DNA of 64,000 nt from Flavobacterium anhuiense (GTDB taxonomy: Bacteria > Bacteroidota > Bacteroidia > Flavobacteriales > Flavobacteriaceae). Below are positions 1 through 64,000 of this stretch, piece by piece; position 1 is the stretch's first letter, and the number at the start of each line of letters is the position of its first letter. A program made the translations under genes and the position numbers. Below the pieces are notes generated by a model. It was not told the DNA's origin. It worked only from the letters and a program-made list of their open reading frames with translations, and ran no database searches. The stretch covers positions 65,798-129,797 of the forward strand of contig NZ_FMVC01000010.1 of assembly GCF_900101855.1 (NCBI RefSeq), written 5' to 3'.

Positions 1-540
1 TGTAATTCCCCGAAGCGGTATAAGTGGTGCCATTCACAGGCCATGTATAGCTATCGCAGGCGGTCTCGGTCTGGGTTGAACTTGTAGAATTAATTATCGT
101 TAATGCTAAAGTTTTAGTGTCGCATCCTACTGTATGGGTATAAGTTCCAGATGCGGTATAAGTGGTGCCATTTGCAGGCCATGTGTAAGAATCACATCTA
201 GAAATAGTCTCAGCTGGAGATAAAGTTGAAGGAGTGATTGTTAAGTTTAGAGTTTTAGTATCACATCCGCTAACTGCAGTATAAGTCCCAGACGCTGTAT
301 AAGTTGCTCCATTTGCGCTCCATGTGTAAGAATCGCACGCAGCTATTGTTTCAGGTGCAGAAACTGTAGATGGAGTAATAGTTAAATTTAGAGTTTTGGT
401 ATCACATCCAACCATAGTTGTGTACGTCCCGGAAGCCGTATAGGTTGTTCCATTTGCACTCCATGTATAAGAATCGCATGCACTTGTTGTTACCGGCGGT
501 GATGCTGTTGAAGGAGTTCCCGTTACAGTTTTTACCAGAA
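1..540 (-). repeat. Tandem ~47-residue CDSYTW modules
   Basis: At least four head-to-tail repeats lie in the 3' part of the giant surface protein. Equivalent Cys-Asp codons fall near 53, 191, 332 and 473, giving periods of 138, 141 and 141 bp (46, 47 and 47 residues). Each unit carries CDSYTW, NGTTYTASG and GCDTKTL. The array probably continues past the left edge. Confidence 0.85.
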
Positions 541-3500
541 CTCTGTCGCTTACGCAATAAGCTGTTTCACAGGCAACGCAATAAGTCGTATTATTTTCTG
601 TAGGTGTTGCAGAAACTGAATTTCCGGTTGCAAAACTTGTTCCTCCGGTCATCGTCTTATACCATGTGGCAGTTGTGCCAAGCGGGCAAGAAGCGTTTAA
701 AGTAACGGCCGTGCTTCCTAAACAGGGAATATTTTGCGTGTCTGGAGTGACTGTTGCGCTTTCCGGTTTAATGGATGTTGTTGTAATATTAGAATTTACG
801 GCTGTAAAATTAGAACCGCTGACGGTTGCCTGATTTGTAACTGAGCAAGTATTTTGCGGTAAAGTGCCTGCAGCATTAATTGTCGCACTAAAAGTAATGA
901 CTGTGCTTTTTCCGGCAGCTAAAGCAAATGGTCCGGCAGCAAGCGTTCCATTAGCGGCATTTGCCGCTGTAGTTTTAGCAGATGCTGAATTATTAGCTGT
1001 ATTTCCATTCAAAGATTCTGCTACAGGAGCAGCTATTTCTTCTGGTGCCGTTTCGTTTTGAATAGCCATTTTTGAAGCGCTTCCATTATCAGGAATAGTG
1101 ACAGTTCCTGGAATTATAGTTCCAGTACCTCCTTCATCCAGTGCTATTCCTGTTGGAGTATTGGCATTGTTGCTATTCCAGAAAGCTGTTAATGCAGTGC
1201 TTCTGTTTCCGCTTCCTGAAACGTATGCCGGATTGCCCTGCAAAATTACCGAACAATTTGGCCCCTGAGAGAGCACGTCAAAATTTCCTGCCGCTAATCC
1301 GCTTGCAGAATTAACTATATTTCCGGTAACCTTTGCAGCGCTAATCATTGTGCTGGAAGCATTATCGGCATAGGCCACTACCCCAATGTGAGTGTAGGCA
1401 TTATTTGCAACGCTAATATTATTATTGGTGATGGAAGCATCAATTCTTCCTGCACTTAATATGGCATTATCATTTGCTTCAGAGAAAATGCCATAATTGG
1501 CGGCATTAGTGATTATATTATTGGCTATCTCAGTAATATGTTTGGCATTTCCATAAGCAGCAACACTGATTCCATTGCTGGAAGAAGTTGAGCCTCCTCC
1601 ATCAATAGTATTATTATTTATGCGTCCTTTTACAGTTCCCGAACCTTGATTTCCGACACTGCATGCGAAAAGGCCATTATAACTTGATTTTAAAGTGTTA
1701 TTTATAATATTGTAGTTCACAGTTGCGCTGCCGGATGCTTGCAGAGATAAGCCATTGCTTCCAGGACTTGCAGCGGCGGCATTTATAATATTAGCATCTG
1801 TAGATGCATTATTTCCTCCAATTTGAACTGTATTGACAGAAGATCCGCTAAAATTCAATGCCAAACCTGTAGTTTTTGAATTAGAAAAATCATTCTTTTT
1901 AAAAACTAATGTGTTGTTTGTGGTTCCCTTAGCCTGGAAAATAAAATTGCTGTCCCCGTTTGATTTATTAAAGGAGTTTTTAAATTGACAGCCGGTTACC
2001 GTCAAATTAAGCGTAGGATTTTGAGAAAGTTGGCCGTTAAATCCAAAAAAGCCTCTTCCCCAAGAATCATTGACATTTGTGTTCGTGATTGAGCTTGTTC
2101 CCTTTAAATTTAACGCAAATATTCCGCCAACATTTGCATTTCCTCCATTTGCACTTCCGCATCCCGTAATTGTACTATTGGACAATACGAAATTATTCAC
2201 ATCATTTAAATTTATCCCAACAGAGTTTGTAGTGCCGGTGATCACAATATTATCTAAATTAACACCTCCAGAGATAGATTTAAAATGCAGTGCTCCATAA
2301 GAATTGGTGTTGTCATCTTCAGCGTCAAAAATTACGGTATTAGAATTATTTGCATTAGTGAAATTCATGTTCTTAAGCGTAACATTGGCGCAAGATATAA
2401 ACTCAACACCTCTGAAAGATATATTTTGCATTGTCCCTCCAGATCCCGCAGCAGATCCTGTTCCTGTAACCAGAAAACTTCCCTGTGAGCCGCTTATTGA
2501 AATTCCTTTAGAAACGCCACTGGCAGAAATGCTAGTAAAAATGCAATCTAACACGCCTCCTCCGGCAATATTAACGGCCTGTGCATTTGTTGTGCTAATA
2601 GTTGCATTCCTTACTTTTAAAGCCCCAACATTTGAACCAGATAAAGTGCCTGTTAGCGCAACAGCTTGGATATCGTTATTTGCTTTTAAATTGACACCGG
2701 CAATAGTCGGATTTGTTCCTCCAGTAGAAGGCAAAACGTTACTATAGGCAGGCACGGCAAGACTTAATATCGAAGTTAGACTTGCAGTTGCCCCCTGTCC
2801 AATTACTTTTTGATTATCATTTAAGGTCAAAAGTCCGGTAACTGTGCCCGTGTAGATAAAAATTGGGTATGCCGCGCTTCCAGTAATACTGTTTAAAGTT
2901 TTGTAAGGCGAGGCTAAAGTTCCGTTTCCTGGTGCCGCAGCCATACCATTAACAAAAATGATAGGAGTTGTTACGGTAATATTTACCGTCGCAGTTGAGG
3001 TTTTGCCATTGGTAGATGTTAGGGTATAAGTAAAACTATCAGATCCTGAATATCCCGCATTTGGATTATAAGTAAAAGAACCGTCTGCATTCAGAACTGC
3101 AGTTCCGTTTGTAGCTCCTGTCAATAAAGAAGTTGATAAAGCTGTTCCGTCGGGGCTAACGTCATTTGTCAAAACACCGCCTGCCGCATCCACATTAATT
3201 CCAACATTTCCAATACAGGAATAAGAATTATTGTTTGCTATTGGCGTTGCTTTAAAAGAGTTTGGAACTAATGTTAGATTAGAATCTAAAATATCTTGAA
3301 AACTCACTCCTAAAGCATCATCTGCACCTGTATTTGTTATAGTTACAGTAAAATCAAGCTGAGAACCAGGCTGAGCGTTTCCGCCTCCATTTACCGCTAC
3401 CGCATTTGTTACGGTAACTGCTGCAGCTGCCACAGACGTGCTTGCTCCGCCTTTTTCAATTGCAGCCTTTTTGCCTTTATTTTCTTTTTTCCCGTCAATG

Positions 3501-3634
3501 AAAGTTTTTTCAGCTTCTGCAAAACTTTCAACTATGGGAGCAACAAAATTTTTCTTAATAATAGCATTGTATTTCATTCCAAAACTTAGAAATCCAACTA
3601 GTATTATTACAGCTAGGAGTTTGTTATTTTTCAT
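1..3634 (-). CDS. Giant repetitive surface protein, partial (C-terminus beyond left edge)
   Basis: The reading frame is open from an ATG at 3634 to the window edge (about 1,211 residues), starting with a hydrophobic MKNNKLLAVIILVGFLSFG leader. Visible parts in order: a short DUF11-like segment (about residues 65-110, TNTGADDALG); a cadherin-like or Ig-like module (about 110-220, with GVLTNDVSPDG and GYSGSDSFTYTLT); a long Asn/Ser/Gly-rich parallel beta-helix region (about 230-830) rich in NNNI and ITN steps; an Ig-like linker; and at least four tandem modules of 46-47 residues containing CDSYTW and GCDTKTL. Such proteins in Flavobacterium are usually cell-surface or secreted adhesins exported by the type IX system through a C-terminal signal, which is not visible here. 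It is the last gene of a seven-gene minus-strand run (24 bp after the preceding gene). The actual ligand is unknown. Confidence 0.85.
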   Translation of the reverse strand, partial: MKNNKLLAVIILVGFLSFGMKYNAIIKKNFVAPIVESFAEAEKTFIDGKKENKGKKAAIEKGGASTSVAAAAVTVTNAVAVNGGGNAQPGSQLDFTVTITNTGADDALGVSFQDILDSNLTLVPNSFKATPIANNNSYSCIGNVGINVDAAGGVLTNDVSPDGTALSTSLLTGATNGTAVLNADGSFTYNPNAGYSGSDSFTYTLTSTNGKTSTATVNITVTTPIIFVNGMAAAPGNGTLASPYKTLNSITGSAAYPIFIYTGTVTGLLTLNDNQKVIGQGATASLTSILSLAVPAYSNVLPSTGGTNPTIAGVNLKANNDIQAVALTGTLSGSNVGALKVRNATISTTNAQAVNIAGGGVLDCIFTSISASGVSKGISISGSQGSFLVTGTGSAAGSGGTMQNISFRGVEFISCANVTLKNMNFTNANNSNTVIFDAEDDNTNSYGALHFKSISGGVNLDNIVITGTTNSVGINLNDVNNFVLSNSTITGCGSANGGNANVGGIFALNLKGTSSITNTNVNDSWGRGFFGFNGQLSQNPTLNLTVTGCQFKNSFNKSNGDSNFIFQAKGTTNNTLVFKKNDFSNSKTTGLALNFSGSSVNTVQIGGNNASTDANIINAAAASPGSNGLSLQASGSATVNYNIINNTLKSSYNGLFACSVGNQGSGTVKGRINNNTIDGGGSTSSSNGISVAAYGNAKHITEIANNIITNAANYGIFSEANDNAILSAGRIDASITNNNISVANNAYTHIGVVAYADNASSTMISAAKVTGNIVNSASGLAAGNFDVLSQGPNCSVILQGNPAYVSGSGNRSTALTAFWNSNNANTPTGIALDEGGTGTIIPGTVTIPDNGSASKMAIQNETAPEEIAAPVAESLNGNTANNSASAKTTAANAANGTLAAGPFALAAGKSTVITFSATINAAGTLPQNTCSVTNQATVSGSNFTAVNSNITTTSIKPESATVTPDTQNIPCLGSTAVTLNASCPLGTTATWYKTMTGGTSFATGNSVSATPTENNTTYCVACETAYCVSDRVLVKTVTGTPSTASPPVTTSACDSYTWSANGTTYTASGTYTTMVGCDTKTLNLTITPSTVSAPETIAACDSYTWSANGATYTASGTYTAVSGCDTKTLNLTITPSTLSPAETISRCDSYTWPANGTTYTASGTYTHTVGCDTKTLALTIINSTSSTQTETACDSYTWPVNGTTYTASGNY

Positions 3635-3658
3635 TTTTTTTGCTTTTAATTAGCCTAA

Positions 3659-3958
3659 TTAAGAAAATACTGCTTCATATTTCATTCCCACCTCATCAAA
3701 ACCTAGCGGTGTAAGAAATAATTCTAAATTGCCTTCTTCAGGGTGTGTAACCGTAAAGATGCCCTGTTCGTAATATTCGTTTTTTTGCTGGGTACGAAAA
3801 ACAAGAGAAAATGGAGTTCTTTGCAACGGAGAATAACCACTAAATTCAGTCACAGAAATCAGCTCGGCGCCATGCTCAATTCCTTCAGAAAATTTGATCG
3901 TGAATACTGCGTTAAGCAGAGCATTAAAGTTATTTGCAGAGAGTAAAGATATATCCAT
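3659..3958 (-). CDS. Small DUF6916-like protein of the tail-collar cassette
   Basis: A 99-residue protein without signal peptide or membrane segment. It starts MDISLLSANNFNALL and contains FSLVFRTQQK and a PEEGNLELFLTPLG segment. From memory this resembles the DUF6916 family, short beta-rich proteins that recur beside tail-collar (microcystin-dependent) genes, where they end on a main-chain motif such as FLTPLG. It lies 16 bp after the GNAT gene and 24 bp before the giant surface protein in the same orientation, so it is very likely co-transcribed. No biochemical function is known to me. The family name is a recollection rather than a computed match. Confidence 0.7.
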   Translation of the reverse strand: MDISLLSANNFNALLNAVFTIKFSEGIEHGAELISVTEFSGYSPLQRTPFSLVFRTQQKNEYYEQGIFTVTHPEEGNLELFLTPLGFDEVGMKYEAVFS

Positions 3959-3974
3959 ATAATTTTGTTAATCG

Positions 3975-4496
3975 TTAATATTGGTATTGTAATTCCATTC
4001 CATTAAATGGTAAATGCCATTCCATTAAATGGTAAATGCCATTCGTTTCGCTTACTTTTCTAAATCCTAATCTTTTATATAAATTCATTGCAGGGTTAAA
4101 AGCTTCAACATGTATCGAGACATTTAAATTATTGCTGCCCGCTTTTTTAAGGATTTCATTTAAAATGGAGCTGCCAATATTTTTGTTTCTCCATTCAGGC
4201 AATATTGTAATATCTATAATTCTGACAGGCTCATTTTCAGAAAAATCGATATATAATCTTCCAATCGGAACTTCCTCTTTTTCAATTATATAAAATTTTG
4301 CATCTGAAAAATTCTTTTGATAATATTCATGCTGTACTGAAAATTGCTGGTCAATGAAATGTCTTTTTTGTTCATCATTCCAATTAGTTCCTTTGTCCAG
4401 TTCTTCTTGACGGGTACTGCCATATATTTCACGGAGAAGAGTTTTATCTCTTTCCTGAATATCTCTAAAGCCAATATCTTTTATTTCTAAATTCAA
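3975..4496 (-). CDS. GNAT-family N-acetyltransferase
   Basis: A 173-residue cytosolic protein. The GNAT fold shows in the order beta4 (RIIDITILPEWRNKNIGSSIL, the acetyl-CoA pyrophosphate-binding loop with the R/Q-x-x-G-x-G/S pattern as RNKNIGSS) and the late VEAFNPAMNLYKRLGFRKV motif, typical of the C-terminal half. It would transfer an acetyl group from acetyl-CoA to an amine, substrate unknown. GNAT genes are recurrent neighbours of tail-collar genes, so it may modify one of these proteins, but that is inference. The last codons are unusual: a 22-bp tandem duplication (3997-4040) changes the reading frame of the tail and produces the ending HLPFNGMELQYQY. Confidence 0.85.
   Translation of the reverse strand: MNLEIKDIGFRDIQERDKTLLREIYGSTRQEELDKGTNWNDEQKRHFIDQQFSVQHEYYQKNFSDAKFYIIEKEEVPIGRLYIDFSENEPVRIIDITILPEWRNKNIGSSILNEILKKAGSNNLNVSIHVEAFNPAMNLYKRLGFRKVSETNGIYHLMEWHLPFNGMELQYQY
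3997..4040. repeat. 22-bp perfect tandem duplication in GNAT 3' end
   Basis: Two identical adjacent copies of a 22-bp unit (3997-4018 and 4019-4040, beginning ATTCCATTAAATGG). Because 22 is not a multiple of 3, the second copy shifts the frame. With a single copy the protein would end LMEWNYNTNIND instead of the present tail. Confidence 0.9.
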
Positions 4497-4507
4497 ATCC
4501 TCTCAAA

Positions 4508-5023
4508 TTAACTTCTAGATGGATAAATCCCCAGAAGAGCAATACAAAAATTCATTGTCAAATAAGGCATCATATTATTGTGCGGCAATCCTGAGCCAGC
4601 TATAGATAAGGTGTTTAAACTCATATTGGCGTTGGTTCCTGTCTGACCGTAAATTCGTATAGGATTTCCGCGGCCTAAACTATTATTAGTTGGAGATGTG
4701 GATTGTGAGTTTAAAGTCGCAGCCATTAATGTATGGCTGTGGGATGGAATTTCAGATTCAAGCAGACTGACACTTTCGCTTCCGCTTGTTTCTCCCAGAT
4801 CATGTAAAGATAATCCCGGTCCTTGTCCTGGATGCATAGGAACACGGCCCCGTAAATCTGGCAGGGCAAAATTGCTTTTCCCATCTCCTCCATACGTGGT
4901 TCCAAGCAAAGAGAAAAGCGCTGTATTTTGAGATATAGGCAATATTTGTCCATTGCACATAGCCCATCCTACAGGTGCAAAATTGAACGGGAAAAGACGT
5001 ATCTCGGCAACAAATTGATCCAT
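4508..5023 (-). CDS. Phage tail collar domain protein (copy 1)
   Basis: A 171-residue protein starting MDQFVAEIRLFPFNFAP. The start at 5023 is chosen over the open frame reaching 5176 because its first residues align with the starts of the two paralogues and the longer frame overlaps the preceding gene. The N-terminal tail-collar domain (residues about 5-60) carries GWAMCNGQILPIS, TTYGGDGKSNFALPDLRGR and a following MHPGQGPG. The C-terminal half is a shared tail with PHNNMMPYLTMNFCIALLG. Phage proteins with this domain form short tail-fibre knobs; bacterial stand-alone versions (the MdpB or microcystin-dependent type) have no established role. It is one of three tandem paralogues, 11 bp before the GNAT gene. 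Confidence 0.88.
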   Translation of the reverse strand: MDQFVAEIRLFPFNFAPVGWAMCNGQILPISQNTALFSLLGTTYGGDGKSNFALPDLRGRVPMHPGQGPGLSLHDLGETSGSESVSLLESEIPSHSHTLMAATLNSQSTSPTNNSLGRGNPIRIYGQTGTNANMSLNTLSIAGSGLPHNNMMPYLTMNFCIALLGIYPSRS

Positions 5024-5075
5024 AGATATATTGTTTTTATTTTTATTAGAAAAAGAATCACTAATTTTTAAAATT

Positions 5076-5597
5076 CTAAGGCTGAGAAGGAAACACTCCA
5101 AACAATGAAATAATAAAACTGACGCACAGATAAGGCTGAAAATTAGTGTGGGGCTGGCTACCCCCGGTACTTCCAATCGATGACAAATTTAAAGCTGCTG
5201 TCGGCGCGGCACTAGAGAACATTTTGCTTCCCGGGGGATTTGTGCTAAATATCGCGTTGGACGGACTTGCAGTATCTGCCAAATCTGCGGTTGCCATTAA
5301 ACTGTGGGTGTGGGCAGGAATTTGATTGGGGGTTAGCGTAATGCCTTCTGCCCCACCTGTTTCGGCCAATGTATAGGTTGTGCCGCTAGAAGATGTGCCA
5401 GAGTGGATGGGAACTCTTCCTCGCAAATCTGGTAAAGCAAAAGTGCTTTCGCCATCACCTCCATAAGTAGTGCCTATCAATTGAAATAATGTTTCATTCT
5501 CAGAAATGGAAAGAATCTGCCCTTCACAGAACATCCATCCTGCAGGAGCAAAGTTTCCTCCAAACATTCTGATTTCCCCAACGTAAGGTTGCGCCAT
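5076..5597 (-). CDS. Phage tail collar domain protein (copy 2)
   Basis: A 173-residue paralogue starting MAQPYVGEIRMFGGNFAPAGW. The start at 5597 is preferred to the in-frame ATG at 5660, which would overlap the previous gene. Collar-domain signatures are FCEGQILSISENETLFQLIG, TTYGGDGESTFALPDLRGR and an IHSGTSSSG turn, followed by ITLTPNQIPAHTHSL and the conserved ending PHTNFQPYLCVSFIISLFG. No signal peptide is visible, so export, if any, would need another route. It sits 52 bp upstream of copy 1 and 23 bp downstream of copy 3, consistent with one transcript. Confidence 0.88.
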   Translation of the reverse strand: MAQPYVGEIRMFGGNFAPAGWMFCEGQILSISENETLFQLIGTTYGGDGESTFALPDLRGRVPIHSGTSSSGTTYTLAETGGAEGITLTPNQIPAHTHSLMATADLADTASPSNAIFSTNPPGSKMFSSAAPTAALNLSSIGSTGGSQPHTNFQPYLCVSFIISLFGVFPSQP

Positions 5598-5620
5598 ATC
5601 TTTACTTTTTAAAGTTAATA

Positions 5621-6130
5621 TTAATTTGGAGAAGGAAAAGCGCCTTGTAAGGCAATGCAAAAATTCAAGGTAAGGAATGGTTGCATATTTAAATGGGGCT
5701 GGTTTCCGCCGACACTGGTAAGAGAACCCGAGTTCATCGAAGTAAAATTTTGGCTCTGGCCGCTATAAACTAAATTAGGAGCGGTATTAGCCAAAAAATT
5801 TGAAGAACTGGGGATATTGGTACTTGCCGCATCTGTTTTCGCCTGCAGTACATGGGTGTGCTCAGGCATCTCTGATAGGCTTAAAGTATGAGCTTCTTCT
5901 CCGCCTTTTTCTCCTATTGTATGCCCATTTCCAAAATGAATGGGAGTCCTTCCTCTTAAATTTGGCAAAGCAAATGTTGTTTGTCCATTGCCACCATACA
6001 TTGTTCCCAGTAGAGAAAACAAAGCTTGATTTTGGTTTATAGGCAAAAACTGCCCATTACATAAAGTCCAGCCTGTCGGAGCAAAGTTAAAAGACACGAT
6101 ACGTATTTCTCCTAAATAAGGTGTTGCCAT
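5621..6130 (-). CDS. Phage tail collar domain protein (copy 3)
   Basis: A 169-residue paralogue, MATPYLGEIRIVSFNFAPTGW, with GTMYGGNGQTTFALPNLRGR in the collar domain, SLSEMPEHTHVLQAK in the middle and PHLNMQPFLTLNFCIALQG at the end. The three copies differ mainly in the loop between the collar motif and the C-terminal motif (residues about 75-135), the region that would be exposed in a phage fibre tip. This suggests related proteins with different binding surfaces, perhaps a hetero-oligomer. Gene order and short gaps tie it to the operon that ends with the giant surface protein. Confidence 0.88.
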   Translation of the reverse strand: MATPYLGEIRIVSFNFAPTGWTLCNGQFLPINQNQALFSLLGTMYGGNGQTTFALPNLRGRTPIHFGNGHTIGEKGGEEAHTLSLSEMPEHTHVLQAKTDAASTNIPSSSNFLANTAPNLVYSGQSQNFTSMNSGSLTSVGGNQPHLNMQPFLTLNFCIALQGAFPSPN

Positions 6131-6168
6131 AATTTTGACTATTTATTAAGTTATTCAAAACAATTATA

Positions 6169-6834
6169 TTAGGCCACAAAAGAATCGGCCACAAAATTAT
6201 GCTTTGAAATTATTTTCTTTTGGTATACAATAGAATTGCCTTCTTTTATAATAATTTTTGTCACGGTGTGCTCCTGCGCTAAATTAGTATGAAGAGAAAT
6301 GCTGCCTTTTCTGGTATCATATCCATAAGGATTTAATTTTTGCGTAGGCGCAGGAAATAAATAATGGGATAAATTAACCTCATTTCGATATATATCTAAA
6401 TCACGCATTGCTACAGTAATAGCCTCCAAATCAAATCCGGATAAAGATCTTAGAGATTTCCAGCTTCCATCTGAATCTTTTCCAAAGCATAGCAAAACAT
6501 CATCCACTTTTCCAGTCGCCTCAGTTTGCAGATGCATGGGGAACATTTTTAAAAGTCCGTCAGAAGAACTGAAACAATAATTTCCTGAGGAGGCGTATCC
6601 TATTTTTTCCCAATTTAAAACAGATTTTTTATAACAATCTGCAAGAGATTGATCTAAAAGGAAAGCGTCAAAAAAAGTTATTTTTGAGAATGCGGCTAGA
6701 ATATTTTCTTCATCATTTTCCGGAATCGAAAAATTTTCTAAAGTGCTTTTAGCTGCCAGAGAGCCACAAAAAAGAGTTGCTGCGCCAACAAATCCAACAT
6801 TTTTAATAAAATTTCTTCGTGCTAAATTGATCAT
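6169..6834 (-). CDS. Tat-type signal protein of unknown function, head of tail-collar operon
   Basis: A 221-residue protein with a twin-arginine leader (ARRNFIKN followed by the hydrophobic VGFVGAATLFCGSLAA). I recognise no catalytic motif. The mature part contains many aromatic residues, a central SLSGFDLEAITVAMRDL stretch and a beta-rich end (TVTKIIIKEGNSIVYQKK). It is the first gene of the run that continues through three collar proteins, GNAT, the DUF6916-like protein and the surface protein (gap to copy 3 is 38 bp). The Tat leader implies export of a folded protein, possibly the periplasmic partner of the cassette, but this is inference. Confidence 0.75.
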   Translation of the reverse strand: MINLARRNFIKNVGFVGAATLFCGSLAAKSTLENFSIPENDEENILAAFSKITFFDAFLLDQSLADCYKKSVLNWEKIGYASSGNYCFSSSDGLLKMFPMHLQTEATGKVDDVLLCFGKDSDGSWKSLRSLSGFDLEAITVAMRDLDIYRNEVNLSHYLFPAPTQKLNPYGYDTRKGSISLHTNLAQEHTVTKIIIKEGNSIVYQKKIISKHNFVADSFVA

Positions 6835-7165
6835 AATTCGCTGCTTTTCTGTTAAAATTCACAGTAAAAGTAGCAAAAGGAAATATTAAATGATAATTTT
6901 TTGTTAATTAACACAATAAAAACCGTAAAAATACGTTAAAAATCTCTTTTTTTAAAGAAAACACTTATAAGGATCGACATGCAAAGATAATTGAACTAGA
7001 CAAGTCCCGCTTTGGATCCACAATATCGCAAAAATCAAGTCTTTCACTACAATTTTTCCTTTAAAAGAGAAACAAATCGCATCTTAATGAAATGAGTAAA
7101 AAATAGGACGAATCAATCATTTCAACAATAAAATCCATTAATTAACATCTGTATGACTACAACAC

Positions 7166-7344
7166 TTGATTAGGATTTTTTTTTGCTCTATTTTCAGAAT
7201 AAAAAGAAACTGTAAATCTTATTAAATAATTTCAGTTATTTTTTGTTTTACAGAATTAAATTATCAAAATACTCCCCCATTCTCCATAAGATTTTTAGGG
7301 CCTGCTAAAAGTGTATTTATTTCTGTTACAAAAGCAACTCTTTT
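7166..7344. repeat. Degenerate direct repeat of 11428-11594
   Basis: Begins with an identical 24-bp block (TTGATTAGGA, nine T, GCTCT) that in the right copy is the second arm of a terminator. It then runs with scattered substitutions and gaps through the noncoding spacer and into the last codons of the proline-racemase-family gene. Similarity fades after about 7344. The two copies flank the outer-membrane protein and GLPGLI genes in the same orientation. Confidence 0.75.
7264..7335 (-). pseudogene. Remnant 3' end of a proline-racemase-family gene
   Basis: Read on the minus strand, 23 codons plus a TGA encode AFVTEINTLLAGPKN followed by LMENGGVF. The intact gene at 11512-12579 ends AFVTGINTFLIDPKD then PMKNGFILR and a stop. 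The frame and the position of the stop are retained, so this is a truncated and diverged gene end rather than chance similarity. Everything upstream of it (toward 7657) is gone. Confidence 0.75.
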
Positions 7345-7367
7345 TTTAATATTGTAGTATTTTTATA

Positions 7368-7375
7368 TACTTTTG
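7368..7375 (+). promoter_or_regulatory. Possible -7 element upstream of the outer-membrane protein gene
   Basis: TACTTTTG fits the Bacteroidetes TAnnTTTG pattern. The only nearby TTG (7352-7354) is too close (13 bp), so the assignment is weak. It would leave a leader of about 280 nt. Confidence 0.25.
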
Positions 7376-7657
7376 AACAATATCCACATTTAACTATTAT
7401 AGCAACCATAACAATATAAAACTGTTAAAATCCATAGCACTAACAATCAAAACCTAGCAAAAAAATATGAATTTCACAAAATCAAATCACCACACTTTAG
7501 CAAACCTGCATCAAAAGTCACGATCTCAATTTCTACATTAGAATCTGCAATCCTGCTTACCCAAAAACAAATCAGACAACAAATGCATTTTATTTCTATT
7601 TCTGAAAAAATGGAATAGAACCATCATGCCTATTTTTCAAAAAACCACAGCCAATTA

Positions 7658-10456
7658 ATGAGACAAACTATTCTAGTATTATGTTGCTTTCTTTCTTTAT
7701 CAAATATTTTACAGGCACAAACATCAGGCACAGTTAAAGGATATGCAATAGATACCATAAATAATTCTCCTTTATCCAAAGCATCAGTCTCTTTATTAAG
7801 AGCGCAGGATTCCATTTTAATAAAATTTACCCGAGCTAAAGAAAATGGTTATTTTGAGTTGAATAATATTAAAACTGGCAAATTTATTTTGTTGGTTTCT
7901 TATCCCAAATATGCTGATTTTGTAGATCAATTTTCTATTGATTCCACAAAGCTAATCAAAGATTACGGTAAAATTAATTTGACTGATAAAGGAAGATTAC
8001 TATCCGAGATAATTATAAAAGGCAATAGAGCTGCCATGAAAATCAAAGGAGATACGTTAGAATTTGATCCAAAAGCATTTAAAATAGAACCTAATGCAAA
8101 AGTAGAAGATCTGATAAAACAATTCCCAGGAATACAAATTGATAAAGATGGAAAAATTACCGCTCAAGGTGAAACGGTAACCAAAGTTTTGGTTGATGGT
8201 GAAGAATTTTTTGGTGATGATCCCACTTTAGTTACAAAAAATCTACGTGCGGACATGGTTGATAAAGTACAGTTGTACGACAAAAAAAGTGATCAGGCCG
8301 CTTTTACGGGAATTGATGATGGCCAGAAAACCAAGACACTGAATGTTAAACTTAAAGAAGATAAAAAAAATGGTCATTTCGGGAAATTAGAACTCGGAGG
8401 AGGAACCGACAATTTTTACAAAGGGCAAGCTATGTTTAATAAGTTTTGGGATAAGAAAAAATTAGCGGCTTATGGCATTTTAGGCAACACAGGACAAGTA
8501 GGACTAGGATGGGGAGATAAAGATAAATATGGACAAAGCAGTTATCAAGTAACTGATGACGGCGGTATTTATTTTTCAAACAATGGAAATGATGAATTTG
8601 ACAGCTGGGATGGACAATTCAATGGTGAAGGAATTCCTGTAACTCAAACTGGCGGAATACATTTTGACAATAGATGGAATAAAGACAAAGAATCTATCAA
8701 TGTAAATTATAAAATTGGCGATATCAAACTTTCAGGAAACCGCAATGATATTAACCAGCAAAATTTAAGTTCTAGCAGTATTTATAATACTTCAGACAAG
8801 AGTTTTGAGAAAAACATGACTAAAAATAAACTTGATCTTGCTTATGAAATTAAAATTGATACAACTTTAACTTTAAAATTAAATGTAGATGGGTTGTTTA
8901 AAAACAGTAATTCAAGTGAAGCAGAAATGCGAAAAGGTACTGACGAACAAGGTAACCAATTGAATAATTTGAAACAGACAACTACAAACGATGTTGATGA
9001 TAAAATATTTAATATAAATACTTTGTTAACCAAAAGACTTAAAAAAGCAGGACGAACTTTATCTCTTAATTTAAGCCAATCAAGTTCAGATAGCAAAAGT
9101 GATGGTTATTTAAATTCTAGAGCTGAATTTTTTACACCATCCCTAATTAGTCCAGATAGCACCAAAGTAGTCGATCAAAACAAGGTCAATAATATTAGAA
9201 ATACAGCCTTTAAATCGAATTTAATCTATACCGAACCGTTATCCAAGAGTTTTACTGTAATTCTTAATTATGGATTCAACATTAGTAACGGAAAAGCTGA
9301 TCGCAAATCTTTTAATCAATCTCCAAATGGCGATTATAATGTTTTGGATTCCATCTTCAGTAATAATTATGAATTAGACCAAACGATAAACCAGCTTGGA
9401 GCTATTTTTAATTACAAAAAAAATAAAACTGTTTTTTCTTTTGGATCTAAATTTAGTGGTGTAAACTTTAAGCAATATGATGTTTATAGAGATAGTTCTT
9501 TTAATCGAAAATTTATCAACTACATGCCTCAGATAAACTATCAATATAATTTTAAACAGAGAGAATCACTGCGTTTGTCGTATAACGGAAACAGTGAGCA
9601 GCCAACATTAGAACAAATACAACCGATACCAAATAATCAAAACCCATTAAATACGATTTTGGGTAATCCAAATTTAGATCCTTCTTTTAAAAATAGTTTT
9701 AGAGGTAGTTATTATTCGTATAAAGTACTTAGCAATCAATATTTTTCGGTTAATGGATCGTATAATTTTACGCTAAATCCAATAATAAATAATGTGGTTA
9801 CAAATGATAGAGGACAAAGCATTTCTCAATTTGTAAACCTAAAAAACAAAGCGACAACAAATTATTATTTGAATACTAATTTTGGCAAAACAATCAAAGC
9901 CATAGACATGAATGCAGGAATTGGTTTAAGCGCTAACAAAAATGTAAATTACAATTACATCAATACAAAACTGAATCAAACTAAAAATTCGACTTATTCC
10001 TTTAATTTAAACTTATCAAAGTATAAAGAAAAAAAATATAATTTTAATACTAGCTTCGGACCTACTTACAATGTTGCAGAAGCAAGCATAAATGAAAATA
10101 GTGATAGTAATGGTTGGGGGTTTAATGGAAATTTCTGGGGCAGTATACAGTTGCCTTTCAAACTAGAAATCAGTACAGATGGTAATTATCAATATAATGG
10201 AAAAACACAAGTTATTCAGGAAAGTTTTGAACGTTTTATTTGGAATGCATCTGTCACCAAAAAATTCTTAAAATCAGATAATTTAAGAGTTTCTATAACG
10301 GGAAGAGATCTTTTGAACCAAAATGTAGGATTTAATCGTTCTGCATTCAATGGAAATATCAACCAAAGCACTTATACGACTATCCAAAGATACTTTATGT
10401 TCTCCGTAAGCTGGGATTTTAGCAAAATGGGCGGAGGAGAAATTAAACAAAACTAA
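7658..10456 (+). CDS. TonB-dependent-receptor-like outer-membrane beta-barrel protein
   Basis: A 932-residue protein with signal peptide MRQTILVLCCFLSLSNILQAQ. Residues about 25-110 form a carboxypeptidase-like regulatory domain (GTVKGYAIDTINNSPLSKA). A plug-like region follows (VEDLIKQFPGIQIDKDGKI and VLVDGEEFFGDDP), then a long beta-barrel rich in alternating aromatic residues ending FMFSVSWDF. This is the family of barrel proteins (OMP_b-brl_3 type) that usually lack a SusD partner and lie beside a GLPGLI gene, exactly as here (4 bp gap). Transport substrate unknown; peptide or metal uptake are possibilities. It is not a PUL SusC: no SusD-like gene adjoins it and the plug sequence differs. 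Confidence 0.88.
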   Translation: MRQTILVLCCFLSLSNILQAQTSGTVKGYAIDTINNSPLSKASVSLLRAQDSILIKFTRAKENGYFELNNIKTGKFILLVSYPKYADFVDQFSIDSTKLIKDYGKINLTDKGRLLSEIIIKGNRAAMKIKGDTLEFDPKAFKIEPNAKVEDLIKQFPGIQIDKDGKITAQGETVTKVLVDGEEFFGDDPTLVTKNLRADMVDKVQLYDKKSDQAAFTGIDDGQKTKTLNVKLKEDKKNGHFGKLELGGGTDNFYKGQAMFNKFWDKKKLAAYGILGNTGQVGLGWGDKDKYGQSSYQVTDDGGIYFSNNGNDEFDSWDGQFNGEGIPVTQTGGIHFDNRWNKDKESINVNYKIGDIKLSGNRNDINQQNLSSSSIYNTSDKSFEKNMTKNKLDLAYEIKIDTTLTLKLNVDGLFKNSNSSEAEMRKGTDEQGNQLNNLKQTTTNDVDDKIFNINTLLTKRLKKAGRTLSLNLSQSSSDSKSDGYLNSRAEFFTPSLISPDSTKVVDQNKVNNIRNTAFKSNLIYTEPLSKSFTVILNYGFNISNGKADRKSFNQSPNGDYNVLDSIFSNNYELDQTINQLGAIFNYKKNKTVFSFGSKFSGVNFKQYDVYRDSSFNRKFINYMPQINYQYNFKQRESLRLSYNGNSEQPTLEQIQPIPNNQNPLNTILGNPNLDPSFKNSFRGSYYSYKVLSNQYFSVNGSYNFTLNPIINNVVTNDRGQSISQFVNLKNKATTNYYLNTNFGKTIKAIDMNAGIGLSANKNVNYNYINTKLNQTKNSTYSFNLNLSKYKEKKYNFNTSFGPTYNVAEASINENSDSNGWGFNGNFWGSIQLPFKLEISTDGNYQYNGKTQVIQESFERFIWNASVTKKFLKSDNLRVSITGRDLLNQNVGFNRSAFNGNINQSTYTTIQRYFMFSVSWDFSKMGGGEIKQN

Positions 10457-10460
10457 AACC

Positions 10461-11243
10461 ATGAAAACAATAATAAATCACATCTTAATTTTAATAATTA
10501 TATTGACATGCTGCAATACTTTTGCACAAAACGACCACTTTGTACAAAATGGCATAATCGAATTTGAGAAAAAATCGAATATGTATGCTTTGATTGCAAA
10601 AAAAATAAAAGGAGAAACTGATAGTTATTATCAACTTGCTTTTGAAAGTTATAAAAAAAACAATCCCCAATTTAAAACTACAAAAAGCATTCTCAGTTTT
10701 TCAAAAAATAAGAGTTTATACAAATGGGATGAAACAAACCAATCAGCAAGCAATAGTTGGATTTCTGATGATGCAATGGCCAATTTAAAAAATGTTATAG
10801 CCACAGATCTAGATACAAAAACCAGTATCACACAAAAAAACGTTTACGATAATTTATATTTAGTTAAAGACAGTTTACGCAAAATTGACTGGAAAATTAC
10901 CGATGAAACCAGAGAAATTGCGGGTTATGAATGCCGCAGAGCAAATGCAATAATTATCGATTCTGTCTATGTTGTTGCCTATTACACAATTCAAATTCCA
11001 TTCTCAGGCGGCCCTGAATCTTTTACAGGCTTACCCGGAACGATTTTAGGTCTAGCTCTTCCACATGAAAATATTACATGGTTTGCCACAAAAGTTACTG
11101 AAATTCCAGTGCTCGAGAAAGATTTGGCTCCTCCAACAAAAGGTAAGCCCACTGACAATAAAGAACTAAACAAAACACTTTTGGAAGCTTTAAAAAATTG
11201 GGGAAAATGGGCTAGAAAAACATTGCTGGCCTACTCCTTGTAA
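10461..11243 (+). CDS. GLPGLI family protein
   Basis: A 260-residue exported protein (leader MKTIINHILILIIILTCCNTFAQ). The family motif is visible as FTGLPGTILGLALP near residue 195, preceded by a WKITDETREIAGYECRRA segment that is also typical. Function of the family is unknown. It occurs almost only in Bacteroidota, downstream of TonB-dependent-receptor-like barrels, and is thought to be a periplasmic or surface partner. The 4 bp spacing to the barrel gene argues for co-translation. A terminator lies about 170 bp downstream. The protein appears complete. Confidence 0.88.
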   Translation: MKTIINHILILIIILTCCNTFAQNDHFVQNGIIEFEKKSNMYALIAKKIKGETDSYYQLAFESYKKNNPQFKTTKSILSFSKNKSLYKWDETNQSASNSWISDDAMANLKNVIATDLDTKTSITQKNVYDNLYLVKDSLRKIDWKITDETREIAGYECRRANAIIIDSVYVVAYYTIQIPFSGGPESFTGLPGTILGLALPHENITWFATKVTEIPVLEKDLAPPTKGKPTDNKELNKTLLEALKNWGKWARKTLLAYSL

Positions 11244-11413
11244 CAAGTTCTCAAAGACTTATTTTTACACAAAACTATCTAATCGCTTCTAAGATTTCCA
11301 AAATATACAAATGGCCTAGCAATAGTATAGCAGAATCGATGAGCAAAGATTCAAGACATAAATAAAAGTGAAATAAGGGGTTCAAATTTAAAAGTTAAAA
11401 TTCTGCTTCCCAC

Positions 11414-11446
11414 AAAAATCCTAATCTTTGATTAGGATTTTTTTTT
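11414..11446. terminator. Bidirectional intrinsic terminator
   Basis: A 13-bp perfect stem (11414-11426 with 11430-11442) around a TTT loop, followed by T residues on the plus strand and a matching run on the minus strand. It serves the GLPGLI gene from the left and the hydroxyproline operon from the right. Confidence 0.85.
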
Positions 11447-11511
11447 GCTCTAAACATAGAAATAAAAAAAACTGCGAATCTAATGACCTACAGTTTTTTA
11501 CATAAAATTAA

Positions 11512-12579
11512 TCATCTAAGTATAAACCCATTCTTCATCGGATCTTTTGGGTCTATTAAAAATGTATTTATTCCTGTTACAAAAGCTGTTCCTTCAACTT
11601 GCGGAATTACAGCTTTGAAAGAACCAAATTTTTCTTCTTTCACAAGCGATCCGATAAAGGTACTTCCCGTTATGCTTTCTATGGTGATAAATTGATTCGT
11701 ATCTATTGCATTTCTTGCTTTTTCAATTGCTATTCTTCCAGAAACACCCGAACCTGTTGGCGAACGATCTACTTCCCCATCGGCAAAAACACAAACATTT
11801 CGGCTGTGATTATCTATATCCATTGGCTCATCGATAAAAATAGTTCCGTATAAAAAGCTCAAATCCTCCTCAAACGGATGCTGAATATCTTTATCTTGAC
11901 TCATTACAGCATGCTTTATATCTACTCCAGCTTGAATAATCGCTCTGTAGTTTTCTTCCGTTAATCCAAAATTCAAATGTGTATTTTTTCTCAGATCGAC
12001 ATACGCGTAAAAAGCACCGCCATAAGCCAAATCATAAACTACATTGCCAATGCCCGGCACATTTACAATACGATCTAAACTTACTACAAAACTAGGCACA
12101 CAATGAAACTTTACTCCTGTTACTTCGCCATTTACCATATTGGCATACGAAATAATGCGACCGCAAGGAGCATCTATCTTCAATTCATTTTCACCTTCTT
12201 TCACATTGATCCAGTTCATTTTTGCAGCCAGCGTGCTTATCGCAATAATAGCATGACCGCACATACTGCTATAACCTTCGTTATGCATAAAAAGAATACC
12301 AAAATCAGCGTCTTCATCATTTGGCGGAAGCAAGATACAGCCATACATATCAGCATGACCACGAGGTTCAAACATCAATGCTGTTCTTAAATAATCATAA
12401 TTTTCTTTTATATCTCTTCGGTATTCTAAAACAGTATTTCCTTTCAGTTCTGGAAAACCTGAAACAATTACACGTAAGGGCTCACCGCCTGTGTGCATAT
12501 CAATGGTTTTTATCTGTAATACCGATGGATCGGATTTATAATCTGTATTATTACAAATATTTTGGTAGATGTTAGGCAT
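11512..12579 (-). CDS. Trans-3-hydroxy-L-proline dehydratase (proline racemase family)
   Basis: A 355-residue cytosolic member of the proline racemase fold, two similar halves with the active site between them. The first catalytic Cys is present (SSMCGHA, Cys107). The second, Cys in racemases and 4-hydroxyproline epimerases, is Thr here (DRSPTGSG, Thr275). A Cys/Thr pair is the known signature of trans-3-hydroxy-L-proline dehydratases, which remove water to give 1-pyrroline-2-carboxylate. Substrate-binding MHTGGEPLRV and PRGHADMYG are intact. The preceding gene, 12 bp upstream, encodes the ketimine reductase expected to take the product to L-proline. The Cys/Thr reading is direct; the substrate is inferred from it. 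Confidence 0.85.
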   Translation of the reverse strand: MPNIYQNICNNTDYKSDPSVLQIKTIDMHTGGEPLRVIVSGFPELKGNTVLEYRRDIKENYDYLRTALMFEPRGHADMYGCILLPPNDEDADFGILFMHNEGYSSMCGHAIIAISTLAAKMNWINVKEGENELKIDAPCGRIISYANMVNGEVTGVKFHCVPSFVVSLDRIVNVPGIGNVVYDLAYGGAFYAYVDLRKNTHLNFGLTEENYRAIIQAGVDIKHAVMSQDKDIQHPFEEDLSFLYGTIFIDEPMDIDNHSRNVCVFADGEVDRSPTGSGVSGRIAIEKARNAIDTNQFITIESITGSTFIGSLVKEEKFGSFKAVIPQVEGTAFVTGINTFLIDPKDPMKNGFILR

Positions 12580-12591
12580 TTTGTTGTGTTT

Positions 12592-13545
12592 TTAAATATA
12601 CTCTTCATAAAAATATCCCGCTGCAACAAGGTCTTCCAACGCATGTCCAACAGATTTAAAATAGGTAATTTCATCATATGATGTTCTTCCCTGTTTTGCA
12701 TTGCTGCACAGTTCAAATAAATCTGCTTTTATGTTTTCTTTGGTGATAATTCCATTTGTGAGCGGAATCAAGATATCGCCACTTTCCTTTAGTCCGCCCT
12801 GATAAGTATCTAGGAATAAGCTTGATTTTAAAACTGTTTCATCGTCTGCTTCTCGCATATCTTTTTTATATGCCCCAACAAGATCTACGTGTTGTCCTGC
12901 TCTCAGCCATTTTCCTAAAACAAGTGGGACAGGCGATAAAGTCGCTGCTGAAATAATATCAACTTTAGAAATGACTTCTACTATGGTCGAAACTGGTTTG
13001 CAGATAAGTGAAGAATTTTTAAGTGCATCGCAAACCAATTGTGCTTTTTCGAACGTTCTTCCCCAAACATAAACTTCTTTTATTGGTCTAACACTTGCAT
13101 GCGCCTGAATTAAATTAACAGCCAATGCTCCAGTGCCAATCATCAGCATAGAAGAAGCATCTTTTCGTGAAAGATAACTGCTTGCTAACGCAGATGTTGC
13201 CGCAGTACGTTTGCCTGTCAGTGATTTTGCATCAAGAATTGCCTTTATATTTCCTTTGTGCCCATCCAAATAAATATAAGTTCCTTGAATTGAAGGCAAA
13301 TCATATTTTCCATTATTGGGACTTACTGTAACTATTTTTACACCTAAATCTTTACCTGCTTGAAAGGCAGGCATCAGCAGTAATGTTGAATCTTTGCTTT
13401 CTTCTGGATTAGAATAATCATGATGATGACGCATGGGCACCTTGATATCTGAGGTCGAAAATCCTGCCCGAAGTCTTTCTATGAGTTCTTTAAAATTGCA
13501 TTTTTCTTCAATGAAATGATCTGAAATAAATTGTATTGGCTCCAT
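12592..13545 (-). CDS. Ornithine cyclodeaminase/mu-crystallin family, probable 1-pyrroline-2-carboxylate reductase
   Basis: A 317-residue cytosolic enzyme of the ornithine cyclodeaminase/mu-crystallin family. N-terminal substrate residues appear in VPMRHHHDYSN and LLMPAFQ. A Rossmann NAD(P)-binding segment follows (SMLMIGTGALAVNLIQAHA, residues about 130-150), then VDIISAATLSPVPLV and DLVGAYKKDMREAD. Members either cyclise ornithine to proline or reduce cyclic ketimines. Its position directly before the dehydratase gene makes reduction of 1-pyrroline-2-carboxylate to L-proline the best call. The pair would let the cell use trans-3-hydroxy-L-proline, a component of collagen and some plant proteins. 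No regulator or transporter is adjacent. Confidence 0.85.
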   Translation of the reverse strand: MEPIQFISDHFIEEKCNFKELIERLRAGFSTSDIKVPMRHHHDYSNPEESKDSTLLLMPAFQAGKDLGVKIVTVSPNNGKYDLPSIQGTYIYLDGHKGNIKAILDAKSLTGKRTAATSALASSYLSRKDASSMLMIGTGALAVNLIQAHASVRPIKEVYVWGRTFEKAQLVCDALKNSSLICKPVSTIVEVISKVDIISAATLSPVPLVLGKWLRAGQHVDLVGAYKKDMREADDETVLKSSLFLDTYQGGLKESGDILIPLTNGIITKENIKADLFELCSNAKQGRTSYDEITYFKSVGHALEDLVAAGYFYEEYI

Positions 13546-13734
13546 GTATTTTGTTGAAATTTCACTAAAAATAAAAGATTATTTCACCATAATACTATTT
13601 CATCAGCAATCGGATAACATACACTAATTTAGGGTTAATATAGTACAAATTACCTCATTAACATTGTGCACTAAATTGGAAATCGATAACTGGAGATTGG
13701 ATAAAAAAGAATTATTTCACCAAATGGCTAAATG

Positions 13735-13786
13735 GAGTTGGGTCTGCTAATCATTATTTTTTTATGATGATTAGCAGACCCAACTC
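13735..13786. repeat. Perfect 20-bp inverted repeat between operons
   Basis: Arms 13735-13754 and 13767-13786 are exact reverse complements (GAGTTGGGTCTGCTAATCAT), with a 12-bp T-rich loop. It starts 15 bp after the last PUL gene stops. Neither strand has a T tract after the second arm, so it is not a textbook terminator, though it could still end transcription or stabilise the 3' end of the PUL message. Confidence 0.8.
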
Positions 13787-13800
13787 AATATTTAGACTAT

Positions 13801-14985
<1,185 letters not shown>

Positions 14986-15002
14986 TTATAAAAAAATGCA
15001 TG

Positions 15003-16136
<1,134 letters not shown>

Positions 16137-17420
16137 TTATTTTACTTCTGGAACAATAATTTGATATTTTCCGCTAAGATGCATTAGGCTAAAAAGATAC
16201 ATCAGTCCATCATAATAGGGATCAAAGTAACCGTCTTCGTAAGGTTCAAGCTTTGCGTTCCAAACTGCATGAACAAAATCTAAACTTTCTTTATCGGGAT
16301 TGACTAATGATGCTGTTGCTGAAGTGGCTACTAATCCTATAGAATGTCTTAGCTTTTTGACAGGGCCAGCTTGAAGGATAAAGTCGGGAGTTGTACCATC
16401 CAAATTAAATTGGTCTTCAAACTTGTCCAACCCTTTCGATCTAAGAAAATCTTGAAAACGTTTGGCGTATCCTTCCTGCCATTTTTTATCCTTTCCATAC
16501 CAAGTATAGTCCATTGCCACATTCATCGGAACGCGCCAAGAATCGTAACGAAATCCCGGAGGCATCCAAGGCGTGGGATGCGGTTCGCCATTAAACTCAG
16601 TATAATCTGAATTTAAACCTGTTACGGGATGGCATGCATTATGTAGAAAATTACGCGAAACTTCTGCACATTCTTTATAAAATTGTTCATGGCCATCTTT
16701 AGCGTATAATGCCCATATTTCATAGAATGCTGGAACATGGTAAGAGGGATCTGTCCAGTTGTAGCCACCTCCTTCGGGCACAAATGAAATCTGTTTGTAT
16801 TCGGTGTTTATAATGTTATGTACATTGCCAGTGCCATCTTTTTTCCACATGGCATCTAGTATTTTTCTGGCTTCTTTGTAGTAGTCAATTCCCGTAGTGT
16901 TTCCCCATTTGTTAGAAGCAAAAAGAAGGCTTGTAACAAAATATAATTCACCATCTGAAGCCGAACCTGGAGAATTCTGTTTTTTCGTCAGCGGGTTCAC
17001 GCTCCAAGCAAAATAACCTTCTCTTGGCCCGTCTTGATGCTGCATATATTTTACAGACCATCTCCATAGACGATCAAAAACTTCTTTCTTGTTAAGCTGA
17101 ACGGCAACCATCATACCATAAGACATTCCCTCGGTACGGGCATCTTTATTTTTAACGTCAGAAACATATCCTAAAGAATCTCCTTCTTCAAAATATACTT
17201 TATTTGGACCTTCGAATATATCAAAGTAAGCTTTGGCTACTTTCTTGTCTATTTCAATTTGGCTGTAGCCTGCTTCTTTAAAGAGATTTCTATATTGAGG
17301 CCTTTCAGACTCTGTCTTAGCGGTCTTCTTTTTATGCTGTCCTATAATCCACAATGGCGTTATCAGCATGAACAACGTAAACGCCGAAATTTTAATGTTC
17401 AGGTTTTTATATACTATCAT
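16137..17420 (-). CDS. GH8 reducing-end xylose-releasing exo-oligoxylanase
   Basis: A 427-residue protein with an N-terminal hydrophobic leader. The (alpha/alpha)6-barrel GH8 signature is clear: ARTEGMSYGMMVAV with proposed catalytic acid Glu97, SPGSASDGELYFVTSLLFA, and late FRYDSWRVPMNVAMDYTWYG. Length and sequence fit the Rex-type GH8 enzymes, which release xylose from the reducing end of short xylo-oligosaccharides, rather than endo-xylanase or cellulase GH8s; this subfamily call is inference. In the PUL it would act after debranching and import. Gaps of 49 bp upstream and 18 bp downstream place it in the same operon. Confidence 0.88.
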   Translation of the reverse strand: MIVYKNLNIKISAFTLFMLITPLWIIGQHKKKTAKTESERPQYRNLFKEAGYSQIEIDKKVAKAYFDIFEGPNKVYFEEGDSLGYVSDVKNKDARTEGMSYGMMVAVQLNKKEVFDRLWRWSVKYMQHQDGPREGYFAWSVNPLTKKQNSPGSASDGELYFVTSLLFASNKWGNTTGIDYYKEARKILDAMWKKDGTGNVHNIINTEYKQISFVPEGGGYNWTDPSYHVPAFYEIWALYAKDGHEQFYKECAEVSRNFLHNACHPVTGLNSDYTEFNGEPHPTPWMPPGFRYDSWRVPMNVAMDYTWYGKDKKWQEGYAKRFQDFLRSKGLDKFEDQFNLDGTTPDFILQAGPVKKLRHSIGLVATSATASLVNPDKESLDFVHAVWNAKLEPYEDGYFDPYYDGLMYLFSLMHLSGKYQIIVPEVK

Positions 17421-17469
17421 ATTTATCTGTTTAAATAGTAATTCTCCATCAGAGAAACAAAATGAGATT

Positions 17470-18432
17470 TTATTTTACTAAACCTACACCCTCATTGGTT
17501 TGTATAATTTTTTGAATAGTTCCGTCTTTGTTATAATGCATATAGTCTACACAAATTGAACGTCTGTAACTGCCTCCTGTTGGCAAACTTCCGTTGTGAT
17601 AAAAAAAGTATGACTTTCCTTTATAGTCAATAATCCCTGGATGTGTGGTAAAACTATTCTGTACATTTTCTTGGATAATTCCCTGATACTTCCATGGTCC
17701 CGTTATGCTTTTTGCAGTGCAATATTCTATCATTTCAGGTTTTGTTCCAGCGCTGGCATACACTAAATAATAAAGTCCTTTTCTTTTGTACACCCACGGT
17801 CCTTCGATATAATTTTTAGGTTTGAAAGTGGTAATTTCTCCATCCACCTCTATCATGTTTTTATTAAGTTTTACCCATTTGCAGCTTCCATTTCCCCAAA
17901 ACATATAGGCTTGTCCATCATCATCTATAAATACAGTTGGGTCGATATCATCCCAACCATACTTCATATCTGTTGTCATTTCATTTATGATAAGCGCTTT
18001 TCCAATGGCGTCTTTAAAAGGACCTATTGGACTATCTGAAACTGCCACGCCTATTGCAGCACCTCCTTGGCTGACTTCGTCTTTTTTATGAAATGTAGAA
18101 ACAAACCAATAGAATTTTCCATCTCTTTCTATACACTGAGCTGCATAGGCATCACCTGTAGCCCAAGAAAATGTGCTCGGAGAAAGCGGTGCTCCATGAT
18201 CTTTCCAATCTTTCATATTGGTTGTAGAAAAAACGTGCCAGTCGGCCATTTTATAATTAGTATCTTCCTGAGTTGCCACATCATGTCCTGTGTATAAATA
18301 CAAAGTGCCTTTATGCACGAGAGGAGCTGGATCTGCAGTAAAAATATCTTTGATAATGGGGTTTTGTGCTTCTGCATGTATTGCAAATACATTACAGAAG
18401 AGCACAAATAAAATTTTGCCTGTATTTTTCAT
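17470..18432 (-). CDS. GH43 beta-xylosidase/alpha-L-arabinofuranosidase
   Basis: A 320-residue single-domain five-bladed propeller enzyme with leader ending IHAEAQ. The three catalytic carboxylates are visible: base Asp34 in TADPAPLVHKG, pKa-modulating Asp164 in DDIDPTVFIDDDG, and acid Glu210 in YIEGPWVYK. It has no accessory domain, unlike the related GH43 at 25790. Substrate would be xylosyl or arabinofuranosyl residues in arabinoxylan oligomers; the sequence alone does not separate these. It is the first enzyme gene after the first SusC/SusD pair, from which it is separated by 159 bp containing a hairpin. Confidence 0.9.
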   Translation of the reverse strand: MKNTGKILFVLFCNVFAIHAEAQNPIIKDIFTADPAPLVHKGTLYLYTGHDVATQEDTNYKMADWHVFSTTNMKDWKDHGAPLSPSTFSWATGDAYAAQCIERDGKFYWFVSTFHKKDEVSQGGAAIGVAVSDSPIGPFKDAIGKALIINEMTTDMKYGWDDIDPTVFIDDDGQAYMFWGNGSCKWVKLNKNMIEVDGEITTFKPKNYIEGPWVYKRKGLYYLVYASAGTKPEMIEYCTAKSITGPWKYQGIIQENVQNSFTTHPGIIDYKGKSYFFYHNGSLPTGGSYRRSICVDYMHYNKDGTIQKIIQTNEGVGLVK

Positions 18433-18502
18433 TTTTTTTGATTTAATTGAAATAATTACGAAAATGCCTTTAATTTTTCTCCAGTTTTATTTCTGTAAAC
18501 AA

Positions 18503-18530
18503 TAAACAGCGCAGTAAAATGCGCTGTTTA
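18503..18530 (-). terminator. Hairpin after first susD (attenuator-like)
   Basis: An 11-bp perfect stem (TAAACAGCGCA, 18503-18513, with 18520-18530) and 6-nt loop, 62 bp after the SusD stop and 71 bp before the GH43 start. The T tract is weak, which suggests partial termination or a message-processing site between susCD and the enzyme genes. Confidence 0.6.
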
Positions 18531-18591
18531 CAAAAAACTAACTTAACTTAACTTGACTTATTTAACTTAAACTAACCAAAATTTAATTATC

Positions 18592-20085
18592 TTAATAACC
18601 AGGATTGTTATCGCTTGGCTTTATATTAGGATTAGAAGATGTTTCTCTATTTGGTATTGGCCATAATTCACTTTTACCAGCTGTAAAACCTGTACCTTGC
18701 AATACAGTACTTGCCATCCCCCATCTTATAAGATCATCAAAACGAGATTGTTCTCCAGCAAATTCTACTTGGCGTTCGTGCACAATTGCAGCAAAAACCG
18801 CTTCTTTGGTTGGTGCAATAGTAGTTGTTAGATTTGCTCTGTCGCGAACTTCTTTAATATATGCTATTGCTGCTGTCTGAGAACCGCCATCTCTTTGGTT
18901 TTCACATTCTGCTTTCATAAGCAATACATCTGCATAACGCATTACTTTAAAGTTAATGCTTGAACGTGTCGCTTCATCTTCTCTATTGTAATAGTTTTGA
19001 TATTTTTTCCACCCTGCTCTTCTAATACCTGCAGAGGTAGTAAAATTACTTGCCACCATAACTTTGGTTCCTTTTAGATAAGATGAACCAGGAACATAAA
19101 AAGTATCTCCAAAGCGATTATCACCTGCTTCATACGAATCTAAAAGCTCATCTGATGGGTAAACATTGTACCAGCTAAGATTTCCGTATTCCTGACCTCT
19201 AAGCGTTGACTCATCAAAACCAGTTCCGCCGCTATCACCAACAGCTCCCCATTGATCACCAGTTCCATTTTTTTCATCAAACTCAATTTCAAAAATCGAT
19301 TCTTTACCGTGTTCTGTCTCTTCCATGAAGTTGTTGTAAAAATTACCTTTGTCTTCAAGGCTATAACTTGTCACATTGTTTAATGCTGCTAAAGCTTCAT
19401 TATATTTTTTTTGATATAACAATACCTTACCCAATTGCGCATAAGCTGCTTCTTTATTGGCTCTTCCAACAGCCTCTGAAGCTTTTGGCAAAAGATTTTG
19501 TGATGCAAATACAAGATCTTCTTCAATCAAAGCATAAACCTCTGTTTTTGGGCTTCTTGGATTTCCGACAATAGTACCTGTTTTATAAATTGGCACATCG
19601 CCAAAACGTCTTACTAATAGGAAATAATAGTACGCTCTTAAAAAATGAGCTTCTCCTAAATATTTGTTCTTTTTTTCTTGAGACAAAACAGAATTTGGAA
19701 GAGCATTGATTTTAGGTTCGTTGTCTAACACAAAATTGGCTCTGGATATTCCTGTAAAACAAGATTCCCAATAGTATTGAATAATATCATTTCCTGCATT
19801 AAAAGAAAAATCCTGAAAAGGCTTTTTGTTACCTTCTAACTGTGGATTTCCTAAAGCATCATGTCCCATAAGGTCCATGGCAAAGAAAAGATTTCTTCCA
19901 TAAAGTCCTCTTGTCTGAAGGTTGGCATAGGAAGCGTTTACAGCAGATTGTACCTGCGTTTCGGTTTTAAAGAAAGTTTCAGGCGATAAAGTATTGGGAT
20001 TAGTCAATTCTAATTCGCTACTGTCACATGAAGTTAGAGTTAAAGCTCCAGACAGTACTATAAGTATATATTTAATTTTTTTCAT
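18592..20085 (-). CDS. SusD/RagB-family surface glycan-binding lipoprotein
   Basis: A 497-residue lipoprotein; the lipobox cysteine follows a short leader (GALTLTSCDSSE). SusD landmarks are AEAHFLRAYYYFLLVRRFGDVPIY near residues 145-170, the helix of TPR-like units after it, and the ending ELWPIPNRETSSNPNIKPSDNNPGY (abridged: the final PIPNRE and NPGY are typical). It sits on the outer surface as lid of the SusC transporter and binds the oligosaccharide. It lies 12 bp after its susC. The ligand is probably a xylan or arabinoxylan fragment, by context only. Confidence 0.93.
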   Translation of the reverse strand: MKKIKYILIVLSGALTLTSCDSSELELTNPNTLSPETFFKTETQVQSAVNASYANLQTRGLYGRNLFFAMDLMGHDALGNPQLEGNKKPFQDFSFNAGNDIIQYYWESCFTGISRANFVLDNEPKINALPNSVLSQEKKNKYLGEAHFLRAYYYFLLVRRFGDVPIYKTGTIVGNPRSPKTEVYALIEEDLVFASQNLLPKASEAVGRANKEAAYAQLGKVLLYQKKYNEALAALNNVTSYSLEDKGNFYNNFMEETEHGKESIFEIEFDEKNGTGDQWGAVGDSGGTGFDESTLRGQEYGNLSWYNVYPSDELLDSYEAGDNRFGDTFYVPGSSYLKGTKVMVASNFTTSAGIRRAGWKKYQNYYNREDEATRSSINFKVMRYADVLLMKAECENQRDGGSQTAAIAYIKEVRDRANLTTTIAPTKEAVFAAIVHERQVEFAGEQSRFDDLIRWGMASTVLQGTGFTAGKSELWPIPNRETSSNPNIKPSDNNPGY

Positions 20086-20097
20086 CGTCTTTAAGTA

Positions 20098-23000
20098 TTA
20101 AAATGTAACATCAATTCCAAAAATTACCGATTTTGGCTGTGGATATCTTCCTAAATCAATACCTGCTGAATTTGCATTACCATCTGCTCTTGCAATTTCT
20201 GGATCTAAACCAGAGTAATTTGTGATTGTAATAAGGTTCTGTCCGCTGATGTAGAACCTCGCTTTTGAGAAATAACTTTTAAAAGCATCTCCTGTCAATG
20301 TATATCCTAAAGCAATGTTTTTTAATCTTGTAAAAGAACCATCTTCAATATAACGTTGATTTGCTGAAGACCAGTTGATGTCTGCCCCTTGCGCTCTAGG
20401 CAATGTAGCTGAAGGGTTTGTTACCACACCATTTACAACATTTGCTCTATCTAAAACATCTGTGCTGGCGTTAAATAAACGGTTCATTCCTTTTAAGTCA
20501 AAAGTGTTTGCATTATAAATATCGTTACCTGCCACTCCAGTGATAAAGCAATTGAAATCAAAGTTTTTATATGCTGCACTTAGGTTTAAACCGTAAGTAA
20601 AATCAGGGTATGGATTTCCAATGTTTGTTTTATCATCTGAATTGATCACTTTATTGCCATCACGATCCACAATTTTAATATCTCCTGGTTTTATAGTAGT
20701 CTGACCTGGTCCAAAAACAGCATCTACTTCTGCCTGATTTTGGTAAATTCCATTAGTCTGATATCCATAAAAATAGAATAATGGCTGTCCTACTTCTAAT
20801 CTAGAGAAATTTTCTAAACCTGCTCTTGCAGAAGGACCTCCTAATACGCTAGTCACTCCAGGCGCTAAACCAACCACTTCATTTTTACTTGTTCCTAGAT
20901 TTGCTATTGCAGACCATGTAAAGTCTCCTTTTCTGTCATTGTAACCAATAGAAACTTCAAAACCGCTTACTTTTACGTCTGCAATATTTTGAATTTGAGT
21001 TCCACCACCTGCAGAACCAACAGAAGCAGCAAGAGGAACTGCAAAAAGAATGTCGCTACTTTTATTATTAAAATATTCAAATGAACCGGTTAGCTTATCA
21101 TCAAATAAACCAAAATCAACCCCAATATTTCGATCTAATTTTGATTCCCATTTCAAATCTGGATTAGCCGCAACACCTAAAGAAACTCCTGGTGCATTTG
21201 CGCCTCCAATTGGGTAATTGTAGTTTGCCAATAAAGTAGCACTGTATTGGTAATTATCTATTCTATCGTTTCCTGTTGTTCCTGTACTAGCTCTAAGTTT
21301 TAAAGTACTAAAAACAGAATTTTGCATAAAATTTTCTTTTGCAATATTCCACCCTAATGCAACAGAATAGAAATTCCCCCAGCGGTTATTTGCCCCAAAA
21401 CGAGAAGATGCATCTCTACGCCCTGAAACAGCTAAAAGATATTTGCCATCATAGTCATAGTTGATACGAGCTATATATCCTAAGTTTTTTTCTTCATAAT
21501 TAGAAGATCCTAAACTTCCTTCATTATATCTCAACTGATCAATTTCGTTTGAAATATAATAACGGCTTCCAGCTGCTAAACTTTGTCCTTTTCCGTCAAT
21601 TTTAGTGATAACTCCCAACACTTCAAGGTTGTGCTTTTGAGCAATCGTTGTTTTGTACGTTAAGCTATTATCAAAAACGATAGTTTGTCCTTGAGAATTT
21701 GTTTCGTTGGTTGAAGAAAAAGCCTGTTTGTGATAAGAACCATCTTGAAAACTTGGAATAAAAGTATGGTCTTTACTTGTGTAGTAATCTAAAGAAACTT
21801 GTGATCTGAATTTCAAACCTTTGTAAATTTCTAATTCTGCATAAATATTTCCGATAATAGATAGATTATTTATTTTCTGATACCCCAAATTCGCTACACG
21901 CACTGGGTTTTCAGCATCATTTCCATCAATGGCACTAGGACCTTGATAACCGCCTAAACTATTTTCATTGTAAATCGGAAAATACGGTGCCATTTTAATA
22001 GCATGCTCTAATAATGTTCTTCCGCCTGAGCTTCTTTCTGGATTAATCGTGCTGAAAGAAACCCCCATGTTGCTTCCAATCTTTAGTTTACCAATATCCT
22101 GTGTATTATTGGCTCTGAAAGAATAACGTTCGAAACCAGTATTTATAATAGCTCCTTCCTGTTTCATATATTCAGCAGAATAACGTCCTGTTGAAGTTTC
22201 TGTTCCATTTGAAAAGCTCAAGTTATAATCCTGCATAACACCAGTTTGAAAAATCTGATCTTGCCAGTTGGTATTGATGTTTCCAAACTCAGCTGCTCTA
22301 GCCGTTAAGTCGCTTCCTAAATCTTTAGCATATTGAAGGTATTGCTGTGTATTTAAAACACTATATCTTTTTGTTACTTCCTGTCCTCCCACATAAGTGC
22401 TAAAACTTAACTGACCTGGACCTTTTTTTCCTTTTTTAGTAGTAACCATAATAACCCCGTTAAAAGCTTTAGAACCATATAAAGCTGTTGTAGAAGCATC
22501 TTTCAAAACAGAAATGCTCTCGATGTCATTAGGGCTTAAACCTGAAAGATTCCCAGTTAAAACTCCATCAATTACATACAAAGGAGCACTGTTTCCCATT
22601 GTTGCCAGTCCACGAATACTAACGGTAGGATTAGAACCAGGCGCGCCGTTTACGACTGTAACCCCTGCTGCACGTCCTTGCAAAGCAGATTCAGCATTGG
22701 TAATAGGCACCGCGGCAATATCTTTTGAACTTACCGTAGAAATCGCTCCTGTAACCTTCGCTCTCTTTTGAGTACCATAGGCCACTACAACTTCATTAAG
22801 GTTTTGCGTGTTTTGAACTAGAGTTACATTGATTGAGCTTCTTTCACCTACAGTAATCGTTTGTGAAACTAAACCGACGTAAGAGTACGTTATTTTATCA
22901 GTAGGATTAACTCCTTTTAAAGAGTACTTACCGTCAAAATCTGTTGATGCGCTATTCTGCGTACCTTCTACATTAACACTGGCACCTGGCAAAGGAAATC

Positions 23001-23106
23001 CCGAAGGGTCGGTAATCACGCCATGAATGGTCTTTGATTGTGCCATTATACTATGACTGCCAACTAACAGCAGTCCGATTAGTGCAATTTTGAGCTTTAA
23101 CTTCAT
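20098..23106 (-). CDS. SusC/RagA-family TonB-dependent glycan transporter
   Basis: A 1,002-residue outer-membrane protein with leader ending HSIMAQ. A carboxypeptidase-like domain follows (IHGVITDPSGFPLPGASV), then the SusC signature VVVAYGTQKRAKVTGAI, a plug domain with SIRGLATMGNSAPLYVIDG and SISVLKDASTTALYGSK, and a 22-strand barrel that ends YPQPKSVIFGIDVTF. It imports oligosaccharides using TonB energy, paired with the SusD 12 bp downstream. Its promoter region (23107-23780) has two LacI-type operators, one over the predicted -33 box. Full length, no frameshift seen. Confidence 0.95.
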   Translation of the reverse strand: MKLKLKIALIGLLLVGSHSIMAQSKTIHGVITDPSGFPLPGASVNVEGTQNSASTDFDGKYSLKGVNPTDKITYSYVGLVSQTITVGERSSINVTLVQNTQNLNEVVVAYGTQKRAKVTGAISTVSSKDIAAVPITNAESALQGRAAGVTVVNGAPGSNPTVSIRGLATMGNSAPLYVIDGVLTGNLSGLSPNDIESISVLKDASTTALYGSKAFNGVIMVTTKKGKKGPGQLSFSTYVGGQEVTKRYSVLNTQQYLQYAKDLGSDLTARAAEFGNINTNWQDQIFQTGVMQDYNLSFSNGTETSTGRYSAEYMKQEGAIINTGFERYSFRANNTQDIGKLKIGSNMGVSFSTINPERSSGGRTLLEHAIKMAPYFPIYNENSLGGYQGPSAIDGNDAENPVRVANLGYQKINNLSIIGNIYAELEIYKGLKFRSQVSLDYYTSKDHTFIPSFQDGSYHKQAFSSTNETNSQGQTIVFDNSLTYKTTIAQKHNLEVLGVITKIDGKGQSLAAGSRYYISNEIDQLRYNEGSLGSSNYEEKNLGYIARINYDYDGKYLLAVSGRRDASSRFGANNRWGNFYSVALGWNIAKENFMQNSVFSTLKLRASTGTTGNDRIDNYQYSATLLANYNYPIGGANAPGVSLGVAANPDLKWESKLDRNIGVDFGLFDDKLTGSFEYFNNKSSDILFAVPLAASVGSAGGGTQIQNIADVKVSGFEVSIGYNDRKGDFTWSAIANLGTSKNEVVGLAPGVTSVLGGPSARAGLENFSRLEVGQPLFYFYGYQTNGIYQNQAEVDAVFGPGQTTIKPGDIKIVDRDGNKVINSDDKTNIGNPYPDFTYGLNLSAAYKNFDFNCFITGVAGNDIYNANTFDLKGMNRLFNASTDVLDRANVVNGVVTNPSATLPRAQGADINWSSANQRYIEDGSFTRLKNIALGYTLTGDAFKSYFSKARFYISGQNLITITNYSGLDPEIARADGNANSAGIDLGRYPQPKSVIFGIDVTF

Positions 23107-23256
23107 ATTAATTGTTTTTGTTTGGTTTAAATAGTTAATGGTTTTTTGTTTTTTTAATTAGTAAGGGTTCATAATGTTTATTCAGTTTATATTAAAATCT
23201 TTTGTGCAAAAGACGATTTCGATAATGAATCCATTTTCACAAACAAGAGATCATCA

Positions 23257-23285
23257 CAAATATAAAAAAACAACTAATAAAACAA
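23257..23285 (-). promoter_or_regulatory. Predicted promoter of the first susC
   Basis: On the minus strand TATATTTG (23257-23264) matches the TAnnTTTG -7 box. A TTG -33 element (23283-23285) lies 18 bp away. The -33 element is the first half of the operator, so repressor binding would block the promoter. Confidence 0.65.
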
Positions 23286-23292
23286 TCGGTTG
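23283..23292. promoter_or_regulatory. LacI-type operator, susC1 proximal
   Basis: CAATCGGTTG, a near-palindrome with central CG typical of LacI-family sites. It overlaps the predicted -33 element of the susC promoter. Identical cores occur at the other PUL promoters. Confidence 0.75.
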
Positions 23293-23592
23293 CTTTATAA
23301 TTTATTTAAAAAAAACTCAAAAAATAATAGAAATAAAAACATTAAAAATATTTTTAAACCAAAAAAAATAAGAAATATATATTTTAAAAATAATATTAAA
23401 ATAAAAAATAATAAATCTGTAGCTAACTGACTCATTTTCTACAAAAAATATAAATATTTAAAAAAGAAGATTAAACTTTCAAAAACTACTAAAAAATAAG
23501 TAAAATTTTACTAAAAAGAGTTAAAAAGGTAGGTTTTGCAATTAACCTTATACCAATATTGATTTAAAAAGAAATGAAAAAAGTCAAAATAA

Positions 23593-23602
23593 CAATCGGT
23601 TG
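23593..23602. promoter_or_regulatory. LacI-type operator, susC1 distal
   Basis: CAATCGGTTG flanked by AA and TT (AACAATCGGTTGTT), 310 bp upstream of the proximal site. No promoter is evident beside it, so an auxiliary site for looping is a reasonable reading. Confidence 0.7.
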
Positions 23603-23724
23603 TTAAAAAGGAATGCAGTTTTTTTGCTTAGTAAAATTGACCTTTTTAGCTTACAGAAACATTTTAATTTCAATAAAAAGAAATAAGCTTATTCAATACT
23701 GCTACCAAAATTTATAGCATAAAA

Positions 23725-23751
23725 AAGCCAACTCAAATTCTGAATTGGCTT
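23725..23751 (-). terminator. Terminator after GH97
   Basis: AAGCCAA (23725-23731) pairs with TTGGCTT (23745-23751), with further TCA/TGA pairing inside. On the minus strand the stem is followed by a run of six T. It ends the long upstream PUL transcript before the susC1 promoter. Confidence 0.8.
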
Positions 23752-23780
23752 ATTATAAATTAAGCAGATTACTTATTCCT

Positions 23781-25721
23781 TTAATTTGTTATCACTATAC
23801 CTCCATTCTTAGGGATTTTTATTTCAACTTCTTTGCTTTTGCTCATCTTCAGTGAAATTACTTTTCCGTTTAGCTGATCATCGTCTGCATAATAATTTAC
23901 CGTGGCACCAGAATTAAGCATTTCTAGCTTCACTTTTATCTTTAATATTTTATTTTCAGCATTAATTCCCGCAATATACCACTTTACCCCTTTTCTTCTG
24001 GCTAATAAAACATATCGCCCTGGATATCCGTCCAAAAAGCGAACCTCATCCCAGACCGTCGGCACTTCCTTCATAAATTTTATGGCCCAGTCTGGAGCGT
24101 CGTGCAGATTATTGGGTGCTAAAGCAAAATGCTGCACGCCGCTCTGAAAAAGCACTGAAGTGGCTAAAGCAAATACATCAGAAGTCATTCTTTTTGAGCC
24201 TTTATTTGGAATGTTATCGCTATTGTAGAATTTGTTCAAAGCGCTTCCGCCAAAATCCATGCTTCCCACCGCATTTCTGATAAAAGTATGCGTTGCCGCA
24301 TTTACAGCTTCATTATCACAGCTCTGCTGTCCGAAATGTAAATTCTCGCTTGCCAGAACCGCTTCGCTGGAGGCGTAATTCGGATACATACGCTCCCAGC
24401 CTCGAGGCAGGGTGCAGCCGTGGAAAATAACCATTATCCCAAATTCATTGGCATCCGTCAGAATATCTTCATACAGTTTCATGGTCACCTGCTTGTCTCC
24501 TCCGAAAAAATCTACTTTAATGCCTTTGATTCCGATGCTTTTCATCCAAGCCATTTCTTTTCTTCTGATGGCCGCATTATCCATTAGTCCTCTCGGGCCT
24601 TGCGGAGCATCATTCCAGTACCCGTTTGAATTGTACCATAAATAAAGCCCAACGCCTTTCTGAGCGCCGTATGTCGCTAGTTCTGCTATTTTATCACGGC
24701 CAATCTGCACATCCCAAAGCGCATCGATTAAAATGGTTTCATATCCCATCGCCGCGCTGAAATCGATGTACTCCTTCTGCACGGGAAACGTTGTGTTACT
24801 ATCCATTTTTATTATCCAGCTCCAAGTCCCTTTGGTGTACTGGTATTCTTTGGAAGCTTCATATTTTGGCTTGACCAAGTCAAAAGGAATGGTGGTTTCG
24901 ACAATTGGCGCCAATGTTTCACCAATAGTGATAGTACGCCACGGCGTTTCTCCTGGAAGCGGAATTCCCGGCGCTGATGTTCCGTTTCCGTTGTTTTCTC
25001 CGGGCATCGGAAATCCGATTGAATATAATCCGTTCTCATATCCGATCAGTCTGCTGGCGCAGTAGCCGCCGTCCACCCCTGTTTCAGAAATCAGCACCCA
25101 TCCGCCGTTTACTTTAAACAGGCATGGAAAAGTGTATCCGTTTCCCCAGCCGTTTTTTCCCACTGCATCATCGAGAGCGTATGAAGTCTCATAACTGGGA
25201 GCTGTTCTCGCATATCCTGTCATGGGATTGCTTTGTGGGCACAGAAATGTCGTGGTTCCCTTAGGCATCAGAAATCCCGAAGCCTCTTCCTGGACCACGC
25301 AGGAAAACGTTTCCTTCTGCGGATACACTTTATATTTGAATGCCAGATTATTATTGCTTACCCTAAAGATTACATCCAAAGCCGGTCTGCCCTCTTTTGT
25401 GAACGAAAAAACAGCCTCGTTGGCCGTGTAATGAACATTGCTTTTCTTAATGTTGCGCAGCTGATAGGATTCGTCAATTTTATTTTGGACGCCGTTTGCT
25501 TCCAAAGCCAATCCGGAGCTGAAGTCTCCCGCATTTGTCTTTAGACCTAATGGGGATTTTTCTATAAACGTTTTTTCGTTGTAGGTTACGCTATACTGGG
25601 GCATTCCGTTATCTGCAGAAACCGATACCGCAAGCTTTCCGTCTGGACTTTTTACAACTGATTGGGCGTTTAGTTTTAAGAAACTAACTAAACATAAGAA
25701 TATTATTTTTTTAAGATTCAT
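23781..25721 (-). CDS. GH97 glycoside hydrolase, probable retaining alpha-galactosidase type
   Basis: A 646-residue secreted enzyme (leader MNLKKIIFLCLVSFLKLNAQ). It has an N-terminal beta-sandwich (about 20-275), a TIM barrel (about 290-560) and a C-terminal beta-sandwich. Barrel motifs are ETILIDALWDVQIG, VGLYLWYNSNGYWND and GIKGIKVDFFGGDKQ. Asp404 in KVDFF occupies the place of the nucleophile in retaining GH97 members, whereas inverting SusB-like enzymes use two Glu bases; retaining alpha-galactosidase is thus the preferred call. It could remove terminal galactose from complex xylan side chains. The gene is clearly richer in G+C than its neighbours (one sampled 60-bp stretch has 33 G+C). 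Confidence 0.85.
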   Translation of the reverse strand: MNLKKIIFLCLVSFLKLNAQSVVKSPDGKLAVSVSADNGMPQYSVTYNEKTFIEKSPLGLKTNAGDFSSGLALEANGVQNKIDESYQLRNIKKSNVHYTANEAVFSFTKEGRPALDVIFRVSNNNLAFKYKVYPQKETFSCVVQEEASGFLMPKGTTTFLCPQSNPMTGYARTAPSYETSYALDDAVGKNGWGNGYTFPCLFKVNGGWVLISETGVDGGYCASRLIGYENGLYSIGFPMPGENNGNGTSAPGIPLPGETPWRTITIGETLAPIVETTIPFDLVKPKYEASKEYQYTKGTWSWIIKMDSNTTFPVQKEYIDFSAAMGYETILIDALWDVQIGRDKIAELATYGAQKGVGLYLWYNSNGYWNDAPQGPRGLMDNAAIRRKEMAWMKSIGIKGIKVDFFGGDKQVTMKLYEDILTDANEFGIMVIFHGCTLPRGWERMYPNYASSEAVLASENLHFGQQSCDNEAVNAATHTFIRNAVGSMDFGGSALNKFYNSDNIPNKGSKRMTSDVFALATSVLFQSGVQHFALAPNNLHDAPDWAIKFMKEVPTVWDEVRFLDGYPGRYVLLARRKGVKWYIAGINAENKILKIKVKLEMLNSGATVNYYADDDQLNGKVISLKMSKSKEVEIKIPKNGGIVITN

Positions 25722-25789
25722 AACCTTTGAAGATTTTTCTTTTTGTAATGATTAAACTCTTTTTACTAAAGTAGGATTAGCTAAAAATG

Positions 25790-27166
25790 TTATTTCGAAA
25801 ACATCCAATAATCAAAATACATGATTTTTTCGGCAGCATTGCCTTTGTATATAAAATAAAGATCGTGCACTCCTGAAACTTTTTTAATGTCTGTTGTAAC
25901 TAGAGTCCATCTGTCATTTCCTCCCGTCATAGGAACTTTTACTGTTCCTATCAATTCTCCATCCAGACTATCCAATCTTATTTCCATAGACACATTTCCA
26001 TTGTGCGTAGTACCTACTCGAGCCGTAAATTTTGAAGCGCCCGATTCACGAAAATCAACATCTCTGACTTTCGTGAAGGCATTGTTTTTCATGGCTGTAA
26101 TAAAAACGCCAACTTCCTTATTCTGCATGGATTTTACATCTTTAGACCAAGCTATCGTTTCTGCTTCTGACTTAGCATAAGGATTCAGGGTTCCCATTCC
26201 TTTTTTGATGCCTTCTGTCATGTTCATTTCTTTGACTTTACCGTCAGAATTAAAAAGCAACTCTTCAACGGCTACAGATCTGGTAAAGCCACTTCCACCA
26301 GGCAAAGCTCCATTATGGTAAAAGAAATAGGTTTTTCCTTTAAAATCTACTACTCCAGGATGATTTGTAAAACTCGTTCCCTGTGTTGGCATTACAACCC
26401 CTTGGTATTTCCAAGGCCCAAGCGGACTTTTGCTTGTAGAATACCCTATGTGTTCAGAAATTGGTCCTGCAGCAAAAAACAGATAGTACAATTTATTTCT
26501 TTTATAAAGCCACGGTCCTTCTTCATAAGTGGTAGGTCTGCGCGGATCATCCTTTCCTGTGCGCTTTCCAAATGATTCAATTGTGTTTGGAAATACCTTT
26601 ACCTCATCAGTATAAGAAATCATGTCTTCATTTAATTTCACATAATGGCAAACTGGATTGCCCCACAATAAATAGGCTTGCCCATCATCATCTATAAAAG
26701 CAGTCGGATCAATATCGGCGTCACTATTTTGCACCAAAGGTTTTCCTAACGGATCTATAAATGGCCCATACGGACTGTCTGAAACTGCAACACCAATCCC
26801 ATTTCGGCCTTGATTATCTGTAATTGGAGCATACAAATAAAATTTGCCTTTTCTTTCTATGCATTGAATGGCCCAAGCATTCATTTTAGCCCAGCTAAAA
26901 TCTTTATACGATAATACAGCACCATGATCTGTCCAGTTTACCATATCTTCTGTAGTGTACAATTTCCAGTCATTCATAGTAAACCAAGTAGAATCGTCTT
27001 CATCATGCGAAGTATACAAATACAATTTATTATTGTAAACCATTGGCGCTGGATCTGCTGTATAGCTTGTCTGTACAATAGGGTTTTGGGCAAAACCAAA
27101 TACAGGAATGATAAATGCTGCTAGAAATTTTATTTTTTTTAAATACATGCTCTGACTTATTTTCAT
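25790..27166 (-). CDS. GH43 enzyme with C-terminal CBM6-like domain
   Basis: A 458-residue secreted protein. The start at 27166 ([18 protein letters not shown]) is chosen because it gives a signal peptide ending FGFAQ and does not run into the previous gene; ATG at 27148 is equally possible and the longer frame to 27352 is not. Catalytic positions are Asp38 in [11 protein letters not shown], Asp in [14 protein letters not shown] and Glu in [13 protein letters not shown]6-like beta-sandwich occupies the last 130 residues ([28 protein letters not shown]). It is paralogous to the GH43 at 17470, which lacks the CBM. Expected substrate is arabinoxylan side chains or xylo-oligomers. Confidence 0.88.
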
Positions 27167-27206
27167 TACTTCTATTTTAAATTGTATTGCTAAATCTTTT
27201 CTTAGA

Positions 27207-28784
27207 TTATTTCGTTTCTGAAATCTTTTCGTCAATACGGAAATAATCAAAATCAGCGAAACCTCCAGCGGTTTTAGTAGCATAATTAAACAGTCCGAAT
27301 CGGTAGCCCATAAAATGCGGAATTGTATATGGCATTTTAATAGATTTCCCAATGCTTATCCATTTTTTCCCATCTAAACTATAATAAAACCTTCCCTGAT
27401 CGGCTTGATTCCTAAAATCGCATTCAGCTTTAAAATATATTTTGTCCTGATTTAATGGTACACTTTCTATTTCTTTCGGATTTCCTTTTTCAGCATCCAT
27501 CATCACAATCCTTTTTGCTCCTTGATTTACTTTTACTCCCACAAGACCAAAATCTTTTTGCAGCAGCGAAAGACCTGCAACATCTCCTTCTTTCATCTTT
27601 GAAAGTTCAAGCATTGTGGCTGCTGAACATACAGGACCAAAAGTTCGCTGTGTTAAAATATTTTTTACCTGCGTGAAACTGCTGTCTATTCTGGCTGTTT
27701 TTAATCTTAAATACCCCTTTCTTTCTTTTGCCGACCAATTTGCATTATCTGGGTTATGATTCCATTGCCAAACCAAAGGCAGGTCGCTTTCTCCGTTTTT
27801 ACGATTAAATTCGTCTGAGTTTACAATTCCATGAATTAAGCTTTTGTTGGCTGGAAGATCTAAATTTTGAGGCACTTTGCCATTTTCGCCCAATATTGGC
27901 CAGCCATTTTCCCATTTTACAGGAACCAGATAGGGAATACGTCCTACGCCACCTGCGTCTCTAAATAAATACGAAAACCATTTGCCGTCTGGAGTATCAA
28001 TAAGTCCGCCTTGTGCAACGCCTAAATCCTGCAGTCCAATCTTTCCTTCCCATGGCCCTGCAATAGTATCTGCTCTATGTACGATTACGGTGCGCATACC
28101 GTTTTTTGGCCAGCAGATATTAAACAGATAATACTTTCCGTTAATTTTAAAAAGCTGTGATCCTTCTGCTGGCAGCATGATATCACTCTTCGCGGGAGCA
28201 TTGGCATTTTCTATTAAAATTTTCTTTGTTTGTTCTTTAACTTCTGACAAGTCTTCTTTTAATTCGACAATTTGAAGTTTTCCGCCACCCCAAACCAAGT
28301 AAACTTTTCCATTATCATCAAAGAAAAGAGAATGATCATGATAGGAATTATTTAAAACAATCTTTTTCCAAGGCCCTTTTTCAATATCTTTTGTAGAAAA
28401 AATATAGGTTTTGCCTGTTGTTCCCGAAAAAGTGCTCACATAATATACGCCATTATGATAACGTAGACTGCTCGCCCAAGAGCCTCTTCCGTAGTCATTT
28501 TTACCATGATCTAGATTCAAGCGATCATCATTATCTTCTAAGGTTTGATAGGCATAATTAACCAAATGCCAATTCACTAAATCCTTAGATTTCATAATCG
28601 GCACTCCAGGATTCATGTGCATTGTGGTGCTGCTCATATAGTAAGTGTCGTCAACCCTAATTATAGATAAATCGGGAACATCTGCAAAAATAATGGGATT
28701 TTGGGCTTTTACTTTTTGAGAATGACTTGTTACAATAGTAAATGTAATCGCCAAAAAACCATAAATAAAATCTTTTGTTTTCAT
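27207..28784 (-). CDS. GH43 (subfamily 12-like) with C-terminal beta-sandwich
   Basis: A 525-residue secreted protein (leader [20 protein letters not shown]). GH43 propeller residues are base Asp38 in [12 protein letters not shown], Asp in [12 protein letters not shown] and acid Glu in [10 protein letters not shown]. The ADVPD pattern and the [11 protein letters not shown] motif point to GH43 subfamily 12, which contains alpha-L-arabinofuranosidases, but this is by eye. A concanavalin-like C-terminal domain (about 330-525; [25 protein letters not shown]) is the usual partner in this group. It lies in mid operon, about 40 bp before the GH43-CBM6 gene. Confidence 0.87.
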
Positions 28785-28838
28785 TGTTGTTGTTTATTTT
28801 CGAGATCTCTGAAAAATGTCTAACAGAGATATTATGCG

Positions 28839-31121
28839 TTAATTCGTAACAATTCTAAGCTGAGAAAACTTCGGACTTATTTTTCCTTCTTTTGCCAGAA
28901 TTTTAATGTTCAGTACTTCCTTGTTATCTATTTTTATTTTGATTGCCTTTTTATCTGCTGAACTTATTACCGCAGGCTTTTCATTAATTAAAATAGTAAT
29001 GTTATCGCTATTGAATTCATCTAAAACACTTATATTCAAAAACTGACCTTTGCTGTTTTTGTTCAGCATTTGATAAGAGATATAGGCACGTGTATTTCGC
29101 CAGAACTTTCCGTCCTCGTAACCAGAATTGCTCTTTTCTCCTTTATACAAATGATCGACTTCTGGCTGTTGTTCACCGCAATTTATTTTATCTATTGTTT
29201 TGGCTTCAAGTGCCATGGCTTCTATTTCCTGCTTCTTCAGCAACTCCTGCTTTTCTTTATATTCTTCTTTAGAATACGTCTGAAAATACATTTGATAACG
29301 GGCATCATGAACTTCAAAAAAAGGCTCTAATTCTAATGAATCTAAGCTATATCTTAAGTTACCTGTTTCTTTAAGTTTTGAAATATAATCTGCTTTATCC
29401 CCAACCAATGCATAGGCCTTATCAAGGGGAATAAATTTTCCTCTAGCAGCGTGTCCCATTCGGCTGTCATCTGCAAACAAGCCGTCTAATCCTTCTGTTG
29501 AAGTTTTGGCAGCCAGTACAATTGGCCCTTTAACAAATGCACTCCAATTTGAACCGTCTGGCAGATTTTCTAAATGTATTGACGTTTTAAATCTGACAAT
29601 TATTTTATCTCCCGTTTTCCATTTTTTTGAAATCGAAACATATTCAGAGGACTGAGATGCTATTTTTTGCTCTTTTCCGTTAACGAATATTTCAAAGTTT
29701 TCAGCCCATTTTGGATAACGGATATTCAAAGCAAAGCTTTTTGTTTTTTTAAGTTTTAAAACTAACTCTGTCTGATTCTCATAAGGAAAGTTTGTGTTTT
29801 GTTCCAGCTCTACTCCATTTTCTTTCCACTTTAAAACAGATGGAATAAAAAGATTTACAAAAAGATCACTTTGTGTATGACTGTAAATTAATTCTCCATA
29901 TTTGGTATGATTTTCAAGTCCCGTTCCTACGCAGCACCACATGCTTGTTTGAGGCTGAGAATAAACGCGATAATGATTTGGACGAATAGGCGTAAAATAA
30001 ACGAAACCTCCTTTTTCTGGATGCTGGCTGGAAAGAATGTGATTGTAAAGTGTTCTTTCGTAAAAATCTAGGTAATGCACATCATTTTTATCGAGAAACA
30101 AAGCTTTTGCAAGACGTTCCATATTGTAAGAATTGCAGGTTTCCGGCCCTTCATTTGATTTTACCATGCCGCTAAAATCGTTAACTGGATTAAAATGTTC
30201 TGCCACACTGTTTCCTCCAAATGCAACTGTTCTTTTTTGCGTTACATTATTCCAAAAAAACTGGACGCCATCTGACCATTCTTTATTATCAGACAGTGCG
30301 GCAATCTTCTCAAAACCAACCACTTTCGGTATTTGAGTATTAGCATGAAGTCCTGTGAGTTTGTCTTCTTTTTGCAGTAATGGATTTAATAAAGCTTTAT
30401 GCGATAATTTTTCGGCCGTTTCAAGATATTTTTTGTCCTTTGTAATGATATACAAATCGGCAAAAGATTCATTTATACCTCCATGCTCTGTTGCTAAAAC
30501 TTTCTGAATCTGTTCATCCGAAAGTGGACGGATTAATTCTATAAACCAATCTCCAAGTTTTATTACTATATCTTTCGCTTGCTCACTTCCTGTGTATTGA
30601 TAAGCATCAGTCAAACCCGCAAAAAGTTTGTGAATGTTATAAATAGGAACCCAAGTATTATTCAAACCAAAACTGCTTCCGTCTATGTCTCCTTTATGAA
30701 TTCGATCCCAAAAAACTTTGCCTTGCGGAATGCCTCCAACATAGCCATTGCCATTTTTAGCTTGACAGCGCGCCAATTCTGAAAGCATATAGTCTAGCCT
30801 ATCTTTAAGCTCTTTGTTTCCAGTAGATTTATACATCATAGCTAAAGCCGAAAGGTAATGTCCACCTATATGTCCATCCAATCCTATATTTTCCCAATTG
30901 CCATAACGATCTGCTTTTGGCGGAAGTCCAGATTCCAATAAATAAGGCGCTAGAAGTTTGTCAGGATCTAATGCTAAAATATACTTAAGGTCTACATCTT
31001 GAGCATTTTTAAATGGTCCATCTTTTAGTTTTACTTCGCTTAAATCAAATAACTTCATTTGAGCCGATAAGTTGGCCCCCATCAATAAGGCGAATAGGCA
31101 AAACAATATGTTATTTTTCAT
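28839..31121 (-). CDS. GH127/GH146 beta-L-arabinofuranosidase-like enzyme
   Basis: A 760-residue secreted protein with leader ending GANLSAQ. The (alpha/alpha)6 barrel shows YGNWENIGLDGHIGGHYLSA and NGYVGGIPQGKVFW. The zinc/nucleophile set of this family is present: Glu327 and Cys329 in GPETCNSYN, and Cys396-Cys397 in SMWCCVGTG, matching the Glu/Cys/Cys/Cys site known from GH127 of Bifidobacterium, where a Cys is the nucleophile. Beta-sandwich domains follow, with a C-terminal region of the DUF4986 type. In a xylan context beta-L-arabinofuranosyl caps or related side chains are plausible substrates. Complete, with no lost metal ligand. Confidence 0.87.
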   Translation of the reverse strand: MKNNILFCLFALLMGANLSAQMKLFDLSEVKLKDGPFKNAQDVDLKYILALDPDKLLAPYLLESGLPPKADRYGNWENIGLDGHIGGHYLSALAMMYKSTGNKELKDRLDYMLSELARCQAKNGNGYVGGIPQGKVFWDRIHKGDIDGSSFGLNNTWVPIYNIHKLFAGLTDAYQYTGSEQAKDIVIKLGDWFIELIRPLSDEQIQKVLATEHGGINESFADLYIITKDKKYLETAEKLSHKALLNPLLQKEDKLTGLHANTQIPKVVGFEKIAALSDNKEWSDGVQFFWNNVTQKRTVAFGGNSVAEHFNPVNDFSGMVKSNEGPETCNSYNMERLAKALFLDKNDVHYLDFYERTLYNHILSSQHPEKGGFVYFTPIRPNHYRVYSQPQTSMWCCVGTGLENHTKYGELIYSHTQSDLFVNLFIPSVLKWKENGVELEQNTNFPYENQTELVLKLKKTKSFALNIRYPKWAENFEIFVNGKEQKIASQSSEYVSISKKWKTGDKIIVRFKTSIHLENLPDGSNWSAFVKGPIVLAAKTSTEGLDGLFADDSRMGHAARGKFIPLDKAYALVGDKADYISKLKETGNLRYSLDSLELEPFFEVHDARYQMYFQTYSKEEYKEKQELLKKQEIEAMALEAKTIDKINCGEQQPEVDHLYKGEKSNSGYEDGKFWRNTRAYISYQMLNKNSKGQFLNISVLDEFNSDNITILINEKPAVISSADKKAIKIKIDNKEVLNIKILAKEGKISPKFSQLRIVTN

Positions 31122-31213
31122 TAGAGAATTTAATTTGAATTATTTTATACTAAAAATATATTTTCTTTATCAGTTTTAAAATCCTTTCTCACTAGTAAAA
31201 AGATACTATAAAT

Positions 31214-33742
31214 TTATTGGGACACTCTTTGACTTTCTGGAGCTCCCAAATAAGAAGGCTTCAAACCGCCAGTGTCAATCAATATTTTTTGAAGCGTAAT
31301 TCCTGGGTCTAAAACCCTGAAACGAAGTGTGTGTTTTCCTGACTTCAAAATAGTATGTTTAGTCACAGAATGAATCATATGCTCTGCCTGCCATTTACCT
31401 AATTCTCCTTTATAATGCCCATTAAAATTGACCTGTTGCGGTTTTTCGCCATCAAAAGATATTTCATATCGAAGTCCTTTATTGCTATTAAAATTAAGCG
31501 TTGGAGCCAGTAAAAGTTCGACCTTAAATTCTCCCGTTGAAGCAAAATTAATTTCATATTCTACAAAGACATTATCATCTGCTGTTGGGTAAATATTTTG
31601 CGGAAATGTCGTTATTCCACTCAGTGTTTTTCCGAAATCTGGAATCACCTCCCAATGTGTTTTTTTTGAATTATTGACCGTAGAAAAGTGTTCTGCATGA
31701 ATCGAAACATAACCCTCTTTTTCTGCAAAAACTTTCGGAACTATAATTTCGCTATCAGGAAGATATTTTACCTCAGGAAGAATATTTTTGGGACCATCGT
31801 GCCAAGCTTTATAACCTATACGCATTTGATCCATCATGTGAGGCCATTTGCCCCCTGCAATTTCATTATTGTACTTGTTTTGAAGAATAGAATCGCGTTC
31901 AAATTTTACTTTAACCTCATCTGCATAATAATTGGCAAGACCGTTTTTTTCTGACGCAAGTTTCTTGTTTTTTGCCTGTGCAAAATACATTTCATAAAGA
32001 TTGCAGCAGGCGTCTATAGGATACAAAACCAGCTCGAAATAAGCATCTTTATATTCGTTTGGAAGTTCGTTGTAAACTCTGTAAGCATCTAGTGCTAATT
32101 TTTTGTAATCGTTAACAACCATTTCAAATTCATTATAGTTTTCTAATGAATAGGTTTTGCTGTCCAGCATTTCTGGAGTAACCCGACGATTAAATTTTGG
32201 ATAGGTATTTAATAATCTGGCAATTTCTTTAGAATATTTTGTTCCAAACTGTTCTGCTGCCCAATTTTCTGTGTATTGGAATAAATTCTGAGAGTTGAAA
32301 TCTTTTGGATTCCAAGCCATGTCTAAAAAGAAGCTGATCGGGAATTCCATTGGTTTTAAATCCCCAACATTGACAATCCAGACTTTATCGACTCCATTTT
32401 CATAACTAAGGTTCATTTGTTCCCAAACCCTTTGTATCGGACTTATGTTTATCCATTTTGAATTTCTTGGACCTCCAACATAGTCAAAATGATAATACAT
32501 TCCGTAACCGCCTTTATGCAATGGTTTGGAAAGATCTGGAAGTTTGCGGACATTTCCCCAATTGTCATCACAAAATAAAAGAATGACGTCATCAGGAACT
32601 CGCATTCCCTGATCGTAATAATCTTGAACCTCTTTATACAAAGCCCAAACCTGAGGTGTTTTATTGGCGCTTTGCCCTGTTTCTTTCTCAATAATTTTGC
32701 GCTGTTCTTTTACAATATTTTCCAGCAGACTTATATTGGTGCCATCGCTCATTGCTTCGTCTCCATCGCCACGCATCCCAATAGTTACCAGTTTTTCCCA
32801 ATTTTTGCTTCGCTGAATCCCCGTTTTCCAGAATTCGTCTAAAACCGTTTTGTTTTTGGAATAGTCCCAAACATTCGGCAAATTGTTTTTTTTAATATAA
32901 CGTCGCCAGTCGGTTTGTGCCAAAGCCATTGGTTCATGGTGAGAAGTTCCCATTACAATCCCCATCTCATTTGCTAGAGGCCCGCTCGCCACATCATCGT
33001 CATAAAATGCATTTCCCCACATCGCAGGCCACATATAATTGCCCTTTAGCCTAAGTACTAATTCAAAAACTTTTTCATAAAACTTGCTATTAAAACCGCC
33101 AAAAGTAGCTTTTGCCCAGCCACTCAATGCTGGTGCTTCATCATTAAGGAAAATGCCTCGGTACTTTACAGCTGGTTCTCCATCTGTGTACATCCCTTTA
33201 ATGAAATAAATGTTTTCTTTCTGTTTTACAGGCACATCAGCCCAGTAATACCAAGGAGAAACGCCAATCTGTTTCGATAATTCATAAATTCCGTAAATCG
33301 TACCGCGTTTGTCGCTTCCTGCAATTATGAGCGCTTCGTCTACACCTTTAAAAGGACTTCTAACGTGTTGTATGATGAATTTTTCATTCTTCCCTTTGAG
33401 ATCTTTTCCTTCGATTTTTTTCTGTTTAATTAAATCATCAATAACAGAATTAGATCCGATCGTTCCAATGATAATGAGCGGTGATGATGCATTAGGATTT
33501 TGGTTTAAAATAAGCGGACGCTGGCCTGTAACTTTCTCAAAATCGGACTGTAGATTATGTACAGCTCGCAAAATGCCTGCATCTAAATTTGGATTTATAA
33601 AAAAAGAAAGTGACAGCGATTTTTCTTTCAGCACCATAACATTCTGGCTTTTATCTTCTGTTATAAAAGGCTGAGAAGCTTTTGATAGCGTACTTGCTAA
33701 AACAAAAATCAAGGCGTATATAAATTTCAAATAGTTTTTCAT
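31214..33742 (-). CDS. GH115 xylan alpha-1,2-glucuronidase
   Basis: An 842-residue secreted enzyme. The ATG at 33742 (MKNYLKFIYALIFVLAST) is preferred because the signal peptide begins there; an in-frame ATG at 33763 adds seven residues. GH115 landmarks are YGIYELSKQIGVSPWYYWAD, YRGIFLNDEAPALSGWA, GNAFYDDDV, EPMALAQTDWRRYI and the family-typical MRGDGDEAMSDGT. A C-terminal accessory domain spans about 680-842. The family removes glucuronic or 4-O-methylglucuronic acid from internal and terminal xylose, so this gene fixes the substrate as a glucuronoxylan type. It is the strongest single marker of the locus substrate. Confidence 0.92.
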   Translation of the reverse strand: MKNYLKFIYALIFVLASTLSKASQPFITEDKSQNVMVLKEKSLSLSFFINPNLDAGILRAVHNLQSDFEKVTGQRPLILNQNPNASSPLIIIGTIGSNSVIDDLIKQKKIEGKDLKGKNEKFIIQHVRSPFKGVDEALIIAGSDKRGTIYGIYELSKQIGVSPWYYWADVPVKQKENIYFIKGMYTDGEPAVKYRGIFLNDEAPALSGWAKATFGGFNSKFYEKVFELVLRLKGNYMWPAMWGNAFYDDDVASGPLANEMGIVMGTSHHEPMALAQTDWRRYIKKNNLPNVWDYSKNKTVLDEFWKTGIQRSKNWEKLVTIGMRGDGDEAMSDGTNISLLENIVKEQRKIIEKETGQSANKTPQVWALYKEVQDYYDQGMRVPDDVILLFCDDNWGNVRKLPDLSKPLHKGGYGMYYHFDYVGGPRNSKWINISPIQRVWEQMNLSYENGVDKVWIVNVGDLKPMEFPISFFLDMAWNPKDFNSQNLFQYTENWAAEQFGTKYSKEIARLLNTYPKFNRRVTPEMLDSKTYSLENYNEFEMVVNDYKKLALDAYRVYNELPNEYKDAYFELVLYPIDACCNLYEMYFAQAKNKKLASEKNGLANYYADEVKVKFERDSILQNKYNNEIAGGKWPHMMDQMRIGYKAWHDGPKNILPEVKYLPDSEIIVPKVFAEKEGYVSIHAEHFSTVNNSKKTHWEVIPDFGKTLSGITTFPQNIYPTADDNVFVEYEINFASTGEFKVELLLAPTLNFNSNKGLRYEISFDGEKPQQVNFNGHYKGELGKWQAEHMIHSVTKHTILKSGKHTLRFRVLDPGITLQKILIDTGGLKPSYLGAPESQRVSQ

Positions 33743-33810
33743 CAGGTATTTTTTATCATTCATTTCAGATTCAGCTTATTTTAGATCAAAATCTTTGATT
33801 CTGCTTTGTG

Positions 33811-36537
<2,727 letters not shown>

Positions 36538-36566
36538 TTAAAGTTGTTTTAATACTAAATGGGATT

Positions 36567-37802
36567 TCACTTAAATAAATTTAAATCTATGACTTCGCCC
36601 ATTCTTTGATAACCTAATTCATTAGGATGTAAAAAATCCCCATCATGCATATTTGATAAAATGGTTTTAGAATCGGTTTCCGAAGCCATTTCTTTATCAA
36701 AATCTATTACTGCATCAAAATGGTTATTTCGAATCCAAGCATTCACTAGATCTCTTGCTTCCTGTTTGAAAGGCGCGTCATAAAATGATTTTTGAAAAGG
36801 CAAAATCGTACAACCGTAGACTTTTATGCCTCTGGCGTGTGCTTTTTCTATCATAATTTTATAAGCATCTATAATTTCTTGTGCTTTTACAGGAGCATCT
36901 TCTGCACGTTTAATTCCGCCAATATCATTTATTCCTTCTAAAATCACGAGCCATTTTGTACCGGTTTGCGAAAGCACGTCACGATCAAAACGCTCTAATG
37001 CTGTTGGACCTAATCCGCCTTTTACAACGCAATTTCCTCCTATTCCTAAATTTAGAACTCCAATACTTTGAGTTGCTTTATCGGCTGCTAGTCTAGCTGC
37101 TAGAATATCGGTCCATCGATTTTGTTTGTTTGTTCCAGAACCGCGTCCATCTGTAATGGAGTTTCCTAGACAAACAATATTAGATGCCTTTTTTGATGCC
37201 ACAACATCGACGCCAACAATAGAATACCAATGATCTGTTTTTACGGCGTCCGAGAAAACATCATTATTGATATTGTCTCCCGATAAAATATAAGAGGTCG
37301 TTCTCGATCCTGGGTGTCCAGTTGTTTTTGGTGATGCAGCTCCATAATAAATGGTTATGGCAAGCCTCTGGCCTGGCTTTAATTTAAAATTCAGTTTGTC
37401 TGAAAATACTTCCTGATTTGGATTTAATGTTACCCCTTGATTTCCGTTAAAACTCAGATTTTTTTGTGTGTTTTTATCAATCGCAGGAGCATCAAGCACA
37501 TTGGCTATACTGACTTTTTTTAGAACTGTAGGCTGATCGCTGAATAGATTTGAAAAACGCAGACGAATATGCTCTCCTCCAATCGAAACTTTTATAATCT
37601 GACGAAGTGTATTTTCGGCCAAACCTGGGGCTGGAGGCATATTGTTTGGTTCTACAAGCATTGGTGCACAAGCCCACGATCCGACCCAATTTTCAGCTTT
37701 CGCCTTTTCAGAAGAATTTGCTAAAGGCTGATTGGTTTTACATCCTAGTATTAAAGTGAAAAGCTGTAAAAGCAATATATATTTTAAATATCTTTTTATC
37801 AT
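36567..37802 (-). CDS. SGNH/GDSL-type esterase lipoprotein
   Basis: A 411-residue predicted lipoprotein (LILGCKTN lipobox). An N-terminal beta domain (about 35-200; RQIIKVSIGGEHIRLRFSN) precedes the SGNH hydrolase domain: block I is VCLGNSITDGRGS with the nucleophile Ser, then LGIGGNCV, EGINDIGG and DFLHPNELGYQRM with the Asp and His of the triad. Family members deacetylate sugars. The block-I Gly-Asn-Ser in place of Gly-Asp-Ser is common in this subgroup. Its gene starts 32 bp after the terminator that follows the GH43 at 37891, so it either has its own promoter or is reached by read-through. Probable acetyl xylan esterase by context. Confidence 0.85.
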   Translation of the reverse strand: MIKRYLKYILLLQLFTLILGCKTNQPLANSSEKAKAENWVGSWACAPMLVEPNNMPPAPGLAENTLRQIIKVSIGGEHIRLRFSNLFSDQPTVLKKVSIANVLDAPAIDKNTQKNLSFNGNQGVTLNPNQEVFSDKLNFKLKPGQRLAITIYYGAASPKTTGHPGSRTTSYILSGDNINNDVFSDAVKTDHWYSIVGVDVVASKKASNIVCLGNSITDGRGSGTNKQNRWTDILAARLAADKATQSIGVLNLGIGGNCVVKGGLGPTALERFDRDVLSQTGTKWLVILEGINDIGGIKRAEDAPVKAQEIIDAYKIMIEKAHARGIKVYGCTILPFQKSFYDAPFKQEARDLVNAWIRNNHFDAVIDFDKEMASETDSKTILSNMHDGDFLHPNELGYQRMGEVIDLNLFK

Positions 37803-37840
37803 TTCTACTAAAATTTGATGACTGCTGTTATGCTAAAAAA

Positions 37841-37885
37841 ACAACTCCCATAAATCATTTTCAAATTGAAATAAATGGGAGTTGT
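37841..37885 (-). terminator. Terminator after the susCD2-linked GH43
   Basis: An 11-bp stem (ACAACTCCCAT, 37841-37851, with 37875-37885) followed on the minus strand by seven T. It lies 6 bp past the stop of the GH43 gene and upstream of the SGNH esterase gene. Confidence 0.85.
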
Positions 37886-37890
37886 AAATT

Positions 37891-39621
37891 TTATTTCGGA
37901 TGTGAATTATTTGATGAAGTGGCATATAAACCCACCAACGCTCCTGTAAATCCGCCTGCAACATTTGTTGAAAGAATATCTCCTGAAACTGGATTTCCAA
38001 GATTTTCAAAATCAGCACCATTCAAAGCATAGCTAAACTGATAATTGTCGCCTGTTGCTTTAACTTGCAAACGTATTGCTCCTTTCATTTCTATTTTTGC
38101 GCTTGACACAATTTCTGATTGTCCTTTTTCTGTTCTTTCCAACAGTATATAGGTGTCTTTTCCTTTCTTAGTGATACCAAAAACGTAATTGTAGCTTTCA
38201 TTCTGCAGACATACAATTCCTGCCAGATCTTTTTCTGACTCTGGCTTATATTCTAAAGTTGTTGTAAAAGAAAAAGTATTATGCTGCTGTCTGTAAAATA
38301 AGGTAGAAGTTGGTTTTAGCTCCTTGATGTTTACAGCAAATGGCGTAATCTGCAAACCTTTTTTAACAATAGAAATAAAGTGTTCTCTTGGTCCGCGTAA
38401 TCCAATCCATCTATAATCTAACTTCTGTGATGTAAAATTTTCTGTAAATGTAAAGTTGCCATTAGGGAAAAAACCATCTTTACCTGTTTTATTTACCACA
38501 CCGTTTGGCATTTTTAATTTTGGCCCCATTGGAACTAAACCGTTCTCAAAAACAGGAAAGGTACCTGACCAGTCTACTGGCAGCATAAAAGTTTCACGTC
38601 CAGCATTTACTCTATCTTTTTCATTTGGACGAATTCCTAAAAATACACCATAATATTTATTGTCTGGACCAAGGACTAAATCTGCATGCCCTGCCCAATC
38701 AACTTTGTTTGGTCTGTTTTGAGGGAAATATCTCTGTGTTAGAATTGGGTTATTAGATGCTGGTTTAAAAGGTCCTTTTGGACTATCGCTAATAAAAACA
38801 ACTTCACTATGATTTCCTCCTGTACCTCCTTCAGCACACATTAAATAGTAATGATTGTCTTTTTTATATAAATGAGGAGCTTCTATCCAAATTGGTTTTT
38901 TAGAAAGATCAACTCCACCATCTACAATAATTTTGTCCGTTCCCGGAATTACCTGATCTTTCTCTAAATCATATTCCCAAACTTTAATTACTCGATGTCC
39001 GTTGTACAATTCTTTTCCTTTATCGGGAGCATCATTGTGCACGACATACCCTTTTCCGTTGTCATCAAAGAAAATAGACGGATCAATTCCGTTAAAAGCT
39101 AATTTAATTGGACTCCCCCATCCTTTTTTTGGGTCTTTAGTTTTTACAATGATATTCCCTAAACCGCCTGTAAAAGCAGTAACAATCATATAAAAAGTAT
39201 CATTGTGGGGATTATAAGTAATTCCAGGTGCATAAACTCCAGCACTAATTCCTGTATCATGAGGATTAAACTCTGAAACTTTATCTAATACCCCACCCAA
39301 ATCAGTCCAGTTTACTAAATCTTTAGAGTGAAAAATGGGAACTCCAGGGAACATGGCAAACGAAGAACACACCATATAATAATCGTCTCCTTTTCTTGTA
39401 ATGGCCGGATCAGGATAACATCCCTGCAGAATCGGAGAATAAAATTCATCTTCTTTTAACGGATTGCTTTTGTAAATCTGGTCATCTCCTACGTAAGTTG
39501 CGTTTGAAAATATTGGATCTTTACTGCTTTTCTTTTTTAGGATAGTGCTTTCCTGAGCCTGTGTAAGGATAGAGCAAAACAGAACAGCAACTGATATAAG
39601 AATCTTTTTTTTATTGCTCAT
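37891..39621 (-). CDS. GH43 with C-terminal concanavalin-like domain
   Basis: A 576-residue secreted protein (leader MSNKKKILISVAVLFCSILTQAQ). Catalytic residues are Asp71 in CYPDPAITRKG, Asp in GIDPSIFFDDNG and Glu in WIEAPHLYK. The C-terminal 190 residues form a beta-sandwich of the GH43_C2/DUF1349 type (FSFTTTLEYKPESEKDLAG, YQFSYALNGADFENLG). Long GH43s with this layout are mostly beta-xylosidases, sometimes arabinofuranosidases. It is the first enzyme gene behind the second SusC/SusD pair and is bracketed by two hairpins, so its level could be set separately. Confidence 0.88.
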   Translation of the reverse strand: MSNKKKILISVAVLFCSILTQAQESTILKKKSSKDPIFSNATYVGDDQIYKSNPLKEDEFYSPILQGCYPDPAITRKGDDYYMVCSSFAMFPGVPIFHSKDLVNWTDLGGVLDKVSEFNPHDTGISAGVYAPGITYNPHNDTFYMIVTAFTGGLGNIIVKTKDPKKGWGSPIKLAFNGIDPSIFFDDNGKGYVVHNDAPDKGKELYNGHRVIKVWEYDLEKDQVIPGTDKIIVDGGVDLSKKPIWIEAPHLYKKDNHYYLMCAEGGTGGNHSEVVFISDSPKGPFKPASNNPILTQRYFPQNRPNKVDWAGHADLVLGPDNKYYGVFLGIRPNEKDRVNAGRETFMLPVDWSGTFPVFENGLVPMGPKLKMPNGVVNKTGKDGFFPNGNFTFTENFTSQKLDYRWIGLRGPREHFISIVKKGLQITPFAVNIKELKPTSTLFYRQQHNTFSFTTTLEYKPESEKDLAGIVCLQNESYNYVFGITKKGKDTYILLERTEKGQSEIVSSAKIEMKGAIRLQVKATGDNYQFSYALNGADFENLGNPVSGDILSTNVAGGFTGALVGLYATSSNNSHPK

Positions 39622-39662
39622 TTTATATTGTTTGTTAAAGTAAATCTCGAAAAAATATTAAA

Positions 39663-39687
39663 AAGCCGAGATGGTTACTCCCGGCTT
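39663..39687 (-). terminator. Hairpin after second susD
   Basis: AAGCCG (39663-39668) pairs with CGGCTT (39682-39687), and the minus strand continues with TTTTT and a second T run. It lies about 90 bp after the SusD stop and 40 bp before the GH43 start. Same position as the hairpin behind the first susD. Confidence 0.7.
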
Positions 39688-39774
39688 GTTTAAAACTAAA
39701 TTAATAAACCCTAATAAGATAATTCATTAAAATTGACCTTATTTGATTAGCATTAGTTTTTAGAAAAATAAAAC

Positions 39775-41715
39775 TTAATATCCTGGATTTTGGTAAGCTA
39801 CTTTTTCATCAGCAGACATTTCCATTCCGTCGATTTGTCCTTGCGGGATTGGTCTTAGATAATGGTGTGGATCAATTGTTCTGGTCACTACTTCTGGCGT
39901 ATGCTGTCCGTAGTTAGATCCTCCGATAGAATATTTACCCGCAATTTCATTCCATTTTTGTGTTCTTACTAAGTCATACCAACGGTATCCTTCGCCAAAA
40001 AATTCACGTGAACGCTCAGCAAGAATGTAGTTAATATCAATTACAGCTGGAGTTGCATTGGTCATAGCAGCACTATTATCCTGAATTTTAGCCGTATTTC
40101 CATTATTGTCCCATTTCCATTTCCCTGCTCTAGCTCTAAGTACATTTACAAGAGATCTAGCACTCCAAGATCCTGTAGCTCCTTTAACAGCTGCTTCGGC
40201 TGCAACCAAATATAATTCAGAGAATTTTGCTACTGGGAATGGTCTTGTGCTTCCTGCATTAGGTTGCCCTAATCCTCCAGCGTTATCTGTTCTGTAAGGC
40301 CCAAGTTTCCAGAAACCTGGATATACAATTCTACTAATGCCTTTTGGAGAAATCACATAATCTGCTCTTCCCGGCAATACTCCTGCACCTACTCCGCTGT
40401 CGCCTTGCCCAGAAGGATAAGTGATTGCAGTTGCTGGCTCATCATTAAGGAAGCTTAAAACAGCGTCTCCAGGTTTAATTGTCAAACCATTTGCATTCGT
40501 TAGAGTTGCCACACCTGTAAGACCTGTTCCTTGAAGATTCCAATTTCCTCTGAAAACAGTTGTGAATGTTCCATCGTATCTTGAATCATTAGTCTTATCC
40601 GCAAAAGTGTTGGTAAAAACTTCAATAGGCGGCGCCATTCTTGTCCATGGGCGTCCTAAAAATTGATTCGCTTCTCTTTGTACTGAAGAAACTGCAGCGG
40701 TTCCGTTTTTACTTCTTATAGCAGTGTAGTTCCAAGTCACCATCCAACCTGAAAAGTTATCTGGAGCACCACCGCTACCGTACGTAAGACTTGCGCCATT
40801 ATAATATTCGCTTTCTTGCGTATGATCTGCATAAAGCATTACTTCTTTATTTCTGTCATTTGCTCCTGCATTAACATCATAATACGAATCAAGCAGTCCA
40901 TAAGACCCAGGATTATTTATTCCTTCTACAGCCAAATCATAGGCCTTCTGAAAATACCACTGTGCATTATGTCCGTCAGGATCTGTTCTTGGAGTATCTG
41001 GATAAGTTGGAATATTATTTGGGTTTTCTAACCACCAAGCATAAGTAAGATATGCCTTTGCTAGAAATAATCGTGCTACAGTTTTAGTTACCGTACCTGT
41101 CAATCTAGGTGCATCTGGAAGATCGTTAACTGCTGTAATCAAATCTGGAAAAATGGCTTTTGTATATACTTCAGGAACAGTATTTCGTTTAGAATATCTT
41201 GAAGGTTTGCTGTTAAACTTTAATTCTCCAGCTCCTAAATCTAATGGCACACCTCCAAAAGTTTGCACTAAAAGAAAGTAATCAAACCCTCTAAAAAATT
41301 TAGATTCAGCAATTAAACTGCTAGCAACACCTACGGCTGCTCCATTTTCGATAATACCGCTCGCGGTATTGATATCATAATAAGAGTTATTCCACAAAAC
41401 ATCTGAACGGCTTGAAGTTGGATTAATGATACCCACCCCAGATAAATCGTGATCTTTAAAATTTCCGTCTGCACTTTGCGCATATGTTGCCTCATCTGTT
41501 CCTGTCTGGCATGCATTATAAAAATAAGCTTGTCCGTAAATCCAGCGTAAATGTGCGTAATGAGAAGTTAATCCCTGTTTAACTCCCTGCTCTGTTTTAA
41601 AGTAGCCTGGTTCATAAAAATCATGAGGTTTTTCCTCTAATATATCAGAGCAGCCGGCTAATGAAAGTAAAACCGTTGATCCTATAATTAAATTTTTAAA
41701 AATATATCGTTTCAT
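39775..41715 (-). CDS. SusD/RagB-family lipoprotein (second pair)
   Basis: A 646-residue lipoprotein (lipobox LLSLAGCSDIL), about 150 residues longer than the first SusD. Family landmarks are AESKFFRGFDYFLLVQTFGGVPLDLG, YTKAIFPDLITAVNDLP, and the C-terminal FFGEGYRWYDLVRTQKW and HHYLRPIPQGQIDG, closing NPGY. Larger SusD proteins often handle longer or more branched ligands. It is 12 bp after its susC. Together the pair would import a second class of arabinoxylan fragment. No catalytic motif. Confidence 0.92.
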   Translation of the reverse strand: MKRYIFKNLIIGSTVLLSLAGCSDILEEKPHDFYEPGYFKTEQGVKQGLTSHYAHLRWIYGQAYFYNACQTGTDEATYAQSADGNFKDHDLSGVGIINPTSSRSDVLWNNSYYDINTASGIIENGAAVGVASSLIAESKFFRGFDYFLLVQTFGGVPLDLGAGELKFNSKPSRYSKRNTVPEVYTKAIFPDLITAVNDLPDAPRLTGTVTKTVARLFLAKAYLTYAWWLENPNNIPTYPDTPRTDPDGHNAQWYFQKAYDLAVEGINNPGSYGLLDSYYDVNAGANDRNKEVMLYADHTQESEYYNGASLTYGSGGAPDNFSGWMVTWNYTAIRSKNGTAAVSSVQREANQFLGRPWTRMAPPIEVFTNTFADKTNDSRYDGTFTTVFRGNWNLQGTGLTGVATLTNANGLTIKPGDAVLSFLNDEPATAITYPSGQGDSGVGAGVLPGRADYVISPKGISRIVYPGFWKLGPYRTDNAGGLGQPNAGSTRPFPVAKFSELYLVAAEAAVKGATGSWSARSLVNVLRARAGKWKWDNNGNTAKIQDNSAAMTNATPAVIDINYILAERSREFFGEGYRWYDLVRTQKWNEIAGKYSIGGSNYGQHTPEVVTRTIDPHHYLRPIPQGQIDGMEMSADEKVAYQNPGY

Positions 41716-41727
41716 GTCTGTATCTGA

Positions 41728-44700
41728 TTAAAATGTTAAATTAAGTCCAAATAAATAATTTCTGGTTGCAGGAGTGTTTGTACCGATAACAGAGAATCTT
41801 CTCTGATAAGAGGCAACAGCCTGATTTTCATCACCAAATGAATTCGTTTCAGGATCCATTCCAGATTTATCATGATATGGAGAAAATAAAACAAACGGAT
41901 TCTGCACTGTGAAATAAAGTCTTAACTTGTCTATTCCTACATTTTTTGTAAAGTTTGGGTCAAGAGTATATCCAAGAGTCATTGCTCTAATTTTTACATA
42001 AGAAGCATCAAAATATCCCATAGTTGACATATATTTAGGGTTATCTCCGCTTCTGATACCTCTCGGATTAGGGAACTCTCCGTCTCTATTATCTGGAGTC
42101 CAATAGTCAACATCTACGTTGCTTCTACGTCCGTTTAATAAGTTCATATAACTTGCTCCTCCATATAATGTGCTTATTAATACACCTCCGCTTTTAAATG
42201 CTCCTACTGCATTAAAATCAAATCCTTTGTAAGTTACATTAGTATTAAAACCTCCTTGGAAATCAGGATCTGTTTCAATAATCTGGCGATCGCTTGCATT
42301 AATGGCACGAGTTGGCGAACCATCTGGATTATATTCTCCGGTATATTTCACTTTGATCGATCCTACAACTGTTCCCTGCTGATTAATTCCAGTTGGTCCT
42401 GGCTCAAGAATTGACATATATGGATCACCTTCTTGCCAGATTCCAACCTTTTCATAATCATAGATTGAATTAATATTATATCCAACAAACCAATTGTTTG
42501 CTTCATCACGGCTAGCTCCTGATGCTAAAGCAACAAGTTTGTTTTCGTTTTTGTAGAAGTTAACTCCCACAGACCATGTCACACCTTTAGGATTATCAAG
42601 AATAACTCCGTTCAATGAGATTTCATAACCTTTGTTTTGTGTTTCTCCCACGTTAGCCACATAACTGCTTACACCAGATGTTGCTGGAAGACCCACACGC
42701 TGCAATAGATTTTTTGTATTGGTTTTATAATATTCAACTGTACCAGATAAGCGGTTATTAAAAAATCCGAAATCTAAACCATAGTTCCATGTAGTTGAGA
42801 ACTCCCATCCCAAATTAGGATTTGGAAGCTCAGTAACATATACTCCTGTTGAATTATTGCTTCCAAAATTGTATGGTCTTGTACTTAAAGCTCCTAGTGT
42901 TGCATAAGGAGCTACTGCCTGATTTGAAGTTTCTCCATACCCCGCTCTCAATTTCAATAAATTGATATGTTTAATATCTTTCATGAATGACTCATTTGAA
43001 AGTGTCCAACCAGCAGATACAGCAGGATAAGTTACCCATTTGTTTCCAGGAGATAATCTTGATGAACCGTCAGAACGAACTGTTCCAGATATAAAATAAC
43101 GGTTATCATAAGAGTACATTAACCTAGCCATATAAGATGTTAATCCCCATTGTGTATAATCCTGATCCGCAGGGTTAATTACAGCTTCTTCCTCGCTTTG
43201 CCCTAAATTGTAAAATTGGAAAGCATCAGAGGTAATTCCATTTCGAGTCACTCTCGAACTTTGTCCTGTATATTGTTCATTTGAATACAATCCAACAAAA
43301 TTTATTGTATGTTTCTGTGCAAAAGTTTTATCATAAGTCAATAAATTTTCCAACAGCCATTGTGTAGACCAGCCGTTTGTTATTGCCGCATTAGAAAGTG
43401 TCGTTGGGTTTACGTCAAAAACTCCTTGACCTTCATAATATCCAGCATTTGATGTGCGTAAATTCAAACCTGTATTAAGTCTGTATTTCAGCCCTTCAAC
43501 ACCTGGAATTTTAATTTCTGCAAAAATGTTATTATATGAACTGAAAGCTCTATTTAAATTCACATAAGCATCTCCTAAATTTTCAATAGATTTTCTAGTG
43601 TAAACCCACTGGTCATCTGCTGCCATGCTCACTGTTCTTTTCAAAGAACCATCTGCATTGTACGGATTAGCAAGCGGTGAAGTCTGCAAAATAGTTCCTG
43701 TTCCGATATTATCTCCATTTGTAATGCTGTAATTACTATTGGTGTTAAATCCTATACGAATAGATCGATTAATCTGCTGGTCTAAACCTGCTCTAAGGCT
43801 AAAACGCTCATAGCTTTGGCCAGGAAGAACTGATTCTTCTTTGTAATATCCTAAACCTGCATTGTACGCACCTGTTTCACTTCCACCCGAAACGCTAACA
43901 TCATGGCTGATCATTTCGCCAGAACCGTATAATGAATCCTGCCAATCTGTATTTACATTTCTTTTCTCATCAACACCATCTACATATAAACCTGTATAAT
44001 CACGAAGAGTAGCAAATTTAGAAGCATCCATCATAGGATATTTTGAAAAAACCTGTTTAATACCGCTAAAACCATTGTAGGTAAAAGTAGCTTTCTGATT
44101 TTTTCTTCCTTTTAAAGTAGTCACTAAAATTACACCGTTGGCTCCGCGAGAACCATAAATGGCGGTAGCAGAAGCATCTTTTAAAATATCCACAGACTTA
44201 ATATCTGCTGGATTAATATCTCCTATAGAACCCGCAAACGGAACCCCATCCAATACTACTAAAGGATCATTACTACCAGTAAGAGATCTTGTTCCTCTAA
44301 TCCTTATCTGCATTGCAGCGCCAGGTTTAGAAGAAGTTTGCGTCATCTCAACCCCTGCAAGCCTACCTTGCAAAGCTTGGGTAATATTGGCCGCGGGCAC
44401 TTCATTTAATTCTTTTCCTCCTAATGATGCAACCGATCCTGTAACAGCCTCCTTAATTTGAGTACCATATCCAATTACAACTACTTCTTTTAAGGCATTT
44501 GAGTCTTCCTCCAAAAGCACATTGATCTTGGTTTGTCCGTTCACGCTAATTTCTTGGCTTTTAAATCCTATAAAGCTAAAAACAAGAACACCATTTGAAG
44601 GAACACTTATAGAATAATTACCGTCGAAACCTGTACTTACTCCGTTTTTTGCTCCTTTTAGATTAACATTCACACCAGGAATTGGACCATTTGCATCCGA

Positions 44701-44817
44701 AACTGTTCCTGTAACTGCTGTTTGTGCCTTAATTTGCATTGAGACCAAAAACAATAGGATCAAAAAACCGAAGCTTTTTATATGCTTCGATTTACTTGTA
44801 ATAAAAAAATTATTCAT
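41728..44817 (-). CDS. SusC/RagA-family TonB-dependent transporter (second pair)
   Basis: A 1,029-residue outer-membrane protein; the signal peptide is preceded by a short basic stretch and ends SMQIKAQ. The carboxypeptidase-like domain (VTGTVSDANGPIPGVNVN) precedes the SusC signature EVVVIGYGTQIKEAVTGS and plug motifs IRIRGTRSLTGSNDPLVVLDG and KSVDILKDASATAIYGSRG. The barrel terminates with NYLFGLNLTF. It differs clearly from the first SusC (different plug loops), so the two pairs are not a recent duplication. Its upstream region holds two LacI-type operators arranged as at susC1. Confidence 0.95.
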   Translation of the reverse strand: MNNFFITSKSKHIKSFGFLILLFLVSMQIKAQTAVTGTVSDANGPIPGVNVNLKGAKNGVSTGFDGNYSISVPSNGVLVFSFIGFKSQEISVNGQTKINVLLEEDSNALKEVVVIGYGTQIKEAVTGSVASLGGKELNEVPAANITQALQGRLAGVEMTQTSSKPGAAMQIRIRGTRSLTGSNDPLVVLDGVPFAGSIGDINPADIKSVDILKDASATAIYGSRGANGVILVTTLKGRKNQKATFTYNGFSGIKQVFSKYPMMDASKFATLRDYTGLYVDGVDEKRNVNTDWQDSLYGSGEMISHDVSVSGGSETGAYNAGLGYYKEESVLPGQSYERFSLRAGLDQQINRSIRIGFNTNSNYSITNGDNIGTGTILQTSPLANPYNADGSLKRTVSMAADDQWVYTRKSIENLGDAYVNLNRAFSSYNNIFAEIKIPGVEGLKYRLNTGLNLRTSNAGYYEGQGVFDVNPTTLSNAAITNGWSTQWLLENLLTYDKTFAQKHTINFVGLYSNEQYTGQSSRVTRNGITSDAFQFYNLGQSEEEAVINPADQDYTQWGLTSYMARLMYSYDNRYFISGTVRSDGSSRLSPGNKWVTYPAVSAGWTLSNESFMKDIKHINLLKLRAGYGETSNQAVAPYATLGALSTRPYNFGSNNSTGVYVTELPNPNLGWEFSTTWNYGLDFGFFNNRLSGTVEYYKTNTKNLLQRVGLPATSGVSSYVANVGETQNKGYEISLNGVILDNPKGVTWSVGVNFYKNENKLVALASGASRDEANNWFVGYNINSIYDYEKVGIWQEGDPYMSILEPGPTGINQQGTVVGSIKVKYTGEYNPDGSPTRAINASDRQIIETDPDFQGGFNTNVTYKGFDFNAVGAFKSGGVLISTLYGGASYMNLLNGRRSNVDVDYWTPDNRDGEFPNPRGIRSGDNPKYMSTMGYFDASYVKIRAMTLGYTLDPNFTKNVGIDKLRLYFTVQNPFVLFSPYHDKSGMDPETNSFGDENQAVASYQRRFSVIGTNTPATRNYLFGLNLTF

Positions 44818-44916
44818 AAAAATTGATTTAATTATTAAAATTGGTTTTTGTTAGTTAGTTATTTTTTACACTTTAAAAAGTTAAATCAAGTATTAACTTA
44901 ATAAGTGTATTTATTA

Positions 44917-44946
44917 CAAATATAGAAAAATATCTTTCAAACACAA
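44917..44946 (-). promoter_or_regulatory. Predicted promoter of the second susC
   Basis: On the minus strand TATATTTG (44917-44924) fits TAnnTTTG; TTG (44944-44946) lies 19 bp further. As at susC1, the TTG is part of the operator. Predicted leader about 90 nt. Confidence 0.65.
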
Positions 44947-44953
44947 TCGGTTG
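44944..44953. promoter_or_regulatory. LacI-type operator, susC2 proximal
   Basis: CAATCGGTTG inside the 16-bp near-palindrome ACACAATCGGTTGTGT (44942-44955 and one base each side), the most symmetric of the GG-type sites. Overlaps the -33 element. Confidence 0.78.
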
Positions 44954-45264
44954 TGTAATTTTTTATTAATAAGTACAAAAAAAATATGCCTTAAAAAAAT
45001 AGTTACTTCATATTTAAGCCTAAAAATATAAGAATATGACAAAACAAACTATAACGTTGTAGCTATCTTTAATGAAAATTATGTGTTCTTGGGATATTCT
45101 TAAAGAAAACATAAAAATGAAAAATTCTGGTTTCTAATCTAAAAAAAATAAAATTATTGAGATTGAAGGGCGATAAACCAACAAAAATTACCAGTAAAAT
45201 CGTACATTACACAGTAATAATCTGATCTACCAATCATTAAAATTCTAAAAAACCATCTTTAAAA

Positions 45265-45274
45265 CAATCGATTG
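45265..45274. promoter_or_regulatory. LacI-type operator, susC2 distal
   Basis: CAATCGATTG, within the perfect palindrome AAACAATCGATTGTTT. It is 321 bp upstream of the proximal site, almost the same spacing as at susC1 (310 bp). Confidence 0.75.
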
Positions 45275-45287
45275 TTTGTTTTCATAA

Positions 45288-45317
45288 AAAAACCTTTCAT
45301 TTTCATGAAAGGTTTTT
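45288..45317 (-). terminator. Terminator of the GH43-NUDIX regulator unit
   Basis: A 13-bp stem (AAAAACCTTTCAT, 45288-45300, with 45305-45317) and TTTC loop, ending in T residues on the minus strand. It is 211 bp past the NUDIX-regulator stop. Confidence 0.8.
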
Positions 45318-45528
45318 AAAACAAATTCTAAGAAATAAACTTTTTGTCTTCTAAACAATCGCTACTAAAGTATTTCTATAAAAATGCACGATTATAGTAA
45401 CGCCAATCATCGTAAGCTATTTGCATCTACTATACATTATAATAATAACATACTTAACGTTCTTTGGCTATCACATAACTCAAATTAGAATTAATGATTT
45501 TAATATTTACAAATCAAAATAAATTCCT

Positions 45529-46239
45529 TTAAAAATTAAAATTGAATTTTGCATTCCAAAATATTTCATGTTTTGGCACATTCAAACTATAAAATTCAGC
45601 AGCCCTGTTTGATACGCCCTCTTCTTTTTCAGCAAGACCGCGAACTAATCTTCTCTGCAAAATCTTTCTTCTAAAATTAGTCTTATTGATTTTAATGCCT
45701 AAGATTATTTCATATAAATGAATTACTTGAAGCAAAGTAAATTTTTCAGGCAAGAGATTGAAGCCAACTGCGCTACAGCAAATATTCTTTCGCAATTCCT
45801 TAATGCTGAAATCAATTACTGCCATATATTTTTCCTCTAAATCAGCGATATTGTGTACGTCAACCCAAATCACATTAGATTGCAATTCGTCATCATCAAT
45901 TTTTTTTTCTTTGATCACCATTGCATAATATCCGATTGAGATATTTTCGCGAAATGATGCTGATGAGTGATAGCCAAATGCCCGTAATTGTTCCAAAAAG
46001 AAGTCATCTTCTGAAATATACTTTTTCAAAATCTTTTGTGCCGTTTTTAATATTGTCTGCCCCTCTTCCAAACTGGCACTAGGCAATCTCCAGTTACCAT
46101 TCGTTGCATCATTTTCATTTTTGACAAGCAAAACTCTTAGGCTTCTGTCTTCAAAACAGAATATTACACAGTCAATTTCTATCTTATTTTCTTGACTTAA
46201 ATTAAAACCTACTCTCTCTTCTGAGTCTTCTTTTTTCAT
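45529..46239 (-). CDS. NUDIX-domain transcriptional regulator (NrtR/AraR-like)
   Basis: A 236-residue protein. The N-terminal Nudix fold spans about residues 18-145 (IEIDCVIFCFEDRSLRVLLV, GNWRLPSASLEEG). The Nudix box is degenerate: the positions for the catalytic REUxEE read QKILKK, so hydrolysis is unlikely. The C-terminal 80 residues form a winged-helix module (LPEKFTLLQVIHLYEIILG, KTNFRRKILQRRLV). This is the layout of the Bacteroidetes sugar-responsive NUDIX regulators related to NrtR, including the arabinose regulator AraR of Bacteroides. It probably senses arabinose or xylose. It is co-transcribed with the cytosolic GH43 (gap 24 bp). Confidence 0.85.
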   Translation of the reverse strand: MKKEDSEERVGFNLSQENKIEIDCVIFCFEDRSLRVLLVKNENDATNGNWRLPSASLEEGQTILKTAQKILKKYISEDDFFLEQLRAFGYHSSASFRENISIGYYAMVIKEKKIDDDELQSNVIWVDVHNIADLEEKYMAVIDFSIKELRKNICCSAVGFNLLPEKFTLLQVIHLYEIILGIKINKTNFRRKILQRRLVRGLAEKEEGVSNRAAEFYSLNVPKHEIFWNAKFNFNF

Positions 46240-46263
46240 AGAAAATAAAATTAAAACTCTCTT

Positions 46264-47298
46264 CTAATCAAATAATCTTCTTATTCCGTAGGGATCAATC
46301 GTTACGATCGAACCGTCTTCCAGATAGTCGATTTTGGTCACTTTCATGCTTCTCAAATGCGTCACCCCTTTTGAAAGGCTCGAATCATGGTAGAACAGAT
46401 ACCACTCGCCTTCCACTTCGCAGATCGAATGGTGCGATGTCCAGCCTATCACCGGATTCAGGATTCTTCCCTGATACGTAAATGGTCCGTACGGACTGTC
46501 TCCAATAGCATAGCAGATGAAATGCGTGTCGCCTGTCGAATAGGAGAAATAATATTTTCCGTTGTATTTGTGCACCCACGAAGCTTCAAAAAAACGGCGC
46601 GCATTATCCCCTGCCAGAAGCCCATTTCCGTTTTCGTCCAAAATCTGGATTTCTCTCGGCTCTTCGGCGAACTCGAGCATATCATCTCTTAACAAAGCCA
46701 CAATCGGCCCCAAGGCTTTTTCACCCGCAAGAGGCTCTTCGTTGTTTTCATGATATTCATTATTGCGGTATTTCTGAAGCTGTCCGCCCCAGATTCCCCC
46801 AAAATAGATGTAATGTTTCCCATCTTCATCTTCAAAGACCGCAGGATCGATGCTGTAGCTGCCTTTTATGGCGTCCTTTTCAGGAACAAAAGGTCCGACT
46901 GGCGAGTCCGAAACCGCTACGCCGATCTGAAAAATTCCGCTGGCGCGTTTGGCAGGGAAATACAGATAATACTTTCCGTTCTTATGTGCGGCATCGGGCG
47001 CCCACATCTGCTTTTCGGCCCAGGCAACGTCATCCACATGCAATGCAACCCCATTGTCGACGGCTTCCGATGAAATGTCCTCCATCGAAAAGACATGGTA
47101 ATCCTCCATTCCGAAATGGTCGCCGTTGTCATTAAATGGAATCCCCGCATCGATGTCGTGCGACGGATAAATGTAAATCTTTCCGTTGAATACATGCGCC
47201 GAAGGATCGGCGGTGTAGATATGGGAAACTAAAGGCTTGGAAATTGCCAGATTGCTTATTTCTTCAAAATTAATGTGTTCAATGCTGTCTTCAGGCAT
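46264..47298 (-). CDS. Cytosolic or periplasm-independent GH43 beta-xylosidase
   Basis: A 344-residue GH43 without signal peptide (MPEDSIEHINFEEIS), unlike the other four GH43s of the locus. Catalytic positions are Asp31 in YTADPSAHVFNG, Asp in YSIDPAVFEDEDG and Glu in FFEASWVHK. It probably cuts short xylosides or arabinosides in the cytoplasm. Base composition stands out: one sampled 60-bp stretch has 36 G+C against roughly 35-40 percent around it, and long spurious frames occur on both strands. It heads a unit with the NUDIX regulator, and its promoter carries two operators. Confidence 0.88.
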   Translation of the reverse strand: MPEDSIEHINFEEISNLAISKPLVSHIYTADPSAHVFNGKIYIYPSHDIDAGIPFNDNGDHFGMEDYHVFSMEDISSEAVDNGVALHVDDVAWAEKQMWAPDAAHKNGKYYLYFPAKRASGIFQIGVAVSDSPVGPFVPEKDAIKGSYSIDPAVFEDEDGKHYIYFGGIWGGQLQKYRNNEYHENNEEPLAGEKALGPIVALLRDDMLEFAEEPREIQILDENGNGLLAGDNARRFFEASWVHKYNGKYYFSYSTGDTHFICYAIGDSPYGPFTYQGRILNPVIGWTSHHSICEVEGEWYLFYHDSSLSKGVTHLRSMKVTKIDYLEDGSIVTIDPYGIRRLFD

Positions 47299-47449
47299 AG
47301 TGATATTTTTCTTTAATAATTAACTTCTTCTTTCTTTCAGTTCCGTTTCGGTGAAATCTAAAAATTCTGTGAACTGAATTTTATTCTCTTTGCTTGGCTA
47401 TACAATTGTCTCTTTTTCACAATCGCTAGGATAATAGTTTCAGAAATGG

Positions 47450-47480
47450 CAAAAATAATATTGTTTTCTGACAAAAACAA
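47450..47480 (-). promoter_or_regulatory. Predicted promoter of the GH43-NUDIX unit
   Basis: TATTTTTG on the minus strand (47450-47457) fits TAnnTTTG; TTG (47478-47480) is 20 bp further and again belongs to an operator. Confidence 0.6.
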
Positions 47481-47487
47481 TCGGTTG
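47478..47487. promoter_or_regulatory. LacI-type operator, GH43 proximal
   Basis: CAATCGGTTG, followed by TGT as at susC2. Covers the predicted -33 element. Confidence 0.75.
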
Positions 47488-47554
47488 TGTAAAATTATAC
47501 AAAAAAACATACTATGCAAATTAAGTTTGCTTTATTTAGGCTCTTTCTAATCAA

Positions 47555-47564
47555 CAACCGATTG
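47555..47564. promoter_or_regulatory. LacI-type operator, GH43 distal
   Basis: CAACCGATTG, the same site in reverse orientation, 77 bp upstream of the proximal copy. Confidence 0.72.
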
Positions 47565-47671
47565 CTAAATAAACTTAATCAAAAACTTATTAAATTCTAG
47601 TTCGGCTAGTTTTTTAAGACTTTCAAATTCAAAATATTCATAGTATTATTTCCTTTAAATTAATGTGACAA

Positions 47672-47714
47672 AAAAGAAACTGCTATTACATAAAATGCAA
47701 TAGCAGTTTCTTTT
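47672..47714 (-). terminator. Terminator of the LacI-family gene
   Basis: A 16-bp stem (AAAAGAAACTGCTATT, 47672-47687, with 47699-47714), 16 bp after the stop, followed by TTTT on the minus strand. Confidence 0.88.
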
Positions 47715-47729
47715 AAGGACAAAAAAATT

Positions 47730-48761
47730 TTAAACTTTCTTCGAAGATTCACGCACCAATACTTCAGTATTTAGAAAAGTGATTTCTTTTGCTTCTTCTT
47801 CTTTATGAAATTCTATAGTATCAATGACAATATTTGCTGCCGCTTTTCCCATTTTTTCTGCAGGATGGGTAATCGTTGTAATATTCGGCTCGATTATCTC
47901 TGAAATGGGATCATTGTTAAAACCAATTACAGCAAAATCCTGCGGAACTTTAATTCCTTTCTTTTTTGCTGTTTGTACGGCGCTAACAGCAAGAATGTCT
48001 CCTGGCGCAAAAAGTCCATCGGGAGGCGATTTTAGCCCAAACAGTTTATTGCAGGCTTTAACGCCAGCATCATAAGTCATTGCTTTCAGATTTATAATCA
48101 ATTCCTCTCTCAATGGCAGACCATAATCAGCTAGTGCATCTATATAGCCTCTTTTTCTTTCATTATAAAGATTGCCGAATTCAGCACCTGCTGTCATATG
48201 TGCAATTCTTTTACAGCCTTGTTCTATCAGGTGTTTTGTTGCTTTATATCCTGCCGTATAATTATCAATAACCACCCTAAAAGTATTAAAGTCTTTAGGC
48301 ACACGGTCAACAAATACAAGAGGAATATTATTATTTGAAAATTGCTGAAAGTGAGAAGTATCTTTTGTCTCCATTGCCAACGAACAAATAACACCGCTGA
48401 CCCTACTGCTATAAAGCGATTTAGTCATATTAACTTCTTCTTCATAAGAATCATGCGACTGCATAATAATAACGGAGTAATCAGATTTTCTGGCAGTGAT
48501 TTCGATACCACTGATCAAAGATGATAAGAAAGGCTGTGTGATAGTTGGAATTAAAACGCCAATAGTTTTAGATTTGTTGCCTCGTAGTCCTGCTGCCAAA
48601 GTATTGGGAACAAATCCCATTTCTTCGGCTGTCTTTTTCACTTTCTTAATAGTCTTATCACTTATGGTATGATGGTCTTTTAAAGCTCTTGAAATTGTCG
48701 ATGTAGCCAGATTAAGTCTCTTTGCAATATCATAAATTGTTACATGTCTGTGTTCTTCCAT
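47730..48761 (-). CDS. LacI-family transcriptional regulator of the PUL
   Basis: A 343-residue regulator. The N-terminal helix-turn-helix is VTIYDIAKRLNLATSTISRALK (residues about 8-28) with the hinge helix motif PNTLAAGLRG near residue 52-61. The periplasmic-binding-protein-like effector domain follows (TIGVLIPTITQPFLSSLISG, VFVDRVPKD, GLFAPGDILAVSA). LacI members usually repress and are released by a sugar or sugar phosphate. Central-CG palindromes of the type expected for this family occur at all four promoters of the locus, making this the likely binding protein. It is transcribed divergently from the GH3-transketolase unit. Confidence 0.9.
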   Translation of the reverse strand: MEEHRHVTIYDIAKRLNLATSTISRALKDHHTISDKTIKKVKKTAEEMGFVPNTLAAGLRGNKSKTIGVLIPTITQPFLSSLISGIEITARKSDYSVIIMQSHDSYEEEVNMTKSLYSSRVSGVICSLAMETKDTSHFQQFSNNNIPLVFVDRVPKDFNTFRVVIDNYTAGYKATKHLIEQGCKRIAHMTAGAEFGNLYNERKRGYIDALADYGLPLREELIINLKAMTYDAGVKACNKLFGLKSPPDGLFAPGDILAVSAVQTAKKKGIKVPQDFAVIGFNNDPISEIIEPNITTITHPAEKMGKAAANIVIDTIEFHKEEEAKEITFLNTEVLVRESSKKV

Positions 48762-48800
48762 TTACTATATGATTAGTCGTAAATTTTAAATATAATTTAA

Positions 48801-48810
48801 AAAATCGGTC
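48801..48810. promoter_or_regulatory. Possible degenerate operator before the LacI-family gene
   Basis: AAAATCGGTC keeps ATCGGT of the operator core but lacks the outer bases. It lies 40 bp upstream of the regulator start and could allow weak autoregulation. Confidence 0.3.
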
Positions 48811-48967
48811 AAGTATTTCAACACTATTATTCTCCACTTTACCAACGAATTTACTGAAAATCAATATAAAATGAAATTTTTATCATAAAAAATCATCAAT
48901 ACTACAGTAAAAAGGCATTATTTTTTAAATAATGATCTAAAGTTAAAATATTTTTCTTTTCTTTACA

Positions 48968-48977
48968 CAATCGGTTG
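48968..48977. promoter_or_regulatory. LacI-type operator upstream of GH3
   Basis: CAATCGGTTG preceded by ACA, 65 bp upstream of the GH3 start and about 207 bp from the divergent regulator start. No good TAnnTTTG is visible downstream, so the promoter position is open. Confidence 0.72.
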
Positions 48978-49041
48978 CAATTTATTTTTTAATAAAAATG
49001 CGACACTCCATCAGTTCGCAACATCAGTAAAAATTATTCAT

Positions 49042-51669
49042 ATGAAAACAAAAAAATTAAAGTATCAAATTCTGGTATTAATCTCGCTTTGGTGTACGGC
49101 ACAAAACAAAGACCCTAAATTTCCATTTCAAAATACTGATCTTACTTTTGAAGAACGAGTGGAAAACTTGGTGAGCCAATTAACATTGGAAGAAAAAGTA
49201 GCGCAAATGTTAAATGCGGCACCTGCCATACCACGGCTGGGAATTCCTGCTTATGACTGGTGGAACGAAACGCTTCACGGCGTTGCAAGAACTCCCTTTA
49301 AAACAACAGTTTTTCCACAGGCTATTGCAATGGCCGCTACTTTTGATAAAAATTCACTTTTCAAAATGGCCGATTATTCTGCTCTAGAAGGCAGAGCCAT
49401 TTACAATAAAGCTGTCGAGCTTAATAGAACCAACGAACGCTATTTAGGACTTACCTACTGGACGCCAAACATTAACATCTTTAGAGATCCAAGATGGGGA
49501 CGCGGACAAGAAACTTACGGAGAAGACCCTTATCTGACGGCTGTTTTGGGCGATGCTTTTGTAAAAGGCCTTCAAGGAGACGATCCTAAATACCTAAAAG
49601 CCGCGGCTTGCGCAAAACACTACGCTGTCCATAGCGGACCAGAATCTTTGCGCCACACTTTTGACGTTGATGTAACTCCATATGAACTTTGGGACACCTA
49701 TTTGCCTGCTTTCAAAAAACTAGTCACCAACTCCAAAGTTGCAGGGGTTATGTGCGCCTATAATGCCTTTAGAACCCAACCTTGCTGCGCCAGTGATATC
49801 TTAATGAATGATATTCTAAGAAATCAATGGAAATTTACGGGTTATGTTACCTCTGACTGCTGGGCTATTGATGATTTTTTTAAAAACCATAAAACACATC
49901 CTGATGCGGCATCTGCTTCAGCCGATGCAGTGCTTCATGGAACCGATATCGACTGCGGAACGGATGCTTATAAATCACTTGTTCAAGCTGTTAAAAATGG
50001 TCAAATTACCGAAAAACAAATTGATGTTTCTGTAAAACGCCTTTTTATGATCCGTTTCAGGTTGGGTATGTTCGATCCGGTATCAATGGTAAAATATGCT
50101 CAAACTCCAAATTCGGTTCTAGAATCTGATGAGCATAAGGAGCATGCTCTAAAAATGGCTAGACAATCTATAGTACTGCTTAAAAATGAAAAAAATACGC
50201 TTCCATTGAGCAAAAAATTGAAAAAGATTGTTGTTTTAGGTCCAAATGCAGATAATTCAATTTCTATACTTGGAAATTATAATGGAACTCCATCCAAACT
50301 AACAACCGTTATACAAGGTATTAAAGGAAAAGTAAGCCCTGAAACTGAAGTAGTTTATGAAAAAGCCATCAACTTTACAAATGACACTTTGCTGGTTTAC
50401 AAAGATCTTAAGAGCCGTTATTCTTATGAAGGAAAACAAGGTTTTAAAGCTGAATACTTTAATAACAATACATTATCTGGCACACCTGAAACTATAAGAA
50501 CTGAATCTGAAATAAATAATTTCTGGCAGGAAGGAGAAATGGTTACCCAAAACATCAAAGCCAATCATTTTTCGGCACGCTATACTACTAATTTTAAAGC
50601 AGATGAAGATGGTTCTATTACTTTTGAAATCGCTGCAGATGACGGCTATAGATTTATTGTTGATGGAAAAGAAGTTATAGACGCTTGGGGGAAAAACAGA
50701 TGGGGAGCAAAAACCTACAAACTGCAAACCAAAAAAGATTCTGTTTACAAATTAGTGTTGGAATACTGGCAAGGTGAAGGAAAAGCTGAAGTAGCTCTGC
50801 AAGCAGGGAATTTTATAAAAACAGATTTTGCTAATCTAATTGAGCGACATAAAAATGCAGATGCTTTCATTTTCGCTGGAGGTATTTCACCTCAACTTGA
50901 AGGAGAAGAAATGCCTGTTGACGCGCCTGGATTTAATGGCGGAGACCGCACTTCTATCATGCTTCCAGAAGTACAGACAAGACTTTTAAAAGCGCTTCAA
51001 TCTTCTGGAAAACCAGTAGTTTTTCTGATAATGACCGGTAGTGCAATAGCTGTTCCGTGGGAAGCTGAAAATATTCCCGCTATACTCAACATTTGGTATG
51101 GAGGACAATCTGCAGGAACGGCCTCAGCAGATGTCATTTTTGGCGACTATAATCCTGCAGGAAGGCTTCCCGTAACCTTTTATAAAGGCGATTCTGATTT
51201 ACCTTCTTTTGTTGATTATAAAATGGATAATAAAACATATCGTTACTTTAAAGGCATTCCTCTATACGGATTTGGCTATGGTTTAAGCTATACTGAATTT
51301 AAATACAGCGGACTAAAAACTCCCGCTAAAATAAAGAAAGGACAGCCAGTCACTATTTCTGTTAAGGTTACCAACAGTGGAAAAATGGAAGGAGAAGAAG
51401 TGGCGCAATTGTACTTAATTAACCCGAATACATCAATAAAATCACCTTTAAAAAGCCTCAAAGGATTTGAAAGGTTCAATTTGAAACCTGGCCAAAGTAC
51501 AGTTGTCAATTTCACACTTTCTCCAGAAGATCTTTCTTATGTAACAGAAAGCGGAAACTTAAAGCCTTATGAAGGTAAAATTCAAATTGCCGTTGGAGGC
51601 TCTCAGCCAGATGAAAAAAATCAAACAAAGAGTAATAGTATAACTCAAACTTTAGAGATAAAAAATTAA
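49042..51669 (+). CDS. GH3 beta-xylosidase/beta-glucosidase with inserted PA14 domain
   Basis: An 875-residue secreted enzyme (short leader ending WCTAQ). Domain order: GH3 TIM barrel (about 25-345) with nucleophile Asp272 in GYVTSDCWAID, alpha/beta sandwich (about 375-450 and 600-690), a PA14 domain inserted between (about 455-600; KAEYFNNNTLSGTPE, SITFEIAADDGYRFIVDG), and a C-terminal fibronectin-type III domain (VTVKVTNSG-type, here ISVKVTNSGKMEGEE). The SDCWAI nucleophile context is that of GH3 xylosidase-like members. It would release xylose from non-reducing ends. An operator lies 65 bp upstream and transketolase follows after 67 bp. Confidence 0.92.
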   Translation: MKTKKLKYQILVLISLWCTAQNKDPKFPFQNTDLTFEERVENLVSQLTLEEKVAQMLNAAPAIPRLGIPAYDWWNETLHGVARTPFKTTVFPQAIAMAATFDKNSLFKMADYSALEGRAIYNKAVELNRTNERYLGLTYWTPNINIFRDPRWGRGQETYGEDPYLTAVLGDAFVKGLQGDDPKYLKAAACAKHYAVHSGPESLRHTFDVDVTPYELWDTYLPAFKKLVTNSKVAGVMCAYNAFRTQPCCASDILMNDILRNQWKFTGYVTSDCWAIDDFFKNHKTHPDAASASADAVLHGTDIDCGTDAYKSLVQAVKNGQITEKQIDVSVKRLFMIRFRLGMFDPVSMVKYAQTPNSVLESDEHKEHALKMARQSIVLLKNEKNTLPLSKKLKKIVVLGPNADNSISILGNYNGTPSKLTTVIQGIKGKVSPETEVVYEKAINFTNDTLLVYKDLKSRYSYEGKQGFKAEYFNNNTLSGTPETIRTESEINNFWQEGEMVTQNIKANHFSARYTTNFKADEDGSITFEIAADDGYRFIVDGKEVIDAWGKNRWGAKTYKLQTKKDSVYKLVLEYWQGEGKAEVALQAGNFIKTDFANLIERHKNADAFIFAGGISPQLEGEEMPVDAPGFNGGDRTSIMLPEVQTRLLKALQSSGKPVVFLIMTGSAIAVPWEAENIPAILNIWYGGQSAGTASADVIFGDYNPAGRLPVTFYKGDSDLPSFVDYKMDNKTYRYFKGIPLYGFGYGLSYTEFKYSGLKTPAKIKKGQPVTISVKVTNSGKMEGEEVAQLYLINPNTSIKSPLKSLKGFERFNLKPGQSTVVNFTLSPEDLSYVTESGNLKPYEGKIQIAVGGSQPDEKNQTKSNSITQTLEIKN

Positions 51670-51736
51670 TTATTAATTCCTGCAAACTTTAATTTATTCG
51701 CAGGCGTGTTATTAGCATTTATAAAAAAACTAAAAA

Positions 51737-53776
51737 ATGGACAAGACAATAGACCAATTATCGGCAGATAATATTAGAACCTTAGCAATATCAATGGTTG
51801 AAAAAGCCAATTCTGGACATCCCGGAGGATCAATGGGAGGAGCAGATTTTATGCATATTTTATATTCTGAATATTTAAAATATGATCCAACCGAAATGAA
51901 CTGGATTTACAGAGATCGTTTCTTTATGGATGCTGGGCATTTATCGGCTTTAATGTATGCTCAGTACTATCTTTTGGGAAATTATGAAAAAACCGATCTT
52001 GAAAACTTCAGACAGTGGGGTTCTGTAACGCCTGGACACCCAGAAATTGATGTAAAGAGAGGAATTGAAAACACATCAGGTCCGTTGGGACAGGGACATG
52101 TTATGGGAATTGGAGCTGCCATCGCGGCCAAATTTCTATCGGAAAAATTCGACAATTTATTCGATCATAAAATATACGGTTTTATAACAGACGGAGGTGT
52201 TCAGGAAGAAATTTCGCAGGGAGCAGGAAGAATTGCAGGACATTTAGGGCTAAACAATTTTATCATGTTTTATGATTCTAATGATGTGCAATTATCTTCC
52301 ATGACCGACGAAGTAACCAGTGAAAATACAGCCGCAAAATATGAATCTTGGGGATGGAAGGTCATCACTATTGACGCTCACAATCATACTCAAATACGCT
52401 CTGCACTAAACGCCGCAAATGCCGAATTAAAAAGGCCTACGCTTATTATTGGAAGAACAATTATGGGAAAAGGCTGCGTTACTTCTGACGGAACATTATA
52501 CGAAGGTCAATGTGAACTTCACGGCAAACCAATCGGAGCAACAAAAGCGGACTTTATAAAAACACTCGAAAATTTGGGCGCTGATCCAAAAGATTCTTTT
52601 GCCATTTACAGCAGCGTTGAAGACCATTATAAAAAAGTTTTAGAACAAAAAACTAAGGATGCTGCTGAAAGAAAATCAAAAATTTTGGCTTGGGAAAATC
52701 AAAATCCTGAGTCTGCCAAAAAGATAAAACAGTTTTTCAGCGGAGAACTTCCTGAAATGGACTTCGGCTCTATAACTCAAAAAGCTAATGCGGCAACACG
52801 CGATGCCTCCGCAGAAGTTTTAGGCTATTTGGCCGAAAAAGTGGAAAACATGATTGTTTCTTCTGCAGATTTGTCGAACAGCGATAAAACAGATGGTTTC
52901 TTGAAAAAGACTTCAGTGATGCAAAAAGGTAACTTTAGCGGAGCATTTCTTCAAGCTGGTGTTGCCGAACTTACTATGGCCGCAATTGCAAACGGAATGT
53001 CTCTGCATGGAGGAGTAATTCCTGTTGTCGCGACTTTCTTTGTTTTTTCTGATTACATGAAACCCGCCATGCGTCTTGCGGCAATTCAAGAACTTCCTGT
53101 AAAATATGTATTTACGCACGATTCGTTTAGAGTTGGAGAAGACGGACCAACCCATCAGCCAATTGAACAAGAAGCTCAAATTAGGCTTTTAGAAAAAATT
53201 AAAAACCATTCGGGGCATCAGAGCTTTTTAGCACTGCGCCCAGCTGATGCAACTGAAACTTCGGTAGCATGGCAAATGGCAGTTGAAAATAAAATAACTC
53301 CGACGGCATTAATACTTTCCAGACAAAACATCAAAGATCTTCCGTACAAGGATCCAAAGTTCGAGACGGCGTCACAAGCTAAAAAAGGCGGTTATCTGGT
53401 TAAAGAAACCCAAAATCCAGATCTTACTTTAATTGCAAACGGATCTGAGGTTGCCACTCTTTTAGAAGCGGCTTCTGAATTGGAAAAAACAAAACAATTA
53501 AAGATAAATGTTGCTTCGATAATTTCTGAGGGCATTTTCAGATCTCAAGCAAAAGAATATCAAGAAAGTATAATTCCAAAAGACGGATTGGTTTTCGGTT
53601 TAACGGCAGGGCTTCCTATAAATCTTGAAAGTTTAGCAGGTTCCAGAGGAATTGTATACGGCTTAGATCATTTTGGCTACTCAGCACCAGCTTCGGTTTT
53701 AGATCAAAAATTTGGATTTACGGCTGAAAATATTAGCAATGAGATATTGAAGTATTTGGAAACTCAGAGACAATAG
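51737..53776 (+). CDS. tkt: Transketolase
   Basis: A 679-residue full-length cytosolic thiamine-diphosphate enzyme. Landmarks: HPGGSMGGADFMHIL, the GHLSALMYA and GPLGQGHVMGIG segments, a TPP/Mg motif ending in YDSNDVQLSS (preceded by FITDGGVQEE), and a pyrimidine-domain FVFSDYMKPAMRLA with HDSFRVGEDGPTHQPIEQ. It moves two-carbon units between pentose and triose phosphates, the step needed to bring xylose and arabinose carbon into glycolysis. Lying 67 bp after the GH3 gene and behind an operator, it is probably a PUL-induced isoenzyme; whether another copy exists elsewhere cannot be seen. Confidence 0.93.
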   Translation: MDKTIDQLSADNIRTLAISMVEKANSGHPGGSMGGADFMHILYSEYLKYDPTEMNWIYRDRFFMDAGHLSALMYAQYYLLGNYEKTDLENFRQWGSVTPGHPEIDVKRGIENTSGPLGQGHVMGIGAAIAAKFLSEKFDNLFDHKIYGFITDGGVQEEISQGAGRIAGHLGLNNFIMFYDSNDVQLSSMTDEVTSENTAAKYESWGWKVITIDAHNHTQIRSALNAANAELKRPTLIIGRTIMGKGCVTSDGTLYEGQCELHGKPIGATKADFIKTLENLGADPKDSFAIYSSVEDHYKKVLEQKTKDAAERKSKILAWENQNPESAKKIKQFFSGELPEMDFGSITQKANAATRDASAEVLGYLAEKVENMIVSSADLSNSDKTDGFLKKTSVMQKGNFSGAFLQAGVAELTMAAIANGMSLHGGVIPVVATFFVFSDYMKPAMRLAAIQELPVKYVFTHDSFRVGEDGPTHQPIEQEAQIRLLEKIKNHSGHQSFLALRPADATETSVAWQMAVENKITPTALILSRQNIKDLPYKDPKFETASQAKKGGYLVKETQNPDLTLIANGSEVATLLEAASELEKTKQLKINVASIISEGIFRSQAKEYQESIIPKDGLVFGLTAGLPINLESLAGSRGIVYGLDHFGYSAPASVLDQKFGFTAENISNEILKYLETQRQ

Positions 53777-53800
53777 AAACTAAACCATTCTATACAATTA

Positions 53801-53829
53801 AAAAGCCAGAAAAAGAATTTCTGGCTTTT
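53801..53829. terminator. Bidirectional terminator after transketolase
   Basis: A 12-bp stem (AAAAGCCAGAAA, 53801-53812, with 53818-53829), T-rich on both exits. It marks the end of the PUL. Confidence 0.85.
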
Positions 53830-53853
53830 ATGATTTTCAAAAATGAGTAAACA

Positions 53854-54858
53854 TTATTCCTTTTGATCTACAAAAACATATAGCTTTTGAACTTTATTGT
53901 TTTCAATCACAAACAAATCCATACCGCTAACAACAGATGGTTTTGCTTTTGAACCAAATTGCCAATACAATCTCACTATATTATGATTGGTTTCAATAGA
54001 TTTGGCTGAAAACCTAAAATCAGGATTTTTAGTTTGAAGCTCTACAATGAATTTACTGATATCTTCAAATCCTTCAGCAATAAAATGACGATCTACCATT
54101 TCTACATCAGCAGCGTAAACTTGATTCAATAAAACTTTACGTTTTACTTCGTCTCTTTCATTCCATATCTTCAGATGATTTTCCACTATCAATGTGTTCT
54201 TTTTAGAATCAAAATCATCAACCGTTTTTTTGATTGTTTTATTTTTTGGAGACCATAAGACCGTTTTTGGGTTTGCTTTCTCGTAACCTTTTCCGCTTGG
54301 ATAAGAAACCAATTCCATTTTAGAGCCCCAAGGTGTTTCAAAATAAACCCAAGATTCACCTGCTGTATCTCCAGAAGGCATTGTAAATGGTTCTCCTATT
54401 ATTTTTACGCCTTTACTTTTTAAATATTCTACCGCTGCATTAATATCATTTACATAAAAAGCAATATGAGACGCTCCAATATCATCTGTTTTGGGATGGA
54501 TTTTACTTCCTTTATTATCAGCATATTCAAACACTTCTATACTTGCTCCATTTCCTGCATTAATCATTTTTATAGTTACGGCTCCAGTATCAGGATTAAT
54601 ATGGTTTAGCTTTTTCCATTCAGCGTCAAGCGGAATTGGCCCTAATTGTGTTACGGGTGTAAAACCAAGCACATCACTAAAGAATGTAACGGCTTTATTA
54701 AGATCTGGAACATTAATCCCGACATGATCAATTCCGACAACTCCTGCACTATTTTGTGCTACTGTTTTATCTGAGGCAGAAAATAATATTAGTAAATGAA
54801 GCATTGCTGCCGCTGATGTTTGTACTTTTTTATTCGATTTTTTATAATTTGTTCTCAT
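53854..54858 (-). CDS. VOC (glyoxalase-fold) protein fused to a SnoaL-like domain
   Basis: A 334-residue exported protein; start at 54858 (MRTNYKKSNKK) chosen because a signal peptide ending KTVAQ follows, though an in-frame ATG at 54891 exists. Residues about 40-180: VOC domain with metal-type positions GIDHVGINVPDLNKAV, SIEVFEY, and SHIAFYVNDINAAVEYLKSKG. Residues about 215-334: a SnoaL/NTF2-like domain (VENHLKIWNERDEVKRKVLL, RLYWQFG). No defined substrate; VOC members include glyoxalases, dioxygenases and resistance proteins. It is 12 bp after the SDR gene, so the two are likely co-expressed. Confidence 0.8.
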   Translation of the reverse strand: MRTNYKKSNKKVQTSAAAMLHLLILFSASDKTVAQNSAGVVGIDHVGINVPDLNKAVTFFSDVLGFTPVTQLGPIPLDAEWKKLNHINPDTGAVTIKMINAGNGASIEVFEYADNKGSKIHPKTDDIGASHIAFYVNDINAAVEYLKSKGVKIIGEPFTMPSGDTAGESWVYFETPWGSKMELVSYPSGKGYEKANPKTVLWSPKNKTIKKTVDDFDSKKNTLIVENHLKIWNERDEVKRKVLLNQVYAADVEMVDRHFIAEGFEDISKFIVELQTKNPDFRFSAKSIETNHNIVRLYWQFGSKAKPSVVSGMDLFVIENNKVQKLYVFVDQKE

Positions 54859-54903
54859 GAATATATTTACGTTTGTTATTCTTAAATTCAATTAAAAGGG
54901 AAA

Positions 54904-55761
54904 TTAATTAGTGTACGCTGCAACCCATCTTGCTTTAATATTGGCGCGGGCTTCTATAAATTCTTTGTCGGTTCCTTGAGCAATGGCATCAAGCGGAAAA
55001 CGAAGCGGTCTCTCCCCTTTTTTCATATTTACCAATTCCAGAATACCATCCGCTATTGTTTGCGGATTCATTTCAAACTGAGCCATTTTACCAAATAATG
55101 CTGTCCCTAATGCATTGAATTTTTCAGTTGCTGCATCACCGTATTCTTCAATAATTGCTGTTTTATCTGCATGAATACCAGCTTTCGATCCGTTATTCAT
55201 TTCGGTTGGATAAACTCCAGGTTGGATGCTCACATTTTCAATTCCGTAATCTGCAAGTTCATCTTGTAATCCTTCTGTAAAGCTTTCTACTACCAATTTT
55301 GATGCGATGTACGGAATCATAAAAGGAAGTGTATGTCCGCTTGCTCCAGTTGTAATGTTGATAACCAAACCATTTTTTTCTTTTCTCATAGAAGGAAGCA
55401 CTGCCTGATACATACGAAGCACGCTATAAACGTTTACATCAAACATTTTACGAACCTGATCAATTGAATATCCTTCTAAAAGACCGAAACCGCTTACTGC
55501 CGCATTATTAATTAAGACATCAATTTTTCCGTATTTAATGATTACTTTTTCAACTGCATTTCTAACTGATGCGTCATCTGTAACATCAATATCTACTACT
55601 TCAATATTTTCTATTGCTTGAAGTTCTTTCGCGGCAGCGGCATTTTTATCATTTGTGTTTCGCATTCCTGCAATTACTGAGTGACCAGCATTAGCTAATG
55701 TTACCGCTGTTAATTTTCCAAAGCCTGTACTTGTTCCTGTAATGAAAATTGTTTTTGACAT
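54904..55761 (-). CDS. SDR-family NAD(P)-dependent oxidoreductase
   Basis: A 285-residue classical short-chain dehydrogenase. The cofactor loop TGTSTGFGKLTAVTLA is at the N-terminus, then NNAAVSGFG, catalytic Ser region INITTGASGHTL and Tyr-x3-Lys as PYIASKLVVESF. The late substrate loop is SIQPGVYPTEM. It reduces or oxidises a carbonyl or alcohol; substrate unknown. Coupled with the VOC-SnoaL gene 12 bp downstream. A Crp/Fnr-type gene lies upstream in the same orientation but is separated by a terminator. Confidence 0.88.
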   Translation of the reverse strand: MSKTIFITGTSTGFGKLTAVTLANAGHSVIAGMRNTNDKNAAAAKELQAIENIEVVDIDVTDDASVRNAVEKVIIKYGKIDVLINNAAVSGFGLLEGYSIDQVRKMFDVNVYSVLRMYQAVLPSMRKEKNGLVINITTGASGHTLPFMIPYIASKLVVESFTEGLQDELADYGIENVSIQPGVYPTEMNNGSKAGIHADKTAIIEEYGDAATEKFNALGTALFGKMAQFEMNPQTIADGILELVNMKKGERPLRFPLDAIAQGTDKEFIEARANIKARWVAAYTN

Positions 55762-55898
55762 GATTTCTATTTTTTAAATGTTTATAATGTTTGTTTCTTT
55801 TGAACATTACAAAGTTGCGTCTAATGCAAAACCTGTACATTGATTAGAAATAAGTAAAAACTTGATATAGATCAAGAGTTTGAAAGCGGACATAAAAA

Positions 55899-55919
55899 AA
55901 GGAGCTCTAAAAGCTCCTT
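55899..55919 (-). terminator. Terminator of the Crp/Fnr-type gene
   Basis: An 8-bp stem AAGGAGCT (55899-55906 with 55912-55919), five bases loop, seven T on the minus strand; 6 bp past the stop. Confidence 0.85.
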
Positions 55920-55925
55920 ATAGAT

Positions 55926-56504
55926 TTATTTCTTTGCGGTTTGTTTCCGAATGCGACTTAGTGTTTCTGGTGTCATGCCCAGATATGAGGCAATCATAGT
56001 TTGGGGAATCCTTGAAGCAAACCCTGGATATTTATTTATGAAGTTTAAATATTTCTCTTCTGCTGTTAATGTCAGTGATGCCTGAATTCTGTTTTGAGCG
56101 GCTATAAAACTTCTTTGCAGAATAGCATTGACCATATTATTAAATGCTGGAATTTCTCGACATAGCAATTCAAAGTTTTCATGGGTAAACAGTATCAGCT
56201 CGGTATCTTCAATAGCGTCAATATTAAAACGAGAGGGCTGCTGCAACATTAAACTTTCACGATCGCCTGTCCACCAGTTTTCAATACTAAAACTGTTTAC
56301 GTGTTCACTGCCTTTTTCATCAACGGTATATGTTCTTACACAGCCTTGAGTTATAAAAGCATCGTATTTCCAGATGTCTCCTTCTTGGAGTAAATACTGT
56401 CTTTTACGAAGTTTTTTACTTATAGCAAATGATTGTATACGTTCTGATTCAGCCTGAGTCAATTCAGCTTTTTCGTCAAGATATTTTTGGAATATTTCAT
56501 ACAT
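55926..56504 (-). CDS. Crp/Fnr-family transcriptional regulator
   Basis: A 192-residue regulator: cyclic-nucleotide-binding-like beta-roll (residues about 25-115; RQYLLQEGDIWKYDAFITQG) and C-terminal helix-turn-helix (ASRIPQTMIASYLGMTPETLSRIRKQ). The ligand pocket lacks an obvious cAMP-binding RxS signature, so cAMP is doubtful. Such short members in Bacteroidota often neighbour SDR or redox genes. It could control the SDR-VOC pair directly downstream, but no site was identified. Confidence 0.87.
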   Translation of the reverse strand: MYEIFQKYLDEKAELTQAESERIQSFAISKKLRKRQYLLQEGDIWKYDAFITQGCVRTYTVDEKGSEHVNSFSIENWWTGDRESLMLQQPSRFNIDAIEDTELILFTHENFELLCREIPAFNNMVNAILQRSFIAAQNRIQASLTLTAEEKYLNFINKYPGFASRIPQTMIASYLGMTPETLSRIRKQTAKK

Positions 56505-56727
56505 AGCATGTAAAATTATGCAAAAGGCTTCTGACCAACAAATTCAAAGTGAAATTGGACAAAACAATATTTCATCAGTTATTTTAATACCTATTATATA
56601 AAAGCTCGATGTAATAATATAAAAATCAAGCACTAAGGTTTACTAATTTTAAAATAATTAAAAAAGAAGCTGAAAAAACATTCGATGCTTTTTTGGAGAA
56701 AGTTTAAAAATTATAAAAAAGGAAATC

Positions 56728-56973
56728 ATGGAAAATAATAAGCAAAATCTAGAAAAAAACGAAGAAGAGCTTACCAATCAAAATGCAAACAGTGCTTATA
56801 GCGGATCTGGAGGTATGCAACCTGGAGGCAGTAATGGTGAAGCCGGACGATTAAGCGATTATGATGAGGAAAATACAGAGGAAAACTCTACTTCAAATGA
56901 AAAGAAAAATCATAATCCAGAAGGAAAAAGTGTTGAAGAAGCAACCGATCCTTCAAAACTTACTAAGATTTAA
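56728..56973 (+). CDS. Small acidic disordered protein
   Basis: An 81-residue protein rich in Asn, Glu, Gly and Ser (SAYSGSGGMQPGGSNGEAG). No signal peptide or membrane segment, and it looks intrinsically disordered. A good start context (AAAAAGGAAATC before ATG) and an unbroken frame support expression. It pairs with the following similar acidic gene 35 bp downstream. I do not recognise a family; stress or desiccation-type proteins of this composition exist, which is only a hint. Confidence 0.6.
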   Translation: MENNKQNLEKNEEELTNQNANSAYSGSGGMQPGGSNGEAGRLSDYDEENTEENSTSNEKKNHNPEGKSVEEATDPSKLTKI

Positions 56974-57008
56974 AAAATCACATTTGTATAACATTAAACT
57001 AAAAGAAT

Positions 57009-57359
57009 ATGTCAAGAGAAAATTACGATAGCTACGATCAGGAAGATCTTATCTATCACGCAGCAGATCATTCGGCAAGCGATTCAATCAATTCTGAAAC
57101 TATGGAGAAAAAAGATCCAGCCATCAATCAGCACGAAGACGAGTCACAGAGACACAAACACACTCCTGAATATCAAGAAGGAGAAGAAAATGAAAATGAC
57201 ACCACTGATCCTTTCTTTCAAAAAAATGCGCCTATTGCGCAAGATTTAGATGAAGATCTTAAAGGGGAGGACGACAACGATGATGAGTTTGATAATGATG
57301 CAAACAGAAGAACTTTAGACGAAACAAAACCTGATGAAGATGAGGATGATGAAGAGTAA
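57009..57359 (+). CDS. Highly acidic small protein
   Basis: A 116-residue protein with about one third Asp and Glu, ending DEDEDDEE after a TLDETKP segment. There is no signal peptide. Repeated charge patches and His-rich bits (INQHEDESQRHKH) suggest a disordered, possibly cation-binding or stress protein. It follows the preceding small gene by 35 bp and is closed by a strong terminator, supporting a two-gene transcript. No family recognised. Confidence 0.65.
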   Translation: MSRENYDSYDQEDLIYHAADHSASDSINSETMEKKDPAINQHEDESQRHKHTPEYQEGEENENDTTDPFFQKNAPIAQDLDEDLKGEDDNDDEFDNDANRRTLDETKPDEDEDDEE

Positions 57360-57385
57360 ATCAATGCTTCTTTGTTTCAAAAAGT

Positions 57386-57426
57386 AAATCCTGAAAAGAA
57401 AGTTTTAAAAATTCTTTTCAGGATTT
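57386..57426 (+). terminator. Terminator after the acidic-protein pair
   Basis: A 15-bp stem (AAATCCTGAAAAGAA, 57386-57400, with 57412-57426). Confidence 0.8.
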
Positions 57427-57453
57427 ATTTTATTGGCTAATCTTTTTGCGAGT

Positions 57454-57891
57454 TTAATCTGCAACATATTTATTATTCCAATACAGCATTAATAAAAGCG
57501 TTACGATAATACACGAGGCGGTTCCTTCAAAAAGCAAAGAAAGACAATAAGAAGTTACCGATGGCTCTCCTCCAAACATAAAAGCTTCTGATAATGATTT
57601 TACATATTTATCGCCTCCTTTGGCATAACTGTAAATAAGAAGAGCCACTATGCTTATCACGACAGCAGTAAATGAAGTAACCATAGCCGATATGGCATTG
57701 GGAACAAATTCGTTTTTTCCTTCGGCAAGATTCATTTTCAAACTTCGGTTTACACCATAAAAAATGAAAATTACATTTAAAAGCCTTAAATAAAATAGAT
57801 TCGAAAGATTTAATAGCTCCATCAAAAGAAAGAACAATGCTATTCCGACGAATATTAAAAATCCGTTGATAATTTCTCTTTGCAATTTCAT
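57454..57891 (-). CDS. Four-helix membrane protein of unknown function
   Basis: A 145-residue protein with four hydrophobic segments: about residues 8-27 (GFLIFVGIALFFLLMELL), 30-48 (FYLRLLNVIFIFYGV), 72-92 (FTAVVISIVALLIYSYA) and 118-138 (LLFEGTASCIIVTLLLMLYW). A short loop between segments 2 and 3 is charged. I recognise no motif. It stands alone between the acidic pair and the MFS gene. Inner-membrane location is the only safe statement. Confidence 0.7.
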   Translation of the reverse strand: MKLQREIINGFLIFVGIALFFLLMELLNLSNLFYLRLLNVIFIFYGVNRSLKMNLAEGKNEFVPNAISAMVTSFTAVVISIVALLIYSYAKGGDKYVKSLSEAFMFGGEPSVTSYCLSLLFEGTASCIIVTLLLMLYWNNKYVAD

Positions 57892-58008
57892 AATTATAGT
57901 TTTTAATTCAACAATAATCTAACAAACAATAAATTACAAAATAACTTAAGAAATCATCAATGCGATTTTACGATTACTTTTTAAACTTATAAAATACCCA
58001 CAAAGGCA

Positions 58009-59406
58009 TTACATATACCCTTCTCCATCTGTCTTATTTAATTTTGAAAAAGTGAAACTCGAAAAAATGGTAAAAACCGCCAATGTAATAAAAGTGTATT
58101 CAAATGCTTTGGAAGTATCCAACTCAAAAATACCTGTCTGAAATAAGGAAAGCGCAAGGCTGGCAACGGAAACTCCAAAACTTACCGAAAGCTGCTGCAT
58201 AATAACCAGCATGGTATTTCCTCCGCTGGCTGTATCTTGATCGAGATCTGAAAGCGTAATGGTATTCATAGCCGACATTTGAATAGAAGTGAAAATTCCG
58301 TAGAAAATCATTAGTAAAATATAGTATCCTAACGGTGTTTCTTTCGTCACAAATCCAAGGATTATCAAAATAAATCCCAGTAAAATGGTGTTGCTTATTA
58401 ATACTGTTCTGTATCCAAAAAATTTGATAATTTTTACCATAAAAGGCTTTACAGCCACATTTGACAATGCAGAAGGCAACAATAACAATCCTGACACAGA
58501 TGCCGAATAGCCAAAACTTGTTTGCAGCATGAGCGGCAATAACAATGGCAGTCCGCCTATTCCCAATCTCGTAATCAAACTTCCTATTAATCCAATTTTT
58601 AAGGTTCTAATATTTAAGAGTTGCAGATCTATTATTGGTTTTTCGGTTCTTTTGTAGTGAATATAATAAAAGAGAGAAAGCAACCCTGATAAAAACAGCA
58701 AGCTCAAAATTACAATCATATGTATCCTCCCGCTTCCAATAAGCTCTAAAACTAAGGTAATGGAAATAAGCGCCAAGCTGAAATAAATCAATCCTCTAAA
58801 ATCAAATCTTCCTACTGCGTGTTTAAAATTGGGCATAATGCGATATGCCATAGAGATGCCTATGAAACCGATTGGAATGTTTATTAGAAAAATCCAATGC
58901 CAGCTAAAATTATCAGAGAGAAAACCTCCTAAACTTGGGCCTGCCACCATTCCTAATAATCCAAATAAGGTTATAAAATTCATCGTTTTAAGCAGTTCGT
59001 TTTTTGGATATTGATATAAAATAGCCAATCGGGCAATAGGCACCATCATTGAAGCGCCAATGGCTTGTAAAACACGTGCCATATTTAGCGTTTTTAAATC
59101 AACTGAAAGGGCACAAAACAAAGATCCCGTCATAAACATTAATACGGCAATCATAAACATCGTTCTCGTGCCAAATCTATCTGCGAGCCATCCAGAGAGC
59201 GGAATAAACATGGCCAATGTAAGCGTATACGTTACAATAACCGAATCCATTTCGGTTGCTGAATATCCCATATTTTTAGCTATTGACGGCAACGAGGTAT
59301 TCAAAATAGTACCATCTAATGATTGCATAAACATAGCGATTGCCGTTACCCAAGGAAGCAGATATACCGCATTTTGTTCTTTTTTTTCTTCTTTATTATT
59401 TAGCAT
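58009..59406 (-). CDS. MFS transporter, DHA2 (14-helix drug exporter) family
   Basis: A 465-residue inner-membrane protein with about 14 helices. MFS signatures are DGTILNTSLPSIAKNMG (DHA2 motif in helix 1), GWLADRFGTRTMFM (motif A), MARVLQAIGASMMVP (motif B) and GPSLGGFL (motif C). Proton-driven drug export is the family role. Divergent from nothing; it lies 100 bp after the lipoprotein gene. Full length. The substrate cannot be told. Confidence 0.88.
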   Translation of the reverse strand: MLNNKEEKKEQNAVYLLPWVTAIAMFMQSLDGTILNTSLPSIAKNMGYSATEMDSVIVTYTLTLAMFIPLSGWLADRFGTRTMFMIAVLMFMTGSLFCALSVDLKTLNMARVLQAIGASMMVPIARLAILYQYPKNELLKTMNFITLFGLLGMVAGPSLGGFLSDNFSWHWIFLINIPIGFIGISMAYRIMPNFKHAVGRFDFRGLIYFSLALISITLVLELIGSGRIHMIVILSLLFLSGLLSLFYYIHYKRTEKPIIDLQLLNIRTLKIGLIGSLITRLGIGGLPLLLPLMLQTSFGYSASVSGLLLLPSALSNVAVKPFMVKIIKFFGYRTVLISNTILLGFILIILGFVTKETPLGYYILLMIFYGIFTSIQMSAMNTITLSDLDQDTASGGNTMLVIMQQLSVSFGVSVASLALSLFQTGIFELDTSKAFEYTFITLAVFTIFSSFTFSKLNKTDGEGYM

Positions 59407-59460
59407 CCTTTAATTACAGATAAAAGCTTGATTAATAACTATATTGTAAATTAATAAAAA

Positions 59461-59487
59461 AAAGCTCTTAAAAGTGTTAAGAGCTTT
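59461..59487 (-). terminator. Terminator of the small lipoprotein gene
   Basis: A 10-bp stem AAAGCTCTTA (59461-59470 with 59478-59487), eight T on the minus strand, 20 bp after the stop. Confidence 0.85.
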
Positions 59488-59506
59488 TCCTTTAGCAGAA
59501 ATGAAA

Positions 59507-59797
59507 TTACTTTTTAATTGAATCTGTTTTAATATTCTGATTTCCTTTCTGAGTTGATCCATCTGTTCCCGAACCCGTTGCCCCTTCTCCAGTTGCTCCT
59601 GTTGTACCATTCTGACCATTTTGATCAGGATTTAAGGTTGCCGACGAGTCTACTGCTGGCCCAACTGTATCGACTGACATGTTCATAGTGTCCGCTTGAT
59701 TGTCATTTGGATATGCATTGTTATTTTCATTCTTTTTACATGAAAATAAAGCTGTCACTACAAGCAGCATAACGATTGTTTTCAAAAATGTCTTCAT
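59507..59797 (-). CDS. Small lipoprotein with low-complexity Gly/Thr tail
   Basis: A 96-residue lipoprotein: signal peptide MKTFLKTIVMLLVVTALFSC with Cys20 as lipidation site. The mature part is disordered, rich in Asn, Asp, Gly and Thr, with short GxT steps (GTTGATGEGATGS) that recall collagen-like repeats. Likely anchored in the periplasm or outer membrane. No function known. It is followed by its own terminator. Confidence 0.75.
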   Translation of the reverse strand: MKTFLKTIVMLLVVTALFSCKKNENNNAYPNDNQADTMNMSVDTVGPAVDSSATLNPDQNGQNGTTGATGEGATGSGTDGSTQKGNQNIKTDSIKK

Positions 59798-60042
59798 AAT
59801 TCAAGTTTTTTTAAAATTTTTATAAAACTAAATTAAACCACTGTATATCAATGATTTTATATAATTTCAAAAAGCCTTTATAAAAATCAGAGCATTTGAA
59901 GATATCTCTGATGTAAAATGTGTAAATCAAGTTATTAATCTTGTAAAAAATACTTCAAAAGACTGTCGAAATTTGTTATTCAAGCTACAATATTATTCTC
60001 GAAGCTTGTCTAACTAATTGTATCTTTTAAAAACAAATAGCT

Positions 60043-60720
60043 ATGAATACAGTATTATCCAAACAAAATCAGTCTTCAAAATCATTATTAAAAAATAATG
60101 TATCAAAACTAGAAAGAGTTTTAATGGTTACAAGTGGCGCTTATCTTTTGTACAATGCTCTTTCTAAAGAAAATAAAAGTATTACACAAGCGGGAGCTGG
60201 AGGTGCAATGCTATTACGCGGCATTTCTGGTTATTGCCCAATTTATGATGCCGCAGACCATTTAATGCATGACAAAGCTTCGAATATAAATATCAGAGTA
60301 AATAGCGTCATCAATAAACCTGTAAGCGAAGTGTATGCCTTTTGGAGAAACTTAGAAAATTTACCAAAGTTCATGAATCATCTGGATTCTGTAAGACCTA
60401 CAAGTTCTACAATTTCTGAATGGACAGCAAAAGGTCCAGGCGGAATTGGGAAGATATCTTGGAATGCAGAAATCGTAAGAGATGAAAAGGACAAACTTTT
60501 AAGCTGGAATTCTATTGAAGGATCTTCTATTAAAAATGCTGGAAAAGTTGTCTTTAAACCAAAAGGAAAAGCAACAGAACTTGATGTTACAATTTCGTAT
60601 CATGCGCCACTTGGAATTGCAGGCGAAAGCGCTGCCAAACTTTTAAATCCTTATTTTGAAAAGTTAGTAAGAGATGACATTTCTAATCTTAAAGTCTATC
60701 TTGAAACTAACCAAGAATAA
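60043..60720 (+). CDS. SRPBCC-family protein with N-terminal membrane-associated region
   Basis: A 225-residue protein. The first 80 residues (ERVLMVTSGAYLLYNALSKE, AGAGGAMLLRGISGYCPIY) resemble the DUF2892 two-helix segment. Residues about 85-225 are a SRPBCC/cyclase-dehydrase fold starting INIRVNSVINKPVSEVYAFW with the typical ENLPKFMNHLDSV. The fold binds lipids or polyketides; in bacteria this fusion is often stress-induced and of unknown role. It ends with a clear terminator and stands alone. Confidence 0.85.
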   Translation: MNTVLSKQNQSSKSLLKNNVSKLERVLMVTSGAYLLYNALSKENKSITQAGAGGAMLLRGISGYCPIYDAADHLMHDKASNINIRVNSVINKPVSEVYAFWRNLENLPKFMNHLDSVRPTSSTISEWTAKGPGGIGKISWNAEIVRDEKDKLLSWNSIEGSSIKNAGKVVFKPKGKATELDVTISYHAPLGIAGESAAKLLNPYFEKLVRDDISNLKVYLETNQE

Positions 60721-60757
60721 GAAAACGCTACTGTTTCTTGTATTTATTTTTTTGTAG

Positions 60758-60787
60758 AAAAACGTCTTCATTTATGAAGGCGTTTTT
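60758..60787 (+). terminator. Terminator after the SRPBCC gene
   Basis: AAAAACG-t-CTTCAT (60758-60771) pairs with ATGAAG-g-CGTTTTT (60774-60787), with a T-G wobble, and T residues follow. Confidence 0.8.
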
Positions 60788-60900
60788 TGTTTGTTGCAAT
60801 AACCTATTGTTTGATTATGCAAAAACTATAAAAAGTGAAATAAATCTTATAAAATTTTATTCCGTGATTTTTTAAACTTTGAGAATAAATAACAAATAAA

Positions 60901-61557
60901 ATGAAAACATTTTTTAGAAATAACGGATTGTGTATCTGCTTCTTAGTCTTATTTGTCGGATCTTTAGCAGGCCAGATTATATTAGGATTTAAAGAGCATA
61001 ATAAAGAACTGATTGATGAAGGTGCAAATACTATCACTTTTATAGCGTATCTCACTTCTGGGCATTTTTTTCAATCGACTTTTGAAAATTGGGAAAGTGA
61101 ATTTTTACAAATGGCTTTGTTTGTAGTCTTTACCATTTTTCTAAAACAAAAAGGCTCTTCAGAATCCAAAAAAATAGACGAACCAGAAGAAGTAGACCGC
61201 GAACCAGATCCAACAAAAAAAGATGCGCCTTGGCCAGTTAAAAAAGGAGGTTTTATTTTGAAGATTTACAAGCACTCGCTCACTATTATGCTTCTGCTTC
61301 TGTTTTTAATATCATTTATTATTCATTTTTACGGAAGTCTGAAAGATGAAAACGAACAGCTTCTCAGAAAAGGAGAACCATTAGAAACTGTGTCTTCTTA
61401 TTTAGGAAATTCAAGATTTTGGTTTGAATCTTTTCAGAATTGGCAAAGTGAATTTCTTTCTGTTTTTGCTATTATTATGCTATCGATATATTTGCGCCAG
61501 ATTGGGTCCTCACAGTCAAAACCAGTTGATGCGCCTCACATGGAAACTGGCGGATGA
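60901..61557 (+). CDS. DUF6766-like membrane protein with internal duplication
   Basis: A 218-residue protein with four hydrophobic helices (about 9-28, 65-80, 123-142, 177-192). The two halves repeat: the first has HFFQSTFENWESEFLQMALF and KQKGSSESK, the second has RFWFESFQNWQSEFLSVFAI and RQIGSSQSK, about 115 residues apart. This arrangement matches, from memory, the DUF6766 family of bacterial membrane proteins of unknown function. The conserved FxNWxSEF motif faces the membrane interface. It stands alone, with a terminator 100 bp downstream. Confidence 0.82.
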   Translation: MKTFFRNNGLCICFLVLFVGSLAGQIILGFKEHNKELIDEGANTITFIAYLTSGHFFQSTFENWESEFLQMALFVVFTIFLKQKGSSESKKIDEPEEVDREPDPTKKDAPWPVKKGGFILKIYKHSLTIMLLLLFLISFIIHFYGSLKDENEQLLRKGEPLETVSSYLGNSRFWFESFQNWQSEFLSVFAIIMLSIYLRQIGSSQSKPVDAPHMETGG

Positions 61558-61657
61558 TTTAGCCATAAAAATTAAGTTATCAACTTTTATAAAATATTTT
61601 CAGCTTATTTAAAATGGAATTACGTTGAAACGGTAAATAAGCTAGGTAAACTAAAAA

Positions 61658-61693
61658 TTAAAGGTGAAGTTTTTATTTAAACTTCACCTTTAA
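61658..61693. terminator. Bidirectional terminator
   Basis: A 15-bp stem (TTAAAGGTGAAGTTT, 61658-61672, with 61679-61693), T-rich on both sides. Shared by the DUF6766-like gene and the alcohol dehydrogenase gene; the right arm abuts the latter's stop. Confidence 0.85.
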
Positions 61694-61695
61694 AA

Positions 61696-62865
61696 TTATT
61701 TCCAAGGATCTAAAACCACTTTGACACAGCCGTCTTCTCTTTTTTTGAAGATATCATATGCATGTGAAATTTCAGATAGTGGAAGCCTGTGGGTAATAAT
61801 ATCATCAAGTTTTACTTTTCCCTGAACCACATAATCTAAAAGTTTGTCTATGTGTTTGTGTGCAGGTGCCTGTCCTCCCTTTAAAACTATTCCCTTGTCA
61901 AAAAACTGCCCTAAAGGAAAATTATCATAATTAACAGGATACACTCCCAATACCGATACTATTCCGTTTCTTCTCACGGCACTCATACAAGCTTCTAATA
62001 CTTTAATCGATCCTTTTTCAAAATTGATAGTTGCTTTTATACGATCGGCTATATTTCGGTCGGGTTCAAAACCAACAGCATCAATACAGACATCTGCACC
62101 GCGTCCGTTGGTCATTGCTCGAATCTGCTCGATAACATCTTTTGGGCCATCTTCCCAAAGTAAAGTAACCGAATCGGTTGTTGCTTTAGCCTTATCCAGT
62201 CGGTATTGCAGTGTATCTACAATAATAACTAAACCTGCGCCACGAAGCCATGCACTTTTTGCAGCCATAATTCCAACAGGACCAGCTCCAAAAATAGCGA
62301 CGGTTTCCCCGCCTTTTACCTCTCCCCAATCAACCCCCGTATAACCAGTGGGAAAAATGTCAGTCAGGAAAAGCACCTGCTCGTCTGATAAATCTTCAGG
62401 CACTATCCTCGGACCATAATTAGCATAAGGAACTCTAACATATTGTGCTTGACCTCCATCGTAACCTCCATATAAATCAGTATAGCCAAACAGTGCTCCG
62501 CCTTTCTCAGTCATAATTCCGCCTTCAGGCCCATAATTTTCCGTATTACTGTGTTCGCAATTTACAGGCGAATCATGAGTACAGAAAAAACAACTCCCAC
62601 AGGCGATAGGAAACGGAACCACTACACGGTCGCCTCTCTTGAGATTCGTAACTGTAGATCCTGTTTCTTCTACAATACCCATAAATTCGTGACCTAAAAC
62701 CATAGGCCGTGGCTGCGGAATTCCTCCTGAATAGATATGAAGATCAGATCCGCAGATTGCGGTAGAGGTCACTCTCAAAATTATATCGTCTTTTTCTTTT
62801 AAAATCGGATCGTCGACTGTATCATACTTGATAGAGCCAGGTCCATGAATAACTGCTGCTTTCAT
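61696..62865 (-). CDS. Zinc-dependent medium-chain alcohol dehydrogenase
   Basis: A 389-residue cytosolic enzyme. Catalytic zinc ligands are Cys38 (AICGSDLH), His59 (LGHEFMG) and a later acidic residue; structural zinc comes from ACGSCFFCTHDSPVNC. The NAD(P) fold shows VAIFGAGPVGIMAAKSAW. A segment near residue 255 (GRGADVCIDAVGFEPD) and the extra insertion (about 270-290) resemble glutathione-independent formaldehyde dehydrogenase-like members. Substrate therefore may be an aldehyde or secondary alcohol, undecided. It is monocistronic. Confidence 0.9.
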   Translation of the reverse strand: MKAAVIHGPGSIKYDTVDDPILKEKDDIILRVTSTAICGSDLHIYSGGIPQPRPMVLGHEFMGIVEETGSTVTNLKRGDRVVVPFPIACGSCFFCTHDSPVNCEHSNTENYGPEGGIMTEKGGALFGYTDLYGGYDGGQAQYVRVPYANYGPRIVPEDLSDEQVLFLTDIFPTGYTGVDWGEVKGGETVAIFGAGPVGIMAAKSAWLRGAGLVIIVDTLQYRLDKAKATTDSVTLLWEDGPKDVIEQIRAMTNGRGADVCIDAVGFEPDRNIADRIKATINFEKGSIKVLEACMSAVRRNGIVSVLGVYPVNYDNFPLGQFFDKGIVLKGGQAPAHKHIDKLLDYVVQGKVKLDDIITHRLPLSEISHAYDIFKKREDGCVKVVLDPWK

Positions 62866-63178
62866 AATAATAATTTTTAAATTAATTATTACTAATTAAC
62901 TATAAACAAACAAGTTGTGATTACATCATTAATAGTTACTCTTACAAAATACAGTCTCTAATGTGCAAATGGAAAACCTACATTTTATATGATAAAACCA
63001 ATGAAAATGAAAATCATGCAGCATAGTATTACAAATTATATAAAAAACGGTGTGCATGGTAAGTTTATATTTATCACGAAGAATTGAATTTGATATCTTG
63101 AATCAATTAGAAAAAAACAAAGGCCCGTTTTAAATAAAAACAGGCCTCATCATTTACAATAAAATTGAGAAGCAACAT
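62866..63178. other. Gene-free stretch, 313 bp
   Basis: AT-rich DNA upstream of the alcohol dehydrogenase. It contains the terminator of the small exported protein at 63121-63147 and otherwise nothing I can identify. Confidence 0.6.
63121..63147 (-). terminator. Terminator of the small exported protein gene
   Basis: AGGCC (63121-63125) pairs with GGCCT (63143-63147), with further GTTTT/AAAAC pairing inside. A T tract follows on the minus strand (63111-63120). Confidence 0.8.
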
Positions 63179-63436
63179 TTATGGTCTTGTGCCATTAATT
63201 GAGTCTCTCGTTGGCGGAACAGTAGTCGGGTTAGTTGACTTTGGAGTTCCTTTCTTTTTATCAGTACGCTGTTTGTTGACTGTATCAGTCTTTCGTGTTG
63301 AAGGATACTGCTTATTCTTTTTATGATGAACAGTATCAGTTTTTGGAGAAGATTTTTTCTTCCCCGGAATTGTATCCTGAGCTGATGCAAAACTAAAACA
63401 CAAAAGCATACAACCAATTAAAAATAAATTTTTCAT
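63179..63436 (-). CDS. Small exported Lys/Thr-rich protein
   Basis: An 85-residue protein. The start at 63436 is chosen since a clean signal peptide (MKNLFLIGCMLLCFSFASAQ) begins there; an upstream in-frame ATG at 63496 would spoil it. The mature part is basic and disordered, with repeated TDTV motifs (SPKTDTVHHKK, RKTDTVNKQ) and a Pro/Thr end. No family recognised. Confidence 0.7.
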   Translation of the reverse strand: MKNLFLIGCMLLCFSFASAQDTIPGKKKSSPKTDTVHHKKNKQYPSTRKTDTVNKQRTDKKKGTPKSTNPTTVPPTRDSINGTRP

Positions 63437-63587
63437 AACAATCAATTTTAAATTAACAATTTGTTTATGAGACACTTTAGTGATGTCTCGTTGCAAATTT
63501 TATAAAGAAAGACAATAGTTATTTACACTATAAAACACTCGTTATTACATGATTACCATAAAACAAATCACTTAAAATATCATCTCA

Positions 63588-64000
63588 ATGGCCTCAATAA
63601 AGCAAATACTAAATTCTACCGAAAACAGACAATATGCTTTGCCTGAAAGAAAATGGAAATACTATCAGGAGTGGCATCACACTGTTTTTTTTCATTGGGA
63701 AGTCCCAGTATATTTTTTGGAGAAATATATTCCTAAAGATTTACAGCTAGACACTTACTCTTCAATGGCATGGGTTTCTCTTGTTTCTTTTGAAGTGAAA
63801 AATATGAGATTACGATACTTTCCTCCTTTGCCTTACATTTCAAATTTTGAAGAAATTAATATTAGAACGTATGTTATTAAAGACGGAATTCCTGGTATCT
63901 ATTTATTTTCTATTGAAACCAATAAATTAATCGAAGTATTGTTTTCTAGACTTTTTATCGGACTTCCTTATGAAAAAGCAGAAATTGAACGTTCAGGAAA
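63588..64000 (+). CDS. DUF2071 (YqjF-like) protein, partial at right edge
   Basis: Begins ATG at 63588 and stays open to the window end (137 codons). Translation starts MASIKQILNSTENRQYALPE and shows the DUF2071 pattern: WKYYQEWHHTVFFHWEVPV, IPKDLQLDTYSSMAWVSLV, EINIRTYVIKDG and GIYLFSIETN. This family has about 220-250 residues and no known function, so roughly half is missing. Not linked to the upstream divergent gene. Confidence 0.85.
   Translation, partial: MASIKQILNSTENRQYALPERKWKYYQEWHHTVFFHWEVPVYFLEKYIPKDLQLDTYSSMAWVSLVSFEVKNMRLRYFPPLPYISNFEEINIRTYVIKDGIPGIYLFSIETNKLIEVLFSRLFIGLPYEKAEIERSG

Follow-up and report, generated by a model that had tools for sequence, protein, structure and literature searches.

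An accessory transketolase gene behind a GH3 glycosidase gene and a LacI-type operator in Flavobacterium anhuiense

Introduction

In Flavobacterium anhuiense (RefSeq assembly GCF_900101855.1), a gene for a full-length transketolase (TKT) lies directly behind a GH3 glycosidase gene beside a xylan PUL. Which promoter and which regulator serve this gene, and how did it come to be there? The stretch of DNA analysed here (64,000 nucleotides of contig NZ_FMVC01000010.1, positions 65,798–129,797; referred to as the window) had been described in a first-pass annotation as carrying a transketolase gene in the transcript of a β-xylosidase under the PUL operator, an arrangement that was considered rare. 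As detailed below, comparison with other members of the genus makes it quite likely that the two genes form a LacI-controlled transcript that would be induced with xylan use, would feed pentose catabolism, and stems from a single relocation.

Gene organization of the GH3–TKT pair and the surrounding PUL

The first gene of the unit (49042–51669, forward strand) encodes a protein of 875 aa in which GH3 N- and C-terminal, PA14, and Fn3-like domains were identified by domain search, and its membership in the GH3 family is clear. The top NCBIfam model was Xyl3A (NF041776), which matched over residues 26–861 with 1057 bits, below the equivalog cut-off of 1250. The earlier designation 'β-xylosidase', and with it the presumed substrate, is thus probable.

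The second gene (51737–53776, forward strand) encodes a TKT of 679 aa; this single polypeptide combines Transketolase_N, Transket_pyr, and C-terminal domains, all scoring above the Pfam cut-offs. Because its score against the NCBI equivalog TIGR00232 (603 bits) does not reach the cut-off of 682, it is regarded as a divergent member. Nevertheless, in an alignment its catalytic and cofactor motifs (GHPG, TPGHPE, GEDGPTHxPIEQ, and others) line up with those of the solved transketolases 3hyl and 8r3s.

The two genes are on the same strand and are separated by 67 bp (51670–51736), exactly as the first-pass annotation had stated. No terminator was found in this gap, the stem of which folds like those of shuffled sequences (z = 0.18). 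An intrinsic terminator with a 12-bp stem was predicted 3′ of TKT (53801–53829, forward strand; fold z = −5.18); terminator-like sites overall were not enriched over shuffled sequences (9 vs. 8.6), so this terminator call rests on its fold. No match to a known RNA in Rfam was found between positions 44000 and 56000.

From GH3 in the direction away from TKT, the gene order is a divergent LacI-family regulator (47730–48761, reverse strand), a GH43-like gene of the PUL (46264–47298, reverse strand), an NrtR-family regulator (45529–46239, reverse strand), and then the rest of a long xylan PUL, including genes for a SusC-like receptor (41728–44817, reverse strand) and a SusD-like lipoprotein (39775–41715, reverse strand). 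In total, the PUL contains two SusC/SusD pairs, several GH43 genes, and genes for esterases, GH115, GH127, GH97, and GH8. Genes for a proline racemase-like and an ornithine cyclodeaminase-like protein adjoin one another near the PUL (11512–13545). Further away, three overlapping neighbouring ORFs (4508–6130) cluster together and one of them (5621–6130) has a phage tail collar domain, for which reasons they perhaps represent a tandem family.

LacI-type operators and regulators

The near-palindromic sequence CAATCGGTTG is common to the promoters across a putative LacI xylan regulon, including those of both SusC genes. Six exact sites were found in the window: one upstream of GH3 (48968–48977), two in opposite orientations in the GH43/LacI intergenic region (47478–47487 and 47555–47564), one at the SusC promoter (44944–44953), and two upstream of the second SusC gene (20098–23106), at 23283–23292 and 23593–23602. 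A variant, CAATCGATTG, lies in the same promoter region of the first SusC gene (45265–45274). Only 0.08 exact sites were expected and none of 100 shuffles reached six; genome-wide, 21 copies were found vs. 3 of the reversed pattern. The 'PUL operator' of the first-pass annotation is thus borne out as a motif.

This operator was present at the GH3 start in all 30 GH3 loci read, 23 of which also have a LacI gene beside GH3. Both the operator and the divergent LacI gene accompany the GH3–TKT pair in all 10 such loci of the genus survey described below, and the operator was also found in eight named GH3–TKT loci (among the best 80 of 164 matches). The divergent LacI-family protein is thus the presumed repressor of the unit. 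A second LacI gene (514–1542 of L145), located near the xylan/xylose locus on contig C11, encodes a protein with 83% identity to that of the window and an almost identical DNA-binding part, and the two paralogues may share one set of operators.

The NrtR-family regulator is closer to the NrtR regulators encoded beside xylBA (52–56% identity) than to AraR (30%). The box TAATAAGTGTA at the SusC promoter (44899–44909) resembles the word AATAAGTGT, which occurs upstream of TKT in 34 of 36 TAL/NrtR-type loci. In the SusC promoter (44899–44953), the LacI-type operator is located on the −33 side and the TAATAAGTGTA box just beyond TATATTTG; it is possible that this promoter is under the double control of LacI and the NrtR-type regulator. 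Matches to the GntR/XylR box with one mismatch were not in excess in the window (6 vs. 6.15 expected).

Promoter motifs and the intergenic gap

The sigma-A promoter of Flavobacterium psychrophilum carries an upstream TTG. Its −7 box has been described as TAnnTTTG (PMC9723704). The pattern TTG-N18-22-TAnnTTTG was searched for within 500 bp before the 62 TKT copies of the genus. It was found before 42 of the 52 copies that are not behind GH3 vs. none of the 10 that are; as controls, the reversed pattern was found before 3 and 0 of these copies, respectively, and the reverse complement before 8 and 0. In the 67-bp gap of the window, neither this pattern nor a sigma-70-type match was found, in agreement with the earlier statement that no separate promoter is apparent. 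Because the GH3 promoter region itself contains only an imperfect −7 box (TATTTTTC at 48949), this absence is weak evidence when taken alone.

The gap measures 13–83 bp in 9 of the 10 GH3-linked loci of the genus (13 bp in L062), and its sequence varies among the GH3–TKT subclades. In L077, it is widened to 248 bp and contains a long inverted repeat, as judged by eye. A stem of at least 7 bp is present in the gaps of L063, L064, and L065 (the first and last by folding, L064 by eye), and the other subclades are without such a stem. Those of L063 and L065 fold somewhat better than shuffled sequences (z = −1.2 and −1.9, respectively), and a role of this stem in processing or stability is possible.

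In four loci (L106, L199, L200, and L202), TKT is located beside a LacI gene and is preceded by its own TAnnTTTG promoter motif, downstream of which lies a ACCAGAACAGTA-like (GntR/XylR-type) box of the kind also found before xylBA in several species. No LacI operator (up to two mismatches) was found upstream of TKT in the stretches fetched for these loci, whereas one is present in L108.

Distribution and genomic context of TKT

Among 60 relatives, some transketolase match was obtained in 56 and a full-length one in only four. A survey of the genus identified 62 full-length TKT copies in 56 of 398 genomes; these copies are 70–97% identical and have open reading frames. Up to 20 kb around the other 61 copies was compared, with some stretches being shorter at contig ends. 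Since ORFs cut by the end of a stretch can drop out, the context counts are lower bounds, and they are limited to the TKT, GH3, LacI, NrtR, TAL, SusC, and SusD clusters because the single-linkage clusters lump some SDR and GH43 proteins. All counts treat the genomes alike, irrespective of relatedness.

GH3 is directly upstream of TKT in 10 of the 62 cases. Transaldolase (one cluster) is encoded in at least 42 stretches, mostly directly downstream of TKT, NrtR in at least 42, both in at least 36, and SusC/SusD-like proteins in at least 39. Among the 10 GH3-linked stretches of ~20 kb, SusC/SusD-like genes were found in at least two and the NrtR cluster in two. Three genomes (G301, G088, and G082) carry both a GH3-type and a TAL/NrtR-type TKT. 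GH3 is also common without TKT: a strong GH3 match was obtained in 43 of the 398 genomes, and in the 30 GH3 loci read, GH3 is followed by TKT in 10 and by other genes in 20.

The best 80 of 164 named loci were compared as well. The TKT of the window is 96–97% identical to those of Flavobacterium sp. HBTb2-11-1, F. nitrogenifigens, and F. anhuiense, and eight of these loci, belonging to F. nitrogenifigens, F. anhuiense, F. hydrophilum, F. fluviatile, F. limi, F. phragmitis, and two more species and partly representing the same genomes as the genus survey, contain GH3–TKT and LacI with the operator ~2.7 kb before TKT. In six loci of five other genera (Polaribacter, Cellulophaga, Lutibacter [two loci], Aquimarina, and Mariniflexile), the order is xylB-xylA…TKT-TAL. 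These context counts indicate that a TKT gene in a pentose locus is ordinary for Flavobacteriaceae, and the rarity in PULs that the first-pass annotation assumed for central-metabolism genes does not hold for these TKTs; Tkt and Tal already appear in the figure key of a report on xylan loci (PMC12125979).

Phylogeny and origin of the GH3-linked TKT

A quick TKT tree was constructed from 86 rows, i.e. the 62 genus copies and 24 chosen from the best 80 of the 164 named loci. All 13 GH3-linked rows form a single clade (SH-aLRT 89, which is not in the starred class of the method) that sits in a 33-row branch with a support of 99, the other 20 rows of which are TAL/NrtR-linked. Because this clade is nested among TKTs of arabinose-type PULs, one such TKT probably moved behind GH3; that is, the GH3-linked TKT probably arose by one relocation behind an existing operator–GH3 unit, the direction of the move being deduced from the nesting.

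Two other LacI-side groups are apart from the GH3-linked clade: L106, L199, and L202 form one clade (97), and L108 is the sister of L098 from the same genome (99). A single origin of all LacI-side TKTs was rejected in an AU test (p = 1e-74 for the GH3 and LacI rows together and p = 0.007 when only the four LacI rows were grouped), which used a quick tree of 61 rows, with 25 of the 86 left out and with groups picked after the first tree.

Considering its contexts, it is reasonably likely that one accessory TKT family behaves as a roaming module that has been separately wired to xylan/xylose control at least three times in Flavobacterium: behind the operator and GH3; on the side of LacI with a GntR/XylR-type box, as found in F. 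glycines, F. palustre, and F. seoulense; and on the side of LacI with the operator, as found in genome G134, where TKT lies beside LacI and is next of kin to the arabinose-type copy of the same genome. If so, regulons for uptake would have recruited a central enzyme several times over, keeping its capacity in step with the inflow of pentoses. Such independent rewiring within a single transketolase family is of more interest than the GH3–TKT pair itself.

Pentose-related loci elsewhere in the genome

The source genome consists of 5.34 Mb in 15 contigs. A count of its transketolase genes, proposed in the first-pass annotation, gave one full-length gene (that of the window) and one split gene on contig C12 (283 and 324 aa). 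The TKT of the window is an accessory copy and not the only transketolase of the cell. Two transaldolase-family genes (contigs C11 and C5) and one ribulose-phosphate epimerase gene were found.

The xylan/xylose locus on C11 (L144) contains genes for a TalC/FSA-type transaldolase, xylA, xylB, GntR, GH43, a GPH symporter, GH10, mannonate dehydratase, an SDR, and GH67, among which GH43, GH10, and GH67 were named because they resemble relatives that had been scanned for families or because they gave weak model matches. Four further CAATCGGTTG sites are located in this locus, before the GPH symporter, GH67, and other genes. The promoter region before GntR-xylB-xylA is conserved and contains AGAACRG repeats, and the LacI site is ~340 bp upstream of GntR. 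Given this distance and the conserved promoter boxes that GntR has of its own, it is uncertain whether LacI controls xylBA in this genome. When 20 fetched loci (L270–L289) and L144 were compared, the front of xylB-xylA was found to vary by species: besides GntR alone, an NrtR-type gene replaces GntR in L275, L282, L283, L285, and L286, both genes are present in L287 and L289, and in L272 and L278, where GntR is absent and no other regulator gene takes its place, a LacI site is found 131 bp upstream of xylB. To see whether a former TKT copy has left traces between the xylA and TAL genes of the source genome, TKT was compared by tblastn with the 339-bp gap and its flanks; the single 11-residue match (E = 1.0) gave no indication of such a remnant.

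The arabinose/galactose-type locus of the source genome (L317, contig C3) contains genes for AraR (94%) and a GH51-like protein, arabinose-like genes, and gal genes, the three arabinose genes and GH51 being named from sequence starts, place, and likeness. In many relatives, TKT-TAL sits between GntR and AraR; L317 contains neither of the two genes.

Possible function and mechanism

In the genus, xylA was present in 47 of the 56 TKT genomes vs. 76 of the 342 genomes without TKT (odds ratio 18, with relatedness ignored). The nine TKT genomes without xylA include the GH3–TKT genome G224 (a draft of ~180 contigs). Because 76 of the 123 xylA genomes have no TKT of this family, the split transketolase can presumably serve. 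TKT most likely provides extra transketolase activity that is induced when xylan is used, acting with the C11 or C5 transaldolase and the epimerase.

According to the best reading of the sequence, GH3 and TKT are co-transcribed from the GH3 promoter, and the terminator at 53801 would close the transcript. The divergent LacI, and perhaps also its 83% identical paralogue near the C11 locus, would most likely repress this promoter via CAATCGGTTG at 48968 and be released upon uptake of xylo-oligosaccharides or xylose. GH3 would contribute to the release of xylose. The products of xylA and xylB, which lie on C11 amid genes that bear this operator, would convert the sugar to xylulose-5-phosphate, and the accessory TKT and transaldolase would turn the latter into fructose-6-phosphate and glyceraldehyde-3-phosphate; the split transketolase would serve at other times. 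The TKT itself would be of the arabinose-PUL type and would have been relocated once behind the operator–GH3 unit.

Three alternatives were weighed against this reading. TKT might be expressed constitutively from a promoter of its own in the gap or inside GH3, its neighbourhood being incidental. As the GH3 promoter region deviates from TAnnTTTG, non-consensus promoters likely exist, and the gap sequences differ between subclades; however, the contrast in the promoter motif (0 of 10 vs. 42 of 52 copies), the 13-bp gap of L062, and the retention of the pair in one 13-row clade make such a promoter unlikely. It is quite unlikely that the GH3 transcript reaches TKT but is switched by something other than LacI, such as the XylR-like regulator of the NrtR type encoded at 45529. 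With the exact box patterns tried, one site was found in the window, at 44899, and none at GH3, and the LacI operator marks the start of GH3 in every one of the 30 loci read, whereas the NrtR cluster occurs in only 2 of 10 GH3–TKT stretches. In favour of this alternative, the NrtR gene belongs to the same PUL, the SusC promoter carries a TAATAAGTGTA box, and species differ in what precedes xylB-xylA (GntR, NrtR-type, both, or only the LacI operator).

A third reading, in which a rearrangement happened to leave TKT next to GH3 and the gene contributes little, is very improbable. It would fit with the 20 of 30 GH3 loci in which no TKT follows GH3 and with the 76 xylA genomes that manage without it, but the genus copies are open and 70–97% identical, the active-site motifs are conserved, TKT has been retained behind GH3 throughout one clade, and the other copies bear pentose-type boxes. 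Co-transcription with GH3 under a LacI-type operator, as proposed in the first-pass annotation, is accordingly kept as the best reading in view of the motif contrast, the short gap of L062, and the constancy of the operator; the part of that proposal that fails is the rarity in PULs.

The GH3–TKT arrangement suggests how a polysaccharide-use regulon could acquire a second, dedicated copy of a central-metabolism enzyme, such that downstream capacity would be set by the switch for uptake and cutting. The genus offers natural comparisons (TKT with its own promoter motif, TKT behind GH3, and no TKT), by which the benefit is directly testable.

Comparison with known systems

The GH3–TKT unit was compared with related loci and with published systems. 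A limited search of titles and abstract openings found no paper on a GH3–TKT pair in Flavobacterium, which does not prove its absence. In a study on β-1,3-xylan loci (ISME J 2025; PMC12125979), the figure key includes Tkt, Tal, and LacI, and susC/D pairs are stated to be conserved in Bacteroidota; these are GH26 loci for β-1,3-xylan, and the parts of the paper covered contain no GH3–TKT pair, unlike the window. NrtR-type AraR and XylR of Bacteroides have been described as pentose regulators encoded beside pentose genes (NAR 2015; PMC4666351), a study on arabinose genes in the main text of which 'transketolase', 'tkt', and 'transaldolase' do not occur. In Gramella flava (PMC5306329), xylA and xylB are downstream of a xylan PUL, and transketolase and transaldolase were reported in the proteome.

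In the tree, the GH3-linked TKTs are closest to those of the TKT-TAL pairs in Flavobacterium arabinose/galactose-type PULs (e.g. L066 and L160, the latter of F. pectinovorum), which also have a SusC/SusD context. Unlike the GH3–TKT unit, these pairs have their own sigma-A motif, the AATAAGTGT word (34 of 36), and an NrtR/AraR-type regulator, and most of their stretches contain neither GH3 nor CAATCGGTTG. In the six xylB-xylA-(one gene)-TKT-TAL loci (L205, L208, L212, L222, L228, and L233; among the best 80 of 164), a TKT of the same family with 70–73% identity is accompanied by xylose-use genes, the extra gene between xylA and TKT being present in five loci and missing in L228. In these loci, TKT adjoins TAL and is near xylA, whereas the TKT of the window is apart from both and lies behind GH3 and a LacI-type operator. 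The GH3–TKT unit is a variant of these known pentose loci.
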